From Turnera subulata (taxonomy: Eukaryota; Streptophyta; Magnoliopsida; Malpighiales; Passifloraceae): a DNA stretch of 64,000 nucleotides. The position numbers and the translations under genes are program-made. The notes under the pieces were generated by a model. The model had not been told where the DNA came from, did not search any database, and saw nothing but the letters and a program-made list of their open reading frames with translations. The stretch spans positions 1 to 64,000 of the forward strand of contig JAKUCV010006869.1 of NCBI GenBank assembly GCA_028386065.3, in the 5' to 3' direction. The first letter of the stretch is position 1, and each line of letters begins with the position of its first letter. This document shows, piece after piece, positions 1 through 64,000 of the stretch.

Positions 1-198
1 TTTCCAGTTTTGGCCGAAATTGATCGTTCTCGGTAGCGAAGAGGGACGATTTTACACCTGAAAACATAATTGTTAGTTCAAGCAATTTATTCAACAATAA
101 AACAAAGAAAGATAAGTAAATGCATGATTTTTATTCAAAATAATAATAATAAAGAAGTTTTCATGCCTTTAATACTATGTGAAATATGTGCACATCAT
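1..198. other. Unclassified sequence abutting truncated LTR
   Basis: This stretch has no counterpart at the equivalent place in the right-hand LTR of the same element, which is alignable only from about 199 onward. Read on the minus strand it contains a T-rich tract ending in a TTTTCAG acceptor-like site near 63-69, followed by a GC-richer segment. It is either flanking DNA joined by a deletion or a variant LTR interior. I recognise no gene in it. Confidence 0.4.
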
Positions 199-2001
199 CT
201 GGTCCGACGCCGGCTCCTCGGGAAACTGCCCGATATCAAACCTATACATCAAAACAACATATATACATAAATGCACATAAGAGTATGTCATGATGCCAAT
301 ATTACGAATTAATCCCATCCCGATTAGTTATCCTTTATTATTTCCATTTATCGAAAATATTTAACCATCCGTATATCCGAATATAATTTCGGTACTATAT
401 TTTAATTAAAACTTTTTTAAAAAATGTATTTTCATAAAATAATTATAATTTACCAAAATATTAATCTCCATATTTTTTTCCAGAAAATAACAACCTATTT
501 ATAATTTTCAGAAAGTATTTATATAGTATTTATCTTTTTCTAAACATATATAATAATAATATTTTCCAATGCAAAATATAATTAACTTTAATTTCCAAAG
601 TATATATTTATATATATACTCCACAATCATAATTTTCCAGCCAAAATAATATACATATAAATTTCCAGAAATTAATTTCAAGGTACATATATATTTTTTT
701 CCAATTTAATAATAGTTTCCAAAACAAAACTTGATTATTTATCAAAGTAAATATATTTATATTTTAATAAAAATTTCAGAATCAAATTGTCCATAATTTT
801 CTAAAAATAAATATATATAATTTTTTCCAAAATTATATACCAGAATATATATATATTATTTTGTTAAATTTTTAAAAAAATAAATCGAACTGGGCTGAAC
901 AGGACCAAGCCCAGACCAAGGCAGCAGGCCCGCCAGGGTCCGGCCTAGCACCTGCCCACAGCCAAGCCCACGCGTACAGCCCAACCCAGAGGATCCAAGG
1001 CGCGACCCGACTGTTAAATGGGTCGGAAGCGGGTCAAGCGGGTCTCACCTCGGGTTGACGCAGCGGCGACGGCGTGTACGAGGCGGGGATGGACGAGCGA
1101 GCACAGCAGGGCACCAGCGGACTGAGAGCGGCGCGAGGGTGGCGGCAACTGGACACGACGTCGTCGGCAGGAGGCGGGAGACGCGAGGAGGACAGATCCG
1201 CCGGGTCTGTCACGGGTCGTCGGCGCGTCGCGGCGTGTCCGGCGGCGGAAGGACTCGGGGAAGGCGGCTCCAGGGTCGCGACGGCGTGGCGACTCCCCTG
1301 GCTGTGGCGGTGTGTCGAGACGCGGCGCGGATCGAGCCGGCGTGCACAGTAACCAGAGGCGTCTGGGTGACGGACTGTTCACCATATTTTTTTTCTTTTT
1401 TTCTTCTTTTTTTCGTATTTTCTTCTTCCTTTTTCTATTTTTCTGATTTCTCTTTTCTATTTTTTTTCTGATTTTTGATTCCCTTTTTTTTTCTCTTGTA
1501 TTTTTTTCTCTCGTTTTCTTCTTTTTTTTCTGTATATTTTTTTCTGTTTTTCTCTTTTTTTATTTTCCTTTTCCTTTTTTTCTTTTTCTCTCTTTTTCTC
1601 TCTTTCTTTTTTTTTCTCTCCTTTTCTTTTTTTTCCTTCTCTTCCTCTCCCGGTTCCTTCTTCCTCTGCTTCTTTTATAAACCTTTTTTTTTCTATTTGA
1701 CTTGTGAATCAATAATACAATTCGTCCGTATTACGGGCGAGTCCGATCCGGACCAGAAAATAACAGATACCTCCTTAGTTATTTTCAGGTGTGATTTTCC
1801 GAGAAATTCCGAAACCCGAAAAATACCAACTTAGTTCCGAAAAATCCACGGAAAAATCACGAGCGCGGGAAAACCCTCGGTTTCGAAAAAGACTCCCGAT
1901 TTACCTTGAATTAATTACCCAAGATTAATTCAACAGTAAATCTCGGTAAAAAGACTTCTACAGTCCCGGTAAAAATCCAAAATTTTACCCGGGCTGTTAC
2001 A
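199..2001 (-). mobile_element. Element A, truncated 3' LTR (minus orientation)
   Basis: The right edge reads ...CTGTTACA, the reverse complement of the TGTAACAG start shared by the LTRs here, and lies next to a PPT. The segment aligns with 5487-7065. It includes an AT-rich intron-like part, a GC-rich part (about 1000-1380) and a long pyrimidine tract (about 1385-1690). Compared with the right LTR it carries about 220 extra bases (about 480-700) bounded by short TTTTTTTCCA repeats. The first part of the LTR (plus-strand left) is missing, so no target duplication can be read for this end. Confidence 0.8.
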
Positions 2002-2039
2002 GACTACCCACCTTAAAAAGAATTTCGTCCCCGAAATTC
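2002..2039 (-). promoter_or_regulatory. Element A polypurine tract and adjacent hairpin
   Basis: On the minus strand an AAGGTGGG-type purine run lies immediately before the LTR start. It is preceded at 2020-2039 by a perfect 8-bp stem (GAATTTCG pairing with CGAAATTC) closed by a four-base loop. The PPT would prime second-strand DNA synthesis. The same layout occurs in elements B, C and D. Confidence 0.75.
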
Positions 2040-2145
2040 CGTCTTATCCGTGGGTCCTACCACGATAAGATTCTGGCACACTCTGCCAGGTATCCAACCT
2101 CAACATGAGATACCGCTTATACCCTTAAGCGACATCTCACCCGCT

Positions 2146-2153
2146 TATAAATA
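2146..2153 (+). promoter_or_regulatory. TATA box of antisense ORF1 (element A)
   Basis: TATAAATA lies 35 bases before the ORF1 start codon and is kept at the same distance in element B (37407-37414). Two imperfect hairpins between it and the PPT (about 2043-2069 and 2107-2138) are also shared by A and B. The direction of the box is opposite to LTR transcription. Confidence 0.6.
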
Positions 2154-2187
2154 CCAAACCTCATGACTGGCATACTCACACACAGTC

Positions 2188-2550
2188 ATGGACTCTCCAC
2201 TGAGATCAAGAACGACCTCTGACTCCGAGAACAACATCTACATCGGCGGCACAGCTTTCCCAACAAGCTCCGATGAAGAACCTCCAAAGAAACGGTTCAA
2301 GACCAACATCATCGGTCTGAAGGAGCACATGGTCGTTTCCCCAAAACGACGAAAGAAGCGAGTCCCCAAGAAAGCCGATGACAAGAAAGGCAAGGCGGTA
2401 GCTGAGAGCAGCACTCCGCAACTGAACTTCTCGCTGAAGAAGATCAGCTCGGCGGTGGCGCAAATCGAACTGGCGTGTGCGGAACTGTTCCCACACATGG
2501 AAAATGTCAAAAATCTTGTAAAAGATCTAGAGAAGCAAGTAGCTCAGTAG
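2188..2550 (+). CDS. Antisense ORF1 of element A, small basic protein
   Basis: This 120-residue ORF is antisense to the element carrying it. The N-terminus is serine-rich (starts MDSPLRSRTTSDSENN) and is followed by an acidic patch, then lysine/arginine clusters (PPKKRFK and KRRKKR, residues about 32-63) typical of nuclear localisation signals. The last 40 residues look amphipathic and could form a coiled coil (LACAELFPH, VKDLEKQV). The element B homologue (126 aa) differs by in-frame indels of one and about five residues and by scattered substitutions, the pattern expected of a protein under selection. I do not recognise the family. A nuclear, possibly nucleic-acid-binding, accessory role is inference. 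AATAAA-type signals follow the stop within about 50 bases. Confidence 0.65.
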   Translation: MDSPLRSRTTSDSENNIYIGGTAFPTSSDEEPPKKRFKTNIIGLKEHMVVSPKRRKKRVPKKADDKKGKAVAESSTPQLNFSLKKISSAVAQIELACAELFPHMENVKNLVKDLEKQVAQ

Positions 2551-2871
2551 AGTACTCCTTCTCCTGTTGTAAACCTTATAAAATAAATAAAATAAATTTC
2601 CTTTTAAATCAAAATCTCTTGTTATGAAATCTCATGTTAAACGGAAAATAAAACATCTCAAAGCAAAATAAAAATCGACTATAAGAATATAAAATCAAAG
2701 AAAAGAAAATTAAAAACAAAACTCGTTTAACAAAATCAAAACATAAAGAAATTAAAACAAAAACGTTTAACCAATTTCAAAACAAAAAGGAAATTAAAAC
2801 AAAATACGTTTTCATGATCGGCGTTCTTGATCGATCCTCGATCCCGAGAAACGTAACGTACGCAGCTAACG

Positions 2872-3135
2872 GTGACGTCTGTTAACCTCGTGAAGAAGAT
2901 ATCCGATAACTGGCAAGGCGATGATCACGGGAACGTCCTGTGTCCCTCGAAAGACACGTTACCCACTTGTCCACAAATTCCGCATGAGCCAAAGACGTTT
3001 GTCTCGTCTCGTATCTCTCCACGATGCCCAAACAACTGTAAACTTGTCGCACATGCGCTCTACTCGAGGTACGGTCCCATCCATCTAGCCTCAACGGTCA
3101 CGAATGCATGTGATAAAAGATGCAGAAAAATATAG
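2872..3135 (+). other. Conserved open region between the antisense ORFs (A)
   Basis: An open frame of about 87 codons begins at a GTG, not an ATG, and has an equivalent in element B (36286-36630) with roughly 75 percent amino-acid identity by hand count. Conserved blocks include CPSK, ISPRCPN and SRYGPI, with several cysteines. Changes are largely amino-acid changing, so constraint on protein is weaker than for ORF1 or ORF2. It may be an exon, an upstream regulatory region of ORF2, or only shared ancestry. Confidence 0.3.
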
Positions 3136-3325
3136 TAAAACCATGAGAAGAAAGGACAAGGTAGCCAGAGCGAAAGAAAATCATAAGACAGAAATAGGCT
3201 GAAAAACTTTGGCACGGTAATCCGAAAAACGCGTAAAGTATCAAAGCAATAAATGAAAACAACGGTAAATTTTCAAAAAGCAAAATCTTGAAAACCAAAA
3301 ACGGTAATCACGCTCCTCATAAGAG

Positions 3326-3333
3326 TATAAAAG
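3326..3333 (+). promoter_or_regulatory. TATA box of antisense ORF2 (element A)
   Basis: TATAAAAG lies 112 bases before the ORF2 start codon, giving a predicted leader of about 85-90 nt. The box and the GAAGGAGCGGTGA sequence after it are kept in element B (36179-36186, minus strand). Confidence 0.6.
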
Positions 3334-3445
3334 AAGGAGCGGTGATGTGTAAATCATCAGAAGCGTTTAAAAGCAAACAAAATATTCAGGCAACCAAAAA
3401 CCACAAAACTCTGAAAAACCAAACACCCACACGTTCTAGCACAAC

Positions 3446-4129
3446 ATGCCTGCTCCATCTTCCGTCTTCTTCGTCCAAGGTGCCAATCTTGGCAGAAGGA
3501 ATCGTCTAGCCTACAGCATGGTCAACGAGCGTGCTGAAGAACTACCGAACGAGCTCGGCAGAATGCCACGTCTAGTCTTCGTCGACGAGCTCTACTCATC
3601 GCGGTTCTTCGTCACTCCAATGGAAGAGGTGTTCTTCCTGAAGGACCACGGAACTCTGAGGACATCCTACTACAGATCGGCAAACTCCGTGATGTTCTTC
3701 ATCTCCGAAAGGCTTCAGGAGTTCAACCTGGAGTCCACTTGCCAGACTGTGGAGCAAGGCGCCTACTACCAACTCTCAATGACAGCTCAGAGCATGCCCA
3801 GAATGACTAGGCTACCTCCAACCTGGCCAAAGGCACGACTGCTGGTGTGGAACTGCAGAGGAGTAGCAAGGCGTGCCCAAGAATTCTCGCGTACCCTGAG
3901 GGACTTGAAGAACCAGTACAAACCGAACATGGTTCTTCTGACGGAGACACAGTGCCAACCACGGGACGATCACGGTCTCATCCCACTTCGGTTCCCTCAA
4001 GCTAACCGGTTCGAGATTCCTGGCCAGAGAGACAGAGGCGGCATGTGGTTCTCTTGGAGCGACAGAGTCACGGTCAACGTCAACAGCGATCCAAACAGCT
4101 TCCGTGTCAACGTCGTTCCGAATCGTTAA
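3446..4129 (+). CDS. Antisense ORF2 of element A with partial EEP domain
   Basis: This ORF has 227 residues. Residues about 1-125 form a domain I do not recognise (starts MPAPSSVFFV). Residues about 130-222 resemble the start of an endonuclease/exonuclease/phosphatase (AP-endonuclease-like) domain as found in plant LINEs: the strand with WNCRG, the KPNMVLLTET block holding the metal-binding Glu, and a GGMWFSW segment. Downstream catalytic blocks (GDFN-like and SDH-like) are absent, so nuclease activity is unlikely. The ORF is antisense to the LTRs. Its element B homologue is about 94 percent identical, and silent codon changes far outnumber replacements (about 25 to 4 in the first 79 codons, hand count). 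It appears to be a conserved cargo gene of the non-autonomous element; function unknown. Confidence 0.7.
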   Translation: MPAPSSVFFVQGANLGRRNRLAYSMVNERAEELPNELGRMPRLVFVDELYSSRFFVTPMEEVFFLKDHGTLRTSYYRSANSVMFFISERLQEFNLESTCQTVEQGAYYQLSMTAQSMPRMTRLPPTWPKARLLVWNCRGVARRAQEFSRTLRDLKNQYKPNMVLLTETQCQPRDDHGLIPLRFPQANRFEIPGQRDRGGMWFSWSDRVTVNVNSDPNSFRVNVVPNR

Positions 4130-4323
4130 ATGTATTTCTATTTTTATAATTTATCAAAAATCAATGTATTATTTCCCTTTTTATAAAATATAAAACATCA
4201 ATGTACTATTTCGGTTTGTAATCAAAATATTAATATCTCCCTTTGTACTTTCAGTATTTGTAGTATCAATAATATTAGTATTTCAGCTTATTTATGGCAT
4301 CTTTTACCTCATATGTGTATGTT

Positions 4324-4356
4324 CTACGACAGTTGGCGTCCCTTGACTGGATCCAT
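4324..4356 (-). pseudogene. gag start-codon remnant of element A
   Basis: On the minus strand, MDPVKGRQLS followed by a stop sits downstream of the PBS at the place where gag starts in D (MDPVEGHQ) and C (MDPVGGNQ). Everything after it in gag-pol is absent. It shows that A descends from a Tekay-like element. Element B keeps a longer open version at 35174-35305. Confidence 0.6.
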
Positions 4357-4450
4357 AATGCACTAACTAAATGATATAAAATATTAAACTACTAGAGCGA
4401 ACTATGCAAACAAGACAACAACACACATACACTGCCCGACACGACCTAAC

Positions 4451-4466
4451 GCCCGCTCCGCTACCA
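4451..4466 (-). promoter_or_regulatory. Primer binding site of element A
   Basis: On the minus strand TGGTAGCGGAGCGGGC begins three bases inside the LTR edge. It is related to but differs from the common plant initiator-Met PBS TGGTATCAGAGC. The same 12-base core is used by B, C, D and the copia element E. I do not assign the primer tRNA. Confidence 0.65.
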
Positions 4467-4779
4467 AAATGAAGCGCCCCGACCCGTATTTACCATACAC
4501 AGTAAACACAAGCCGGAACTGTGACAACCCAGCCCAACAAGGCCTAGCATACAGTGTAAACAACCATAACTCGGCCCAACGGCCCAAAATAATAAAACAA
4601 CATAAGTAACAAATCCGGCCCAATGGCCCAATAACTCAAATAACTGCACAGCGGAAGACTTATAACTCACATAAACACTGTATGCGACATAGATGCAAAC
4701 TATGGATCCAAGTCCTGTCCAAGGGATAACGCCGCAGCCTGTCTGGAAATGCATTTAACATGTACCACAAATAACTCAT

Positions 4780-4828
4780 CCTACGGGATGAAAGCCCGCA
4801 GGTGAGGGGTGAGTCCGAAGTGCTCACC
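4780..4828 (-). promoter_or_regulatory. Conserved double hairpin in LTR (A)
   Basis: There are two adjacent inverted repeats. The first, at 4780-4802, has an eight-position stem with one mismatch and a seven-base loop. The second, at 4808-4828, is GGTGAG pairing with CTCACC. Equivalent pairs stand in the LTRs of B, C and D at the same place. A role in RNA structure (dimerisation, packaging, 3'-end formation) is inference. Confidence 0.5.
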
Positions 4829-5459
4829 GACGAAGGAAAGACAATCAATATGCAACTAAAAATTACTCAAGGTCCAAATCACGTAAAAACCACCAAATTG
4901 AAAGACAGGACCCAAAACCGGTCCAAGACCAAATGACTCAAATAAAATCCAATTATCCAATTTTATCTTTCCGGGCCCCGTCACGGATAAGCTAGGGTCG
5001 TACCAGGTTTTCAACCTGTTCCTGGTGCCAGATCAAAAAGAACCCAGGGATAGACATCCCAAAAATAACAAACCGGGATAGACATCCCAAGCATAGATAT
5101 GCTTATCACACGAACCCAGATCATGGCCACCACAAAACAGTCTCTAACCATCCGGTCGTACCTCTACTTACCACATGACAATTATATTACCGTCATTAAA
5201 AATCAAATCACAGGATCGACATCCCTAACCAAAATACCAAGGATCGACATCCTTGTCACAATTCATTAATTATACCATTATACTTATTCCAAAAGACACA
5301 GAAAATCGACACGGGGATAAACATCCCAAAAACCAAACAAAACACCGGGATAAACATCCCGAACCCAAACACAGCTAAACCACAGCATCCAACAATGCAA
5401 TAACACCAAACACAGTAACCGAGTAATATAGGCACATATTGAAGGAAATCCATCCTCAC

Positions 5460-5535
5460 CTTGGTCGATTACTCAACTTCGGAAAACAATGTCCGGTCCG
5501 ACGCCGACTCATCGGGAAACTGCCCGATATCAAAC
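5460..5535 (-). other. Exon-like block inside LTR (A)
   Basis: In LTR sense it is preceded by a TATAG acceptor and followed by an AAG/GTGAGG donor; 76 nt. It contains a short acidic reading frame (DIGQFPDE...) ending in a stop. Blocks of 75, 78 and 66 nt with the same borders exist in the LTRs of B, C and D. Splicing is not proven. Confidence 0.4.
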
Positions 5536-7070
5536 CTATACATCAAAACAACATATACACATAAATGCACATAAGAGTATGTCATGATGCCAATATTACG
5601 AATTAATCCCATCCCGATTACTTATCCTTTATTATTTCTATTTATCGAAAATATTTAACCATCCGTATATCCGAATATAATTTCGGTACTATATTTTAAT
5701 TAAAACTATTTTTTAAAATATATTTTCATAAAATAATTATAATTTACCAAAATATTAATCTCCATATTTTTTTCCAATTTAATAATGGTTTCCAAAACAA
5801 AACTTAATTATTTATCAAAGTAAATATATTTATATTTTAATAAAAATTTCAGAATCAAATTGTCCATAATTTTCTAAAAATAAATATATAATTTTTTTCC
5901 AAAATTATATACCAGAAAATATATATATATTATTTTGTCAAATTTAAAAAAAAATAAATCGAACTGGGCTGAACAGGACCAAGCCCAGACCAAGGCAGCA
6001 GGCCCGCCAGGGTCCGGCCCAGCACCTGCCCACAGCCCAGCCCACGCGTACAGCCCAACCCAGAGGATCCAAGGCGCGACCCGATTGTTAAATGGGTCGG
6101 ATGTGGGTCAAGCGGGTCTCACCTCGGGTTGACGCAGCGGCGACGACGTGTACGAGGCGGGGATGGACGAGCGAGCACAGCAGGGCACCAGCGGACTGAG
6201 AGCGGCGCGAGGGTGGCGGCAACTGGACACGACGTCGTCGGCAGGAGGCGGGAGACGCGAGGAGGACAGATCCACCGGGTCTATCACGGGTCGTCGGCGC
6301 GTCGCGGCGTGTCCCGCGGCGGAAGGACTCGGGGAAGGCGGCTCCGTGGTCGCGACGGCGCGGCGACTCCCCTGGCTGTGGCGGTGTGTCGAGACGCGGC
6401 GTGGATCGAGCCGGCGTGCACAGTAACCAGAGGCGCCTGGGTGACGGACTGTTCACCATATTTTTTTTCTTTTTTTCTTCTTTTTTTCGTATTTTCTTCT
6501 TCCTTTTTCTATTTTTCTGATTTCTCTTTTCTATTTTTTTCTGAATTTTGATTCCTTTTTTTTCTCTTGTATTTTTTCTCTCGTTTTTCTTCTTTTTTTC
6601 TGTATATTTTTTTCTGTTTTTCTCTTTTTTTTATTTTCCTTTTCCTTTTTTTCTTTTTCGCTCTTTCTTTTTTTTTCTCTCCTTTTCTTTTTTTTTTCTT
6701 CTCTTCCTCTCCCGGTTCCTTCTTCCTCTGCTTCTTTTATGAACCTTTTTTTTTACTATTTGACTTGTGAATCAATAATACAATTCGTCCGTATTACGGG
6801 CGAGTCCGATCCGGACCAGAAAATAACAGATACCTCCTTAGTTATTTTCCGGTGTGATTTTTCGAGAAATTCTGAAACCCGAAAAATACCAACTTAGTTC
6901 CGAAAAATCCACGAAAAAATCACGAGCGCGGGAAAACCCTCGGTTTCGAATAACGACTCCCGATTTACCTTGAATTAATTACCCAAGATTAATTCAACAG
7001 TAAATCTCGGTAAAAAGACTTCTACAGTCCCGGTAAAAATCTAAAATTTTACCCGAGCTGTTACATAATA

Positions 7071-8803
7071 TTTGTAGGATAATTTACTAACATAATTTAA
7101 GGTAAGTTATAAAAATTTTGAAATTAAGTCACTAATCTTTACTAAATTGCTATTATATGTCAAATACTCTAAACCTTATATGCATGTAATCGATATAAAT
7201 GATACTTAAATTTTAATAATTTAATTGAGACAAATGTGCTTGTTTTTTATTTTAGTAAATAAAATAATTTAAATTAAAATTTTTTCTAGACTTAAAAATT
7301 AAAAAAATGATGAATTTTAATAAAATTAAATTAAATATTCAATATTATTAAATATTTTCTAACATAATATAAAAGTTATTTATTAAATTTATGAAATTGC
7401 TGAAATTTTTGAAATTTTAGACTTATTTCATTAATATTTAAGAAATAGCTAGTATGTGTCGAATATTCAAAACTTGATATCCATCCAATTGAATAACTTA
7501 TTTTCTTTTGGTTGGAGCTTTATCCCGACTAATCTGGATTCGCCCCAAGTTGTGCACCTGGGTGCGATGGTCGAGTCTCTTAATAGGATTTTTTTGTATA
7601 AAAATTTTCAATGAAGATCTTATTTTTTTAGAAATAAACTAATTTTTTATAAATATATCAATTTTAATATTTAATGAAATTTATTAAAATAAAAAATGTT
7701 ATAATTTTTTTCCCTCTAGTATCATATAAAGTGTTCTATTTTTTTAGAAGAGTTTTTTTTTAAAGGCTCATAAATTGCAACTATAAGTTCGTGATGACTT
7801 CCCAATAAAATTGGATGTGAGCACCTTTTGTCTTTTTCATAATGTTAGGACGAATCATGTATATTTTAAAATTATTTTGTTCATTAAATTTTGAAGAAGA
7901 AAGCATTGCATTTTCATTACAATTAGGTAGCCACTTGAAAAATAAACATTGAGTATCTATAAAATACTATTCCACATTCATATATGCTATACTATTAAAT
8001 TTTTAACTAAATTTTTTTTCCTTAGTATCATATTTTATTTGTTGAAAATAAAATTTATTCAAATGAAGGGTTAATGTATTTTTTGAGCCTAATTATGAAT
8101 TGTTTGTCTGTATAATTTTAGTAAGATTTTTGTAAGGAAATAATTTGTATGAAATCTATATAATATAAGAAGAAATATCTAGTAGTTTGTGATGTGATAA
8201 TCAAGTTTTAAATAAATTTATATTTTCCTTTGGAAGAATTAATCATTAGTAGTTTTAATTTATTCCAGTATTTAGATTTTTTAAAGTTGCATGTCTTACA
8301 ACTAATTACATGTTTCAATTGTACAATGCTTAACATTATATAACCATTTAGAAAATTCAAAAAAACCCCTAAGTTGAAAAAATATTTTTTTCACAAAGAT
8401 GTATACTACATTATGAATTTTTAACTATATTTCTTTCAAAATCATAAATTATTTTTAATTATAATTTACTGAAATAAAGTGCTTAAATAATTTTTTATGA
8501 ATTATAAATATTATAAAGATAAGTAAGTAATAGTTTTCAAAAAAATTCATAATATAATTTTTTAATTCTTCATTTCAAAAGGGGATTAATAACTTGCATT
8601 TTGAAGCTAAGTTAGTATTTAAATTTTTGTGTTTCCTAAATAAAGTCAATGACATATTTTTAAATTTTACTAATTTTAACATTTGAAGAGATTTTTTAAA
8701 AAAAAAAATATTGAGCACCATCAAAATATTTTTATATCTTGATATATGCCACCTTATGAAATTGTGAATTAAACTTTGCTTTTTTCTTTATTCGGTTTAT
8801 AAT
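7071..8803. other. AT-rich intergenic sequence, no gene seen
   Basis: Very AT-rich with no ORF of note. A small GC-richer island at about 7509-7590 stands out but matches nothing I recognise. Confidence 0.5.
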
Positions 8804-9126
8804 AGGTCCACCTCGGCCGACTCCCAAAAATTGTGTTTCCTAGTTAATAGGTCGTCCTGGAATTTTAGAGGTTGACCTCTTAAAAAAATTATTTTAAAAG
8901 ATTGTGTTTTGCTAGCTAGACCACTCAAATTTGACGGGTCGAATTACTAACAATCATTCAACCATTTGACAGGTCGACCTCTATGCAGTAAGAAAAATAT
9001 TGTATTTGCTATTTAATAGGTTGACCTACAATTTAAACGTATTGATCTATTAGGTCAACCTGTGATTTTAGTGGGTTGACCCATTAATAATTACTAGGTT
9101 GACCTCTTAAATAAATAGGTCTACCC
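8804..9126. repeat. Cluster of AGGTYRACCT palindromes
   Basis: At least nine variants of the ten-base palindrome AGGTCGACCT or AGGTTGACCT (and GGGTTGACCC) occur within about 320 bp, separated by irregular AT-rich spacers. No open frame crosses the cluster. It could be a degenerate mobile-element interior or a binding-site cluster. Confidence 0.5.
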
Positions 9127-9295
9127 GAATTCTTGTCAATTTTTAAATAAATTATAAAATTTAAATATTCAATTAAAATGGAAATAAAAATATCTTAATC
9201 AAGGAAAGTATTTATTATTATTTTAAATCTTCAAATTAATATTATATAAAATTTATTTAATAAAAAATAATTATGGTGAGTACGGTACTCATGGA

Positions 9296-9871
9296 TAGAC
9301 CTGGCAAAATAGGTATCGACACGACAACACGACACGAACCCGACACGAAATTAGCAGGTATAGGTCAGAGATTTTCAACCCGTTTAGTTAAATGGGTTGA
9401 CCCGACACGACACGAAAATTAGCAGGTCAGGTGCGGGTTGACCCGCCAACCCGATGGGTACCTGTTTATGACCCGATTATATTTATGGTCTATATATTTT
9501 ACTGATTAATATATGACTTACACAATATTTAAGGCCAAAATTATTAAAATTATTCAAAATATATTATTATATATGATTTTAAATAATATTATATTATGAT
9601 TTTATAATTTTATAATTTGATTTAATATATAAAAATGTCTAATTATATACTTATTTGCTTGAAAAGTATGCAAAATAAATAAACTCCAAGTGAATTTATA
9701 GACTTTTAGCATTAACAGGTAACTCGTAGGTCAACCCGAACCCGACACGATTATAAACGGGTTGACCCGACACGATTATTAAATAGGTCAGGTACGGGTT
9801 GAGAAATTGAAACCTATTTACCTATTCAACCCGACACGAACCCGACCCGTCAACACGGATTGCCAGGTCTA
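9296..9871. mobile_element. hAT-type MITE, complete with 8-bp target duplication
   Basis: A 576-bp element with perfect 12-bp terminal inverted repeats (TAGACCTGGCAA / TTGCCAGGTCTA) flanked by identical 8-bp direct repeats CTCATGGA at 9288-9295 and 9872-9879. The interior holds repeated GGGTTGACCCGACACG-like words in both orientations and no ORF, so transposase must act in trans. The 8-bp duplication and TAG...GGCAA ends point to the hAT superfamily. The clean ends suggest a fairly recent insertion. Confidence 0.9.
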
Positions 9872-9879
9872 CTCATGGA

Positions 9880-11008
9880 GCACCATAGACCCAGTATCGA
9901 TATAGATATAGATTTTAGGACCACATTGCATTAATTTATGGCATTTAAATAGAACCAACTTTACTAATTAATATATTAAGATTGTCCAATCTTGAAAATT
10001 CAGAGTATAAGATTGTACTAAAACATCGGATTCAATACATAGGTGGGCACTTGGATTAGTGATACTCCCTTAAAATCATTCTTTCCTACAGCCTCTATCA
10101 GGGGAAAAAAAATAAAAAATAAAAAATAAAAAATAAAAACCACAGGATAAGCATGGAATTCTGGAGAGGATGGAAGTGGAATTTTACGTAGAGAAGAAGA
10201 AATCTCTGAGAATGAGAATCCAACCTTCCAAAAAAATGCTCAAACCCCTTGATGATGTATGTTATCCTCTTGGCAAAGGAAATCCAATATAACAATCATA
10301 GAATCTTCACGGTGAGTCGGTGACATTTGGGACAATTCTTCCAATCTCTGCTCAAAACTTACCAGCACGGATGCAATTCACACCCATGTTGTCATTTCCT
10401 CATTAATAATAGTTTGTTATAATTTCGCGATTGATAAGAATTCGGCTGTTCTATGAAAGAAAAATAAAAACAAAAGAAATTGTGAAGCTACCATCCAATA
10501 ATTGCAGACCAGAGGCCAAGGGCAGTAGCCAGTAAGCAACGGAAAAGGCAACCTTCACCCTGGAAGATATACAGAAGGCAATCTACCCACAAGCAAACAA
10601 GATAAAAGAGCAAGAAGCCAACATATGTAATGATAAGCATGCTGCATTTTGTAAATAATTAAAAAGGCCGCAAAAACCAACAGCATCCATCGCCTTCAAG
10701 GTGGGTCCGCATACACAGCATGTTCATAATTTACAACACATATCTACAGTTTGCATACGAGCCAAATGTCCAAAGTTAAGTTTTTGGCTTCACAAAATAT
10801 CCCCTGTAGCTAGCAAAAGATTCACTTGATCTCATAGAAGAGAGATTTGAGTTACCAGCAGTGATTCAAAGTCCAGGGACCAGCAGGACAAACAAAAAGG
10901 CCATATATACTTAAATCCAGTTCCACCAAAAACCGTGACAAGAAACCAGAGTGCCTGATGGTCTCATGCACTTCATCCCCTTCCTTGGATCATTTTGCTG
11001 CAGTGGAA
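9880..11008. other. Spacer / 3' flank of the SUVR-like gene
   Basis: No coding region recognised. It has an A-rich simple stretch at about 10107-10140. The part nearest 11008 is probably the 3' UTR of the minus-strand gene that ends there. Confidence 0.4.
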
Positions 11009-12221
11009 TCAGTCAGCTGCCAATTCCAAGACGCACTCACAGATATCTTTCAGCACTTTCCTGACAGAAAAGTTAGGATCTGAAGGGAGATATTTTTCCT
11101 CCACCGATTTCAGAAGTTCTTGTTGTCTAGGCATATGAAAAGTAGGTCCCCCAACCATAGAATTGCAGGTCACATAAATTTTCACCCCTCCCATTCTAGC
11201 AATCTCCAAGTTAGCAGCAGAAGCCTCGCAGTTGGCTCGATTCTCACGGAAAAAACTATATTGCTCAAGCTGTACCAAGCGTCATGCCCACTTGGTACAA
11301 CATAACCAATCAAGGGTTCACTCTTCCGATATTAGGGGAATAGTTTTCCTTATTTTTCTCATTTTAAAATACTCTTATTGGTTATGCTGTACCAAGTAGA
11401 TAAGCCACTTGGTACGCAGTGAGCACCATAGAAACCATTGTCAAATATGCAAGTACCACTTTAAAGTGGAAGATATGCCATAGACACACAATTTATATTC
11501 ATAGCTGTCTAATTCAAAATACCCTGGGATTTCTTGGCAAAATAGGAAAAGAGGTTTACCTTGAGGCAACACTGAATGATGGAGATGATGTTATGTCATC
11601 AGTGAATGGCTCATCTTTGGGTACTAAAGCCATGAAAGGCACATGCCCCGTCTCTTTGGGAGCAACCTGAGGCACCAAAGGTTGCTTTCCTTTGTATGCA
11701 TATCGTTGTTGAGGTGAAAGTGAGAAAGGAGCCAAACTCCTGCCAACAACATGGGGCTGAGTGGCATAATTGTGAGGTAAACAAACCAAAGACCCTGACC
11801 TCCTCGTGTCTGGAGACTGCAGGGTGCAATAAGTGCCAAAGTTTTCTTCCAGTTCAGGCTTAGCAGCAATTAATAGTTACTTACATCGGTCAGCTCCCCT
11901 GCTCCGGCTACTGTTCTTGACCCCTGGTATATATGTGCACATAAAAGGAACTTCAGTTAGAAGAAAAGGAAAGTTAGCATATTTGGAAGGGAAAGAACAA
12001 AATTAAGAGAATGTAGATGATAAGACACTGCAGTCCACCTGAGCAGCCTCCTCTTCAAATATGGCATCAACCAGAGCTCTATACTCGTCATCGTCAATAA
12101 ATTCCCAATTCTTATCATAGACCTTCACCAATCTTTTCAAAACCGGTTTCACTCTGTCTTCAATAATTCCAATAGCCCTCATCACCTTATAGGCTCTGAC
12201 AATCTTGGGATTTGGCAGCAT
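11009..12221 (-). CDS. SUVR-type WIYLD-domain protein lacking SET domain
   Basis: My exon model (minus strand) is 12039-12221, 11885-11923, 11560-11816 and 11009-11255; 726 nt, 241 aa, frame kept across GT-AG introns. The first exon encodes a WIYLD domain (from PNPKIVRAYKVMRAIGI to IFEEEAAQ), the N-terminal domain of plant SUVR1/2/4 histone lysine methyltransferase-like proteins. The third exon has SUVR-like GKQPLVPQV and PKDEPFTDD blocks. The last has DPNFSVRKVLKDICECVLEL, which in SUVR proteins precedes the pre-SET region. Here a stop follows at once, with no pre-SET/SET. It could be a truncated paralogue that binds partners or ubiquitin without methylating, or a decaying copy. The start is the first ATG in frame (12221). 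The next gene upstream on the same strand ends 308 bp away. Confidence 0.65.
11272..11415. mobile_element. Small MITE in intron of the SUVR-like gene
   Basis: A 144-bp foldback element whose ends (left GTACCAAGCGTCATGCC, right GGCTTATCTACTTGGTAC read in reverse) are inverted repeats of about 42 bp, continuing through TTGGTTATG. It ends 16 bases from the predicted acceptor of the last exon, so branch site and pyrimidine tract would be MITE sequence. A clear target duplication was not seen. Confidence 0.65.
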
Positions 12222-12529
12222 AATCAACAACCTGAAGCTTCTTAAACAAACTCAAGATGCCAAAAGTAGCTGCAATTTTTATGTTACCATATAATACGTG
12301 AGAGAAAAACGACAACAATCACCCTAAAGATGTGCAGTTCAGTAGCATAATCTTGCCAATAAAACTAGAAAGGAACATATGCGGAATCAAAGGGTAGACA
12401 CATCTCAAGATAGCAGCAAGAATTTGAAAAGAAAAAAAATAGCAGCATAAAAACACTAGGATCTCTCACTAACACCTACCAAAAGAAGAAACTAGTACAA
12501 TATCTTATATCTCTTTTCTACAAAACGTT

Positions 12530-14015
12530 TCAAGGTAACTCAATAATTCCTGCCTTCCGCTTTCTTGACCTACTGTTTCCAGCATTTGGAGTTGAACCAT
12601 TATTCTCCTCGCCGTCCTCGTCTTCATAGTCATCATCTTCATCCTCATCACTCTCATCATCCTCATCACTTGTTTCTTCCGTTTCCATTTCACTACCACT
12701 GCCAGCCAATTCAATTAACGATTGACCACCAAGTATTGCAGATTCAGCAGCCGCCACAGCTTCACGAGTATGAAGATCTGCTATGCCCAGCATCAAATTC
12801 TGTAATGAAAATGAACACGCAGGTGTAAACATTTGCAAAAACAGCACGCCAAAGAAATTAAGAGTGGGCAAAAATAGAGATAAAATTACCATCTCAATTA
12901 CTTCGGATTCATTGCCGGTGAGGTGCTCAATATCATAGTTTTGAGAATTATCCTGCAGTTTGACAAGAAACTAGTTGTAGATGAGAAGACATAAAAATTG
13001 GGTAACTGAATAGGAGAAGATGAGCTTCAAAACAAGTATACAGACCTTGGCATCTTTCTGTAGCCGCTTATTAGCTTCTGATATGACTCCTAGGAAATCT
13101 TTCACCTTCCCTAAAACTGCAGCAACCGAAAAGATGTTAGATACGATATCTAGAGCAATATCAAACTTTATAGTTGCACAGTTTACTCTTTCCATAGAGT
13201 TGACTCATCAAGGGACCAATAGCAATTTCTACTAGGAGCTACTTTACAATGCTAATACTCACTAAAAATAATTCATGATATACATGTTTACTCCGCGAGC
13301 ATCGCCTGGATTTCAATTCATTGCCTCTAAAGTCTTAGAGTGGCTGATTATTGGTGCTCGCTTATCAAACTTACAATTTGGCAAGCTGAGATACAGAGAT
13401 AAGCTCCAAGTTGTATACTTGTATTCATCTTATACTGACAAAAATTTAAGGAAACCTTCCTCTTAAGCCAATAAATTAAGTCAGATATGAAAGCAACCGA
13501 GAACCTCCACCAAGTGCCATGTACCGAGATGAATTAAAGATTCCACCTTGTATTCTAAAACTAATCAATCAACCATATAAAAACTATGCAACACCCCACA
13601 CCCACATATTACAATGGATACTTTACCGAAAATTGTAACCATGCGAAATATTTGCCCGTGAAATTCTTCCATAACTGAAATAAAGAAGAGCTTCAATTTA
13701 AACCTTGGGGATATTTAAAGGAAGAACAGGGGTACAAACCTTGGCTTTGTTGGAGTGGAGTAGTTATAGGCTTCCCATCAGCGGGGGGTTTCTTGGGTAA
13801 GGAATCATTTTTACACACAAGTAGGGTTGATTCTGCACACCACGAACAAAAAAAAAAAAGAAAAAAAAAAAAAAGACGGCATATCAGCGAAGAAAAAAGC
13901 GAAACAACTTTGTTGAACAAATACTTGGGGAGGGAGGGAGAAGGGTACCAAGTGTTGATGACGGAGGAAAATACTCGTTCTCTAATTGCAAAAGGTCCTT
14001 GCTTGACGAACCCAT
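12530..14015 (-). CDS. NOPCHAP1-like snoRNP assembly factor
   Basis: Exons on the minus strand: 13949-14015, 13740-13832, 13046-13116, 12890-12952 and 12530-12799; 564 nt, 187 aa, all with GT-AG introns and consistent phase. The central core (VLGKVKDFLGVISEANKRL, then YDIEHLTGNESEVIEMNLML) aligns by eye with the conserved core of animal NOPCHAP1 (C12orf45, DUF4598), where FL..AN..L is followed by an NIEN-type stretch and VIQM. NOPCHAP1 bridges NOP58 to the R2TP/RUVBL chaperone during box C/D snoRNP assembly in the nucleus or nucleolus. The C-terminus has a long Asp/Glu run and a basic RSRKRK signal, fitting a nuclear protein. The start is the ATG giving MGSSSKDLLQ. A 48-nt optional exon may exist at 13627-13674. 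The identification rests on motif memory. Confidence 0.65.
13627..13674 (-). other. Possible 48-nt cassette exon of NOPCHAP1-like gene
   Basis: Within the intron between 13740 and 13116, a TTTATTTCAG acceptor and a TCG/GTAAAG donor frame a 48-nt segment that keeps the reading frame and adds 16 residues (VMEEFHGQIFRMVTIF). Skipping it gives a better match to the family core, so it would be an alternative or spurious exon. Confidence 0.35.
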
Positions 14016-14855
14016 CTCTCTAAAATCTTGAACAGCAACAAATGGAGCAAAATTGTGATGCCGTTGTGGAGAGAAGAAAGACGAAGGAGGCTATTATGTA
14101 TTTCGTCTAATGGTTTTGCAGGGGTTTTGCAGGGGTTTTGGGCTGGGCTTTAGAGCATATTGGGTTGAAAGAAGGTGTTTGCTTGGGTTGATTGGGCTTG
14201 CAAGAGTTTTTGAGCTTAAGCCCGAATATGAATACGAAAGGTAGCGAAGAAGTGGGAATTGAGAGTCAGTGGGACAGTGGTTTTCCATTGTTTAATTAGG
14301 GTCAAAAAGAACATTTTGAATATTAAATTTTATTTTAAAATTTCTACACAAAACTGAATTAGTCATCAGTCAGGCAAACACTAAATAAACATATAAACGG
14401 GAGAAATTAAAATCAAGCACAACATTGGATAGCCACTAACAATCGCTTGGTTACACAGGAGATCAACAAAGAGAGAGCTGGAGGATCAAAAAGAGTTGGG
14501 GGACATTACACGACATACTTGGTAGTTGTTTAAAAGTGTTTGAGAGTTGACGATGCTGTGTGATCTGTTCCCTGATAAAGCTATGCATTTTTCCTGATCA
14601 AGCTATGCACAAGTATGATAAAGGTAAATATTTTCATAATTCTGTAAAGAGAAGCTCATTACAAGCCATCTAACAATGGCAGTAATCAAATTCAACATCT
14701 AACAATGGCAGTAATCAAATTAAACATTCTCCTGTAAGGCTATCCATTCACTAGTCCAAAAAATGTGTTTCACTTGAACATAAATTTCAAACTCGGCAAA
14801 TCTAACCAACTAAACGACACAAGCCAAAAACACAAACCAGTAGTGAATCCCATAC

Positions 14856-15335
14856 CTGCTTCAGAAGATAATTCCCCATTCTGCACATTGGGGCTAATCT
14901 CTCTAGACTTCCCATCGCTACCAGGTGACAAACTATTCCAATTCGCATTCACGTTATCCTGAAATCCCACCATTCTACTCTGCCCATTAGACCCCGACGA
15001 ATCCGACATCGAGCTCCAGCTGCTTCCGCTTCCACCGCCGCCGCCGGACGGCTTACTATCCCCGCGGAACCCAAAGAAGCCCTCCTGAGGCGTTTTAATC
15101 TTGTTAAGCCCCAGGGGCGATGCCAGTATAGGCGAAACAGAGGAAGCGGCCTCCTTTCCATCCAAAGGCGCAGCCTTTTTGGACTTGTAGCCCGACCCAG
15201 AACTCTCGAGAACAAGGGTTTAGCAGGGGCGGGAGTGGGTTCCTTCCCCTTCAGCAGTGAAGATCCATCGGGGCTGGAAGTGGCGTCTGATGATGATTTC
15301 CTCCAAGAGAAGAAGAGCTTGTTTTTAAACACCAT
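14856..15335 (-). pseudogene. Orphan first exon resembling IREH1-type AGC kinase
   Basis: From the ATG at 15335 the frame reads MVFKNKLFFSWRKSSS, with Ser/Pro-rich sequence. Near 15196 the reading frame must shift by one to continue into a second frame with LASPLGLNKIKTPQEGFFGF, a Gly-rich tract and SREISPNVQNGELSSEAG, ending at a good donor (GCAG/GTATGG). These blocks resemble, from memory, the N-terminus of plant IRE/IREH1 AGC-family Ser/Thr kinases. No kinase domain or further exon follows before the neighbouring gene's start at 14015. I read it as a truncated, frameshifted gene fragment, unless a sequencing indel explains the shift. Confidence 0.45.
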
Positions 15336-15800
15336 ATTCTTCTTAGGGTTTTTTGTTTAGGGAGGCTCCTTCTTCTTCTTCCGTTGCTTCCCTCTGTGTG
15401 TTTTTGCCCTGGACAGCAACATTGGCAGTTTTTTTTTTCTTTTTTTCGAAAAGGAAGTTTGAGTTTGATGGGTTGTTGTTGATGCCTCCTCTTGCTATTG
15501 TTGTTGTTGTTATTGTCTTCGAAAGATTTGAGTGTGAACGCAGTAAGATGTACGAGAGCAGATAGAGAGAGGGTTGAATTGGAGGAGAGGAGGAAAAATA
15601 GTATGACTATAGTGAAAGGGAAAGGGAAGGGAAAAAATGTGGATGTGGAAAAGGAAGCAGCTTTAAACGACCTCTGCTTTTTGCATCAAAAGAAAAAAAA
15701 AAAAAAACTGTAAAATGGTAGTTAAAGTGTACAACATCACAGGAGTTGTAACCAATTGTGAGATTAAGTAGTTGATTGTATGAAGCCTCTGAATCCTATC

Positions 15801-15869
15801 TAATTAATTAGACTATCTGCCTCAACAAGTACTTATAATCCTATCTATGTTAGATAGTCTAATTAATTA
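15801..15869. repeat. 18-bp inverted repeat (small foldback)
   Basis: TAATTAATTAGACTATCT at 15801-15818 is the exact reverse complement of 15852-15869, with a 33-base loop. It could be a tiny MITE remnant. Confidence 0.6.
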
Positions 15870-15879
15870 CTAATGTTAA

Positions 15880-15960
15880 GAAAAGCGTGACATTTCTCTT
15901 TTTTTATTTTGAAAAGCGTGACATTTCTCTTTTTTTTTTTATTTTGAAAAGCGTGACATT
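15880..15960. repeat. Short tandem repeat, AAAAGCGTGACATT units
   Basis: Three copies of GAAAAGCGTGACATT separated by T-rich tracts of varying length; period about 30-35 bp. A degenerate fourth unit lies near 16098. Confidence 0.7.
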
Positions 15961-18067
15961 AATAATGTTAAGAATAAACCAATATACCTAGCTCTGTTTC
16001 TCATTGATTTGAAAAGGCATGCTAACATAATTTTTTAAAAAAATATGACAAAAAACGGATCAATATATTTAGTTATGCCATTTCTTATTTTATTTTGAGC
16101 GTGACATTTTTCTTTTTTTTCTAAGAGTAATTCTTTTTACTTCATCTTAGGCGGGTTGGAAGAATTATCAATTAATAACCTTAATTAAGACATGTTGTGT
16201 TCCGTAAAACAACAATGAAAATTATGTGGATGCTGCAGTTAAGGTGACTTTTTTAGAATAGACAGATATGGCCATTTTTTTCGTGAATGATGTAGATCCC
16301 TTCAATTGTTGTTATGTTTTGTTAAATGGTACTTTAATTGGTATTTGATGCAACTACGCTCATGCATACAGCATTATTGGATTTTTGACCAAAAACAAAA
16401 AGAGTAATTGGAATTTGATGATATGAATGTTTTTTGCACAATCCATATGCAAATAATCCCTATTATGGGCGATTTGAATCATAATGCTTATATGTAAAGG
16501 GAAAAAAATAATTAACAAAATATGAATATAAAAGAAAGATCATGTCTCAAAAAAACTTAATTAATATAGACTCTATACTAAAATAAAATTTTTCAAAGAA
16601 AATATATGAAACTTGAAAATTATAAATTAAGAAGTCAATAGAATAATTACATTAATATAATATGTAACAGCCCGGGTAAAATTTATGTTTTTAGCGGGAC
16701 TGTAAAAAACTTTGTACAGTAATTTACCTTATGAAATTAATCTTAGGTGATTATTTCAGGGTAAATTATGCATTGGATTCCGAAACCGACCCTTACCCCA
16801 CGTCCTAGATTTTTCTGCGGATTTTACGGACCAGAGTTGGTATTTTTCGGGTCCAGGAATCTTAAGAAAAGTCAGGTTTAACCTCGAACTAACGGACTGG
16901 AAATTAAGTCAAGGGGGCATTATAGTTATTTTCTGGTCCGGACGGTACACGACTGCATGATTGAGTCACGCAGTCGCCTCTTTCCTGTGCAGTCCGTGTT
17001 TTTCCTGTGTAACCTGTGATCTTTCTTTGTTTTTCTTTCTTCCCGTGTCTTCAGTTCCCAGTGCACCAACACCCTCATCTTCTCTTCTGTAATTTTTCTC
17101 TGCACACTCACTGCCCAGCAACCAACACTCTTCCTTCTTCACAAAACCAGAAAAAGAAACCAGAAAATAAAAACAAACACAACACAACCGCCACCAACAC
17201 ACCAGCCGTGCCGACCGCCACCACCAGCTCCACCAACCGCCACATCCAACCACCATCCACCGTCACCATCACCTTCTCCTCGCGACGAGACACCGTTGCC
17301 GCCTCCTTCGCACCGTCAGGCCGCGCCTGCAGCCGGCCACGCTTCGTTGTCGTCCAAGTCGAGACGAACTCGACAAAGCAAGAACGCCCGGCCGCCGGCT
17401 TCCCCTCACTTGGTCTCCTTCCTCGCGACTCCACACGCGCGGACACCACCGTCAACCACCTCGCCAGCTCGCCGTTCCGTGCCACCCTCGCTCGCCATCG
17501 CCGATCGGTGGAGGCAAGCCCAAGCAAGCCGTCGGGTTTGCCACAACACCAGCAACGACCGTTCGCCTCCTGCCGTCCACCTGCACGCCGCGTACGCCAC
17601 CACAGCCGTCGCCCTTCGACGCTGCCCGTGTCTCCTCACGCGATGCCGCCTCCGTACCGACCACGCCGCCGCCGTCTGACACATAGGCGAGCAGACCCGT
17701 CTAAGGTTGGGGACGACCCGGATGGGTCGAGCCTGACCCGTTCCTTTGTGTTGGGTCGCGGGTTGACCAGGGTCGGATGGATATGGATGTGAGTTGGGTT
17801 GGGCTTGGACATGGGCTAATAACGGGCCACTGTTCAAGGCCCAGTCCGAATTAATTTTTTTCAAAAAAGGAAGAATAAATGTATATATATAATTCTAGAA
17901 ATATAAAAAAATATATATATTACGAATTGTAATTTTTATGGGAAGTATAAAAGTATGGTATATGGTTATATTTTGTAGAAATAAAAGAAGTAACTACTTG
18001 ATATAATATTTTCAAGAAATCAAGGTAATTATAACATGATAATGGTAAATGCCTTTAAGGATATATA

Positions 18068-18670
18068 TAGGGATGGCAAAAATCCCCATTGTCGAGGGAT
18101 CCGCGGGGATTCCCCGCTGTGGGGACGGAGATGGGGGCGATTATGGACCTGTGGGGATGGGGATGGGGAGGATTTTCAACCCGAGACTAATTTGAGGATG
18201 GGGATGGGGATCATAGTACCCGCCCCGCGGGGATCCGCAAAAATATTAAGTAACGATTTTACCCTTCTAGTTCTCCATATACAAATATATATATTTCAAG
18301 TTTGGGTTTTTACCCATTTTGTTCAAGTATAAAACAAAAAAAAAAGGTAAAAAGATAATATAATATAAACTATAAGTTCACTTCAATTCACTTATTTTAT
18401 TTTATTTTCCTTTCTAGGGTTGATTGGATTTGAATCTTTTGGTGGTAATATATAGTTTTAGATAATAATATATTGAAGTGATGAAAATTTAAAATGTATA
18501 ATTTGAGTCGTGGGGATCCGCGGGGATCCGTGGGGATTGCGGGGAGCGGGGATGGGGATAAAATTCCCCCCGCAACGGGGGATGGGGATGGGGATGGGGA
18601 GAGTTTTAAGTCGCGGGGATGGGGCGGGGATTCCTCTACCCGCACATTCCCCGCCCCGTTGCCATCCCTA
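18068..18670. mobile_element. hAT-type MITE inside the LTR of element C
   Basis: A 603-bp insertion with perfect 12-bp inverted ends (TAGGGATGGCAA / TTGCCATCCCTA) and 8-bp target duplication GATATATA (18060-18067, 18671-18678). The uninterrupted site is preserved in the 3' LTR near 26603, proving insertion after C had integrated. The ends of the insert are G-rich, made of GGGGATGGGGAT and GGGGATCCGCGG words in opposite orientations; the centre is AT-rich. No transposase. Confidence 0.92.
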
Positions 18671-19350
18671 GATATATATAGTGAAAATGCTTTACCAGAA
18701 AAATATATATATGGTATACCTAAGTAATATTTCTGGAAAAAGATTATTATGTTGATAATATAATTGTTTAGGGATGTAGTATATCTTTAGAAAATAAATA
18801 TGCATACCTACACTTATTTTCAGAAATTATGTTCATATGATTATATTTTCTAGAAAAAGAGTACATATAGTGTAAGCTTACCTTAATATATATATTTGAT
18901 AAATAATAATTTTCTGGATATATATATTTATATTTATATTTATATTTAATTTATGTTGTTAGGAAAAAAATAAGGAATATGACGTAATGTTGAGAATTTA
19001 GGTTAAATGACATAATTTATTAAATGAAAGTATTTTCTGATATATATATAATTTGGTAAGTATTTATTATGGTGATGCTTTTATCTTATGGAAAAGAATA
19101 TATGATATGGTAAACAATAATTTTTATGGAAATATTTTGGAAAGGGTATTATCAAAGTATTATACCGGAATAATATCCGGGCATAAGAATAGTAGGTATT
19201 TTGACACATGAATAGTAAATAGTGAATTATGATGATAACGGGATTTCACCGGGACGTAAACGAACCAGTTTTAAGTTTTATTTTTACGGTATAGCATCAT
19301 TTGCATTTATGTGCATCTTATGTGTGTATATGTTATTATTTGCTATATAG

Positions 19351-19428
19351 GAGCTGATAACGAGCAGTATCCCGAGGAACCAGAGCCGGGACACTTCGAG
19401 GATTTTCAGGAGTAGGAAATCGGCTAAG
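19351..19428 (+). other. Exon-like block inside LTR (C)
   Basis: Preceded by GCTATATAG and followed by CTAAG/GTGAGG. Contains an acidic frame reading ADNEQYPEEPEPGHFEDFQE then a stop. Homologous in position to blocks in the LTRs of A, B and D. Confidence 0.4.
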
Positions 19429-20004
19429 GTGAGGATGGATAACCTTTGATATGTCGCACATAATACTGTGTTTGTTTCTCTGGTTATTATTTTGCCTGAT
19501 TGAACTGCTGAGCCAATTGAGTTGATTTGTGGTGTTATTGCTGTTGTTGTTGATTTATTGATTGTGGGTAAACTGATATGATGAGATAATTGGATAATCA
19601 AAAGTTGTGTTGACGACTTTATTGTCATTTGAAAAGTAGTGGTACGACTAGATGGTTAGAGACTGTTTTGTGGTGGCTATGATCTGGGTTACTTGTGATA
19701 AGCATGTCTATGCTTGGGATGTTTATTCCGTGATTATATTTTTGGGATATCTATCCCTGGGATCTATTTTTGGGATGTCGTTCCCTTGGGCTCTCTTGGA
19801 TTTATGTAGCACTCGAAGCATGTTAATAACCAGGTACGACCCCAGCTTGTCCAGTGACAGGGCCCCGAAAGATAAAATTGGTAATAATAAATATTCTTTT
19901 GGTCTTGGCTCAGTTGTGTTCTGGATGTTTCACTGTTTTGTCTTTGCTTGTACTTTACTTTGAAAGTATTGTGTTTGCCTGCATATTACTATTTATCCTT
20001 CGTC

Positions 20005-20053
20005 GGTGAGCACTTCGGACTCACCTCTCGCCTGTGGGGTTTCATCCCGTAGG
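20005..20053 (+). promoter_or_regulatory. Conserved double hairpin in LTR (C)
   Basis: 20005-20025 folds as GGTGAG/CTCACC, and 20031-20053 folds as CCTGTGGG with CCCGTAGG around a TTTCAT loop. They lie in the same order as in B and D. Confidence 0.5.
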
Positions 20054-20380
20054 ATGAGTTGCTCGTAGTACAGGTACGTGGTTCGGCCAGTTGCTGTTTC
20101 TACTCCACTAGTCCCCGGATCCATACCTCCGCTGCATCTCATTCTAAGTCTTCCGCTACTGATTATTATATGTTGCTATATTTTATATATTGCTGTATCA
20201 TATGTTTTCTGCTACCGCTGTTGTGGCTTGAATAATGATCCCCGGGATCGGGTAACGGATGTGTATTTGGGATTGCTTTGTACTGTATTTTATAATGTAT
20301 GTACTGTCTGCTACTGTAATAAGAATAGTTCTGGGACGTGTTTACCCTGTATGGTAAATACGGGTCGGGGTGCTTCATTT

Positions 20381-20396
20381 TGGTAGCGGAGCAGGC
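20381..20396 (+). promoter_or_regulatory. Primer binding site of element C
   Basis: TGGTAGCGGAGCAGGC starts three bases after the LTR end. It has the same core as in A, B, D and E. Confidence 0.65.
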
Positions 20397-20500
20397 AGTA
20401 GGTCCTTAGGGTGATAAACTGCCTGTTTGTTGCCTATATGAGCATATTCTAGTCATTCTCTTGGCATAACACGCATGCATACATTCTCATATAGGTACGA

Positions 20501-21661
20501 ATGGATCCGGTGGGAGGAAACCAGTATGCTGACCATCGCTTGGAAGATGACCAAGTATCGGTTGACCAGCCCCAACCAATCGTAGGTGGACAAGTACCCG
20601 CGGTTGTACCAGCAGACACCACACAGATGATGCACACCATGGCGCAGATCTTACAGCGTCAGGACGCTAGGGATGCCCGTTTGGAGGCCAGGGAAGCTTG
20701 TGAACAGGAGAATCAAGGACCTTTTGAGGACCCTGTTTACACTAAGCTGTCTAAGCTAGGTCTTGATGCCTTCACAGGGGTTACTAACCCACAGGCAGCT
20801 GATGAATGGCTTCGTCAAGCTCACCAAGTGATGCTGAAGCTGAGATGCACAGATGACAGGTGGGCTAAGTATGTTGCATCCATGTTTCGCAATGTTGCTG
20901 TGGATTGGTGGGATTCAGCAACACGTGACATGGTGAAACCAGTCACCATGCCTTGGACACAGTTTACTGAGATGTTCCGAAGGAAGTTTATCACAGATGT
21001 TTACCAGGACCAGCTCAAGCGAGAATTTCTGAGTCTGCGACAGCGAATCAGACAGTCGGTGAACGACTATGAGATCTAGTTTGATCGCTTATCCATCTAT
21101 GAATCTGAGTATGTGTCCACACTAGAGGCCAGATGCAAGCGCTTCTGGGATGGTTTGCGATCCTGCATCCAGACAGTCATGGGATGAAAAGTTTATGAGA
21201 CTTACCAGGATATGCTTGCAGTTGCTCTTCGAGCAGAAGTCATCTGGATGGGGAATGAGAGAGAGATGGAAGAAGTTCAAAAGAGGAAATCTGTACAGAA
21301 TGCTGGGAATCAGAACAAGAGGTTCCAGAGCACCGGTAACAGGTTAGGGTATGGACAGACTCAATCCATGCCAGTATCTCAGGGTCGAGGATGGAGCAAC
21401 AGCTACAACAACAATCATGGGAGTTCATGGACCCAATCTGGGGGGACTTCATCCGGAGACACTCACCCTAGACCTCCTCTGACTAGGGTGAGGTGCTTTG
21501 AGTGCAATGAAGTTGGGCATTACCGGAGTTAATGTCCTAGGTTGGGAAGATCTGGAGTTACTGTTCTTGCTCACACTGTACAAGCATCAGTGGCCAGCGT
21601 ACCCAGTGGTTCTGGAGTTGGCCGAGGCCGTGGACGAAGAGCTGCTCCTACTCGAACATAG
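20501..21661 (+). pseudogene. gag of element C, inactivated
   Basis: The frame opens MDPVGGNQYADH. It encodes a Ty3/gypsy Gag domain with PVYTKLSKLGLDAFTG, ADEWLRQAHQVM and the WW-containing core VDWWDSATRDM, followed by a Gln/Gly-rich linker and a zinc knuckle (CFECNEVGHYRS, CCHC). Gag would form the cytoplasmic particle. In-frame stops occur at 21077, 21185 and 21531, the last just before the final Cys of the knuckle. Reading continues to a stop at 21659. Confidence 0.85.
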
Positions 21662-21667
21662 TCAGCC

Positions 21668-23122
21668 ATGAACCAGAGTGCAGTCGCTCCGAGGGCATTT
21701 GTGATCACAACTGAGGATGATCCTGAGAACGCTGATGTTATTGTAGGTACCTTTACAGCTTTCAGTAGTATTGCATACACTTTGATTGATCCTGGTGCCA
21801 CACATTCTTTTATCACTCAGAGTTTTGCTATACAACATAGCTATAAGGAAGAGAGTTTAGCATGTCCGTTGAGGGTTAGGTTGCCCGCGGGCATAGTGGT
21901 GAGATTAACCCAAGTGTGCAAGGATGTTCTCCTTTCATATGATGATGAGGTTTTCTTAGCTCGTTTGGTTGTGATGAATATGGAGGGATTCGATATAATC
22001 CTAGGGATGGATTGGTTGTCGAGATACAATGCCCTGGTGAACTATCGGACCATGGAAGTGCTGCTGACTTCCGATGGTGGACGACGAGTTTTGGTAACAG
22101 GTATTAAGAAAGTTGCTGCCACGTGTAGCATCTCTGCTATGCAGGAGTTTGGAGTGAAGCCGCATAGTCTAGATGTTTTGCTGACCCATATCACCGGTGA
22201 AGATACACAGGATCCTACCCCGGGAGATATATCAGTGGTGAAGGAGTTCCTTGATGTTTTCCCACATGATTTGCCAGGTTTGCCACCCGACAGAGAGGTT
22301 GAGTATACCATCGACCTGATGCCAGGAGTCACACCTATATCGATGGCTCCGTACAGGATGGCACCAACAGAGCTCCAGGAGCTATAGAAGCAGTTGGATG
22401 AGCTGTTGGAAAAGGGTTTCATCAGACCCAGTACCTCACCATAGGGTGCGCCAGTTCTGTTTGTCAAGAAGAAGGATGGTAGCTTGCAGATGTGTGTAGA
22501 TTACCGCCAGCTGAACAAGGTGACAATTAAAAACAAGTACCCGTTGCCTAGGATTGATGACTTCTTTGACCAGTTGCAAGGAGCCACTGTGTTTTCCAAG
22601 ATTGATCTTCGGTCTGGGTATCATCAGATCAAGATTGCAGAGAAAGACATACGGAAGACTGCCTTTCGCACACGGTATGGTCATTTCGAGTTCACAGTGG
22701 TACCGTTCGGATTGACCAATGCACCAGCAGTGTTCATGTGCTTGATGCACTTGGTCTTGAACGAGTTTCTGGATAAGTTTGTTGTGGTCTTCATTGACTA
22801 TATCCTCATTTACTCTAAGAGCAAGGAGGAACATGAGGAGCATTTGAGGATAGTGCTTCAGAGGTTACGGGAGAAGCAGTTGTATGCCAAATTCAGCAAG
22901 TGTGAATTTTGGCTTGGAGAAGTTTCTTTCCTCGGACATGTGGTAGGCGGAGATGGAATAAAGGTTGACCTCGCCAAAGTGAAGGCTGTGTTGGAATGGG
23001 AACCACCTAAGAATGTATCCGAAGTCAGAAGTTTTCTTGGTCTTGCAGGATACTATCGGAGGTTCATCGAAGGTTTTTCTTTGATAGCTAGTCCCATGAC
23101 CAAGCTATTAAGGAAACAATAG
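21668..23122 (+). pseudogene. Protease and reverse transcriptase of element C, inactivated
   Basis: A retropepsin-like region has the DPGATHSFI active-site motif and LGMDWLSRY. It is followed by RT blocks ([62 protein letters not shown]). The catalytic F-x-DD box reads FIDYIL: the second aspartate is replaced by tyrosine, which should abolish polymerisation. In-frame stops occur at 22385, 22441 (from Trp in SPWGAP) and 23120. Block order and sequence fit the Tekay/Del chromovirus lineage. Confidence 0.88.
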
Positions 23123-23608
23123 GCATTTGTTTGGAGCCTGGAATGTCAACAGAGTTTTGAAGAGCTTAAGAGGAAGCTGACCACAGTACCGGTTCTGACA
23201 GTACCGAGGCTCAGAGTGGAGTATGTGTTGTTTTGTGATGCATCGGGACTTGGTTTAGGAGCTGTGCTGATGCAAGAAGGACGGGTGATTACCTACGCCT
23301 CTAGGCAGTTGAGGACTCATGAGAAGAATTACCCGACACATGATCTTGAGATGGCAGCTGTGATCTTGGCTCTGAAGATTTGGAGACACTACCTGTTTGG
23401 AGAGAAGTGTCGGATTTTCACTGACCATAAGAGTCTTAAGTACATCATAACTCAGAAGGAGTTTAACCTACGACAGAGACGTTGGGTTGAGTTACTTAAT
23501 GATTATGACTGTACTATCGAGTATCATCCAGGAAAGGCTAATGTGGTAGCTGATGCCTTGAGCCGAAGACAACTAGAGGATACTTCCACTAGTTACTCGA
23601 TGTTCTAG
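23123..23608 (+). pseudogene. RNase H of element C
   Basis: It continues the polyprotein: [19 protein letters not shown], the [17 protein letters not shown] segment, TDHKSLKY and the C-terminal [15 protein letters not shown]. RNase H would remove the RNA template during reverse transcription. The acidic residues of the D-E-D core can be seen. A TAG at 23606 interrupts the link to integrase (D reads on here). Confidence 0.85.
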
Positions 23609-25123
23609 CTTATCGAGATAAGGAAGCTAGGAGTTGGCTTGACAGTGGATGATACAGGAGCTTTGCTGGCACACATGAGTGTCAAGTCTAGCCTAAGAGG
23701 ATGGATAGTGGAGTTACAAGATGGGGATCCCGACCTGGTCAAGCTTAAAGAAGGAGTAAGGAGTGGAAAAGAGGACAAGTTCCATATAGCTGATGATGGA
23801 GCACTGATGATTGGGAAACGGGTATGTGTACCCAATGTCAGTAATCTGCGTAATCAGATCCTAGAAGAAGGTCATATGACGCCATATGCGATGCATCCTG
23901 GAAGCACCAAGATGTATCAGAACCTGAAGAGCCATTTCTGGTGGCCTCGTATGAAGAAGGATGTAGCTAAGTATGTTGCAAGATGTCTTACTTGCCAACA
24001 AGTGAAAGCTGAGCATCAAGCTCCAGCAGGAAAGTTGAGATCTTTGTCAGTGCCAGAATGGAAGTGGGAGACGATCACCATGGATTTTGTGATTGGTTTA
24101 CCGATCACTCGGAGGCAGCATGATGCTATTTGGGTCATCGTTAATCGATTAACAAAATCGGCTCATTTTCTACCTATCTGCCAAACCGATACCATGGACA
24201 CATTGGCGGGTAAGTATGTTGCTGAGATTGTGAGACTACTTGGGATTCCTAAGTCTATAGTCTCAGACAGGGATTCGAGGTTCACATCACATTTTTTGAA
24301 GAGCTTACAAGCTGATTTGGGAACTAAGTTGAGCTTCAGCACTGCTTTTCATCCTCAGACGGATGGACAGTCTGAGAGGATCATACAGACACTGGAGGAT
24401 ATGTTGAGGGTTTGTGCACTTAACTTCAGTGGGAGTTGGGATAAGTATCTAACATTGGCTGAGTTTGCGTATAACAACGGCTACCATTCCAGCATTGGTA
24501 TGCCACCTTTTGAGGCTCTCTATGGAAGGAAGTGTAGAAGTCCAGTGTGTTGGGATGAAGAAGGTATGAGACTGATCGTTGGACTAGAATTAGTCCAACA
24601 GACAGTGGACAAGATCCAGATGGTGAGACAGTGTATGAGAGCTGCTCAGGATCGGCAGAAGAGCTACGCCGACAAACACCGACGGGAGATGGAGTATAAT
24701 GTTGGTGAGAAGGTCTTCCTCAGAGTAGCACCTTGGAAGGGTGTAATTAGGTTCGGCAAGAGAGGGAAGCTGAGCCCAAGGTATATCGGACCATATGAGA
24801 TCGTGGAGAGAATTGGACCACTAGCTTACAGGTTGTCCTTACCTGATGAGCTATCACGTATTCACGACGTGTTCCATGTCTCTACGCTGAGGAGATATCG
24901 ATCGGATCCTAGTCACATTGTAGCCCCAGTGGATGTTGAGGTAGCAGAGGATCTTACCTACACAGAAGTGCCGGAACAGATTCTTGCTCGAGAAGTTCGA
25001 CAGTTGCGGAACCGTACCATTCCCATGGTTAAGGTCAAGTAGAGTAAGCATTCTGCTAACGAGTCTACTTGGGAAGTTGAAGAACACATGCGGTCAAAGT
25101 ATCCGCATCTCTTCACAGAATAG
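23609..25123 (+). pseudogene. Integrase and chromodomain-like tail of element C
   Basis: An HHCC zinc-binding region (HMTPYAMHPG ... ARCLTCQQ), then the catalytic core with DFVIGLP, SDRDSRFTSHF and a [12 protein letters not shown] block. These give a DD35E-type set. The GPY/F-type segment (RYIGPYEIVERIGPLAYRL) is followed by a chromodomain-like tail (PEQILAREVRQLRNRTIPMVKVK ... STWEVEEHMRSKYPHLF). The tail is typical of chromoviruses and would direct insertion to particular chromatin. One TAG at 25040 replaces the Trp seen in D (KVKW). The final stop is at 25121, just before the PPT hairpin. Confidence 0.88.
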
Positions 25124-25127
25124 GAAT

Positions 25128-25160
25128 GAATTTTGAGGACAAAATTCTTTTAAGGGGGGT
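25128..25160 (+). promoter_or_regulatory. Element C PPT and adjacent hairpin
   Basis: The stem GAATTTTG / CAAAATTC with loop AGGA is at 25128-25147; the purine run AAGGGGGG at 25153-25160 precedes the 3' LTR. Relative to A, B and D the stem has changed on both sides and still pairs. Confidence 0.7.
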
Positions 25161-25164
25161 AGAC

Positions 25165-28100
25165 TGTAACAGCCCGGGTAAAATTTATGTTTTTACCGGG
25201 ACTATAAAAAACTTTGTACAGTAATTTACCTTATGAAATTAATCTTGGGTGATTATTTCAGGGTAAATTATGCATTGGATTCTAAAACCAACCCTTACCC
25301 CATGTCCAAGAATTTTCTACGAATTTTACGGACCAGAGTTGGTATTTTTCGGGTCCACGAATCTTAAGAAAAGTCAGGTTTAACCTCGAACTAACGGACC
25401 AGAAATTAAGTCAAGGGGGCATTACAGTTATTTTCTAGTCCGGACGGTACACGACTGCATGATTGAGTCACGCAGCCGCCTCTTTCCTGTGCAGTCCGTG
25501 TTTTTCCTGTGTAACCTGTGATCTTTCTTTGTTTTTCTTTCTTCCCGTGTCTTCAGTTCCCAGTGCACCAACACCCTCATCTTCTCTTCTGCAATTTTTC
25601 TCTACACACTCACTGCCCAGGAACCAAAACCCTTCATTCTTCACAAAACCAAAAAAAGAAACCAGAAAATAAAAAGAAAATAAACACAAACACAACACAA
25701 CACAACCGCCACCAACACACCACCCCTGCCGACCGCCACCACGAGCTCCACCAACCGCCATACCCAACCACCATCCACCGTCACCATCACCTTCTCCTCG
25801 CGACGAGACACCGTTGCCGCCTCCTTCGCACCATCAGGCCGCGCTTGCAGCCGGCCACGCTTCGTCGCCGTCCAAGTCGAGACGAACTCGACAAAGCAAG
25901 ATCGCCCGGCCGCGGCTTCCCCTGACTTGGTCTCCTTCCTCGCGACTCCACACGCGCGGACACCGCCGTCAACCACCTCGCCAGCTCGCCGTTCCGTGCC
26001 ACCCTCGCTCGCCGTCGCCGATCGGTGGAGGCAAGCCCAAGCAAGCCGCCGGGTTTGCCACAACACCAGCAACGCCCGCTCGCCTCCTGCCGTCCACCTG
26101 CATGCCGCGTACGCCACCGCAGCCGTCGCCGTCCGTGTCTCCTCACGCGATGCCGCCTCCGTACCGACCACGCCGCTGTCGTCTGACACATAGGTGAGCA
26201 GACCCATCTAAGGTTGGGGACGACCCGGATGGGTCGAGCCTGACCCGTTCCTTTGTGTTGGGTCGCGGGTTGACCCGGGTCGGATGGATATGGATGTGAG
26301 TTAGGTTGGGCTTGGGTTTGTGCACCTGGGCCTGGGTTGGTTGGGCTTGGACATGGGCTGATAACGGGCCACTGTTCAAGTCCCAGTCCGAATTAATTTT
26401 TTTTTTAAAAAGGAAGAATAAATGTATATATATAATTCTGGAAATATAAAAAAAATATATATTACGAATTGTAATTTTTCTAGGAAGTATAAAAATATGG
26501 TATATGGTTATATTTTGTAGAAATAAAAGAAGTAACTACTTGATATAATATTTTCAAGAAATCAAAGTAATTATAACATGATTATGGTAAATGCCTTTAA
26601 GGATATATATAGTGAAAATGCTTTACCATAAAAATATATATATGGTATACCTAAGTAATATTTCTGAAAAAATATTATTATGTTGATAATATAATTGTTT
26701 AGGGATGTAGTTTATCTTTAGAAAATAAATATGCATACCTATACTTATTTTCAGAAAATATGTTCGTATGATTATATTTTCTGGAAAAAGAGTACATATA
26801 GTGTAAGCTTACCTTAATATATATATTTGATAAATAATAATTTTCTGGATATATATATTTATATTTATATTTATGTTGCTAGGAAAAAAAATAAGGAATA
26901 TGACGTAATGTTGAGAATTTAGGTTAAATGACATAATTTATTAGATGAAAGTATTTTCTGATATATATATAATTTGGTAAGTATTTATTATGGTGATGCT
27001 TTTATCTTATGGAAAAGAATATATGATATGGTAAACAATAATTTTTATGGAAATATTTTGGAAAGGGTATTATCAAAGTATTATACCGGAATAATAACCG
27101 GGCATAAGAATAGTATGGTATTTTGACACATGAATAGTAAATAGTGAATTATGATGATAACGGGATTTCACCGGGACGTAAACGAACCAATTTAAGTTTT
27201 ATTTTTACGGTATAGCATCATTTGCATTTATGTGCATCTTATGTGAGTATATGTTATTATTTGCTATATAGGAGATGATAACGAGCAATATCCCGAGGAA
27301 CTAGAGCCGGGACACTTCGAGGATTTTCAGGAGTAGGAAATCGGCTAAGGTGAGGATGGATAACCTTTGATATGTCACACATAATAGTGTGTTTGTTTCT
27401 CTGGTTATTATTTTGCCTGATTGATCTGCTGAGCCAATTGAGTTGATTTGTGGTGTTATTGCTGTTGTTGTTGATTTATTGATTGTGGGTAAACTGATAT
27501 GATGAGATAATTGGATAATTGGAAGTTGTGTTGACGACTTTATTGTCACTTGGAAAGTAGTGGTACGACTAGATGGTTAGAGACTGTTTTGTGGTGGCTA
27601 TGATCTGGGTTACTTGTGATAAGCATGTCTATGCTTGGGATGTCTATCCCGTGATTATATTTTTGGGATGTCTATCCCTGGGATCTATTTTTGGGATGTC
27701 GATCCCTGGGCTCTCTTGGATTGATCTAGCACCCGAAACATATTAATAAACAGGTACGACCCTAGCTTGTCCAGTGACAGGGCCCCGAAAGATAAAATTG
27801 GTAATAATAAATATTCTTTTGGTCTTGGCTCAGTTGTGTTCTGGATGTTTCTCTGTTTTGTCTTTGCTTGTACTTTACTTTGAAAGTATTGTGTTTGCCT
27901 GCATATTACTGTTTATCCTTCGTCGGTGAGCACTTCGGACTCACCCTTCGCCTGCGGGGTTTCATCCCGTAGGATGAGTTGCTCGTAGTATAGGTATGTG
28001 GTTCGGCCAGCTGCTGTTTCTACTCCACCAGTCCCCGGATCCATACCTCCGCTGCATCTCATTCTAAGTCTTGCGCTGCTGATTATTATATGTTGCTATA

Positions 28101-28297
28101 TTTTATATGTTGCTGTATCATATGTTTTCTGCTACCGCTGTTGTGGCTTGAATAATGGTCCCCGGGATCGGGTAACGGATGTGTATTTGGGATTGCTTTG
28201 TACTGTATTTTATAATGTATGTACTGTCTGCTACTGTAATAAGTATAGTTCTGGCACGTATTTACCCGGTACGATAAATACGGGTCGGGGCGCTTCA
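25165..28297 (+). mobile_element. Element C 3' LTR
   Basis: 3133 bp, TGTAACAGCCCGGG to GGGCGCTTCA, then target duplication TAATA. It lacks the MITE found in the 5' LTR. It has about 35 extra bases near 26300-26345 and several small indels in the GC-rich leader that change its reading frames, arguing against a protein encoded there in C. Confidence 0.9.
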
Positions 28298-28302
28298 TAA
28301 TA

Positions 28303-30138
28303 AACTTATAAAGCTCTTATAAGAATTACTATACCACATTAACCATTAAAATAAATAAATAAAAAGGTAATTTAGAAAATGAAAAAATAGAAAAATTAAT
28401 ATAAATTTGAAGATACATAACTTTTTTTAAAAGAATTTAAATTATTGAAAATAAAAAACTTTAATTAAGTTACCACTAGAAGTAAATAAAAAAAATACCG
28501 CATGAGAGCTGATTATAAATATAAAATTAAGTAATAAATATATTGAATTAAATAGCATCAATTAGAAACATTAATTTTTATTTGTATAGAAAGAAGAAAT
28601 AGGATGAATACATAATCAATTTTAATCTTTTTAAAAAATTATATTTCACAAAAATAACAAAAAGTTTATAATAAATTTTTTTTAGCATATGTGGGTTAGA
28701 AATTTATTATAAAAAATAAATTTAGAAAAATTTAAAATTAATAAAATGGATGAAGCCATCAAACATTTTATTAACATTATAAACTAAACTGTAAATACGA
28801 GAGTATAATCGTTAGTATTTAACAATTTCTTCTTACTCAATGTATTCATAAATAAATTAATTTCCTGATTTTTTTGCATAATCTTAATTATATTAATTTT
28901 AATATTATTAGTAATTATTTTAAAAATAATATTCATATTGTGTGTTGTTATATCATGTGCATCGCAAATGCAGAAAAAAAACTAGCAGTAAAAAAAAAGT
29001 AATTGCCCACAGAAAATGTTGTATTTATATGGTAAAAAACAATAAAAAAAGATCGTCCAACGGAATTGCTCAACGCTCCAAGAAAGTAGTACTACAAATT
29101 TAAAAGTTTTTTCCGTAAATATTTTTCTCTTGATTTATCAGTGCAAATTGTCTATCATTAGTGTCAAATTAAGAAACATGTAGAGTTTCCTTTGGAATGC
29201 ATAACTCGAGACAAAATATGTTATTTTTAGTCTGTTTATTTTTCATGTGGAAAATTTTTTAGGGCGCTGTTTCTTATTCTTGTTGCTCTAATTCAAGTTT
29301 TCTACCATCCATTAATTACAGTTTGCTCTTGATGAAAATTTTACTTTTATTTGGTGGAAATGAAAATTTTATTTTGCTTAGTCTAATCCCAGCATATGCC
29401 TATATTTGGATAAATGGGCATTAATGGAGTAGAAGGTTTCAATTATTTTGTTTCTCATTAAGGAAGCTTTAATTTCTTATTTTTCTATAAAAATCCCAAC
29501 AAAATTATGAAATCAGGTGAGAAAAATTAATAAAGGAATGATAAGTAGGACTGAATGGGTGCTTCAGAAGGTCAACTGGCGAAAGATCAAGGGAGAAAAT
29601 TAAGGAGATATATAGGTAGAGGATAAAATGAAGGAGAGATTATAGCATAACTATTTTCTTTTTTTGTTAATCCTACGTAATTGTTTTGGTAATATTATAA
29701 GTGAAGCACTAAAGAAGTGATTAGAGTGTTGTTGAAATTACTGCGGAATGGGTTATTTTCTATTGCTTACCTTTTTATTACTAACAAGAGAGAAATCAGG
29801 ACTGAGGTCTTGCATTGACTGAATGGGAGTAAAGTGAGGACTGATTGAAATAAAAGGACCAATCAATTCCCCTACCCTACATGAATTTAGGGAAGTTAAC
29901 TACTGATGTATCTCACTGAACTATTTTCTTTTCCATTAGTGTTGAAGTGAAAATCCTGATAAGAGACACTTCATGATCAGATCAAGGAACAGGTGAGGAA
30001 TTATATATCAGTTTGGGAGTTTGCACGAATTACAGTACTTAATCAATCTCCAATATCAGTGGGATTGGACTAGCAAAGCTTGCCAAAAAATGAATGGAAG
30101 CATGGACATAGGGCATGCAGGGTTCACGTACATATGCC
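28303..30138. other. AT-rich intergenic, no gene seen
   Basis: No ORF or repeat recognised with confidence. The last few hundred bases are the presumed promoter region of the gene starting at 30255. Confidence 0.45.
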
Positions 30139-30146
30139 TATAAATT
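30139..30146 (+). promoter_or_regulatory. TATA box of the secreted-protein gene
   Basis: TATAAATT lies 116 bases before the start codon at 30255, at a reasonable spacing for a leader of about 85 nt. Confidence 0.5.
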
Positions 30147-30254
30147 ATGGGTCTAGGAATCAGGCTGAAAACACACATAGAGAGCAGCTGGGGATTAGTA
30201 ACTAATTGAGATTATATAGAACAGTATTGATTATTGATTGGAGAGGAGAGGAGG

Positions 30255-31017
30255 ATGAGTTTAGAGATGAGAAAGAAAGAAATGAGTTGGGGATTGATAG
30301 GGGTGATGATGATAAGTTTAATGTTTGTGTTGCAGGTAGCAGGGCAAGCAAACCCTGCCACACCCTTACAGGGAGCACCAGCCGCTCCAATCCCACCGGT
30401 AACATTACCTCAAGCTCCCCCACAACAAATTTTACCACCTCCGGATAATGGAGCAATAGCCCAACCCCAACCCACACCCACCTTGCCTCCACCAGATAAT
30501 AATCCCGGCCTACTGCCCATTCAACCCGAATTGCCTTTGCCTATCGGGATCGGGATCCCCGGCGGCAATCCTTTGAAGTTGGCAGCATGCTTCAAGCAGT
30601 GTAGGCCTCAATGCAGAATGGGAGGTGTGGGTGGTGCTGCTGGTCGTGGTCGTAGCTTTGGGCGAATGACTTGTTTGCCTGGATGCATGCTCAAATGCAT
30701 GGTCCGACCTTCTCCCCTGTCACTCCATGACATTGAATGCACCCAAAACTGTGCAGACTCCAAGTTCCCCAATTTTTACCAAGGTACGTACGTAGACCAC
30801 AACTTTAGTTTAGAATTTTCACCCCTTGCTCTTCTTTTGTATATTTCTTTGTATATAACCTTTCCCTAGTTTACCATCATCATCACGCGACTTTTTTTTT
30901 TTCCCCCTTCTACATCAAATAACAGCTCTGGAGGAGAACTTGGAAAGTGACAGGGATGCAGCTTACAAGGCTGAAGTCACTCTCCTTTCATGCTACCAAG
31001 ATTGCAGGAAGAATTAG
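30255..31017 (+). CDS. Secreted proline-rich / cysteine-rich protein
   Basis: Two exons: 30255-30783 and 30926-31017 (donor AAG/GTACGT, acceptor AACAG); 206 aa. The first ATG (30255) gives a short basic head and then a hydrophobic signal-peptide core (LIGVMMISLMFVLQVAGQA). A Pro-rich spacer follows (many PAP, PPP, LPPPDN motifs), possibly hydroxyproline-glycosylated. The C-terminal domain has paired cysteines: CFKQC, CR, C(LP)GC, LKC, C(TQN)C and, across the intron, CYQDC. The repeated C-x3-C spacing recalls thionin-like or other helical-hairpin plant peptides, but I cannot name the family. It likely acts in the cell wall or apoplast; function unknown. No disruption is seen. Confidence 0.75.
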
Positions 31018-31585
31018 CTAGCAACAGAGTTGATTAGCCTTTAATCAAGAGATATTGAGACCCATTGTTTCTCTCCCAATCTTTGTTGCTAAGATCCCAA
31101 TTTTTTTCTAGTCTCTTTGCTCCAATAATTATTAATCATCTCTGCTGTATTTCCCAAAAATAAGTAAATAAATATCAGCATGTTTATGCATTCAGTTCTC
31201 TTTTTAATCGAGTCCGATGTATTGTCTGCTATTTCACATGTTCTGTTTTTTTTGGACGCAATGGGTTGGGTTTTCCAATTGCTCCAATTACTGTAACTTA
31301 GTCTTCTAACCAAAGGGCTGCAATCCTCCTTTCCATAAAAAAAAATTAGTGATTCTCACAACTTAATTATTGGGTTTCACTCGTTTAAACATAAACCTAA
31401 GATTCGGTAGTGATATTTGCGGGAAAGCTGCATTGTGCATGAGGCACAAGTTGTACTATCATTGTACACTAGTACTCTACCCGTGTATTCACACGGGCTA
31501 GCATTTTTATGAGTTTTTTAATTTCTTTTTTTTTACAATTAGCTTTAATTATATGTAAATTATGCACTATATATAATATATATAT
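31018..31585. other. 3' flank of the secreted-protein gene and pre-insertion repeat DNA
   Basis: The first part is probably 3' UTR. From about 31535 the sequence resembles the tandem array at 59197-61130 (AATTATATGTA, TATGCACT words), interrupted by element B. A terminator-like hairpin is listed separately. Confidence 0.45.
31469..31501 (-). repeat. Helitron-like 3' terminus (hairpin plus CTAG)
   Basis: The hairpin CCCGTGTATTCACACGGG (31480-31497) lies near CTAG on both sides. Read on the minus strand, hairpin, seven bases, CTAG, then T matches the usual Helitron 3' end inserted between A and T. No 5' end was identified. Confidence 0.3.
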
Positions 31586-33638
31586 TGTAATAGCCCAGGT
31601 AAAAATTTGGATTTTTACCGGGACTGTTAAAGTTGTTATACAGTGATTTACCGAATGAATTAATCTTGGGTAATTAATTCAAGGTAAATCGGGAGTCGTT
31701 TTTCGAAACCGAGAGTATTCCCGCGCTCGGGAATATCTTTCTAACTAACCGAGTCTCGGTTTTCAGTTCCGAGAGTTGGTCGATGCTCAGGAGAATTAAT
31801 CGGATTTTCCGAGCCCAAGTTATATTTTTGGACTCGGGACGAAAAATTACGACTATGCCCATGTTCCCTTCCTTTTCTTCTTTTCTTTTCCTTTCTCTTT
31901 TCTTTCCTTTTTCGTCTTTTCTTCCTTCCTGTTCTCGCGTGAGTTTTTGTCGCCTCTCCCGTGAACCGTGAAGCTCGCTCGTGAAGTCTTCCTGTGAGAC
32001 TTGTGAAGTGCTGCCGTGCACCTCGTTCTTCTCCTTGCTCGTTGAAGCCATTTCCCTGCCGTTCCCCCGCAAAAGAATTAAACACACAGCAAGGAACCCA
32101 TAAACACAAACACGAAAACAACACACACCCACCGAAACCCATTTCTTTTCCTTTCTCTTCTTTTCTTTTCTTTCTTTTCTTTTCTTTTTTTTCTCTCCTA
32201 CTCCTCCTCCCTTCCGCCCGTCCACAAGAAGCCGAGACCACCACCACCCTTGCCGCGACCCCTTCCACCTCTTCTCCTTCTCCGGCCATCATCCACCAAC
32301 CGCCGTGACCTGCACCACCGGCACCTTCTCTATCCTTCCTTCCTCCTCCTGCAACCCGCGACCGCCGCCCTGCAACTTCCCAGTCCGACGAGCTCGCCAC
32401 CTTCACGCCAACCGCCACCACCGACCCGAGCAAGCTCACCTCTCGCCGCCAGCAACGCCACCTCCTCTTTGCTCCTTTCGTCTCCTCTCGCACGCGCCGT
32501 CGACCTTGGAGCAACGACCCGACGAAGCCACCCTTCCTCCTCTCCTTCCTGCCTTCCTCGCTCGACGTCCACCTCACGCGCGACATCCAAGTCGAGGCTC
32601 CTCCACCTGCACTGCCGCCACGACCGCCGCCGAGTTCGTCACCTCCTCGCCGTTGGTGACCATCCGCCGCCCTGCTCCCGTGCCACCGTGCTTCCGCCTG
32701 CGCCTAACGCTGCTCGTCCGTCCGCGGCTCACGCTGCACCACCCACAAGGTGAGCACAGTGCACCAAGGTTGAAGAAGACACATGCATGGGCTGTAGACA
32801 TGCATGGGCTTGGGTTTTGTTGGTTGTAGTTTAGGTTTCTTATGAAGTTGGGCTTAGATTAGGATGTTAGTGTTGGGCTGGTTTGATGGTTGGGTTGGGT
32901 TGTGTTAGTTGGGTTTAGGTTGATGCGTTGGGCCTACGAGTTTGGGCTGTGGCTATCGGGCTTAGGCTAGTGGGCTAGTGTGGTTGGATTTTGGATGTCT
33001 GGGCTGCCACTATTTGGCCCTGTCCGGAAATTAAAAATAATAAATAATAATAATAAGTAATAAAAATAAAATCTGGGAAATATGTTTTGAAAATTAAATT
33101 AAGGAAATATTTCGGAAATATATATGTAGTATACGCAAATAATAGTCCAAATAAATAAATTATTATGTTAATATATAATGGCATGGAAATGTATTTTGTC
33201 TTTAGAAAATATATATATGTATATTAATAAATTCGTATTTGTTATCGGAAAAATAAGTTATATGGTTATATTTTCTGGAAATGGAGTTTTCTAAAGAAAA
33301 TAATAATTGGAAACTATATTTGGAAAGTATAATAATTTTTATGGAAATATTATAGAAAATATATATATTATAAATTCTAGGAAAATTATAGTAATTATTA
33401 TTTTGGGAAATTATAATTATTTTATGAAAATATATTTTAAAAAGAGTTTTAAATAAAGTATGGTACCGAAATTATATTCGGATATACGTACGATATAATA
33501 TTTTCAGAAGAAGGTTTAATTGCGATAAAAGGTAATAAAAAAAGGATATATAATCGGGATGGGTTTTATTACGCAATTTGGCATCATTGCATACCGAATA
33601 TGTGCATTTATGTGAGTTTGTGTTGTTTCGATGTATAG

Positions 33639-33713
33639 GTTCGGATATCGGGCAGTTTCCCGAGGAGCCGACGTCGGACCGGTCATTATTTCCTGAGTTA
33701 GTAATCGGCTAAG
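33639..33713 (+). other. Exon-like block inside LTR (B)
   Basis: A TATAG acceptor and CTAAG/GTGAGG donor border 75 nt. The frame DIGQFPEEPTSDRSLFPELV ends in TAA inside the block. In the 3' LTR, the open frame across the GC-rich leader would join this frame in phase if CACAAG/GTGAGC is used. Confidence 0.4.
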
Positions 33714-34290
33714 GTGAGGTTAAGTAAATATTTATTTACATCCCGTGATATCAAGTTGCTGTTTGTTTACTAAGTCCAATGATGCTGGTATGATACTTTG
33801 TGGCTGTGTATGGTTTGTTGTGCGATGAATTATGTTGATAACTGTTGCCATCGATGTTGTTGAGAATATTGCTACTGTTGAGTTGTTGACTATATGTGAC
33901 ATTGCTGGTGTGAAGCCTTGTGGCAGTGTATGGTTGTTGTGTGAGGTATTAAGTTGATAATTGTTGCCGTTAATGTTGTTGAAATTATTGTTGCTGTTGA
34001 TATAATTGATGATGTTGGGATTGTGGATATAAGTAAGATTATTGTAGTTGTTGACTGTAGAATTGTGAGAATTGAGTACCGGGGGTACTATTATGTGATG
34101 ACAGTTTGATATTGGTTATTATCCAGACGAGCGGAGAGGCTGCGAGCCTGCTCGGGATAATGAGATAATGGGTGGATGATAGAGATGTGGTAATTAGTCG
34201 AAGAAAAAGGAAATAATAAAATTGAATACGCTTAGACATCTAGTGAGTCACAGTTAAATGTTGGAACAGCTAGATGGTAGTCTGATTTAT

Positions 34291-34400
34291 GGTGCTGGGG
34301 GAGAGTGTGCTTGGGGTCTGCTCCCTGTCTGTACCAATTATTATTTTTAGGCGCTGGGGGAGAGTGTGCTTGGGGTCTGCTCCCTGTCTGTGCCAGTTTT
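34291..34400 (+). repeat. 60-bp tandem repeat, two units (B 5' LTR)
   Basis: Units start at 34291 and 34351 and share GGGGGAGAGTGTGCTTGGGG. The 3' LTR has three units (40265-40430), so copy number changed after insertion. Confidence 0.8.
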
Positions 34401-34619
34401 ACGTGGAGGTACCAGGGCGGGGTCCACGGGTTAGCTAGCTTGACTACCAGGCGACGGCCATCATTTAACTTGTGATAGGGGCCCTGATAATAAAATTGGA
34501 ATAGCGTGTCTAGAATCACCAGTGTGTATTTAAGGTTCATGAGAACCTTGGTTAGTTGTTGTGTTGTGACTTGGATTATTTACGGTGTTGTATATGTATA
34601 TTTGCTTATGGGTTTACCC

Positions 34620-34668
34620 GGTGGGCACTTCGGACTCACCCCTCACCTGCGGACTTTCATCCCGTAGG
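34620..34668 (+). promoter_or_regulatory. Conserved double hairpin in LTR (B)
   Basis: 34620-34640 and 34646-34668 fold like those in A and C. In this copy the second stem has one mismatch; the 3' LTR copy pairs better. Confidence 0.5.
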
Positions 34669-35062
34669 TTGAGTTATTTGTGGTACAGGTATGTTGCATT
34701 CCAGACAGGCTGCGACATTATCCCTTGGTTAGGACTCGGATCCATTAGTTGCATCATGGGTTGCATACAGAGTCATTGTGAGTCATTAAGTCTTCCGCTG
34801 TGCTGTTTATTTTGCCGTTGGGCCGTAGGACCATATTGTTGTTGCTTACAGTGTTTATGTGAGTTAAAGTCTTCCGCTGTGCATATCATTATTGTTGTTG
34901 GGCCATTGGGCCGATTTTATTATTATTGATGTTTGTTATTTTGGGCCGTTGGGGCCGAGTTGTTGTTGTATACACTGTATGCTGAGTCATGTTGGGTTGG
35001 GACGTCACAGTTCCGGCACGTGTTTACTGTGTACGGTAAATACGGGTCGGGGCGTTTCATTT

Positions 35063-35078
35063 TGGTAGCGGAGCGGGC
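35063..35078 (+). promoter_or_regulatory. Primer binding site of element B
   Basis: TGGTAGCGGAGCGGGC, three bases after the LTR end; identical to that of A. Confidence 0.65.
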
Positions 35079-35173
35079 GTTAGGTCTTGTTGGGAAGTCT
35101 TTGTGTGTTTGTTGTCTTGTTTGCATAGTTCGCTCCAGTTGTTTATTATTTTACATCATTTAGTTAGTGCATT

Positions 35174-35305
35174 ATGGATCCAGTCGAGGGACGCCAGCTG
35201 TCGCGGAACATACACATAAGAGGTAATGATGCCATAATGTGCGAAAATACAAATATTATTAATAATGCTAATATTTTGATAAAAAGAGAAATATTAATAT
35301 ATTGA
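35174..35305 (+). pseudogene. gag start remnant of element B
   Basis: An open frame of 43 codons starts MDPVEGRQLSRN at the gag position. The first six residues equal those of D gag; the rest diverges and runs into AT-rich sequence. It is a stub of gag left after loss of gag-pol, possibly still acting as a packaging or translation signal. Confidence 0.55.
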
Positions 35306-35391
35306 TTGCAAACAGAAATATTACATTGATATTTTAAAAAAAAGGGAAATAATACATGGATTTTTGATATTATATAAAAAGAAAAATACAT

Positions 35392-36075
35392 TTAACGGTT
35401 TGGGACGACGTTGACACGGAAACTGTTTGCGTCACTGTTGATGTTGACCGTAACTCTGTCGCTCCAAGAGAACCACATGCTGCCTTTGTCGCGCTGGCCA
35501 GGAATCTCGAACCGGTTAGCTTGAGGGAATCGGAGTGGAATCAGACTGTGATCGTCTCGTGGTTGCCACTGCGTCTCCATCAGAAGAACCATGTTCGGTT
35601 TATACTGGTTCTTCAAGTCCCTCAGGGTTCGCGAGAACTCTTGTGCACGTCTTGCCACTCCTCTGCAGTTCCACACCAGTAGTCGTACCTTTGGCCAGGT
35701 TGGAGGTAGCCGAGTCATTCTGGGTATGCTCTGGGCTGTCATTGAGAGCTGGTAGTAAGCACCTTGCTCCACAGTCTGGCAAGTGGACTCCAAGTTGAAC
35801 TCTTGAAGCCTATCCGAGATGAAGAACATCACGGAGTTTGCTGAGCCGTAGTAGGAGGTCCTCAGAGTGCCGCGATCCTCTAGGAAGAACACCTCTTCCA
35901 TGGGAGTGACGAAGAATCTTGAGGAGTAGAGCTCGTCGACAAAGACCAGGCGTGGCATTCTGCCGAGCTCGTTCGGCAGCTCCTCAGCACGTTCGTTGAC
36001 CATGCTGTAAGCCAGTCGGTTCCTTCTGCCAAGATTGGCACCTTCGACAAAGAACACCGACGAGGGAGCAGGCAT
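35392..36075 (-). CDS. Antisense ORF2 of element B with partial EEP domain
   Basis: 227 aa, collinear with ORF2 of A: 14 amino-acid differences by hand count, no indel. The N-terminal unknown domain is followed by the EEP-like half domain with WNCRG and LMETQ, keeping the Asn and Glu that contribute to metal binding in AP endonucleases but lacking the later catalytic blocks. The gene reads against the element's own transcription and ends about 85 bases from the gag stub. Its TATA box is at 36179-36186. Retention of an intact frame in two separately inserted, diverged elements supports function at the time of transposition. Confidence 0.7.
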   Translation of the reverse strand: MPAPSSVFFVEGANLGRRNRLAYSMVNERAEELPNELGRMPRLVFVDELYSSRFFVTPMEEVFFLEDRGTLRTSYYGSANSVMFFISDRLQEFNLESTCQTVEQGAYYQLSMTAQSIPRMTRLPPTWPKVRLLVWNCRGVARRAQEFSRTLRDLKNQYKPNMVLLMETQWQPRDDHSLIPLRFPQANRFEIPGQRDKGSMWFSWSDRVTVNINSDANSFRVNVVPNR

Positions 36076-36178
36076 TTTGTTTGGACGTGTGGGGTTTTGT
36101 TTTGAACGTGGTGTTTTCTTTTGCTTTAGCGTTTTGTTGTTTTGATTGCTTTTGGTGATTTACACCTCACCGCTCCTT

Positions 36179-36186
36179 CTTTTATA
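36179..36186 (-). promoter_or_regulatory. TATA box of antisense ORF2 (element B)
   Basis: TATAAAAG on the minus strand, 104 bases before the start codon; conserved with element A. Confidence 0.6.
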
Positions 36187-36285
36187 CACTTATGGGGAGC
36201 GTGATTACCGTTTTTTTTTTATTTTCAAGATTTTGTTTTTGAATTTTACCGTTGCTTTACTTAATGCTTTACGCGTTTTCGGCTA

Positions 36286-36630
36286 CTAAGCCAGTGTTTT
36301 ACAGCTCATTTCTGACTCACGATTTCTTACGCCCTGGCTACCTTGGCGTTTCTTTTGATGGTGTGTCATTATTTTCTTGCATCTTTTATCACAAGCATCC
36401 GTGATCGTTGTGGCTAGACGGATGGGGCCGTATCTCGAGTAGATCGCATGTGCGACAAGCTCACAGCTGTTCGGACATCGTGGAGAGATACGAGCTTTGA
36501 CAGACGTTTTTGGCCCATGCGGAAATGGTGAACAAGTGGGTATCGTTTCTTTCGAGGGACACAGGACGATCCCGTGAACATCGCCTTGCCCGTTAACGGA
36601 TGTCTTCTTCACGAGGTTAACCGACGTCAC
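36286..36630 (-). other. Conserved open region between the antisense ORFs (B)
   Basis: Counterpart of 2872-3135, starting at GTG and open for 114 codons here. It shares CPSK, ISPRCPN and SRYGPI blocks. Coding status is uncertain because neither copy has an ATG at this start. Confidence 0.3.
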
Positions 36631-36991
36631 CGTTAACTGTACGTGTCACGTTTCTCAGGATTGAGAATGGACACAATCGAACTAGAGCGCCGAGCATGAA
36701 AACATATCTTGTTTTAATTTCTTTTTGTTTTGATTTTGTTAAACGAGTTTTGTTTCGTTATTTAATTTCTTTATGTGGGTTATAATTCGTTTTATCGGTC
36801 CTGTTTGTAACATCATTATGTTCGATTTTATTCATGACGGTTTTGTTATGTTTTAAATATTTTGTTTCTTTTCAATTAAATATGATTTTTCACATCTTAA
36901 CAAGAGAATTCATAATATAAGAATTTTTGATTTAAAAGGAAACCTATTTTATTTATTCATAATATAGTTTTACAACGGGAGAAGTAGTGCT

Positions 36992-37372
36992 CTACGGAGC
37001 TACTTGCTTCTCAAGATCTTTTACAAGATTCTGGACGTTCCTCAGGTGAGGGAAGAGCTCCGCACACGCCAGTTCGATTTGTACCACCGGCGAGCTGATC
37101 TTCCTCAGGGAGACGTTCAGCTGCGTCAACTTCTGCTGCGGTGTGCTGCTTTCAGCTACCGCCTTGCCTTTCCTGTCCTCAGCTTTCTTGCCGGCACGCT
37201 TCTTCCGTCGCTTTGGGGAGACCACCATGTGCTCCTCCAGACCGACGATGTTGGTCTTGAAGCGCTTCTTCGGAGGTTCTTCCTCATCGGAGCTTGTTGG
37301 GAAAGCTCTGCCGCCGATGTAGCTGTTGTTCTCGGAATCGGAAGTTGTCCTTGATCTCAGTGGAGAGTCCAT
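36992..37372 (-). CDS. Antisense ORF1 of element B, small basic protein
   Basis: 126 aa, homologous over its full length to ORF1 of A. Ser-rich head, acidic DEEE patch, basic clusters (PPKKRFK, SPKRRKKR) and a C-terminal helix with LACAELFPH and VKDLEKQV. It differs from A by one extra Glu and a short in-frame insertion near residue 80 (QKLTQ). The gene starts 187 bases from the 3' LTR, with its TATA box at 37407-37414. A nuclear location is inferred from the basic clusters; the family is not recognised. Confidence 0.65.
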   Translation of the reverse strand: MDSPLRSRTTSDSENNSYIGGRAFPTSSDEEEPPKKRFKTNIVGLEEHMVVSPKRRKKRAGKKAEDRKGKAVAESSTPQQKLTQLNVSLRKISSPVVQIELACAELFPHLRNVQNLVKDLEKQVAP

Positions 37373-37406
37373 GACTGTGTGTGAGTATACCAGTCATGAG
37401 GTTTGG

Positions 37407-37414
37407 TATTTATA
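37407..37414 (-). promoter_or_regulatory. TATA box of antisense ORF1 (element B)
   Basis: TATAAATA on the minus strand, 35 bases before the start codon, as in element A. A hairpin (CTTATCGTGG with CCACGGATAAG, 37493-37519) lies between it and the PPT. Confidence 0.6.
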
Positions 37415-37520
37415 AGCGGATGAGATGTCGCTTAAGGGTATAAGCGGTATCTCATATTGAGTTTGGGCACCTGGCAGAGTGTGCCAGAAGCTTATCGTGG
37501 TAGGACCCACGGATAAGACG

Positions 37521-37553
37521 GAATTTCGGGGACGAAATTCTTATTAAGGGGGG
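37521..37553 (+). promoter_or_regulatory. Element B PPT and adjacent hairpin
   Basis: The stem GAATTTCG / CGAAATTC with loop GGGA is at 37521-37540, followed by the purine run AAGGGGGG and then the LTR start at 37559. Confidence 0.75.
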
Positions 37554-37558
37554 TATAA

Positions 37559-40500
37559 TGTAACAGCCCAGGTAAAAATTTGGATTTTTACCGGGACTGT
37601 TAAAGTTGTTATACAGTGATTTACCGAATGAATTAATCTTGGGTAATTAATTCAAGGTAAATCGGGAGTCGTTTTTCGAAACCGAGAGTATTCCCGCGCT
37701 CGGGAATATCTTTCTAACTAACCGAGTCTCGGTTTTTAGTTCCGAGAGTTGGTCGATGCTCAGGAGAATTAATCGGATTTTCCGAGCCCAAGTTATATTT
37801 TTGGACTCGGGACGAAAAATTACGACTATGCCCATGTTCCCTTCCTTTTCTTCTTTTCTTTTCCTTTCTCTTTTCTTTCCTTTTTCGTCTTTTCTTCCTT
37901 CCTGTTCTCGCGTGAGTTTTTGTCGCCTCTCCCGTGAACCGTGAAGCTCGCTCGTGAAGTCTTCCTGTGAGACTTGTGAAGTGCTGCCGTGCACCTCGTT
38001 CTTCTCCTTGCTCGTTGAAGCCATTTCCCTGCCGTTCCCCTGCAAAAGAATTAAACACACAGCAAGGAACCCATAAACACAAACACGAAAACAACACACA
38101 CCCACCGAAACCCATTTCTTTTCCTTTCTCTTCTTTTCTTTTCTTTCTTTTCTTTTCTTTTTTTTTCTCTCCTACTCCTCCTCCCTTCCGCCCGTCCACA
38201 AGAAGCCGAGACCACCACCACCCTTGCCGCGACCCCTTCCACCTCTTCTCCTTCTCCGGCCATCATCCACCAACCGCCGTGACCTGCACCACCGGCACCT
38301 TCTCTATCCTTCCTTCCTCCTCCTGCAACCCGCGACCGCCGCCCTGCAACTTCCCAGTCCGACGAGCTCGCCACCTTCACGCCAACCGCCACCACCGACC
38401 CGAGCAAGCTCACCTCTCGCCGCCAGCAACGCCACCTCCTCTTTGCTCCTTTCGTCTCCTCTCGCACGCGCCGTCGACCTTGGAGCAACGACCCGACGAA
38501 GCCACCCTTCCTCCTCTCCTTCCTGCCTTCCTCGCTCGACGTCCACCTCACGCGCGACATCCAAGTCGAGGCTCCTCCACCTGCACTGCCGCCACGACCG
38601 CCGCCGAGTTCGTCACCTCCTCGCCGTTGGTGACCATCCGCCGCCCTGCTCCCGTGCCACCGTGCTTCCGCCTGCGCCTAACGCTGCTCGTCCGTCCGCG
38701 GCTCACGCTGCACCACCCACAAGGTGAGCACAGTGCACCAAGGTTGAAGAAGACACATGCATGGGCTGTAGACATGCATGGGCTTGGGTTTTGTTGGTTG
38801 TAGTTTAGGTTTCTTATGAAGTTGGGCTTAGATTAGGATGTTAGTGTTGGGCTGGTTTGATGGTTGGGTTGGGTTGTGTTAGTTGGGTTTAGGTTGATGC
38901 GTTGGGCCTACGAGTTTGGCCTGTGGCTATCGGGCTTAGGCTAGTGGGCTAATGTGGTTGGATTTTGGATGTCTGGGCTGCCACTATTTGGCCCAGTCCG
39001 GAAATTAAAAATAATAAATAATAATAATAAGTAATAAAAATAAAATCTGGGAAATATGTTTTGAAAATTAAATTAAGGAAATATTTCGGAAATATATATG
39101 TAGTATACGCAAATAATAGTCCAAATAAATAAATTATTATGTTAATATATAATGGCATGGAAATGTATTTTGTCTTTAGAAAATATATATATGTATATTA
39201 GTAAATTCGTATTTGTTATCGGAAAAATAAGTTATATGGTTATATTTTCTGGAAATGGAGTTTTCTAAAGAAAATAATAATTGGAAACTATATTTGGAAA
39301 GTATAATAATTTTTATAGAAATATTATGGAAAATATATATATTATAAATTCTAGGAAAATTATAGTAATTATTATTTTGGGAAATTATAATTATTTTATG
39401 AAAATATATTTTAAAAAGAGTTTTAATTAAAGTATGGTACCGAAATTATATTCGGATATACGTACGATATATTATTTTCAGAAGAAGGCTTAATTACGAT
39501 AAAGGGTAATAAAAAAAGGATATATAATCGGGATGGGTTTTATTACGCAATTTGGCATCATTGCATACCGAATATGTGCATTTATGTGAGTTTGTGTTGT
39601 TTCGATGTATAGGTTCGGATATCGGGCAGTTTTCCGAGGAGCCGGCGTCGGACCGGTCATTATTTCCTGAGTTAGTAATCGGCTAAGGTGAGGTTAAGTA
39701 AATATTTACTTACATCCCGTGATATCAAGTTGCTGTTTGTTTACTGAGTCCAATGATGCTGGTATGATACTTTGTGGCTGTGTATGGTTTGTTATGCGAT
39801 GAATTATGTTGATAACTGTTGCCATCGATGTTGTTGAGAATATTGCTACTGTTGAGTTGTTGACTATATGTGACATTGCTGGTGTGAAGCCTTGTGGCAG
39901 CGTATGGTTGTTGTGTGAGGTATTAAGTTGATAATTGTTGCCGTTAATGTTGTTGAAATTATTGTTGCTGTTGATATAATTGATGATGTTGGGATTGTGG
40001 ATATAAGTAAGATTATTGTAGTTGTTGACTGTAGAATTATGAGAATTGAGTACCGGGGGTACTATTATGTGATGACAGTTTGATATTGGTTATTATCCAG
40101 ACGAGCGGAGAGGCTGCGAGCCTGCTCGGGATAATGAGATAATGGTTGGATGATAGAGATGTGGTAATTAGTCGAGGAAAAAGGAAATAATAAAATTGAA
40201 TACGCTTAGACATCTAGTGAGTCACAGTTAAATGTTGGAACAGCCAGATGGTAGTCTGATTTATGGTGCTAGGGGAGAGTGTGCTTGGGGTCTGCTCCCT
40301 GTCTGTACCAATTATTATTTATGGTGCTAGGGGAGAGTGTGCTTGGGGTCTGCTCCCTGTCTGTACCAATTATTATTTTTAGGCGCTGGGGGAGAGTGTG
40401 CTTGGGGTCTGCTCCCTGTCTGTGCCAGTTTTACGTGGAGGTACCAGGGCGGGGTCCACGGGCTAGCTAGCTTGACTACCAGGCGACGGCCATCATTTAA

Positions 40501-41091
40501 CTTGTGATAGGGGCCCTGATAATAAAATTGAAATAGCGTGTCTAGAATCACCAGTGTGTATTTAAGGTTTGTGAGAACCTTGGTTAGTTGTTGTGTTGTG
40601 ACTTGGATTATTTACGGTGTTGTATATGTATATTTGCTTATGGGTTTACCCGGTGGGCACTTCGGACTCACCCCTCACCTGCGGGCTTTCATCCCGTAGG
40701 TTGAGTTATTTGTGGTACAGGTATGTTGCATTCCAGACAGGCTGCAGCGTTATCCCTTGGTCAGGACTCGGATCCATTAGTTGCATCATGGGTTGCATAC
40801 AGAGTCATTGTGAGTCGTTAAGTCTTCCGCTGTGCTGTTTATTTTGCCGTTGGGCCGTAGGACCATATTGTTGTTGCTTACAGTGTTTATGTGAGTTAAA
40901 GTCTTCCGCTGTGCATATCATTATTGTTGTTGGGCCATTGGGCCGGTTTTATTATTATTGATGTTTGTTATTTTGGGCCGTTGGGGCCGAGTTGTTGTTG
41001 TATACACTGTATGCTGAGTCATGTTGGGTTGGGACGTCACAATTCCGGCACGTGTTTACTGTGTACGGTAAATACGGGTCGGGGCGTTTCA
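37559..41091 (+). mobile_element. Element B 3' LTR
   Basis: 3533 bp, TGTAACAGCCCAGG to GGGGCGTTTCA, followed by target duplication TATAT. It differs from the 5' LTR by few substitutions, a one-base change in a T run near 38167 and one extra 60-bp unit (40265-40430). In this copy an open frame runs 37967-38803 through the leader; its residue pattern is low-complexity and I do not call it a gene. Confidence 0.93.
40265..40430 (+). repeat. 60-bp tandem repeat, three units (B 3' LTR)
   Basis: Units start near 40265, 40323 and 40383. The first two are nearly identical, pointing to a recent unit duplication. Confidence 0.8.
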
Positions 41092-41160
41092 TATATCTTT
41101 ATTTATATTGTTATAAATTTAAATTTTCAAATATTGTAAGTAATTTTCATAAATAGTCCA
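41092..41160. repeat. Tandem-array fragment between elements B and D
   Basis: After the TATAT duplication the text (TTTATTTATATTGTTATAAA ... CATAAATAGTCCA) matches units of the array at 59197-61130, for example near 59925-59962 and 60700-60723. It shows that B and D inserted about 70 bp apart in one array. Confidence 0.6.
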
Positions 41161-41496
41161 TGAAACAACCTGACCCGTATTTACCATTAATCACGGTAAA
41201 CACGTGGTCATATTATTATTACTGAGATAACATCCAGAATATACAACAAAGTCAAATCCGAACACAAGGTAATATAGCAAACCACACACACGTCACCCGA
41301 ACACGGGGACAATTATTACAATTAGCAGTCTCAACAGCAACCAACAACAAAAGCAAGAGTCACACAACAGCAGCGAAAGATATGAAAATAACAACAGCAC
41401 ACCACAAACGAAAGAAGCAGCGGAGTATAGATCCGGGTCTGGCAGAGGGTACGCTGCAGCTTGCCTGGCAAGTTACTGTACTAAAAGCAAATCAAC

Positions 41497-41543
41497 CTAC
41501 GTGACCGAGTCACGTAGTGAGGGGTGAGTCCGAAGTGCTCACC
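41497..41543 (-). promoter_or_regulatory. Conserved double hairpin in LTR (D)
   Basis: 41497-41517 is a perfect 9-bp stem (CTACGTGAC / GTCACGTAG, loop CGA). 41523-41543 is GGTGAG/CTCACC. The first stem differs in sequence from A, B and C but stands in the same place and still pairs. Confidence 0.55.
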
Positions 41544-42229
41544 GGGTAAAATCCACAAGTAATAATTAATATACAAGCATCCATTATAACCAAGTTATCA
41601 AGAACAATTAATACAACACAAAGACATAACATTAACCTGAACCTACGCACCCCGGTTATCTTTCCTAACAACTCATCTGTTAGACTAGTCCAAATTTTAT
41701 TAACAGGGCCCCTGTCACAAATTAAATATTGGCTGTGCCTAGTAGCCAGGTTAGCTAACCCCAGGGTACTCCCCGTTAAACCATAACATCACAAATCACA
41801 AAGTATCACAATAACCGAGTCCCGCAGTCCTCGGCCGGGAGTCCCGCAGTCCTACCTTCTATAAATCAAATCATAATACAATTCTCAAGATGACTACCAT
41901 CTGGCCGTACCAACACTTAACTGTGACTATCTAACTGTCTAGGTGATACCATTATTATTACTCACTGTCATTTAATTTCTCATAACTTATCCGAGTAGGC
42001 ACTCTACCTCTCAACTTGCCTGAACAATCTTAATCACAACACTAGTACACCAGGTACTTATTTCATACTCATTGCACAGCAATAACAACAAGAAAATCAA
42101 ACAACACAGTACACATTCCAACAACCATTCACAGTCACAAAATCATTCACAACAAGGCACACACGACAAAACATGATCAAACCATAACTTAGTATAACGG
42201 GCTGAATATTAACAATTACTTGTCCTCAC

Positions 42230-42295
42230 CTTAGTTGATAAATTCCTCGGGAATTTCACCCTCGGGCTCCAAGTTCTCGTTCACGTTCTCTTCAC
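42230..42295 (-). other. Exon-like block inside LTR (D)
   Basis: CATCTAG acceptor, AACTAAG/GTGAGG donor, 66 nt. An acidic frame (ENVNENLEPEGEIPEEFIN) ends in TAA within the block. Confidence 0.4.
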
Positions 42296-42447
42296 CTAGA
42301 TGTATTAACATACGATCACATAAATGCACACAAAATGATATGCATGTATAATTGTCTATTTTCCGTAATTTTGTAGGACCAATATAACATAGTTATTATT
42401 ATTATTATTTTTATTATTCTTGTATATTTAATATTTGGTACCGCAAG

Positions 42448-42494
<47 letters not shown>
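42448..42494. repeat. (ATT)n microsatellite in D LTR
   Basis: Uninterrupted TTA/ATT repeat. The other LTR of D has a longer run at about 57981-58050. Confidence 0.9.
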
Positions 42495-42495
<1 letters not shown>

Positions 42496-43145
42496 CCTCC
42501 AGAATATATATGTATGTATTTATATGTATATGTGTACGTATATAACAAATTCTACCGTATTAGTACTATTATTTTCTCTATTATTTTCGGACTAGGCCTC
42601 TCAGACCAAGCCCAAGAGCTAGGTCCACAGGTCAAATAACCCAAGAGTGCCAGCCCTGGTCCAAGTGTTTAACCCACACATGAAGCCCAGGTGCAGAGCC
42701 CAAGCTAGAGCAGCCCAAGCGCTGACCCGGACAATTAACCCGACCCGCGACCCACTTATCCGGGTCGTCTTGCACAATGGGTCTGCTCACCTAGCAGCGG
42801 CGACGACGGCAGGCGAGGACGGCTGCGAACGGTGGTGCGACGCGACGAGGAAGACGAACGGCGGCGCTGCTGTGTGCTTTCGAGGCGGCGGCGCGTCAGT
42901 TGAGCAGAGGCGGGGTGACCGGCAACGAACTCGGCTCGGTTACGGAGCTGTCGGGGAAGAGAAGCACGGCGAGTAGGAAGGGTCGCGGCGGCGACTGGGT
43001 GCGGCTAGCTTCACGATCTGGTGCTACGTCGTTGAGAGCGCGACGGAAAGTGGTTGGAGGAGGAGAGGCGGTCGACGGTGAGGCGGCAGTGGAGGAGAAG
43101 AAGAGAAGATAAGGGTGACGTCGTTTTGGGGCTGGGTTTGTTTCT

Positions 43146-43146
43146 T

Positions 43147-43203
<57 letters not shown>
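43146..43203. repeat. (TA)n(TG)n microsatellite in D LTR
   Basis: Compound dinucleotide repeat, contracted in the other LTR (about 58690-58716). Confidence 0.9.
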
Positions 43204-43719
43204 AGTAAAAATGGAAACTGGGGAGTTGCTGGGCGTAGAGGATGAGTAGGCAAGGAGCTTGTTTCTAACTGGTGTTTTGTGTGTTGCAGTTTGCAGGATG
43301 GGCACGATTTTTATAATCAAAGAAAGAGGAGTAAACAAATATTTTTGGCAGACAAGAAAAGAAAGAAAAGAATAAAGATGTCGGTGAATTATTGATGAAT
43401 TATGGAGGATTACTGTGTGCATGATTGAGTAGAAAAAAAATTTGGACTAACAAAAGACTTATTTGCCCTTCTAGTTTCCTTTGGGTTTTAAATTAATCTA
43501 GGGGTATTATCGTCTTTTTGCGCTTTTACCAATCTGAAAAATTCCAACTTGTCTTGAAAATTCCATAAAAATATCCGGGGTATGGAATAAGACTCTGAAT
43601 TGGAATCCGATGCTCGGTTTACCATGAAATAATTACCAAAGGTTAATTTCTCACGGTAAATCACTATGCAAAAGAATTACGGTCTCGGTAAAACGTAAAA
43701 TTTTACCTGGGCTGTTACA

Positions 43720-43755
43720 GCCTTCCCCCCTTAAGGAATTTCGTCCCCGAAATTC
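43720..43755 (-). promoter_or_regulatory. Element D PPT and adjacent hairpin
   Basis: On the minus strand a run of G and A (AAGGGGGGAAGG) precedes the LTR, and the GAATTTCG / CGAAATTC stem lies at 43736-43755. Confidence 0.7.
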
Positions 43756-45017
43756 GATCCCGGTTCCTCAAAGAGATGCGGGTACTGCGCTCGCATGTGC
43801 TCTTCAACTTCTCATGTGGATTCATTAGCTGAATGCTTACTCCACTTGACTTTCACCATGGGAATGGTGCGTTTCCTTAACTGTCGTACTTCTCGTGCAA
43901 GGATCTTTTCTGGCACTTCTATATACATCAGATCCTCTGCTACCTGAACTTCTGCCGGTGTCACTATATGGCTTGGATCTGATCGGTACCTCCTTAGCAT
44001 CGAGACGTGGTGCACGTTATGAATGCGTGATAACTCTTCAGGTAATGCCAACCTGTATGCCAAAGGTCCGACTCTTTCCACGATCTCATAAGGTCCAATG
44101 TATCTAGGGCTTAACTTTCCTTTCTTCCCAAACCTGATTACGCCTTTCCATGGCGCAACTCGGAGGAAAACTTTTTCACCAACTTGATACTCCATCTCTC
44201 GTCGATGCTTGTCTGCATAACTCTTTTGTCTATCCTGTGCGGCTCTCATGCATTGTTTAACTGTCTGGATTTTATCAACTGTTTGCTTGACCAAATCCAG
44301 ACCAACGATCAATCGAAGTCCTTCTTCATCCCAGCAAACCGGACTTCTGCACTTCCTTCCGTAGAGAGCTTCAAAGGGCGGCATACCAATACTAGAATGA
44401 TAACCATTATTGTATGCAAACTCCGCCAATGGTAAATACTAGTCCCAACTTCCACTAAAGTTGAGTGCGCAAGCTCTGAGCATATCTTCCAACGTCTGGA
44501 TAGTCCTTTCAGACTGTCCGTCCGTTTGCAGATGGAAAGCAGTACTGAAGCTCAACTTAGTACCGAGCGCTTCTTGTAGACTCTTCCAAAATCGAGAAGT
44601 AAACCTCGGATCTCGATCAGACACTATAGACTTGGGTATACCATGCAGTCTCACAATCTCAGCAACATATTTTCTCGCCAATGTGTCCATGGTATCGGTT
44701 TGGCGGATAGGAAGAAAATGAGCAGTCTTGGTCAAACGGTCGACAATGACCCAAACGACATCATGCCTCCTTTGAGTCATCGGTAACCCTATCACGAAGT
44801 CCATCGTGATCATCTCCCACTTCCATTCTGGTATTGTGAGAGATCTCATCTTTCCAGCTGGTGCTTGGTGCTCTACTTTCACTTATTGACAGGTGATGCA
44901 TCTTGCAACGTATTCTGCTACATCCTTCTTCACACGAGGCCACCAATAATGGCTCCTCAGATTCTGATACATCTTGGTACTTCCTGGATGCATAGCATAC
45001 GGGGTCATATGTCCCTC
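43756..45017 (-). pseudogene. Integrase C-terminal part of element D, split by copia
   Basis: From 45017 downward the minus strand continues integrase: HMTPYAMHPG, the CITCQ half of the zinc domain followed by a TAA, the core with [18 protein letters not shown] and [12 protein letters not shown], a TAG at about 44437 (WD*YLPLAEF), then the GPY/F region and the chromodomain-like tail. The tail is cut by TGA at 43812 where C has Trp (STWE). The N-terminal integrase residues lie beyond element E at 53340 onward. The five bases CCCTC at 45013-45017 are the target duplication of E. Confidence 0.88.
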
Positions 45018-46527
45018 TGTTAGTAATATGCCCAAAAGCCAATCAATGGATGATTGTATAAGTCATGTATATGCATTGAGGTTATTCCAATAAATATGAT
45101 TATGAGATAATCGCTTGCACATATTTATAACCTTAGAATACTTTGTATTCTTAAAATGTCCCTAGTCGATTATTATTATGGATGGGTTGTAATAATAAAT
45201 TAAGACTAGCGTATACTGAGAATTATATGAGATATGAATTCTACATACGGGTACAAGTTATAGAACTTGTGGACTGGACCGACCCACATAAGAACCCTAC
45301 ATGGAACATTATATGATTGTCATTAGTGGTTCTTATATGTATTGTCCTTAGACCTGAGATCATCAAGGTTCCCAATATGTAAGTCATATACTTTGATATT
45401 ATTCCTAGTCATCCGTAACTGGGTGGACTTAAGGGTAATCATTGGGTATATGATAAATGTGTAGTGGGTTTTGATTGATCAAGATGGGATTCGTCCGACC
45501 CATATAATGGGTATATTATCAGATGGGCCTCTTGATAGAGTTGAACTGTTAAATGCATGGCCATGCTCGGATTATATGATATGGTGATATCATCAGTATC
45601 TGTTTTACACAGTTAACTCGAGGATCAAGAAACCGAGATTGAACATATGCGAGATTGACATATTCCATGTCTCATGTTTAATCTTGATAATGGGACGAAG
45701 GGACGATGACATGTTTCCGAGGCATATTGAATCAGTACTGATCTTGTCGTTCAGGTAGCAATGATGTGTTATTAGACGCCGCTCTTTGCTAATAATTGTA
45801 AAATGTGATTTTACAATTATTGTCGAACGTTACAAGTGCCTACAGGGTCACACACATAGAATCGTTGATTCGAGCAGGTGGTTGAACCATGGTTGGACCA
45901 TGGTTCGACCGGGTATGGTTGGACCGTGGTTGGACCAGGGTCGTTTTGGGCTGGTTTGGTTCAGTTGTTGACAGAATTATTGGACCAAATTAGTGTTGTG
46001 ATGAGTGTTTGTACATTAGTGGAGACATGGTTATGTGGAGACATAATCATAAAAGATAATGGGCCATTATGTTGGCCATTATCCCATTGTCTCTTAGCAC
46101 TAATTAGGGGTAGAGTAATCAAATTACTCTTGAACCTTCTCACTCTCTCTTGCATTTTAAATTCTGAGTTTTTCAGAGCAAGAAACACACACACATCTTC
46201 CTCTCTTCTTTGTGAAAGAAAGAGATACCATAAACACCACAAATAGCTCCCGGAAATTCGTAGCTAGCACCACGGTTCGGGAGTGCTCGGGAGTTGGAGA
46301 TCGTGAGACGATTCCGGCCTATGATTGACGGTTCGTATGGATACTGTAGAGGAGCAGGATATTCTTCCGGGTCTAGATGATTCGGTTCTTCAGTTAGGTG
46401 AAAGATCCTAACCGTTTCAGGTATGTTCATTTTGTTTTTCGATTTAGTTGCTTCACTTGGATCCTCCAAGGTTTCCGGGTTTTTCCGCTGCACTTGATTG
46501 TCAAGTTTGCATGCCTGGATACTTACA
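45018..46527 (+). mobile_element. Copia element E 5' LTR
   Basis: 1510 bp, TGTTAGTAATATGCCC to GGATACTTACA. Flanked on the left by CCCTC, repeated after the 3' LTR. Near 45880-45950 it has irregular GGTTGGACCATGG-type repeats that are expanded in the 3' LTR. Confidence 0.93.
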
Positions 46528-46528
46528 G

Positions 46529-46544
46529 TGGTAGCGGAGCCTCT
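46529..46544 (+). promoter_or_regulatory. Primer binding site of copia element E
   Basis: TGGTAGCGGAGCCTCT starts two bases after the LTR. It shares TGGTAGCGGAGC with the gypsy elements. Confidence 0.65.
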
Positions 46545-46816
46545 TGTGAAGCTCTAAACCGAATTGTTATGCATATGTGATATGTTCATCTTAATGTATA
46601 TGTGATATGCTGAATTCATTTGTATATGTGATATGCTAAATGATTTTTGTACATGTTGATGTTGTGTTTTTGTTAAAAATGTTTTGATAACAAGCACTTG
46701 ATTGGTATGAGATATCAACCAAGATGTTCATGGCAGTAAGTCGAAGAGTTCGACTAGGAAAAATCGAGTGTCGGTTTGTGTATAGAACAATTCTCGTTCT
46801 AGTACAGCTAGGCCAT

Positions 46817-47560
46817 AACATCGATGTTGGTGAGACCAACATCGATGTTGGCATAAAGTTTAGCCTTGGCAGAACCTTCATAACATCGATGTTGTGTGAC
46901 AAACATCGATGTTCTGATGAAGTTTAGCCACGGCCGAATCTTCACAACATCGATGTCGTGTGACCAACATCGATGTTCTCATGCAAAACACTCAACAACA
47001 TCGATGTTAAGAGTTAGAACATTGATGTTATTTGAGCTCGGCCAAATTGGTTTGAAGTTCCAGAACTCTCATAACATCAATGTTCAAGTTGCCAACATCG
47101 ATGTTATTGAGTTCCAGAAGTTCAAACATCGATGTTTAAGTGTTAACATCGATGTTCTATGCACTCGGCAACCTCAAACATCGATGTTTGATTGTCAACA
47201 TCGATGTTCTGAGGGTTCGGCAACCTCCAACATCGATTTTCTGTGGATTCGCAAACTTCAAACATCGATGTTTAAGGGTTAAACATCGATGTTCTAGAAT
47301 CCAGTGACTTCAACAGCGAATTCGGGGCAGAAGGAGGCCGAATTGGTGTCTGGCCTGAACGGAAAAGTTGTAGAACTACTTCTTAGCTTTCCAGGAACAC
47401 CAAGATTGCACCAAACTGAGCTCTACAGCTCTGGATATGGCCAAAATACTGAGTGCTGCCAAGTAGTTGGGAGAATCAGATTCTCAAAACATCGATGTTC
47501 AAGTTAGACATCGATGTTCACATGTATTTTTGGTTTCCAAATTTACAAAACATCAATGTA
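46817..47560. repeat. Array of AACATCGATGTT palindromes in copia leader
   Basis: About 20 exact or one- to two-mismatch copies of the 12-base palindrome occur in the untranslated leader between PBS and gag. Most come in pairs whose members start 20-21 bases apart (for example 46817/46838, 46882/46902, 46997/47018, 47125/47145, 47177/47197). Pairs repeat every 50-76 bases. The spacers differ, so this is not a simple tandem repeat. Function unknown; the regular spacing suggests protein binding or RNA stems. Confidence 0.9.
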
Positions 47561-48080
47561 TGAATTGTTGATTATATGCATATGATGTATGAACATATGT
47601 TGATATAAATATTAAGTTCTTTGTTGCCTTCCATGATAAGCACTCATCAAGGTTAAGATCAACATTAGGTAGGTTTTGCCAAAGCAAGGTGCCTATGTTT
47701 ATCCTAGCAAGGTGCGACTGGATAATTGTAATATCTGAACTGCTTATTGTGGGTTTGGACTTAACTAGGTTATCTTAATAGGATTAAGGACTTAGAGGCA
47801 AGGAGTTGAGTAATGTCTATGAGATAGACAAGAACAAGTGTTGTTCGCTCAACTATCCAAGAGTTACATGAGATGTAATTGACAAGAGTTGTCTACCTAA
47901 ATAGCTATGATGTAGGCGATCAGCCAAAGCTGACTTATATTGTAGTGAAATATGGATCTTGGCCTACTCATGATTATTTTGTTTTCATAGTAGGAGCATC
48001 ATTTAATAGAATTCCTTGTTAAATGATATATGTATACATGACTCTTATTTGTGTGAGTTGATCTTTGTTGTAGAGCTACC

Positions 48081-49779
48081 ATGGCACAAAACACAGGTAC
48101 ACTATCATTGGGATCGGTCCTTGAGAAGGAAAAGCTGAATGGGAATAATTTCCTAAAGTGGTATCGTAATTTGAGGATTGTCCTCAAACAAGAAAAGAAG
48201 CTGTATGTCCTTGAAGGGCCTGTTCCGATTGAACCGGCGCCTAATGCTCCTAGGGCAGAAAGGGATGCTTACAAGAAGCATCTTGATGATGCATTGGATG
48301 TCGCATGTCTTATGCTAATAGCCATGTAATCTGGGCTTCAGAAGCAACATGAGAACATGGGGGCGTTCGATATGATCGAACACCTAAAGATGCTCTTTGA
48401 TGAGCAAGCAAGACATGAGAGGTATGAGACCTCTAAGGCATTGTTCCAATGTAGGATGGCAGAGTCATCACCCGTGAGACCTCATGTGCTCAAAATGATT
48501 GGTTACATTGAGAGCCTTGAGGGTCTTGGTTTTCTTTTACAAAAGGAGTTGGCGGTTGATTTAGTCCTGCAATTGTTGCCGGACAGTTACAGCCAATTTA
48601 TCATGAACTTCAATATGAATCATCTTGACAAATCGTTGTCTGAGTTGCTTAACATGTTGGGAACAGCTGAGCAACAAATGAGGGCAAACAAATCCAACAT
48701 TTTGATGATTGGAAAAGGCAAAGGAAAGGGTAAAGCAAAGTTCAACAAGAAGAAGAAATGTGCCAAAAAGTTTGGTGCCTGTGCATCTTCTTGTGACCAC
48801 GTGCTGAAACCCAAGGGTGGTATTGCAAAGGAAGGACATTGTTTCCATTGCAACAAACCGGGCCATTGGAAGCACAACTGCCCTGTTTACCTTGAAGAGG
48901 TAAAGAAGAAGAAGGGAAGTGAGACTTCCACTTCAGGTATTTTCGTTATAGAAGCTAATATCTCTATCTCTGCATCATGGGTATTAGATATCGGATGTGG
49001 TTCTCACATTTGTGTAAATGTGCAGGAACTAAGAAAGAGTAGGAGATTGGCAAAGGGTGAGATAGACCTACGCGTTGAAAATGGAGCAAGGGTTGCTGCA
49101 TTAGCCGTAGGGACTTATTATCTATCTTTACCGAGTGGTTTGGTTTTGGAACTTAATGATTGCTATTATGTACCTATTATAAGCAGGAATTTGATTTCTG
49201 TTTCTTGTCTGGACAAGAAAGGCTTTTCATTTGTAATAAAGAACAAATGTTGTTCTATTTATTTCAATGATATTTATTATGGTGGTGCATATTTGAGCAA
49301 TGGTTTGTATGTTCTGAACCTAGAAACGCCAATCTATAACGTTAATACGAAGAAGGTTAGAATGAACGATTCTAATGAAACCTACCTTTGGCATTGTCGT
49401 TTGGGCCATATAAACGAGACTCGTATTGCTAAACTCCATAAAGATGGAATTCTAGACTCATTTGATTTTGAATCGTATGAGATATGTGAGTCATGTTTAT
49501 TAGGCAAAATGACAAAGGCTCCTTTTGCCGGTAAAGGTGAGAGAGCTTCGGACTTGTTAGGTCTAATACATTCTGATGTATGCGGACCTATGTCTACACA
49601 GGCTAGAGGTGATTTTCAATACTTCATTACATTTACTGATGATTACAGTAGATATGGCTATGTGTATCTTATGAGACACAAGTCAGAATCCTTTGAAAAG
49701 TTCAAAGAGTTCAAGAATGAAGTACAGAATCAACTCGGTAAAAGTATTAAAATCGATCTGATCGAGGAGGTGAATACTT
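48081..49779 (+). pseudogene. Copia E gag, protease and integrase N-part, inactivated
   Basis: The frame opens MAQNTGTLSLGSVLEKEKL. It has the copia Gag core (KWYRNLRIVL, LLPDSYSQFIMNF) and a CCHC zinc knuckle (CFHCNKPGHWKHNC). The protease motif is altered to LDIGCGSHIC where D-T/S-G is expected. Then come the integrase zinc domain (HCRLGHINETR ... CESCLLGKM) and core start (HSDVCGPM, FTDDYSRYGYVYL). An in-frame TAA at 48327 interrupts gag, and a frameshift near 49760 breaks the frame just before the second catalytic Asp. Confidence 0.9.
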
Positions 49780-51120
49780 AAGCCGAGAATTTCTTGATCA
49801 TCTAAAGGATTGTGGTATAGTATCACAACTTACTCCACCAGGAACACCTCAATGGAATGGTGTGTCCGAAAGGAGGAACAAAACTTTGTTAGACATGGTT
49901 CGTTCTATGATGAGTGAAGCTGACCTTCCTTCTTCATTTTGGGGACATGCATTATTGAGTGCTGCATTTACACTTAACCATGTTCCATCGAAATCGGTTG
50001 AAAAGACACCATATGAGATATGGACCGGGAAGCGTCCCAATTTGTCTTTTATGAGGATTTAGGGTTGTGAGGCTTACGTGAGACGTGGAGCATCAGATAA
50101 ACTCGGCCCTAAATCCGACAAGTGCCTCTTTGTAGGATACCCTAAGGAAACTAAAGGGTATTATTTCTACAATCCCACCGAGAACAAAGTGTTTGTTGCT
50201 CGGACTGCTATTTTTCTAGAAAGAGAATTTATTTCTAGAAGAATCAGTGGGAGGAAAATAGAACTCGAAGAAGTTCGAGATGATGAGGCAAAGATGGAAC
50301 AAGGACAGGAACCACAAGGTGTTGTGGATGAGAATCCTGTTCCTGTAACACATGGACCGCGTAGGTCAGATAGGACTCGGTACGAGCCTGAGAGATATGG
50401 ATTTCTCATGACTCATACTGGAGACGTGATGCTTATAGATGAGGATGAGCCCACTTCCTATCAGCAGGCCATTACGGGTCCGGACTCTAAGAAGTGGCTA
50501 GATGCCATGAATTCGGAAATAGAATCCATGTACGAAAACAAGGTATGGACCTTGGTTGATCCACCCGAAGAGGTAAAACCCATAGGGTGCAAATGGATCT
50601 TTAAAAAAAAGACCGACATGGATGGTAATATGATTACCTATAAAGGGCGATTGGTCGCGAAAGGTTTCAAACAAGTTCATGGTATTGACTATGATGAAAC
50701 TTTCTCACCAGTTGCCAAGGTTAAATCCATTCGGATTCTATTGGCTATAGTAGCATACCATGATTATGAGATATGTCAAATGGATGTCAAAACCGCTTTC
50801 CTTAATGGAAATCTTCAAGAGGATGTGTACATCACACAACCTGAAGGTTTTGTCGATCCAGAGAATGCTAATATGGTACGCAAGTTGCAAAGATCCATTT
50901 ATGGGTTGAAGCAAGCTTCTAGGAGTTGGAATCTTCGTTTTAATGAAATAATCAAAGAGTTTGGTTTCATTAAGAATGAAGATGAACCATGTGTTTATAA
51001 GAAGGTTAGTGGGAGCACTGTTGTTTTCTTGTTGTTGTATGTTGACGACATTCTACTCATTGGGAATGACATTCCGACACCTCAGTCTGTAAAGGCTTGG
51101 TTAGGAAAAATTTCTCGATG
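49780..51120 (+). pseudogene. Copia E integrase C-part and reverse transcriptase
   Basis: It continues the polyprotein after the frameshift: EYLSREFLDH, PPGTPQWNGVSERRNKTLLD (the catalytic Glu is in SER), a TAG at 50060 replacing the Trp before GCEAYV, then the copia RT with KWIFKKKTDMDG, RLVAKGFKQ, MDVKTAFLNGNLQEDVY and an intact YVDDILLIG active site. Another frameshift lies near 51108. Confidence 0.9.
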
Positions 51121-51816
51121 AAGGACTTAGGAGAAGCTGCCTAAGTGTTAGGTATAAAGATCTATAGAGATAGATTCAAAATGCTTCTCGGGCTAAGTCA
51201 GAGTACATATATTGACAAGGTGCAAAAGAGGTTTAGCATGCAAAATTTCAAGAAAGGATTCTTGCTCTTGTCACATGGCATATTTCTCTCAAAGAATAAA
51301 TGTCCTAGTACAACTAAGGAGAGAGAGTGGATAAGTAAGATTCCTTATGCTTCTGCAATAGGATCTATCATGTATGCCATGCCATGTACTTGACCGGACG
51401 TCGCTTATGCTTTGAGTGTCACAAGCAGATATCAATCTGATCCTGGTGAGAGTCACTAGATAGCGGTTAAGAACATCCTTAAGTACTTGAGAAGGACTAA
51501 GGATGCATTCCTTGTGTATGGAAGCGTTGATGAGCTTGTTGTAAAGGGTTACACAGATGCTAGCTTCCAAAAAAACAGGGATGACTTTAGATCGCAATCA
51601 GGTTATGTGTTTTGTCTTGGAGATGGTGTTGTGAGCTGGAAGAGTTCTAAGCAAGAAACAGTTGCCAATTCTACAACTGAGGCTGTACAAAGTTCCTTCT
51701 GAGAACTTTGTAGCAGATCCTTTGGCAGAGCCTTTCACATAGCGGAAGCATGATGGTCATGCAACATCCATTGGTATTAGAAACATGGATGATTGGCTTT
51801 AGTGCAAGTGGGAGAT
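51121..51816 (+). pseudogene. Copia E RT end and truncated RNase H; PPT
   Basis: Remnants of RT and connection (SMKDLGEAA, ASAIGSIMYAM) have stops at 51142, 51391 and 51457. The RNase H start (GYTDASFQKNRDDFRSQSGY, WKSSKQ) is followed by a deletion after STTEA, so the second half of RNase H is mostly gone. The PPT AAGTGGGAGA at 51806-51815 directly precedes the 3' LTR. Confidence 0.88.
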
Positions 51817-53334
51817 TGTTATTAATATGCCCAAAAGCCAATCAATGGATGATTGTATGAGTCATGTATATGCATTGAGGTTATTCCAATAAATATGATT
51901 ATGAGATAATCGCTTGCACATATTTATAACCCTAGAATACTTTGTATTCTTAAAATGTCCCTAGTCGATTATTATTATGGATGGGTTGTAATAATAAATT
52001 AAGACTAGCGTATGTTGAGAATTATATGAGATATGAATTCTACATACGGGTACAAGTTATAGAACTTGTGGACTGGACCGACCCACATAAGAACCCTACA
52101 TGGAACGTTGTATGATTGTCATTAGTGGTTCTTATATGTATTATCCTTAGACCTGAGATCATCAAGGTTCCCAACATGTAAGTCATATACTTTGATATTA
52201 TTCCTAGTCATCCGTAACTGGGTGGACCTAAGGGTAATCATTGGGTATATGATAAATGTGTGGTGGTTTTTGATTGATCAAGATGGGATTCGTCCGACCC
52301 ATATAACGGGTATATTATCTGATGGGCTTCTTCATAGAGTTGAATTGTTAAATGCATGGCCATGCTCGGATTATATGATATGGTGATATCATCATCCGTT
52401 TTACACGGTTAACTTGAGGATCAAGAAACCGAGATTGAACATATGCGAGATTGACATATTCCATGTCTCGTGTTTAATCTTGATAATGGGACGAAGGGAC
52501 GATGACATGTTTCCGAGGCATATTGAATCAATACTGATCTTGTCGTTCGGGTAGCAATGATGTGTTGCTAGACGCCGCTCTTTGCTTATAATTGTAAAAT
52601 GAGATTTTATAATTATTGCCGAACGTTACAAGTGCCTACATGGACACACACTTAGAATCGTTGATTCGAGCAAGTGGTTGAACCGTGGTTGGACTATGGT
52701 TTGACCGGGTGTGGTTGGACCACAGTTGGACCGTGGTTGGACCAGGGTCGTTTTGGGCTGGTTTGGTTCAGTTGTTGACATAATTATTGGACCAAATTAG
52801 TGTTGTGATGAGTGTTTGTACATTAGTGGAGACATGGTTATGTGGAGACATAATCATAAAAGATAATGGGTCATTATGTTGGCCATTATCCTATTGTCTC
52901 TTAGCACTAATTGGGGGTAGAGTAATCAGATTACTCTTGAACCTTCTCACTCTCTCTTGCATTCCGAATTCTGAGTTTTTCAGAGCAAGAAACACACACA
53001 CATCTTCCTCTCTTCTTTGTGAAAGAAAGAGATACCATAAACACCACATATAGCTCCCGGAAATTCGTAGCTAACACCACGGTTCGGGAGTGCTCGGGGG
53101 TTGGAGATCGTGAGACGATTCCGGCCTATGATTGACAGTTCGTGTGGATACCGTAGAGGAGCAGGATATTCTTCCGGGTCTAGCTGATTCGGTTCTTCAG
53201 TTAGGTGAAAGATCCTAACCGTTTCAGGTATGTTCATTTTGTTGTTCGATTTAGTTGCTTCACTTGGATCCTCCAAGGTTTCAGGGTTTTTCCGCTGCAC
53301 TTGATTGTCAAGTTTGCTTGCCCGGATACTTACA
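51817..53334 (+). mobile_element. Copia element E 3' LTR
   Basis: 1518 bp, TGTTATTAATATGCCC to GGATACTTACA, followed by target duplication CCCTC (53335-53339). It differs from the 5' LTR by scattered substitutions and an extra GGTTGGACC unit near 52710. Confidence 0.93.
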
Positions 53335-53339
53335 CCCTC

Positions 53340-55013
53340 TTCCAGAATCTGGCTACGTCGGTCTCCGACTTTGGGTACACAAAGCCATTTTCCAATCATC
53401 AATGCCCCATCTTCTGCTATACAGAACTTATCTTCTTTGCCACTACGTACTCCTTCTTTTAGCTTGACAAGGTCTGAATCTCCATCTTGTAATTCCACAA
53501 TCCACCCTCTCAGATTGAACTTGACATTCATGTATGATATCAAGGCTCCTATATCATCAATTGTCAGGTCAGCTCCCAACTTCCTTAACTCGATAAGTGC
53601 GGACATCGAGTAAGTAGTGGAGGCTTCGTCCGGCTGTCTCCGACTCAAGGCATCGGCTACTACATTGGCCTTTCCAGGGTGGTACTCGATTGTACAATCA
53701 TAGTCATTCAATAGCTCAACCCAACGTCTTTGTCGTAAGTTGAGCTCTTTCTGAGTCATGATGTACTTGAGACTTTTGTGGTCGGAAAAGATCCGATACT
53801 TCTCTCCAAACAGGTAGTGTCTCCAAATCTTCAACGCTAGAATCACAGCTGCCATCTCCAGATCATATGTCGGGTAATTCTTTTCATGAGGCCTTAATTG
53901 CCTAGAGGAATATGCAATCACCCAACCTTCTTGCATAAGCACAGCTCCTAATCGATGACCAAAAGCATCACAGAACAACACGTACTCTAGTTCTGGCTTG
54001 GGTACTGCTAATACTGGTGCTGTAGTTAGCTTCTTTTTTAACTCCTCGAAACTCTTTTGACATTGTGGACTCCAAGTGAAGGGTTGTTCTTCCCTTAACA
54101 GCTTCGTCATGGGACTGGCTATCAAGGAAAAACCTTCAATGAACCTCCGATAGTATCCTGCAAGGCCAAGAAAACTTCTGACTTCGGACACATTCTTAGG
54201 AGGCTCCCACTCCAGAACAACTTTAACTTTGGCGGGATCTACCTTAATCCCATCTCCTCCTACTATATGTCTGAGGAACGAGACTTCTCCTAGCCAGAAT
54301 TCACACTTGCTGAACTTGGCATATAATTTCTTCTCCCGTAGCATTTGAAGAACTATCCTCAGGTGCTCCTCATGTTCCTTTTTGTCCTTCGAGTAGATAA
54401 GGATGTCATAGATGAAAACTACAACAAACTTGTCAAGGAATTCTTTCAAGACCAAGTGCATCAAGCACATAAACACTGCTGGTGCATTGGTTAACCCGAA
54501 GGGTACCACTGTGAACTCGAAGTGGCCGTATCGAGTGCGGAATGCAGTCTTTGGTATGTCCTTTTTCGCAATCTTAATCTGATGGTAACCTGATCGAAGA
54601 TCGATCTTGGAAAACACCGTAGCTCCCTGTAGCTGGTCGAAGAGATCATCAATCCTTGGCAAGGGATACTTGTTCTTTATTGTCACCTTGTTCAGTTGTC
54701 GATAATCCACACACATCCGCATGCTACCATCTTTCTTCTTTACGAACAACACCGGTGCACCCCAAGGTGAGGTACTAGGTCTAATGAAACCCTTCTCAAG
54801 TAGGTCATCCAACTGTTTCTTCAGCTCATGTAGTTCTGTTGGTGCCATCCGGTAAGGTGCCATAGAGATGGGAGTAACTCCATGTACTAGGTCGATAGTG
54901 TACTCCACCTCTCTTTCGGGAGGCAATCCCGGTAGATCTTCTGGAAATACATCGGGAAGGCATTCAGACCATTTTTCTTCATTCCAAAATCTTGAGTAGC
55001 AGAGATACTGCAT
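53340..55013 (-). pseudogene. RT, RNase H and integrase N-part of element D
   Basis: On the minus strand the frame is open from 55013 to the copia insertion. RT blocks match C ([44 protein letters not shown]), but the F-x-DD box reads FIYDIL: the first catalytic aspartate is lost, a different lesion from C. RNase H ([42 protein letters not shown]) and the integrase start (SQILEEG) follow. The reading frame then enters the copia LTR by chance for 120 more codons. RT lineage is Tekay/Del-like. Confidence 0.9.
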
Positions 55014-55450
55014 ATGGTCGTAGCTCTCCTTATGCCAGTCAAGAGAATCGGTCGATCTCCGGTGGATGTCAGTGTCACTTGCTTAGCTCGGCAATCCACC
55101 ATTGCTCGATACTTCGACAACCAATCCATGCCCAAGATTATATCAAAACCTCCCATATTCATGACAATAAGTTGGGCAGGAAAGGTTTCTTTGCCGTATA
55201 CTAAAGGTATGTCCTTACACACACGGTCTAACCTTACTATAATGCCTGCAGGTAATCTAACCCTCACCGGATGTTCTAGCTTCTTATTCTCATAGTTATG
55301 TTGCATGGCATAGTTCTGAGCTATGAAAGAATGTGTAGCTCCAGGATCTACTAAAGTATGTGCAACATTATCATAAACTGTAAAGGTACCTGTAATCACT
55401 TGGGCAGCATCAGGATCATCCTCTACAGTGATCACAAAGGCTCTGGGGAC
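54990..55450 (-). pseudogene. Protease region of element D
   Basis: The minus-strand frame has ITVEDDPDAAQVITGTF, the active site DPGATHSFI and LGMDWLSKY. A frameshift near 54990-55010 separates it from RT, which continues in another frame. Confidence 0.82.
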
Positions 55451-56601
55451 TGCTACACTCTGATTGGCGGCAGATTGTGTCCGTGCAGAAGAGTTTCCTC
55501 ATCCACGGCCTTGTCCGGAACCTCCAGGTCCACTCGGTACACTTACTACCGAGGCTGGAACGGTCTGTGTTGGGGTTGGATTCCCAACCCTCCCAAGCTT
55601 CGGGCATGCAAAATGGTAGTGCCCCAACTCGTTGTATTCAAAACATCTAATCGTGGACAAAGGAGCTCTAGTACAATTATCACCAGAGGTGGTTCCGCTG
55701 GTTCCGGTCCATCCCCGGTAGAAGCTCTGCAGTTGTTGTTCCACCCACGTCCATATGACGCTGACGAGTTCTGGCCTCGTCCGACTATTGGTGCACTGGC
55801 GGTCCTCTTGTTCTGGTTCATAGGAACCATTGTGGTTGCCCTCTTCCGGGCTTCTCGACGTACTGCCTGTTGGTCTAACCACGTTCCTTCGGCCTTCTGG
55901 GCATCTTTCACCATAGCCTGGTATCCAAAATACTCCTTACACCCCATAATTGCTCTGATGTCGGGATGTAGTCCTCTCCAGAAATGCTGACACTTGGCTT
56001 CCATGGTAGCTACAAGCTTTTCTGCGTACATGGATAGACGGTTAAACTTCTCCTCATATTCTGTCACGGTCATGTTGTTCTGTCGCAGCTCCAGAAACTC
56101 ACACTACATGCGCTCTCGGAACTGGTCAGTGATGTACTTATCTCTGAACATCTCCGTGAATTCCGCCCATGGCATCACTACGGGCTTTGGCATGTCCCGT
56201 GTGACGAATTCCCACCAGTCGGTAGCTGTCTCCCTAAAGAGGGATGCGACGCAGTTCGTCCAACGAACATCTGTGCATCTCAGTTTGTACATAACCCTGG
56301 TGGTCTGGCGCAACCACTCATCTGCAACACGAGAGTCTGTTGCTCCCGAGAAGTTTTCAGCTCCAAGTTTGGTTAACTTGGTGTAGACCGGATCATCGAT
56401 CGGTCCCTCATTGCGGACGGTTTGGTTGTAGAGAATTTTTGTCATCATCTGCATCATCTCCATAGGTAGCGCAGGTGGCATCCCCTGTGCTCTACCATAC
56501 GCTGGTTACCCACCTCCAGCTTGAGGCGGTTGGTCAACCGACACTTGGTCTCCATCCAAGTGCATCTGTTTAGCAGGCTGATGTCCCTCAACCGGATCCA
56601 T
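55451..56601 (-). pseudogene. gag of element D, inactivated
   Basis: It starts MDPVEGHQPAKQ at 56601. It has the gag core (PVYTKLTKLGAENFSG, ADEWLRQTTRVM, TDWWEFVTRDM) and the linker with NQNKRTAS. Stops occur near 56506 and 56104, and a frameshift near 55690. The zinc knuckle reads CFEYNELGHYHFAC: the second Cys is replaced by Tyr, so it should not fold. Order and sequence parallel C gag. Confidence 0.85.
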
Positions 56602-56695
56602 GTCGCGATACCTATATGAAAATGCATGTAATATGTTAATCATGTGGAGCGAGCTATGCACAACAAACAGCACAACAATCATCAAAAGACCTACT

Positions 56696-56711
56696 GCCTG
56701 CTCCGCTACCA
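56696..56711 (-). promoter_or_regulatory. Primer binding site of element D
   Basis: TGGTAGCGGAGCAGGC on the minus strand, three bases from the LTR; same core as the other elements. Confidence 0.65.
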
Positions 56712-56714
56712 AAA

Positions 56715-57979
56715 TGAAACAACCTGACCCGTATTTACCATTAATCACGGTAAACACGTGGTCATATTATTATTACTGAGATAACATCCAGAATATACAA
56801 CAAAGTCAAATCCGAACACAAGGTAATATAGCAAACCACACACACGTAACCCGAATACGGGGACAATTATTACAAATAGCAGTCTCAACAGCAACCAACA
56901 ACAGAAGCAAGAGTCACACAACAGCAGCAGAAGACTTGAAAATAACAACAGCACACCACAAACGAAAGTTGCAACGAAGTTTGGATCCGGGTCTGACAGA
57001 GGGTACGCCGCAGCTTGCCTGGCACGTTCCTGTACTAAAAGCAAATCAACCTACGTGATCGAGTCACGTAGTGAGGGATGAGTCCGAAGTGCTCACCGGG
57101 TAAAATCCACAAGTAATAATTAATATACAAGCATCCATTATAACCAAGTTAACAAGAACAATTAATACAACACAGAGACATAACATTAACTTGAACCTAC
57201 GCACCCCGGTTATCTTTCCTAACAACTCACCTGTTAGACTAGTCCAAATTTTATTAACAAGGCCATTGTCACAAATTAAATGTTGGCCGTGCCTGGTAGC
57301 CAGGTTAGCTAACCCCTGGGTACTCCCCGTTAAACCATAACATCACAAATCACAAAGTATCACAATAACCGAGTCCCGCAGTCCTCCCTTCTATAAATCA
57401 AATCATAACACAATTCTCAAGATGACTACCATCTGGCCGTACCAACACTTAACTGTGACTATCTAACTGTCTAGGTGATACCATTATTATTACTCACTGT
57501 CATTTAATTTCTCATAACTTATCCGAGTAGGCACTCCGCCTCTCAACTCGTCTGAACAATCTTAATCACAACACTAGTACACCAGGTACTTATTTCATAC
57601 TCATTGCACAGCAATAACAACAAGAAAATCAAACAACACAGTACACATTCCAACAACCATTCACAGTCACAAAATCATTCACAACAAGGCACACACGACA
57701 AAACATGATCAAACCATAACTTAGTATAACGGGCTGAATATTAACAATTACTTGTCCTCACCTTAGTTGATAAATTCCTCGGGAATTCCGCCCTCGGGCT
57801 CCAAGTTCTCGTTCACGTTCTCTTCACCTAGATGTATTAACATACGATCACATAAATGCACACAAAATGATATGCATGTATAATTGTCTATTTTTCGTAA
57901 TTTTGTAGGACCAATATAACTTAGTTATTATTATTATTATTATTATTATTCTTGTATATTTAATATTTGGTACCGCAAG

Positions 57980-58051
<72 letters not shown>

Positions 58052-59196
58052 CTTCCAGAATATATATGTATGTATTTATATGTATATGTGTACGTATATA
58101 ACAAATTCTACCGTATTAGTACTATTATTTTCTCTATTATTTTCGGACTAGGCCTCTCAGACCAAGCCCAAGAGCTAGGTCCACAGGTCAAATAACCCAA
58201 GAGTGTCAGCCCTGGTCCAAGTGTTTAACCCACACATGAAGCCCAGGTGCAGAGCCCAAGCTAGAGCAGCCCAAGCGCTGACCGGGACAATTAACCCGAC
58301 CCACGACCCACTTATCCGGGTCGTCTTGCACAATGGGTCTGCTCACCTAGCAGCGGCGACGACGGCTGCAAATGGTGGTGCGACGCGACGAGGAAGACGA
58401 ACAGCGGCGCTGCTGTATGCTTTCGAGGCGGCGGCGCGTCAGGTGAGCAGAGGCGGGGTGACCGGCAATGAACTCGGCTCGGTCACGGGGCTGTCGGGGA
58501 AGAGAAGCACGTCGAGGAGGAAGGGTTGCGGCGGCGACTGGGTGCGGCTGGCTTCACGATCTGGTGCTACGTTGTTGAGAGCGCGACAGAAAGTGGTTGG
58601 AGGAGGAGAGGCGGTCGACGGTGAGGCGGCAGTGGAGGAGATGAAGAGAAGATGAGGGTGACGTCGTTTTGGGGCTGGGTTTGTTTCTTTATATATATAT
58701 ATATACACATATATGTTTAGTAAAAATGGAAACTGGGGAGTTGCTGGGCGTAGAGGATGAGCAGGCAAGGAGCTTGTTTCTAACTGGTGTTTTGTGTGTT
58801 GCATTTTGTAGGATGGGCACGATTTTTATAATCAAAGAAAGAGGAGGAAACAAATATTTTTGCCAGACAAGAAAAGAAAGAAAAGAATAAAGGTGTCGGT
58901 GAATTATTGATGAATTATGGAGGGTTACTATGTGCATGGTTGAGCAATAAAAAAAATCTGGACTGACAAAAGACTTATTTGCCCTTCTAGTTTCCTTTGG
59001 GTTTTAAATTAATCTAGGGGTATTATCATCTTTTCGCACTTTTACCAATCCGGAAAATTCCAACTTGTCCCAAAAATTTCGTAAAAATATCCGGGGTATG
59101 GAATAAGACTCGGAATTGGAATCCGATGCTCGGTTTACCATGAAATAATTACCAAAGGTTAATTTCTCACGATAAATCACTATGCAAAAGAATTAC
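56715..59196 (-). mobile_element. Element D, 5' LTR (minus orientation), end-truncated
   Basis: It aligns with 41161-43674 but stops at AAAAGAATTAC (59196). The last 45 bases expected (to ...CTGTTACA) are missing and array sequence follows. No target duplication remains. It has the longer (ATT)n run and small indels relative to the left copy, so D is older than B. Confidence 0.88.
57981..58050. repeat. (ATT)n microsatellite in D 5' LTR
   Basis: Expanded counterpart of 42448-42494. Confidence 0.9.
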
Positions 59197-61130
59197 CATG
59201 TGATTTTTAAACGTGATTTTAAAAATACGTATATTGATAATTAGTTTTGTAAAATTAATAAATTTATCTGCGATTTAATTGTATAAAGACAGTATGAGGA
59301 TAAAACTTTATCCATTGAGTTGTATATATTTATTATTGATTTTGTCTTCCGAGCCTAATAAGTAGGTCTTGTAAATAGTCCAGGCATATTGTAAAAATTT
59401 TAATATATACATTTGTAGTTTGTTCGATGTTTGAACCTAATAAATAAAATTTTATACATTGAGTTATATATATTTGTTATTAATTCCAGTTTTTAAACCT
59501 ATTAAATAGGTTTTCTGAATAGCCCGGACGCATTGTACAAATTTAATAGATACATTTATTAGTAGATTTATAAAATTTGGATAAAATTACACATATTGAT
59601 GAGTAGGTTTATAAATTTAATAAGTAGATTTTGGGTCCCATTGTATACAATGTATGAATAAAATTCTATACATTGAAGTATATACTTATTGTGATTTTGG
59701 CTTTCGAGCCTAATAAGTAGGCCCCTTAAATAGTGCAGACACATTGTATAAATTTAATATATACATTTATAGTTAATTTCGATTTTTGAACCTAATAAAT
59801 AACATTCTATGCATTGAATTTTATATATTTATTATTCCTTCCGGTTTTCAAACCTATTAAATAGGTTTTCTAACTCTGATAAATAAATTATATGTATACT
59901 ATGCACTGGGTTATATATATTTATTGTAAATTTAGGTTTTTAAACATTATAACTCTCATATATAGTCCAGCCTACATGGTATAAATTTAATATATACATT
60001 TTTAGTTAGTTTTGATTCTTAAACGTAATTTAAAAATATATTTATTGGTAATTAGGTTTATAAAATTAATAAGTATATCTAACATTCAATAGTATCAAAG
60101 ATAATGTGAAGATAAAATTCTATGCATTGTGTTGTATATATTGATTATTTATTTTAGTTTTCGAGCCTGATAAGTAGGTCTTATAAATAATCCACTACAT
60201 TGTATAAATTTAATATATATTTATAGTTATTTTAAATTTATGAACTTAATAAATAAAATTCTATACATTGGGTTATATATATTTATTATTCATTCCGGTT
60301 TTCAAACCTATTAAATAGGTTTTCTAAATAATCCGGACACATTGTAAAAATTTAATAAATATATTTATAAAATTAGGATGTTAATAAATTTAATAAGTAG
60401 ATTTTGGGTTCCATTATATATAGACAAAAGGATAAAATTCTATATATTGAATATTGTATATATTTATTATTTATTTTACCTTTCAAGTCTAATAAGTAGG
60501 TTCCTTAAGTAGTCCAAGCATATTGTTTATATTTAATATATACATTTACAGTTAGTTTCGATTTTTTAACCTAATAAATAAAATTCTATACATTGAGTTG
60601 TATATATTTATTATTAATTCCGATTTTTAAACCTATTAAATAGGTTTTCTAACCCTAATAAATAAATTATTAGTAATAATTTATGTTTTCAAACATTATA
60701 AGTAACTCTCATAAATAGTCCAACCACATGGTTAAAATTTACTTTATACATTTTTAGTTAATTTCGATTCTTAAACGTAATTTTAAAAATATACATATTG
60801 ATAATTAGGTTTACAAAATTAATAAGTACATCTGGGATTTAATTGTATAAAGACAATGTAAAGATCGTATTCTATGAACTTATTGTATATATTTATCACT
60901 GATTTCGGTTATCAAACCTAATAAGTATGTTTCGTAAATAGTCAAAATACAACCTATAAATTTAGTATATTTGCATTTAAATTTAATTTAATTTTGATTT
61001 CTAAACATAATAAATAAAATATTAATTAATTTAATTTTGATTTCTAAACATAATAACTAAAATATTAATTAATTTAATTTTAATTTCTAAACATAATAAC
61101 TAAATTATATGAATTAATAAATACACCTGT
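59197..61130. repeat. AT-rich higher-order tandem array
   Basis: Recurring landmarks include AAACCTATTAAATAGGTTTTC (about 59493, 59850, 60305, 60630), AATAAGTAGGT (five times) and AACGTAATTTTAAAAATATA (about 59212, 60025, 60775). The last set gives a large period of about 750-810 bp, each period built of diverged shorter units containing TTTAATATATACATTT. There is no ORF. The array is probably a satellite-like or mobile-element-derived block. Confidence 0.7.
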
Positions 61131-62204
61131 TTGAATATGCCTTTTTTATGATAGGACAGCTTTCCTCATCTTTTTCATAAATTTAAAATAAAAATTGTCA
61201 ATATTATTTATTTAATTAGTAACAAAAAAATCATTAATTACTCCTGCCAAACTTAAAGTGGTGCTTGATTGAGTACTATAGTCTCAACTTCATTCTTCTT
61301 CATTTGCTTTGCTAAATCTTTGTCGCCGTCCCAGTCTTAAGTTCTCTGTATAAAGAAACTAAACCTATTTTCATAACAATCACTTGCTTTTCCTCCTCTT
61401 CCTCTTCAAGTTCTTCGAGGTTGCACAGGGAATTGAAGAAGGATATAACTATGTGTTTTAAAAACATAAAAGAATAATTTTTTTGACAATATTTGTTTAG
61501 TTTTAGGGACACAATCCTCTATTGCTTGCTTTCCTCTTCATTGAGCGAGTAGTTTTGAGTTCTCGAAGCACAACTTTTGTGTTATACAAAAGGCTGCAGT
61601 TCATGCTATAGATGAGATTAAGTTATATAGTTCCACAAAATGGCACCATAACAACTGAGAAAATAATAAAATCACTTCTAGGATCTTCAATTATGGCTTC
61701 AAAAACTACCTAGTGCCTAAAACAAAAGAGTGAAACTGAGATACTTTTAGAACTTAGCAAATCTCATGACCATAAATTTAGTATGTTCTAAAAGATTACA
61801 AAGCATAAAAATTCCAATAGCAAAGTGGAATATATAAGTATGGGTGTAGGAGTAGGACAATCTGACTCTATACAAAATATTACCTGAATAACTGTGGGTG
61901 GTGGTGTCCAAATTTAAAACAAACAATCAAACAAAAGCATTAATGCTACTTCCCTTTTGCCGTATCTAGTAATATATACATACAAGTAAACTTTACAGAG
62001 AAGCAAATTAAAAAAAAAAAAGGGCTGGCGCTGTCATCGGAGAAGTGGACACTCCTTCTAGACCCACGATATTGAATTTCAAAAGAGTGAGGGTTTAATT
62101 TGAAGCATACCCGGTGTCCTCGGGCAATCCTCGGATGAAGATCTTTCTACACCAGTGCAAATATATAATGTTAATTCTACAAATATAACATTAATTCTAA
62201 TTAA
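61131..62204. other. Intergenic; faint RRM-like exon
   Basis: Mostly AT-rich. On the minus strand 62111-62146 is bounded by a TGTAG acceptor and a GTATGC donor and can be read as KIFIRGLPEDTG, reminiscent of the first strand of an RNA-recognition motif. No other exon of such a gene was found, so this is weak. Confidence 0.25.
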
Positions 62205-62556
62205 CTCCAAACACAAAAATTTAGAGAGAAGCAAATAAAAGAAAAAAGAGAGAATGACCCTGGGCTGAAGCCATCTTTGGAGAAGTGGTCATCCTTATAG
62301 AACCCACAATATTGAATTTTTTTATCAATTGATTGACAAATTGACTACAAACACAGACAATTTACACAGAAGCAAATAAAAAGAAAAAGAGAGACTGACC
62401 AAGGGCTGAAGCCATGGTCAGAGAAGTGGTCACCCTTATAGAACCCACAATATTGAATTTTTTGATTGATTGATTGATAAATTGATTACAAACACGAAAA
62501 TTTACAAAGAAGCAAATAAAAGAAAAAAGTGAGACTGACCTAAGGCTGAAGCTGAC
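62205..62556. repeat. 139-bp tandem repeat, about 2.5 units
   Basis: GAAGCAAATAAA recurs near 62230, 62370 and 62509, and AGAAGTGGTCA near 62282 and 62422. Each unit has GGGCTGAAGCCAT and ACCCACAATATTGAATTTTTT. A more diverged copy lies at about 62000-62085. On the minus strand two units contain an ATGGCTTCAGCCC start-like sequence. Confidence 0.7.
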
Positions 62557-62883
62557 AGATGAAGGAAGATAAGAAAAATCCTGCCTTATAAATGAGTGAG
62601 AAAAAAAAAAAAAGAGAAAAAAACCAAAAAAGTGAGGGTTTTAGGAGGGATGTGGTAAGCTTTTATTGGAGATCTTAAGCCCTTCATCTTCTACAATATC
62701 AATTATGGTTCATGAATTTTTACAATATCAATTATTGTTCATGAATCTTCTGAGTTTAAATTATAGTTCATGATTTTTTATTTTTCTTCTCACCCACTAA
62801 ATAAAATTGAGAAAGACTAAAATTCAAATCCTAGATATATAAGTTGCCACGTGAATTCCTAAATTCACAGGAATGAGTTCTGC

Positions 62884-62886
<3 letters not shown>

Positions 62887-62925
<39 letters not shown>
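62887..62925. repeat. (TA)n microsatellite
   Basis: About 19 TA units. Confidence 0.95.
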
Positions 62926-62926
<1 letters not shown>

Positions 62927-63712
62927 TTCCAACTTTTTTTTTGAAGGGAGTTCTTACCAGAGAAAACCACCTCCGTTGTGAAAGTAGCATCGAAAATTAG
63001 AAACGACATTTTCAAAATAAAGTGAATCGATAATTGAAGAATTGATTTCTATTGGAGTTAACTCTGTCTAAAATCCGACAAATAACTTGGTGGATTCGTT
63101 GGCCAAAAGGTTAACAAGAGAAATAGTAAAATTAACATCAAGTAGGATGGCACTAAGACCTTCACAAACTGACACTAACAATGGTAACTTAATTTTTATA
63201 GTTTAGTCAACTACTAACTTCAAAGTTTAACGGTAACAACAAGAAACAAGTTGTTGTTTGTGTCTGTGTGACTAATGTAACAAGGTGTTAGGGGTTTCAA
63301 TTTGGTTTAAACTTTTCCAATAGTTTTAATAGTGAGTTTTCTTTTTCTTTTTAATTTAACAGAGTTAAGCATCAATTAGAAGAGGTTGGATGGTATATTT
63401 TACAATCTTAAAAAATTGTAGGACTTAATATAATAAATATATATTTATTAAAAATAAATTTTTATTTTCCATGGTGGAAGAAACTATGCCACATGGCCCT
63501 ATAAAAATTTGCCACGTGGGGTATTTATGGGTGCATGGGGGCAGCACCAAAGTGTTAACCAACAAACAAGCGGCCCGACTAGTACATATTACAAGCTCGT
63601 GCAATAAATTATTAGGAAATTAGTTTTGCTCCTCGCCAAGTCTTGAAAGGAACAACAAAAGCTAGCACCAGACTGCCACCATAGGGGGGAAAGAAGGTTG
63701 TGCAGACTTGAA
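62926..63712. other. Intergenic, no gene seen
   Basis: AT-rich spacer. GCCACATGG and GCCACGTGG (G-box-like) near 63489 and 63511 are the only motifs that stand out. Confidence 0.4.
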
Positions 63713-63865
63713 TTACCAGAAGGCTTGAGCAATGACTAAATTAGAAAGCTCTTCCAAGAATGCTGTAGTGTCATTGAAAGCCAAAGCATTCCTGGCCAAC
63801 CAGATCATCCAAATCACCGCTAAACCAATACAAACCCAGACACGTCTCTGTGTTGCTGAACCGGA
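63713..63865 (-). pseudogene. LINE reverse-transcriptase C-terminal remnant
   Basis: The minus-strand frame reads ATQRRVWVCIGLAVIWMIWLARNALAF then a short helix-like tail and TAA. The RVW...IWxIWLxRN pattern is typical of the zinc-binding C-terminus of plant non-LTR (LINE) reverse transcriptases. Only this end is visible before the frame breaks. Confidence 0.5.
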
Positions 63866-64000
63866 AGGGAAAAGCCATTATAAGAGCCAGTCAATACCAA
63901 ATTACCTTCAAAATCCTAGCTGTATGAGAAAAAAAAAAAAAAATTACCTTCGAATTCCTCCTCTAACAACAAATCCATCCTTCCTCACCTCTAAAGGTTT

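Follow-up and report, generated by a model that had tools for sequence, protein, structure and literature searches.

Elements A and B, two LTR retrotransposons without gag-pol in the window (the whole 64,000-nucleotide stretch of Turnera subulata DNA analyzed here), each contain two intact open reading frames (ORFs) antisense to the LTRs. Both frames are under strong purifying selection in the A–B pair, with dN/dS of 0.168 (bootstrap 0.079–0.325) for ORF1 and 0.062 (bootstrap 0.029–0.107) for ORF2. A and B probably represent a long-lived, non-autonomous branch of Tekay type, in which two selected antisense accessory genes take the place of gag-pol. Selective maintenance of both genes had been proposed in an earlier note on this DNA, and in the A–B pair neither dN/dS value is close to the 1 that would have spoken against it.

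Structure of elements A and B

The LTRs, primer-binding sites (PBS), polypurine tracts (PPT) and target-site duplications (TSD) of A and B, and of the gag-pol elements C and D in the same window, were located as follows.

1..2001, − strand: 3′ LTR of element A in element orientation, truncated by the window start (self-BLAST)
2002..2016, − strand: element A PPT, adjoining the 3′ LTR; limits approximate
2021..2038, − strand: stretch adjoining the PPT of element A, reading NFGDEI in element sense
4455..4466, − strand: element A PBS, TGGTAGCGGAGC; same 12 bases in B, C and D
4470..7065, − strand: right LTR of element A, the 5′ LTR in element orientation (self-BLAST, termini read)
31586–41091, + strand: element B, with TSD TATAT on both sides, LTR pair, PBS and PPT
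31586..35059, + strand: element B 5′ LTR
35063..35074, + strand: element B PBS, 12 bases identical to A, C and D
37546..37558, + strand: element B PPT; limits approximate
37559..41091, + strand: element B 3′ LTR
16663..28297, + strand: element C, with TSD TAATA and several separate ORFs for gag, protease, reverse transcriptase (RT) and integrase
41161..59196, − strand: element D, a second gag-pol element, broken; same PBS, similar PPT; right end approximate
45018–53334: nested element inside D

Element B has two LTRs, a PBS, a PPT and a TSD with no gag-pol, as expected of a non-autonomous LTR retrotransposon; the outer left end of A lies beyond the window, and the TSD was judged on B. Within the internal region, ATG-initiated ORFs in LTR sense reach at most 86 aa in A and 54 aa in B. 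Parts of the A LTRs are 96.5% (285 bases) and 95.9% (1318 bases) identical by self-BLAST, while the B LTR pair differs little (K2P 0.0108) and both B ORFs are open. The earlier description of gypsy-type LTR ends, PBS and PPT without gag-pol thus held, and these termini are common to the gag-pol elements of the window. An Rfam search of the window at gathering thresholds gave zero matches.

A, B, C and D share the same 12 PBS bases, TGTAACAGCCC LTR starts and similar purine tracts. Element C appears to be of Tekay type and is likely the kind of partner used by A and B. The NFGDEI stretch near the PPT of A, a possible pol remnant and/or cis signal, also occurs at the end of the D pol, which looks Tekay-like; its counterpart in C is NFEDKI. 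A and B lack an RT, so their placement in Tekay rests on the shared termini and this short pol-end-like stretch instead of an RT tree. A Pfam search of eight ORFs returned no chromodomain. The right LTR of A contains six GGATNNACATCC sites, and such sites also occur in C; B has none and carries a different 58-bp repeat.

The antisense cassette lies just inside the 3′ LTR in both elements and comprises the following features.

2146..2153, + strand: TATA box of A ORF1
2188–2550, + strand: A ORF1, 120 aa
3326..3333, + strand: TATA box of A ORF2
3446–4129, + strand: A ORF2, 227 aa
37407..37414, − strand: TATA box of B ORF1
37372–36992, − strand: B ORF1, 126 aa
36179..36186, − strand: TATA box of B ORF2
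36075–35392, − strand: B ORF2, 227 aa, 94% identity to A ORF2

Both ORFs run against the LTRs in A and in B, as the earlier note had stated, and its four TATA positions (2146 and 3326 in A; 37407 and 36179 in B) were all correct, the B boxes ending there. Among 1,000 mononucleotide shuffles of the A internal region, none produced an ORF of 227 aa (0/1000), but 67/1000 had a longest ORF of at least 120 aa, so the length of ORF1 by itself proves little.

Purifying selection on both antisense frames

Between A and B, ORF2 differs by 71 substitutions over 684 sites with no indels, distributed as 11, 4 and 56 over the three codon positions. The roughly 25 silent changes and four replacements previously counted in 79 ORF2 codons agree with the 26.5 synonymous and 4.5 nonsynonymous differences computed for codons 1–80. 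ORF1 differs at 44 of 363 sites, and the indels said to separate its copies are indeed in frame (gaps of 3 and 15 nt). The spacer between the genes (2551–3325) has 151 substitutions over 760 aligned sites (JC 0.23) and 13 indels, nine of which are not multiples of three. The statement that noncoding DNA is more diverged is therefore valid only against the ORFs overall, since dS of the two ORFs (0.41 and 0.49) exceeds the spacer value; dS may be overestimated, or the spacer may itself be under constraint. The stretches adjoining the PPT and PBS are conserved like the ORFs (p 0.077 and 0.085).

Methylation-driven C-to-T change was considered as a source of the high dS; the conclusion on selection was the same in two further tests: context-matched permutations gave so few amino-acid changes in 0/5000 cases for each ORF, and omega from transversions only was 0.081 for ORF2 and 0.255 for ORF1. 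As a yardstick, two pol blocks compared between C and D gave dN/dS of 0.061 and 0.056 when read in frame, and the two remaining frames of the same strand gave 1.3 to 2.1; stop-containing codons (4 and 9) were skipped and dS was high (1.19 and 1.54). As a negative control, spacer block 2831–3179 showed no codon bias (18, 15 and 22 differences by position). An open stretch in the spacer, 92 codons long in A and 119 codons long in B, was rejected as a third gene for want of codon bias, and ATG is absent from the part inspected.

The TATA regions are more conserved than the spacer, with one substitution over 43 sites at 2145–2187 (ORF1 of A) and four over 58 at 3301–3358 (ORF2 of A). This would also be compatible with antisense transcription itself regulating the element, through double-stranded RNA or promoter interference rather than through proteins, and antisense promoters and noncoding antisense RNAs in retroelements are described in a review (PMC7264820). 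However, a noncoding RNA gives no codon phasing of the kind seen in ORF2, and the spacer block has none, which makes this explanation very unlikely.

Decay without selection was simulated at the spacer divergence. ORF2 stayed open in 0/2000 runs with indels and 16/2000 without, and ORF1 in 1/2000 and 84/2000, respectively; because the number of indels is drawn twice per run, indel damage is underestimated, which favors the neutral case. We regard it as extremely improbable that the ORFs are recently captured, functionless host gene pieces that are open by chance. Capture of gene pieces by LTR elements is documented in the same review (PMC7264820) and the end of ORF2 resembles part of an EEP endonuclease, but the dN/dS values, the permutations and the decay simulation all oppose this reading, and the capture would be older than the A–B split. 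Independent capture by A and B from a constrained host gene is opposed by their collinear noncoding parts.

Features of the ORF1 and ORF2 proteins

ORF1 encodes a basic protein (pI 9.7–9.8; 9.7 in A) with NLS-like clusters recognized by eye in A. Its predicted structure (mean pLDDT 63.4) contains a C-terminal helical hairpin whose two helices lie in blocks of pLDDT 72–91. No ORF1 homologue was found at E up to 10 among 964 protein database candidates, and 16 pattern matches in viral contigs included zero confirmed relatives.

ORF2 consists of an N-terminal part (residues 1–128) and a segment at about 134–212 that weakly resembles the start of Exo_endo_phos (PF03372), presumably a likeness to LINE endonuclease. 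The C-terminal piece scored 18.0 bits (E 0.0026) in A and 13.7 bits (E 0.053) in B, both below the cut-off of 24.5, with matches spanning profile positions 2–85 (A) and 2–72 (B) of 225. Full-length ORF2 of A matched EEP at E 0.017, and that of B matched no Pfam family. Among nine shuffles of the A piece, none matched Exo_endo_phos and two matched unrelated families at E 0.25–0.28, near the 0.053 of B. Other weak family matches in the protein searches, to decorin-binding protein, flagellin, DUF4995, HEAT_ULK4, CENP-F, Nup49 and COG3, were treated as chance.

Structure prediction for ORF2 gave no confident fold (mean pLDDT 29.5). None of 80 protein database candidates at E up to 0.01, and none of 147 at E up to 10, was an ORF2 homologue; the ORF2 of B was itself missing from the matches, so the database may be poor in plant repeats and the lack of homologues of either ORF carries little weight. 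A search of PDB sequences returned two matches to A ORF2 and one to its C-terminal piece, at E 0.78–1.5, taken as chance. One pattern match in viral contigs and 22 in prokaryote contigs yielded zero confirmed relatives.

That ORF2 is an active nuclease, a borrowed LINE endonuclease that nicks target DNA, is suggested by the match of the A piece to the start of PF03372 and by retention in both copies of N136 and E167, which we take to be residues of catalytic EEP motifs (Asn and Glu). Yet the match extends at most over profile positions 2–85 of 225, short of a complete catalytic domain, ORF2 ends soon after, and the catalytic residues that we assume for the second half have no counterpart. We consider such activity highly unlikely.

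Origin and possible role of the gene pair

A and B align throughout their internal regions and are collinear at both ends, flanking the cassette. The ancestor of A and B was thus probably already without gag-pol, with the genes under selection in its absence. LARDs are defined by a large internal region without coding capacity, a description that does not fit A and B with their two frames under purifying selection.

Alternatively, A and B could be deletion derivatives of an extant autonomous family with both gag-pol and the cassette, selection acting on the master and A and B being by-products. Antisense accessory ORFs located between pol and the 3′ LTR are reported for pol-bearing elements such as Grande and Retand (PMC7264820 and PMC11963269), and the cassette of A and B likewise lies just inside the 3′ LTR. 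However, the collinearity on both sides of the cassette calls for a single old deletion that predates the dS of 0.41–0.49, and self-BLAST found no antisense cassette in C or D. This origin is unlikely, and we favor a branch that has long been without gag-pol.

In such a branch, the internal region would have lost gag-pol before A and B split, and it carries instead two antisense protein genes, each preceded by a separate TATA box. The element RNA would be packaged, reverse-transcribed and integrated in trans by Tekay proteins. Both products may be nuclear accessory factors that act on the DNA or RNA of their own element, ORF1 as a basic helical-hairpin nucleic-acid binder and ORF2 as a binder that combines a new N-terminal domain with the beginning of the LINE/EEP endonuclease fold. 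The two proteins could keep copies expressed despite silencing, or favor copies in the shared Tekay machinery; for selection via the element to retain the genes, both would have to act preferentially on their own family. Of these two options, a role in anti-silencing or transcriptional activation is a possibility short of an even chance, and a role as mobilization adaptor (RNA packaging, nuclear import or integration) is nearly as probable.

Accessory ORFs in antisense orientation have been described before, as have foreign ORFs in non-autonomous elements. Grande and RIRE2 are non-chromoviruses, as is Retand. Conserved antisense accessory ORFs are described in plant Ty3/gypsy elements including Grande (gene23), RIRE2, Retand (TRP28) and PvRetro13; that of Grande has its own promoter and a nuclear product, and the review gives the functions of such ORFs as unknown (PMC7264820). 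Only two of 63 Retand clusters lack the TRP28 domain (PF04195) (PMC11963269). No PF04195 match appeared for either ORF in A and B at a maximum E value of 10, where the HMMER filters drop most matches above 0.1. A and B resemble this class in having a conserved antisense ORF close inside the 3′ LTR; their conserved TATA boxes may belong to promoters of the antisense genes. They differ from the class, which is described in pol-bearing elements, in having two genes and no gag-pol.

In the wheat RLG_Sabrina variants NA2–NA8, present in several hundred copies each, gag-pro is described as swapped for unique segments coding short proteins, and the partner RLG_Wilma was inferred from PBS and LTR ends (PMC9744471). 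By description, these variants resemble A and B in their replaced genes and in a partner inferred from termini, but the partner family is another one, and sections 2.7–2.8 of that report mention neither antisense orientation, a gene pair, own promoters nor dN/dS. Tekay elements of sunflower group 2 and of grasses are described as having a 5′ accessory ORF whose product carries an NLS, is disordered over most of its length and may, by proposal, modulate RNA silencing (PMC11728184). This is likewise an extra protein in a Tekay-lineage element as described, but it is sense-oriented, about 400 aa long and located in the 5′ part of gag-pol elements. VANC of VANDAL DNA transposons, described as an anti-silencing protein that acts on its own family and whose binding motifs lie in tandem repeats within noncoding VANDAL DNA (PMC12844716), provides a model for the anti-silencing reading, although it is a DNA-transposon protein. 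A factor of this kind would be expected to have a repeated target motif specific to its element; the GGATNNACATCC repeat array of the A LTR is shared with gag-pol element C and was not found in B. Compared with the LINE/EEP domain PF03372, ORF2 weakly resembles only the start, preceded by a 128-aa part, and the rest is missing. A literature search conducted largely at title and abstract level and covering few subscription papers revealed no element that combines the lack of gag-pol with a pair of antisense genes.

Non-autonomous LTR elements are often viewed as passive passengers. We raise, as a possibility short of an even chance, that a lineage without gag-pol lives on an opposite-strand module of two proteins, a half-endonuclease and a basic hairpin, that specifically protects or recruits its own copies, a counter-defense for the parasite of a parasite. 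As the accessory genes stand alone here, their effect on the spread of the element is testable apart from replication genes. Conservation of two genes about as tight as that of pol, in a pol-free lineage, would imply that such elements are capable of active competition.

Elements carrying the antisense gene pair

Judged by its elements, the window resembles plant DNA with many LTR retrotransposons, and four relevant elements were resolved by self-BLAST:

Element A: right LTR at 4470-7065, left side cut at the window start
Element B: 31586-41091, with the 5-bp TSD TATAT
Element C: 16663-28297, with the TSD TAATA; gag-pol in pieces
Element D: 41161 to ~59196, holding a nested element; gag-pol in pieces

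In C, inferred like D to be of Tekay type, gag, protease, RT and integrase are spread over four ORFs (Pfam); three ORFs of D contain RT, RNase H and integrase C-terminal parts, and its gag match falls under the Pfam cut-off. The internal regions of A and B (~2.5 kb) lack gag-pol, and in each of them two intact ORFs run antisense to the LTRs: ORF1 (120 aa in A, 126 aa in B; pI 9.7-9.8) and ORF2 (227 aa in both, with 94% identity). Element orientation was read from a 12-base primer binding site (PBS), identical in all four elements, and from purine tracts (PPT) that adjoin the TGTAACAGCCC LTR starts.

Elsewhere in the window, the element nested in D (45018-53334) has LTRs of ~1.5 kb that are 95% identical, ORFs that look Copia-like by eye and TGGTAGCGGAGC (12 bases) right after its left LTR, at 46529. 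A diverged tandem array (59200-61060) lies beside the right end of D, the exact limit of which is approximate. A 204-aa ORF at 30255-30869, with a signal-like start, a proline-rich stretch and a cysteine-rich part by eye, matched no Pfam family with the E limit set to 0.01 and is possibly a host gene.

Constraint on the two genes and their predicted promoters

Comparison of A and B, the only two copies of the cassette that the window contains, gave 55.5 synonymous and 15.5 nonsynonymous differences in ORF2 (dN/dS 0.062, bootstrap 0.029-0.107) and 26 and 18 in ORF1 (dN/dS 0.168, bootstrap 0.079-0.325), bearing out, for this pair of copies, an earlier note's claim that selection maintained both genes. 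Differences at codon positions 1, 2 and 3 numbered 11, 4 and 56 in ORF2 and 8, 9 and 27 in ORF1, and dN/dS from transversions only was 0.081 and 0.255, respectively. When the observed substitutions were redistributed over sites with equal sequence context (5000 permutations per ORF), the mean numbers of amino-acid changes were 46.7 for ORF2 and 30.0 for ORF1, compared to 14 and 16 observed, and 0/5000 permutations were as low for either ORF. For two blocks of pol, comparing C with D gave dN/dS of 0.061 and 0.056, a rough yardstick with stop codons skipped, high dS (1.19 and 1.54) and an integrase block that slightly overruns the end of pol; on this rough comparison, ORF2 is constrained about like pol in the window. 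ORF1 is under weaker constraint.

Between A and B, 9/13 indels in the noncoding spacer separating the genes (2551-3325 in A) were not multiples of three; ORF2 had zero indels and ORF1 two, of 3 and 15 nt. In simulated neutral decay with spacer divergence and indels, ORF2 was still open in 0/2000 runs and ORF1 in 1/2000, rising to 16/2000 and 84/2000 when indels were omitted. The length of ORF1 by itself is unremarkable, as an ORF as long was present in 67/1000 shuffles. Synonymous divergence between A and B exceeds spacer divergence; the spacer may be partly constrained. Its best-conserved part (2831-3179; 54/348 sites differ), above its neighbors in conservation, displayed no codon bias (18, 15 and 22 differences by position) and is perhaps an ORF2 enhancer.

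The note had also assigned each gene its own TATA box, and the positions in A and B proved correct on reading the sequence. From TATA box to ATG, ORF1 has 1 substitution in 43 sites, compared to 151/760 in the spacer (Fisher p 0.002), and a 58-base stretch enclosing the TATA box of ORF2 has 4, compared to the remaining spacer and 5′ UTR (p 0.006); both p values are optimistic, as the stretches were selected after viewing the alignment. These patterns fit two separate predicted antisense promoters. By eye in the alignment, near-inverted arms TCACGCTCC and GGAGCGGTGA flank the ORF2 TATA box in both copies (3301-3358).

Ancestry of A and B

Using 1.3e-8 substitutions per site per year (PMC9744471), LTR divergence dated the insertions of B and A to ~0.4 and ~1.4 million years, respectively, while the spacer divergence (JC 0.23) corresponds to roughly 9 million years; A and B thus diverged mostly before insertion, in lineages that were then moving. 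The internal regions are collinear on the PPT side (143 bases, 11 substitutions, 0 indels) and the PBS side (165 bases, 14 substitutions, one 1-base indel), which argues that gag-pol was already absent from their common ancestor and that both genes were kept without it. Beside the PPT, A and B retain a stretch reading NFGDEI in the element sense, also present at the end of D pol and similar to NFEDKI in C. Judged by this sequence likeness it looks like a pol remnant; its DNA could instead be preserved as a cis signal.

Proteins, proposed mobilization and related elements

The C-terminal piece of ORF2, from ~residue 134, weakly matched the first part of the endonuclease/exonuclease/phosphatase family profile (E 0.0026, 18.0 bits in A; E 0.053, 13.7 bits in B; cut-off 24.5). 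With full-length ORF2, A matched at E 0.017 and B gave no match; the NCBIfam EEP model was the top weak match for both copies (E 0.028 and 0.019). Among shuffles of the A piece, 0/9 matched this family and 2/9 matched others (E 0.25-0.28). This piece, with WNCRG and then a Glu in TET/MET, may resemble the opening third of an endonuclease from a plant LINE. Because the remaining two thirds are absent, we expect from the sequence that ORF2 would bind rather than act as a nuclease. The sole match of residues 1-128, DUF4995 (E 0.086 and 0.13), was judged to be chance. ORF1 has basic NLS-like clusters by eye and predicted C-terminal helices at 83-100 and 104-119 (blocks with pLDDT 72-91; low elsewhere). 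No homologs were found in protein searches or viral contigs for either ORF, or in prokaryote contigs for ORF2.

The LTR ends, PBS and PPT common to A-D are features that Tekay enzymes would require, and we infer in the ordinary way that A and B would be mobilized in trans by such enzymes, as was similarly inferred for wheat Sabrina/WHAM and Wilma (PMC9744471). The ORF1 and ORF2 proteins would most likely act in the nucleus upon the element itself. Anti-silencing or activation is a leading reading that we hold tentatively; a mobilization adaptor, the other leading reading, is only slightly less likely. Under either, the proteins would have to favor their own family, because otherwise selection on the element could not retain them. 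The LTRs contain these repeated sequences:

5048-5359, right LTR of A: six exact near-palindromic GGATNNACATCC sites
27638-27705, right LTR of C: three exact near-palindromic GGATNNACATCC sites
19717-19784, left LTR of C: three GGATNNACATCC sites, one mismatch each
40259-40427 (3′ LTR of B, 2.9 copies) and ~34285-34430 (5′ LTR, ~one copy fewer by eye): 58-bp tandem repeat, different from GGATNNACATCC

With up to one mismatch, GGATNNACATCC matched 14 times in the window, compared to 4.1 expected, and these are possible binding sites for a host or element factor. Since they occur in A and also in C, and B has none and carries a different repeat, no target is established.

Accessory ORFs in antisense orientation form a recognized class; that of Grande is transcribed from a promoter of its own and yields a nuclear product (PMC7264820). 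Those of Retand, in which 10/63 clusters are without some gag-pol domain, encode mostly TRP28 (PMC11963269), which neither ORF1 nor ORF2 matches (Pfam). In wheat Sabrina variants, gag-pro is replaced by segments encoding short proteins, four of which are described as without homology to other wheat proteins (PMC9744471); sunflower Tekay elements carry a 5′ accessory ORF, and Tekay accessory ORFs have been tied to RNA silencing via structural likeness (PMC11728184). No element without any gag-pol and with an antisense gene pair under pol-like constraint was found among the titles, abstract openings and paper passages covered by the literature search.
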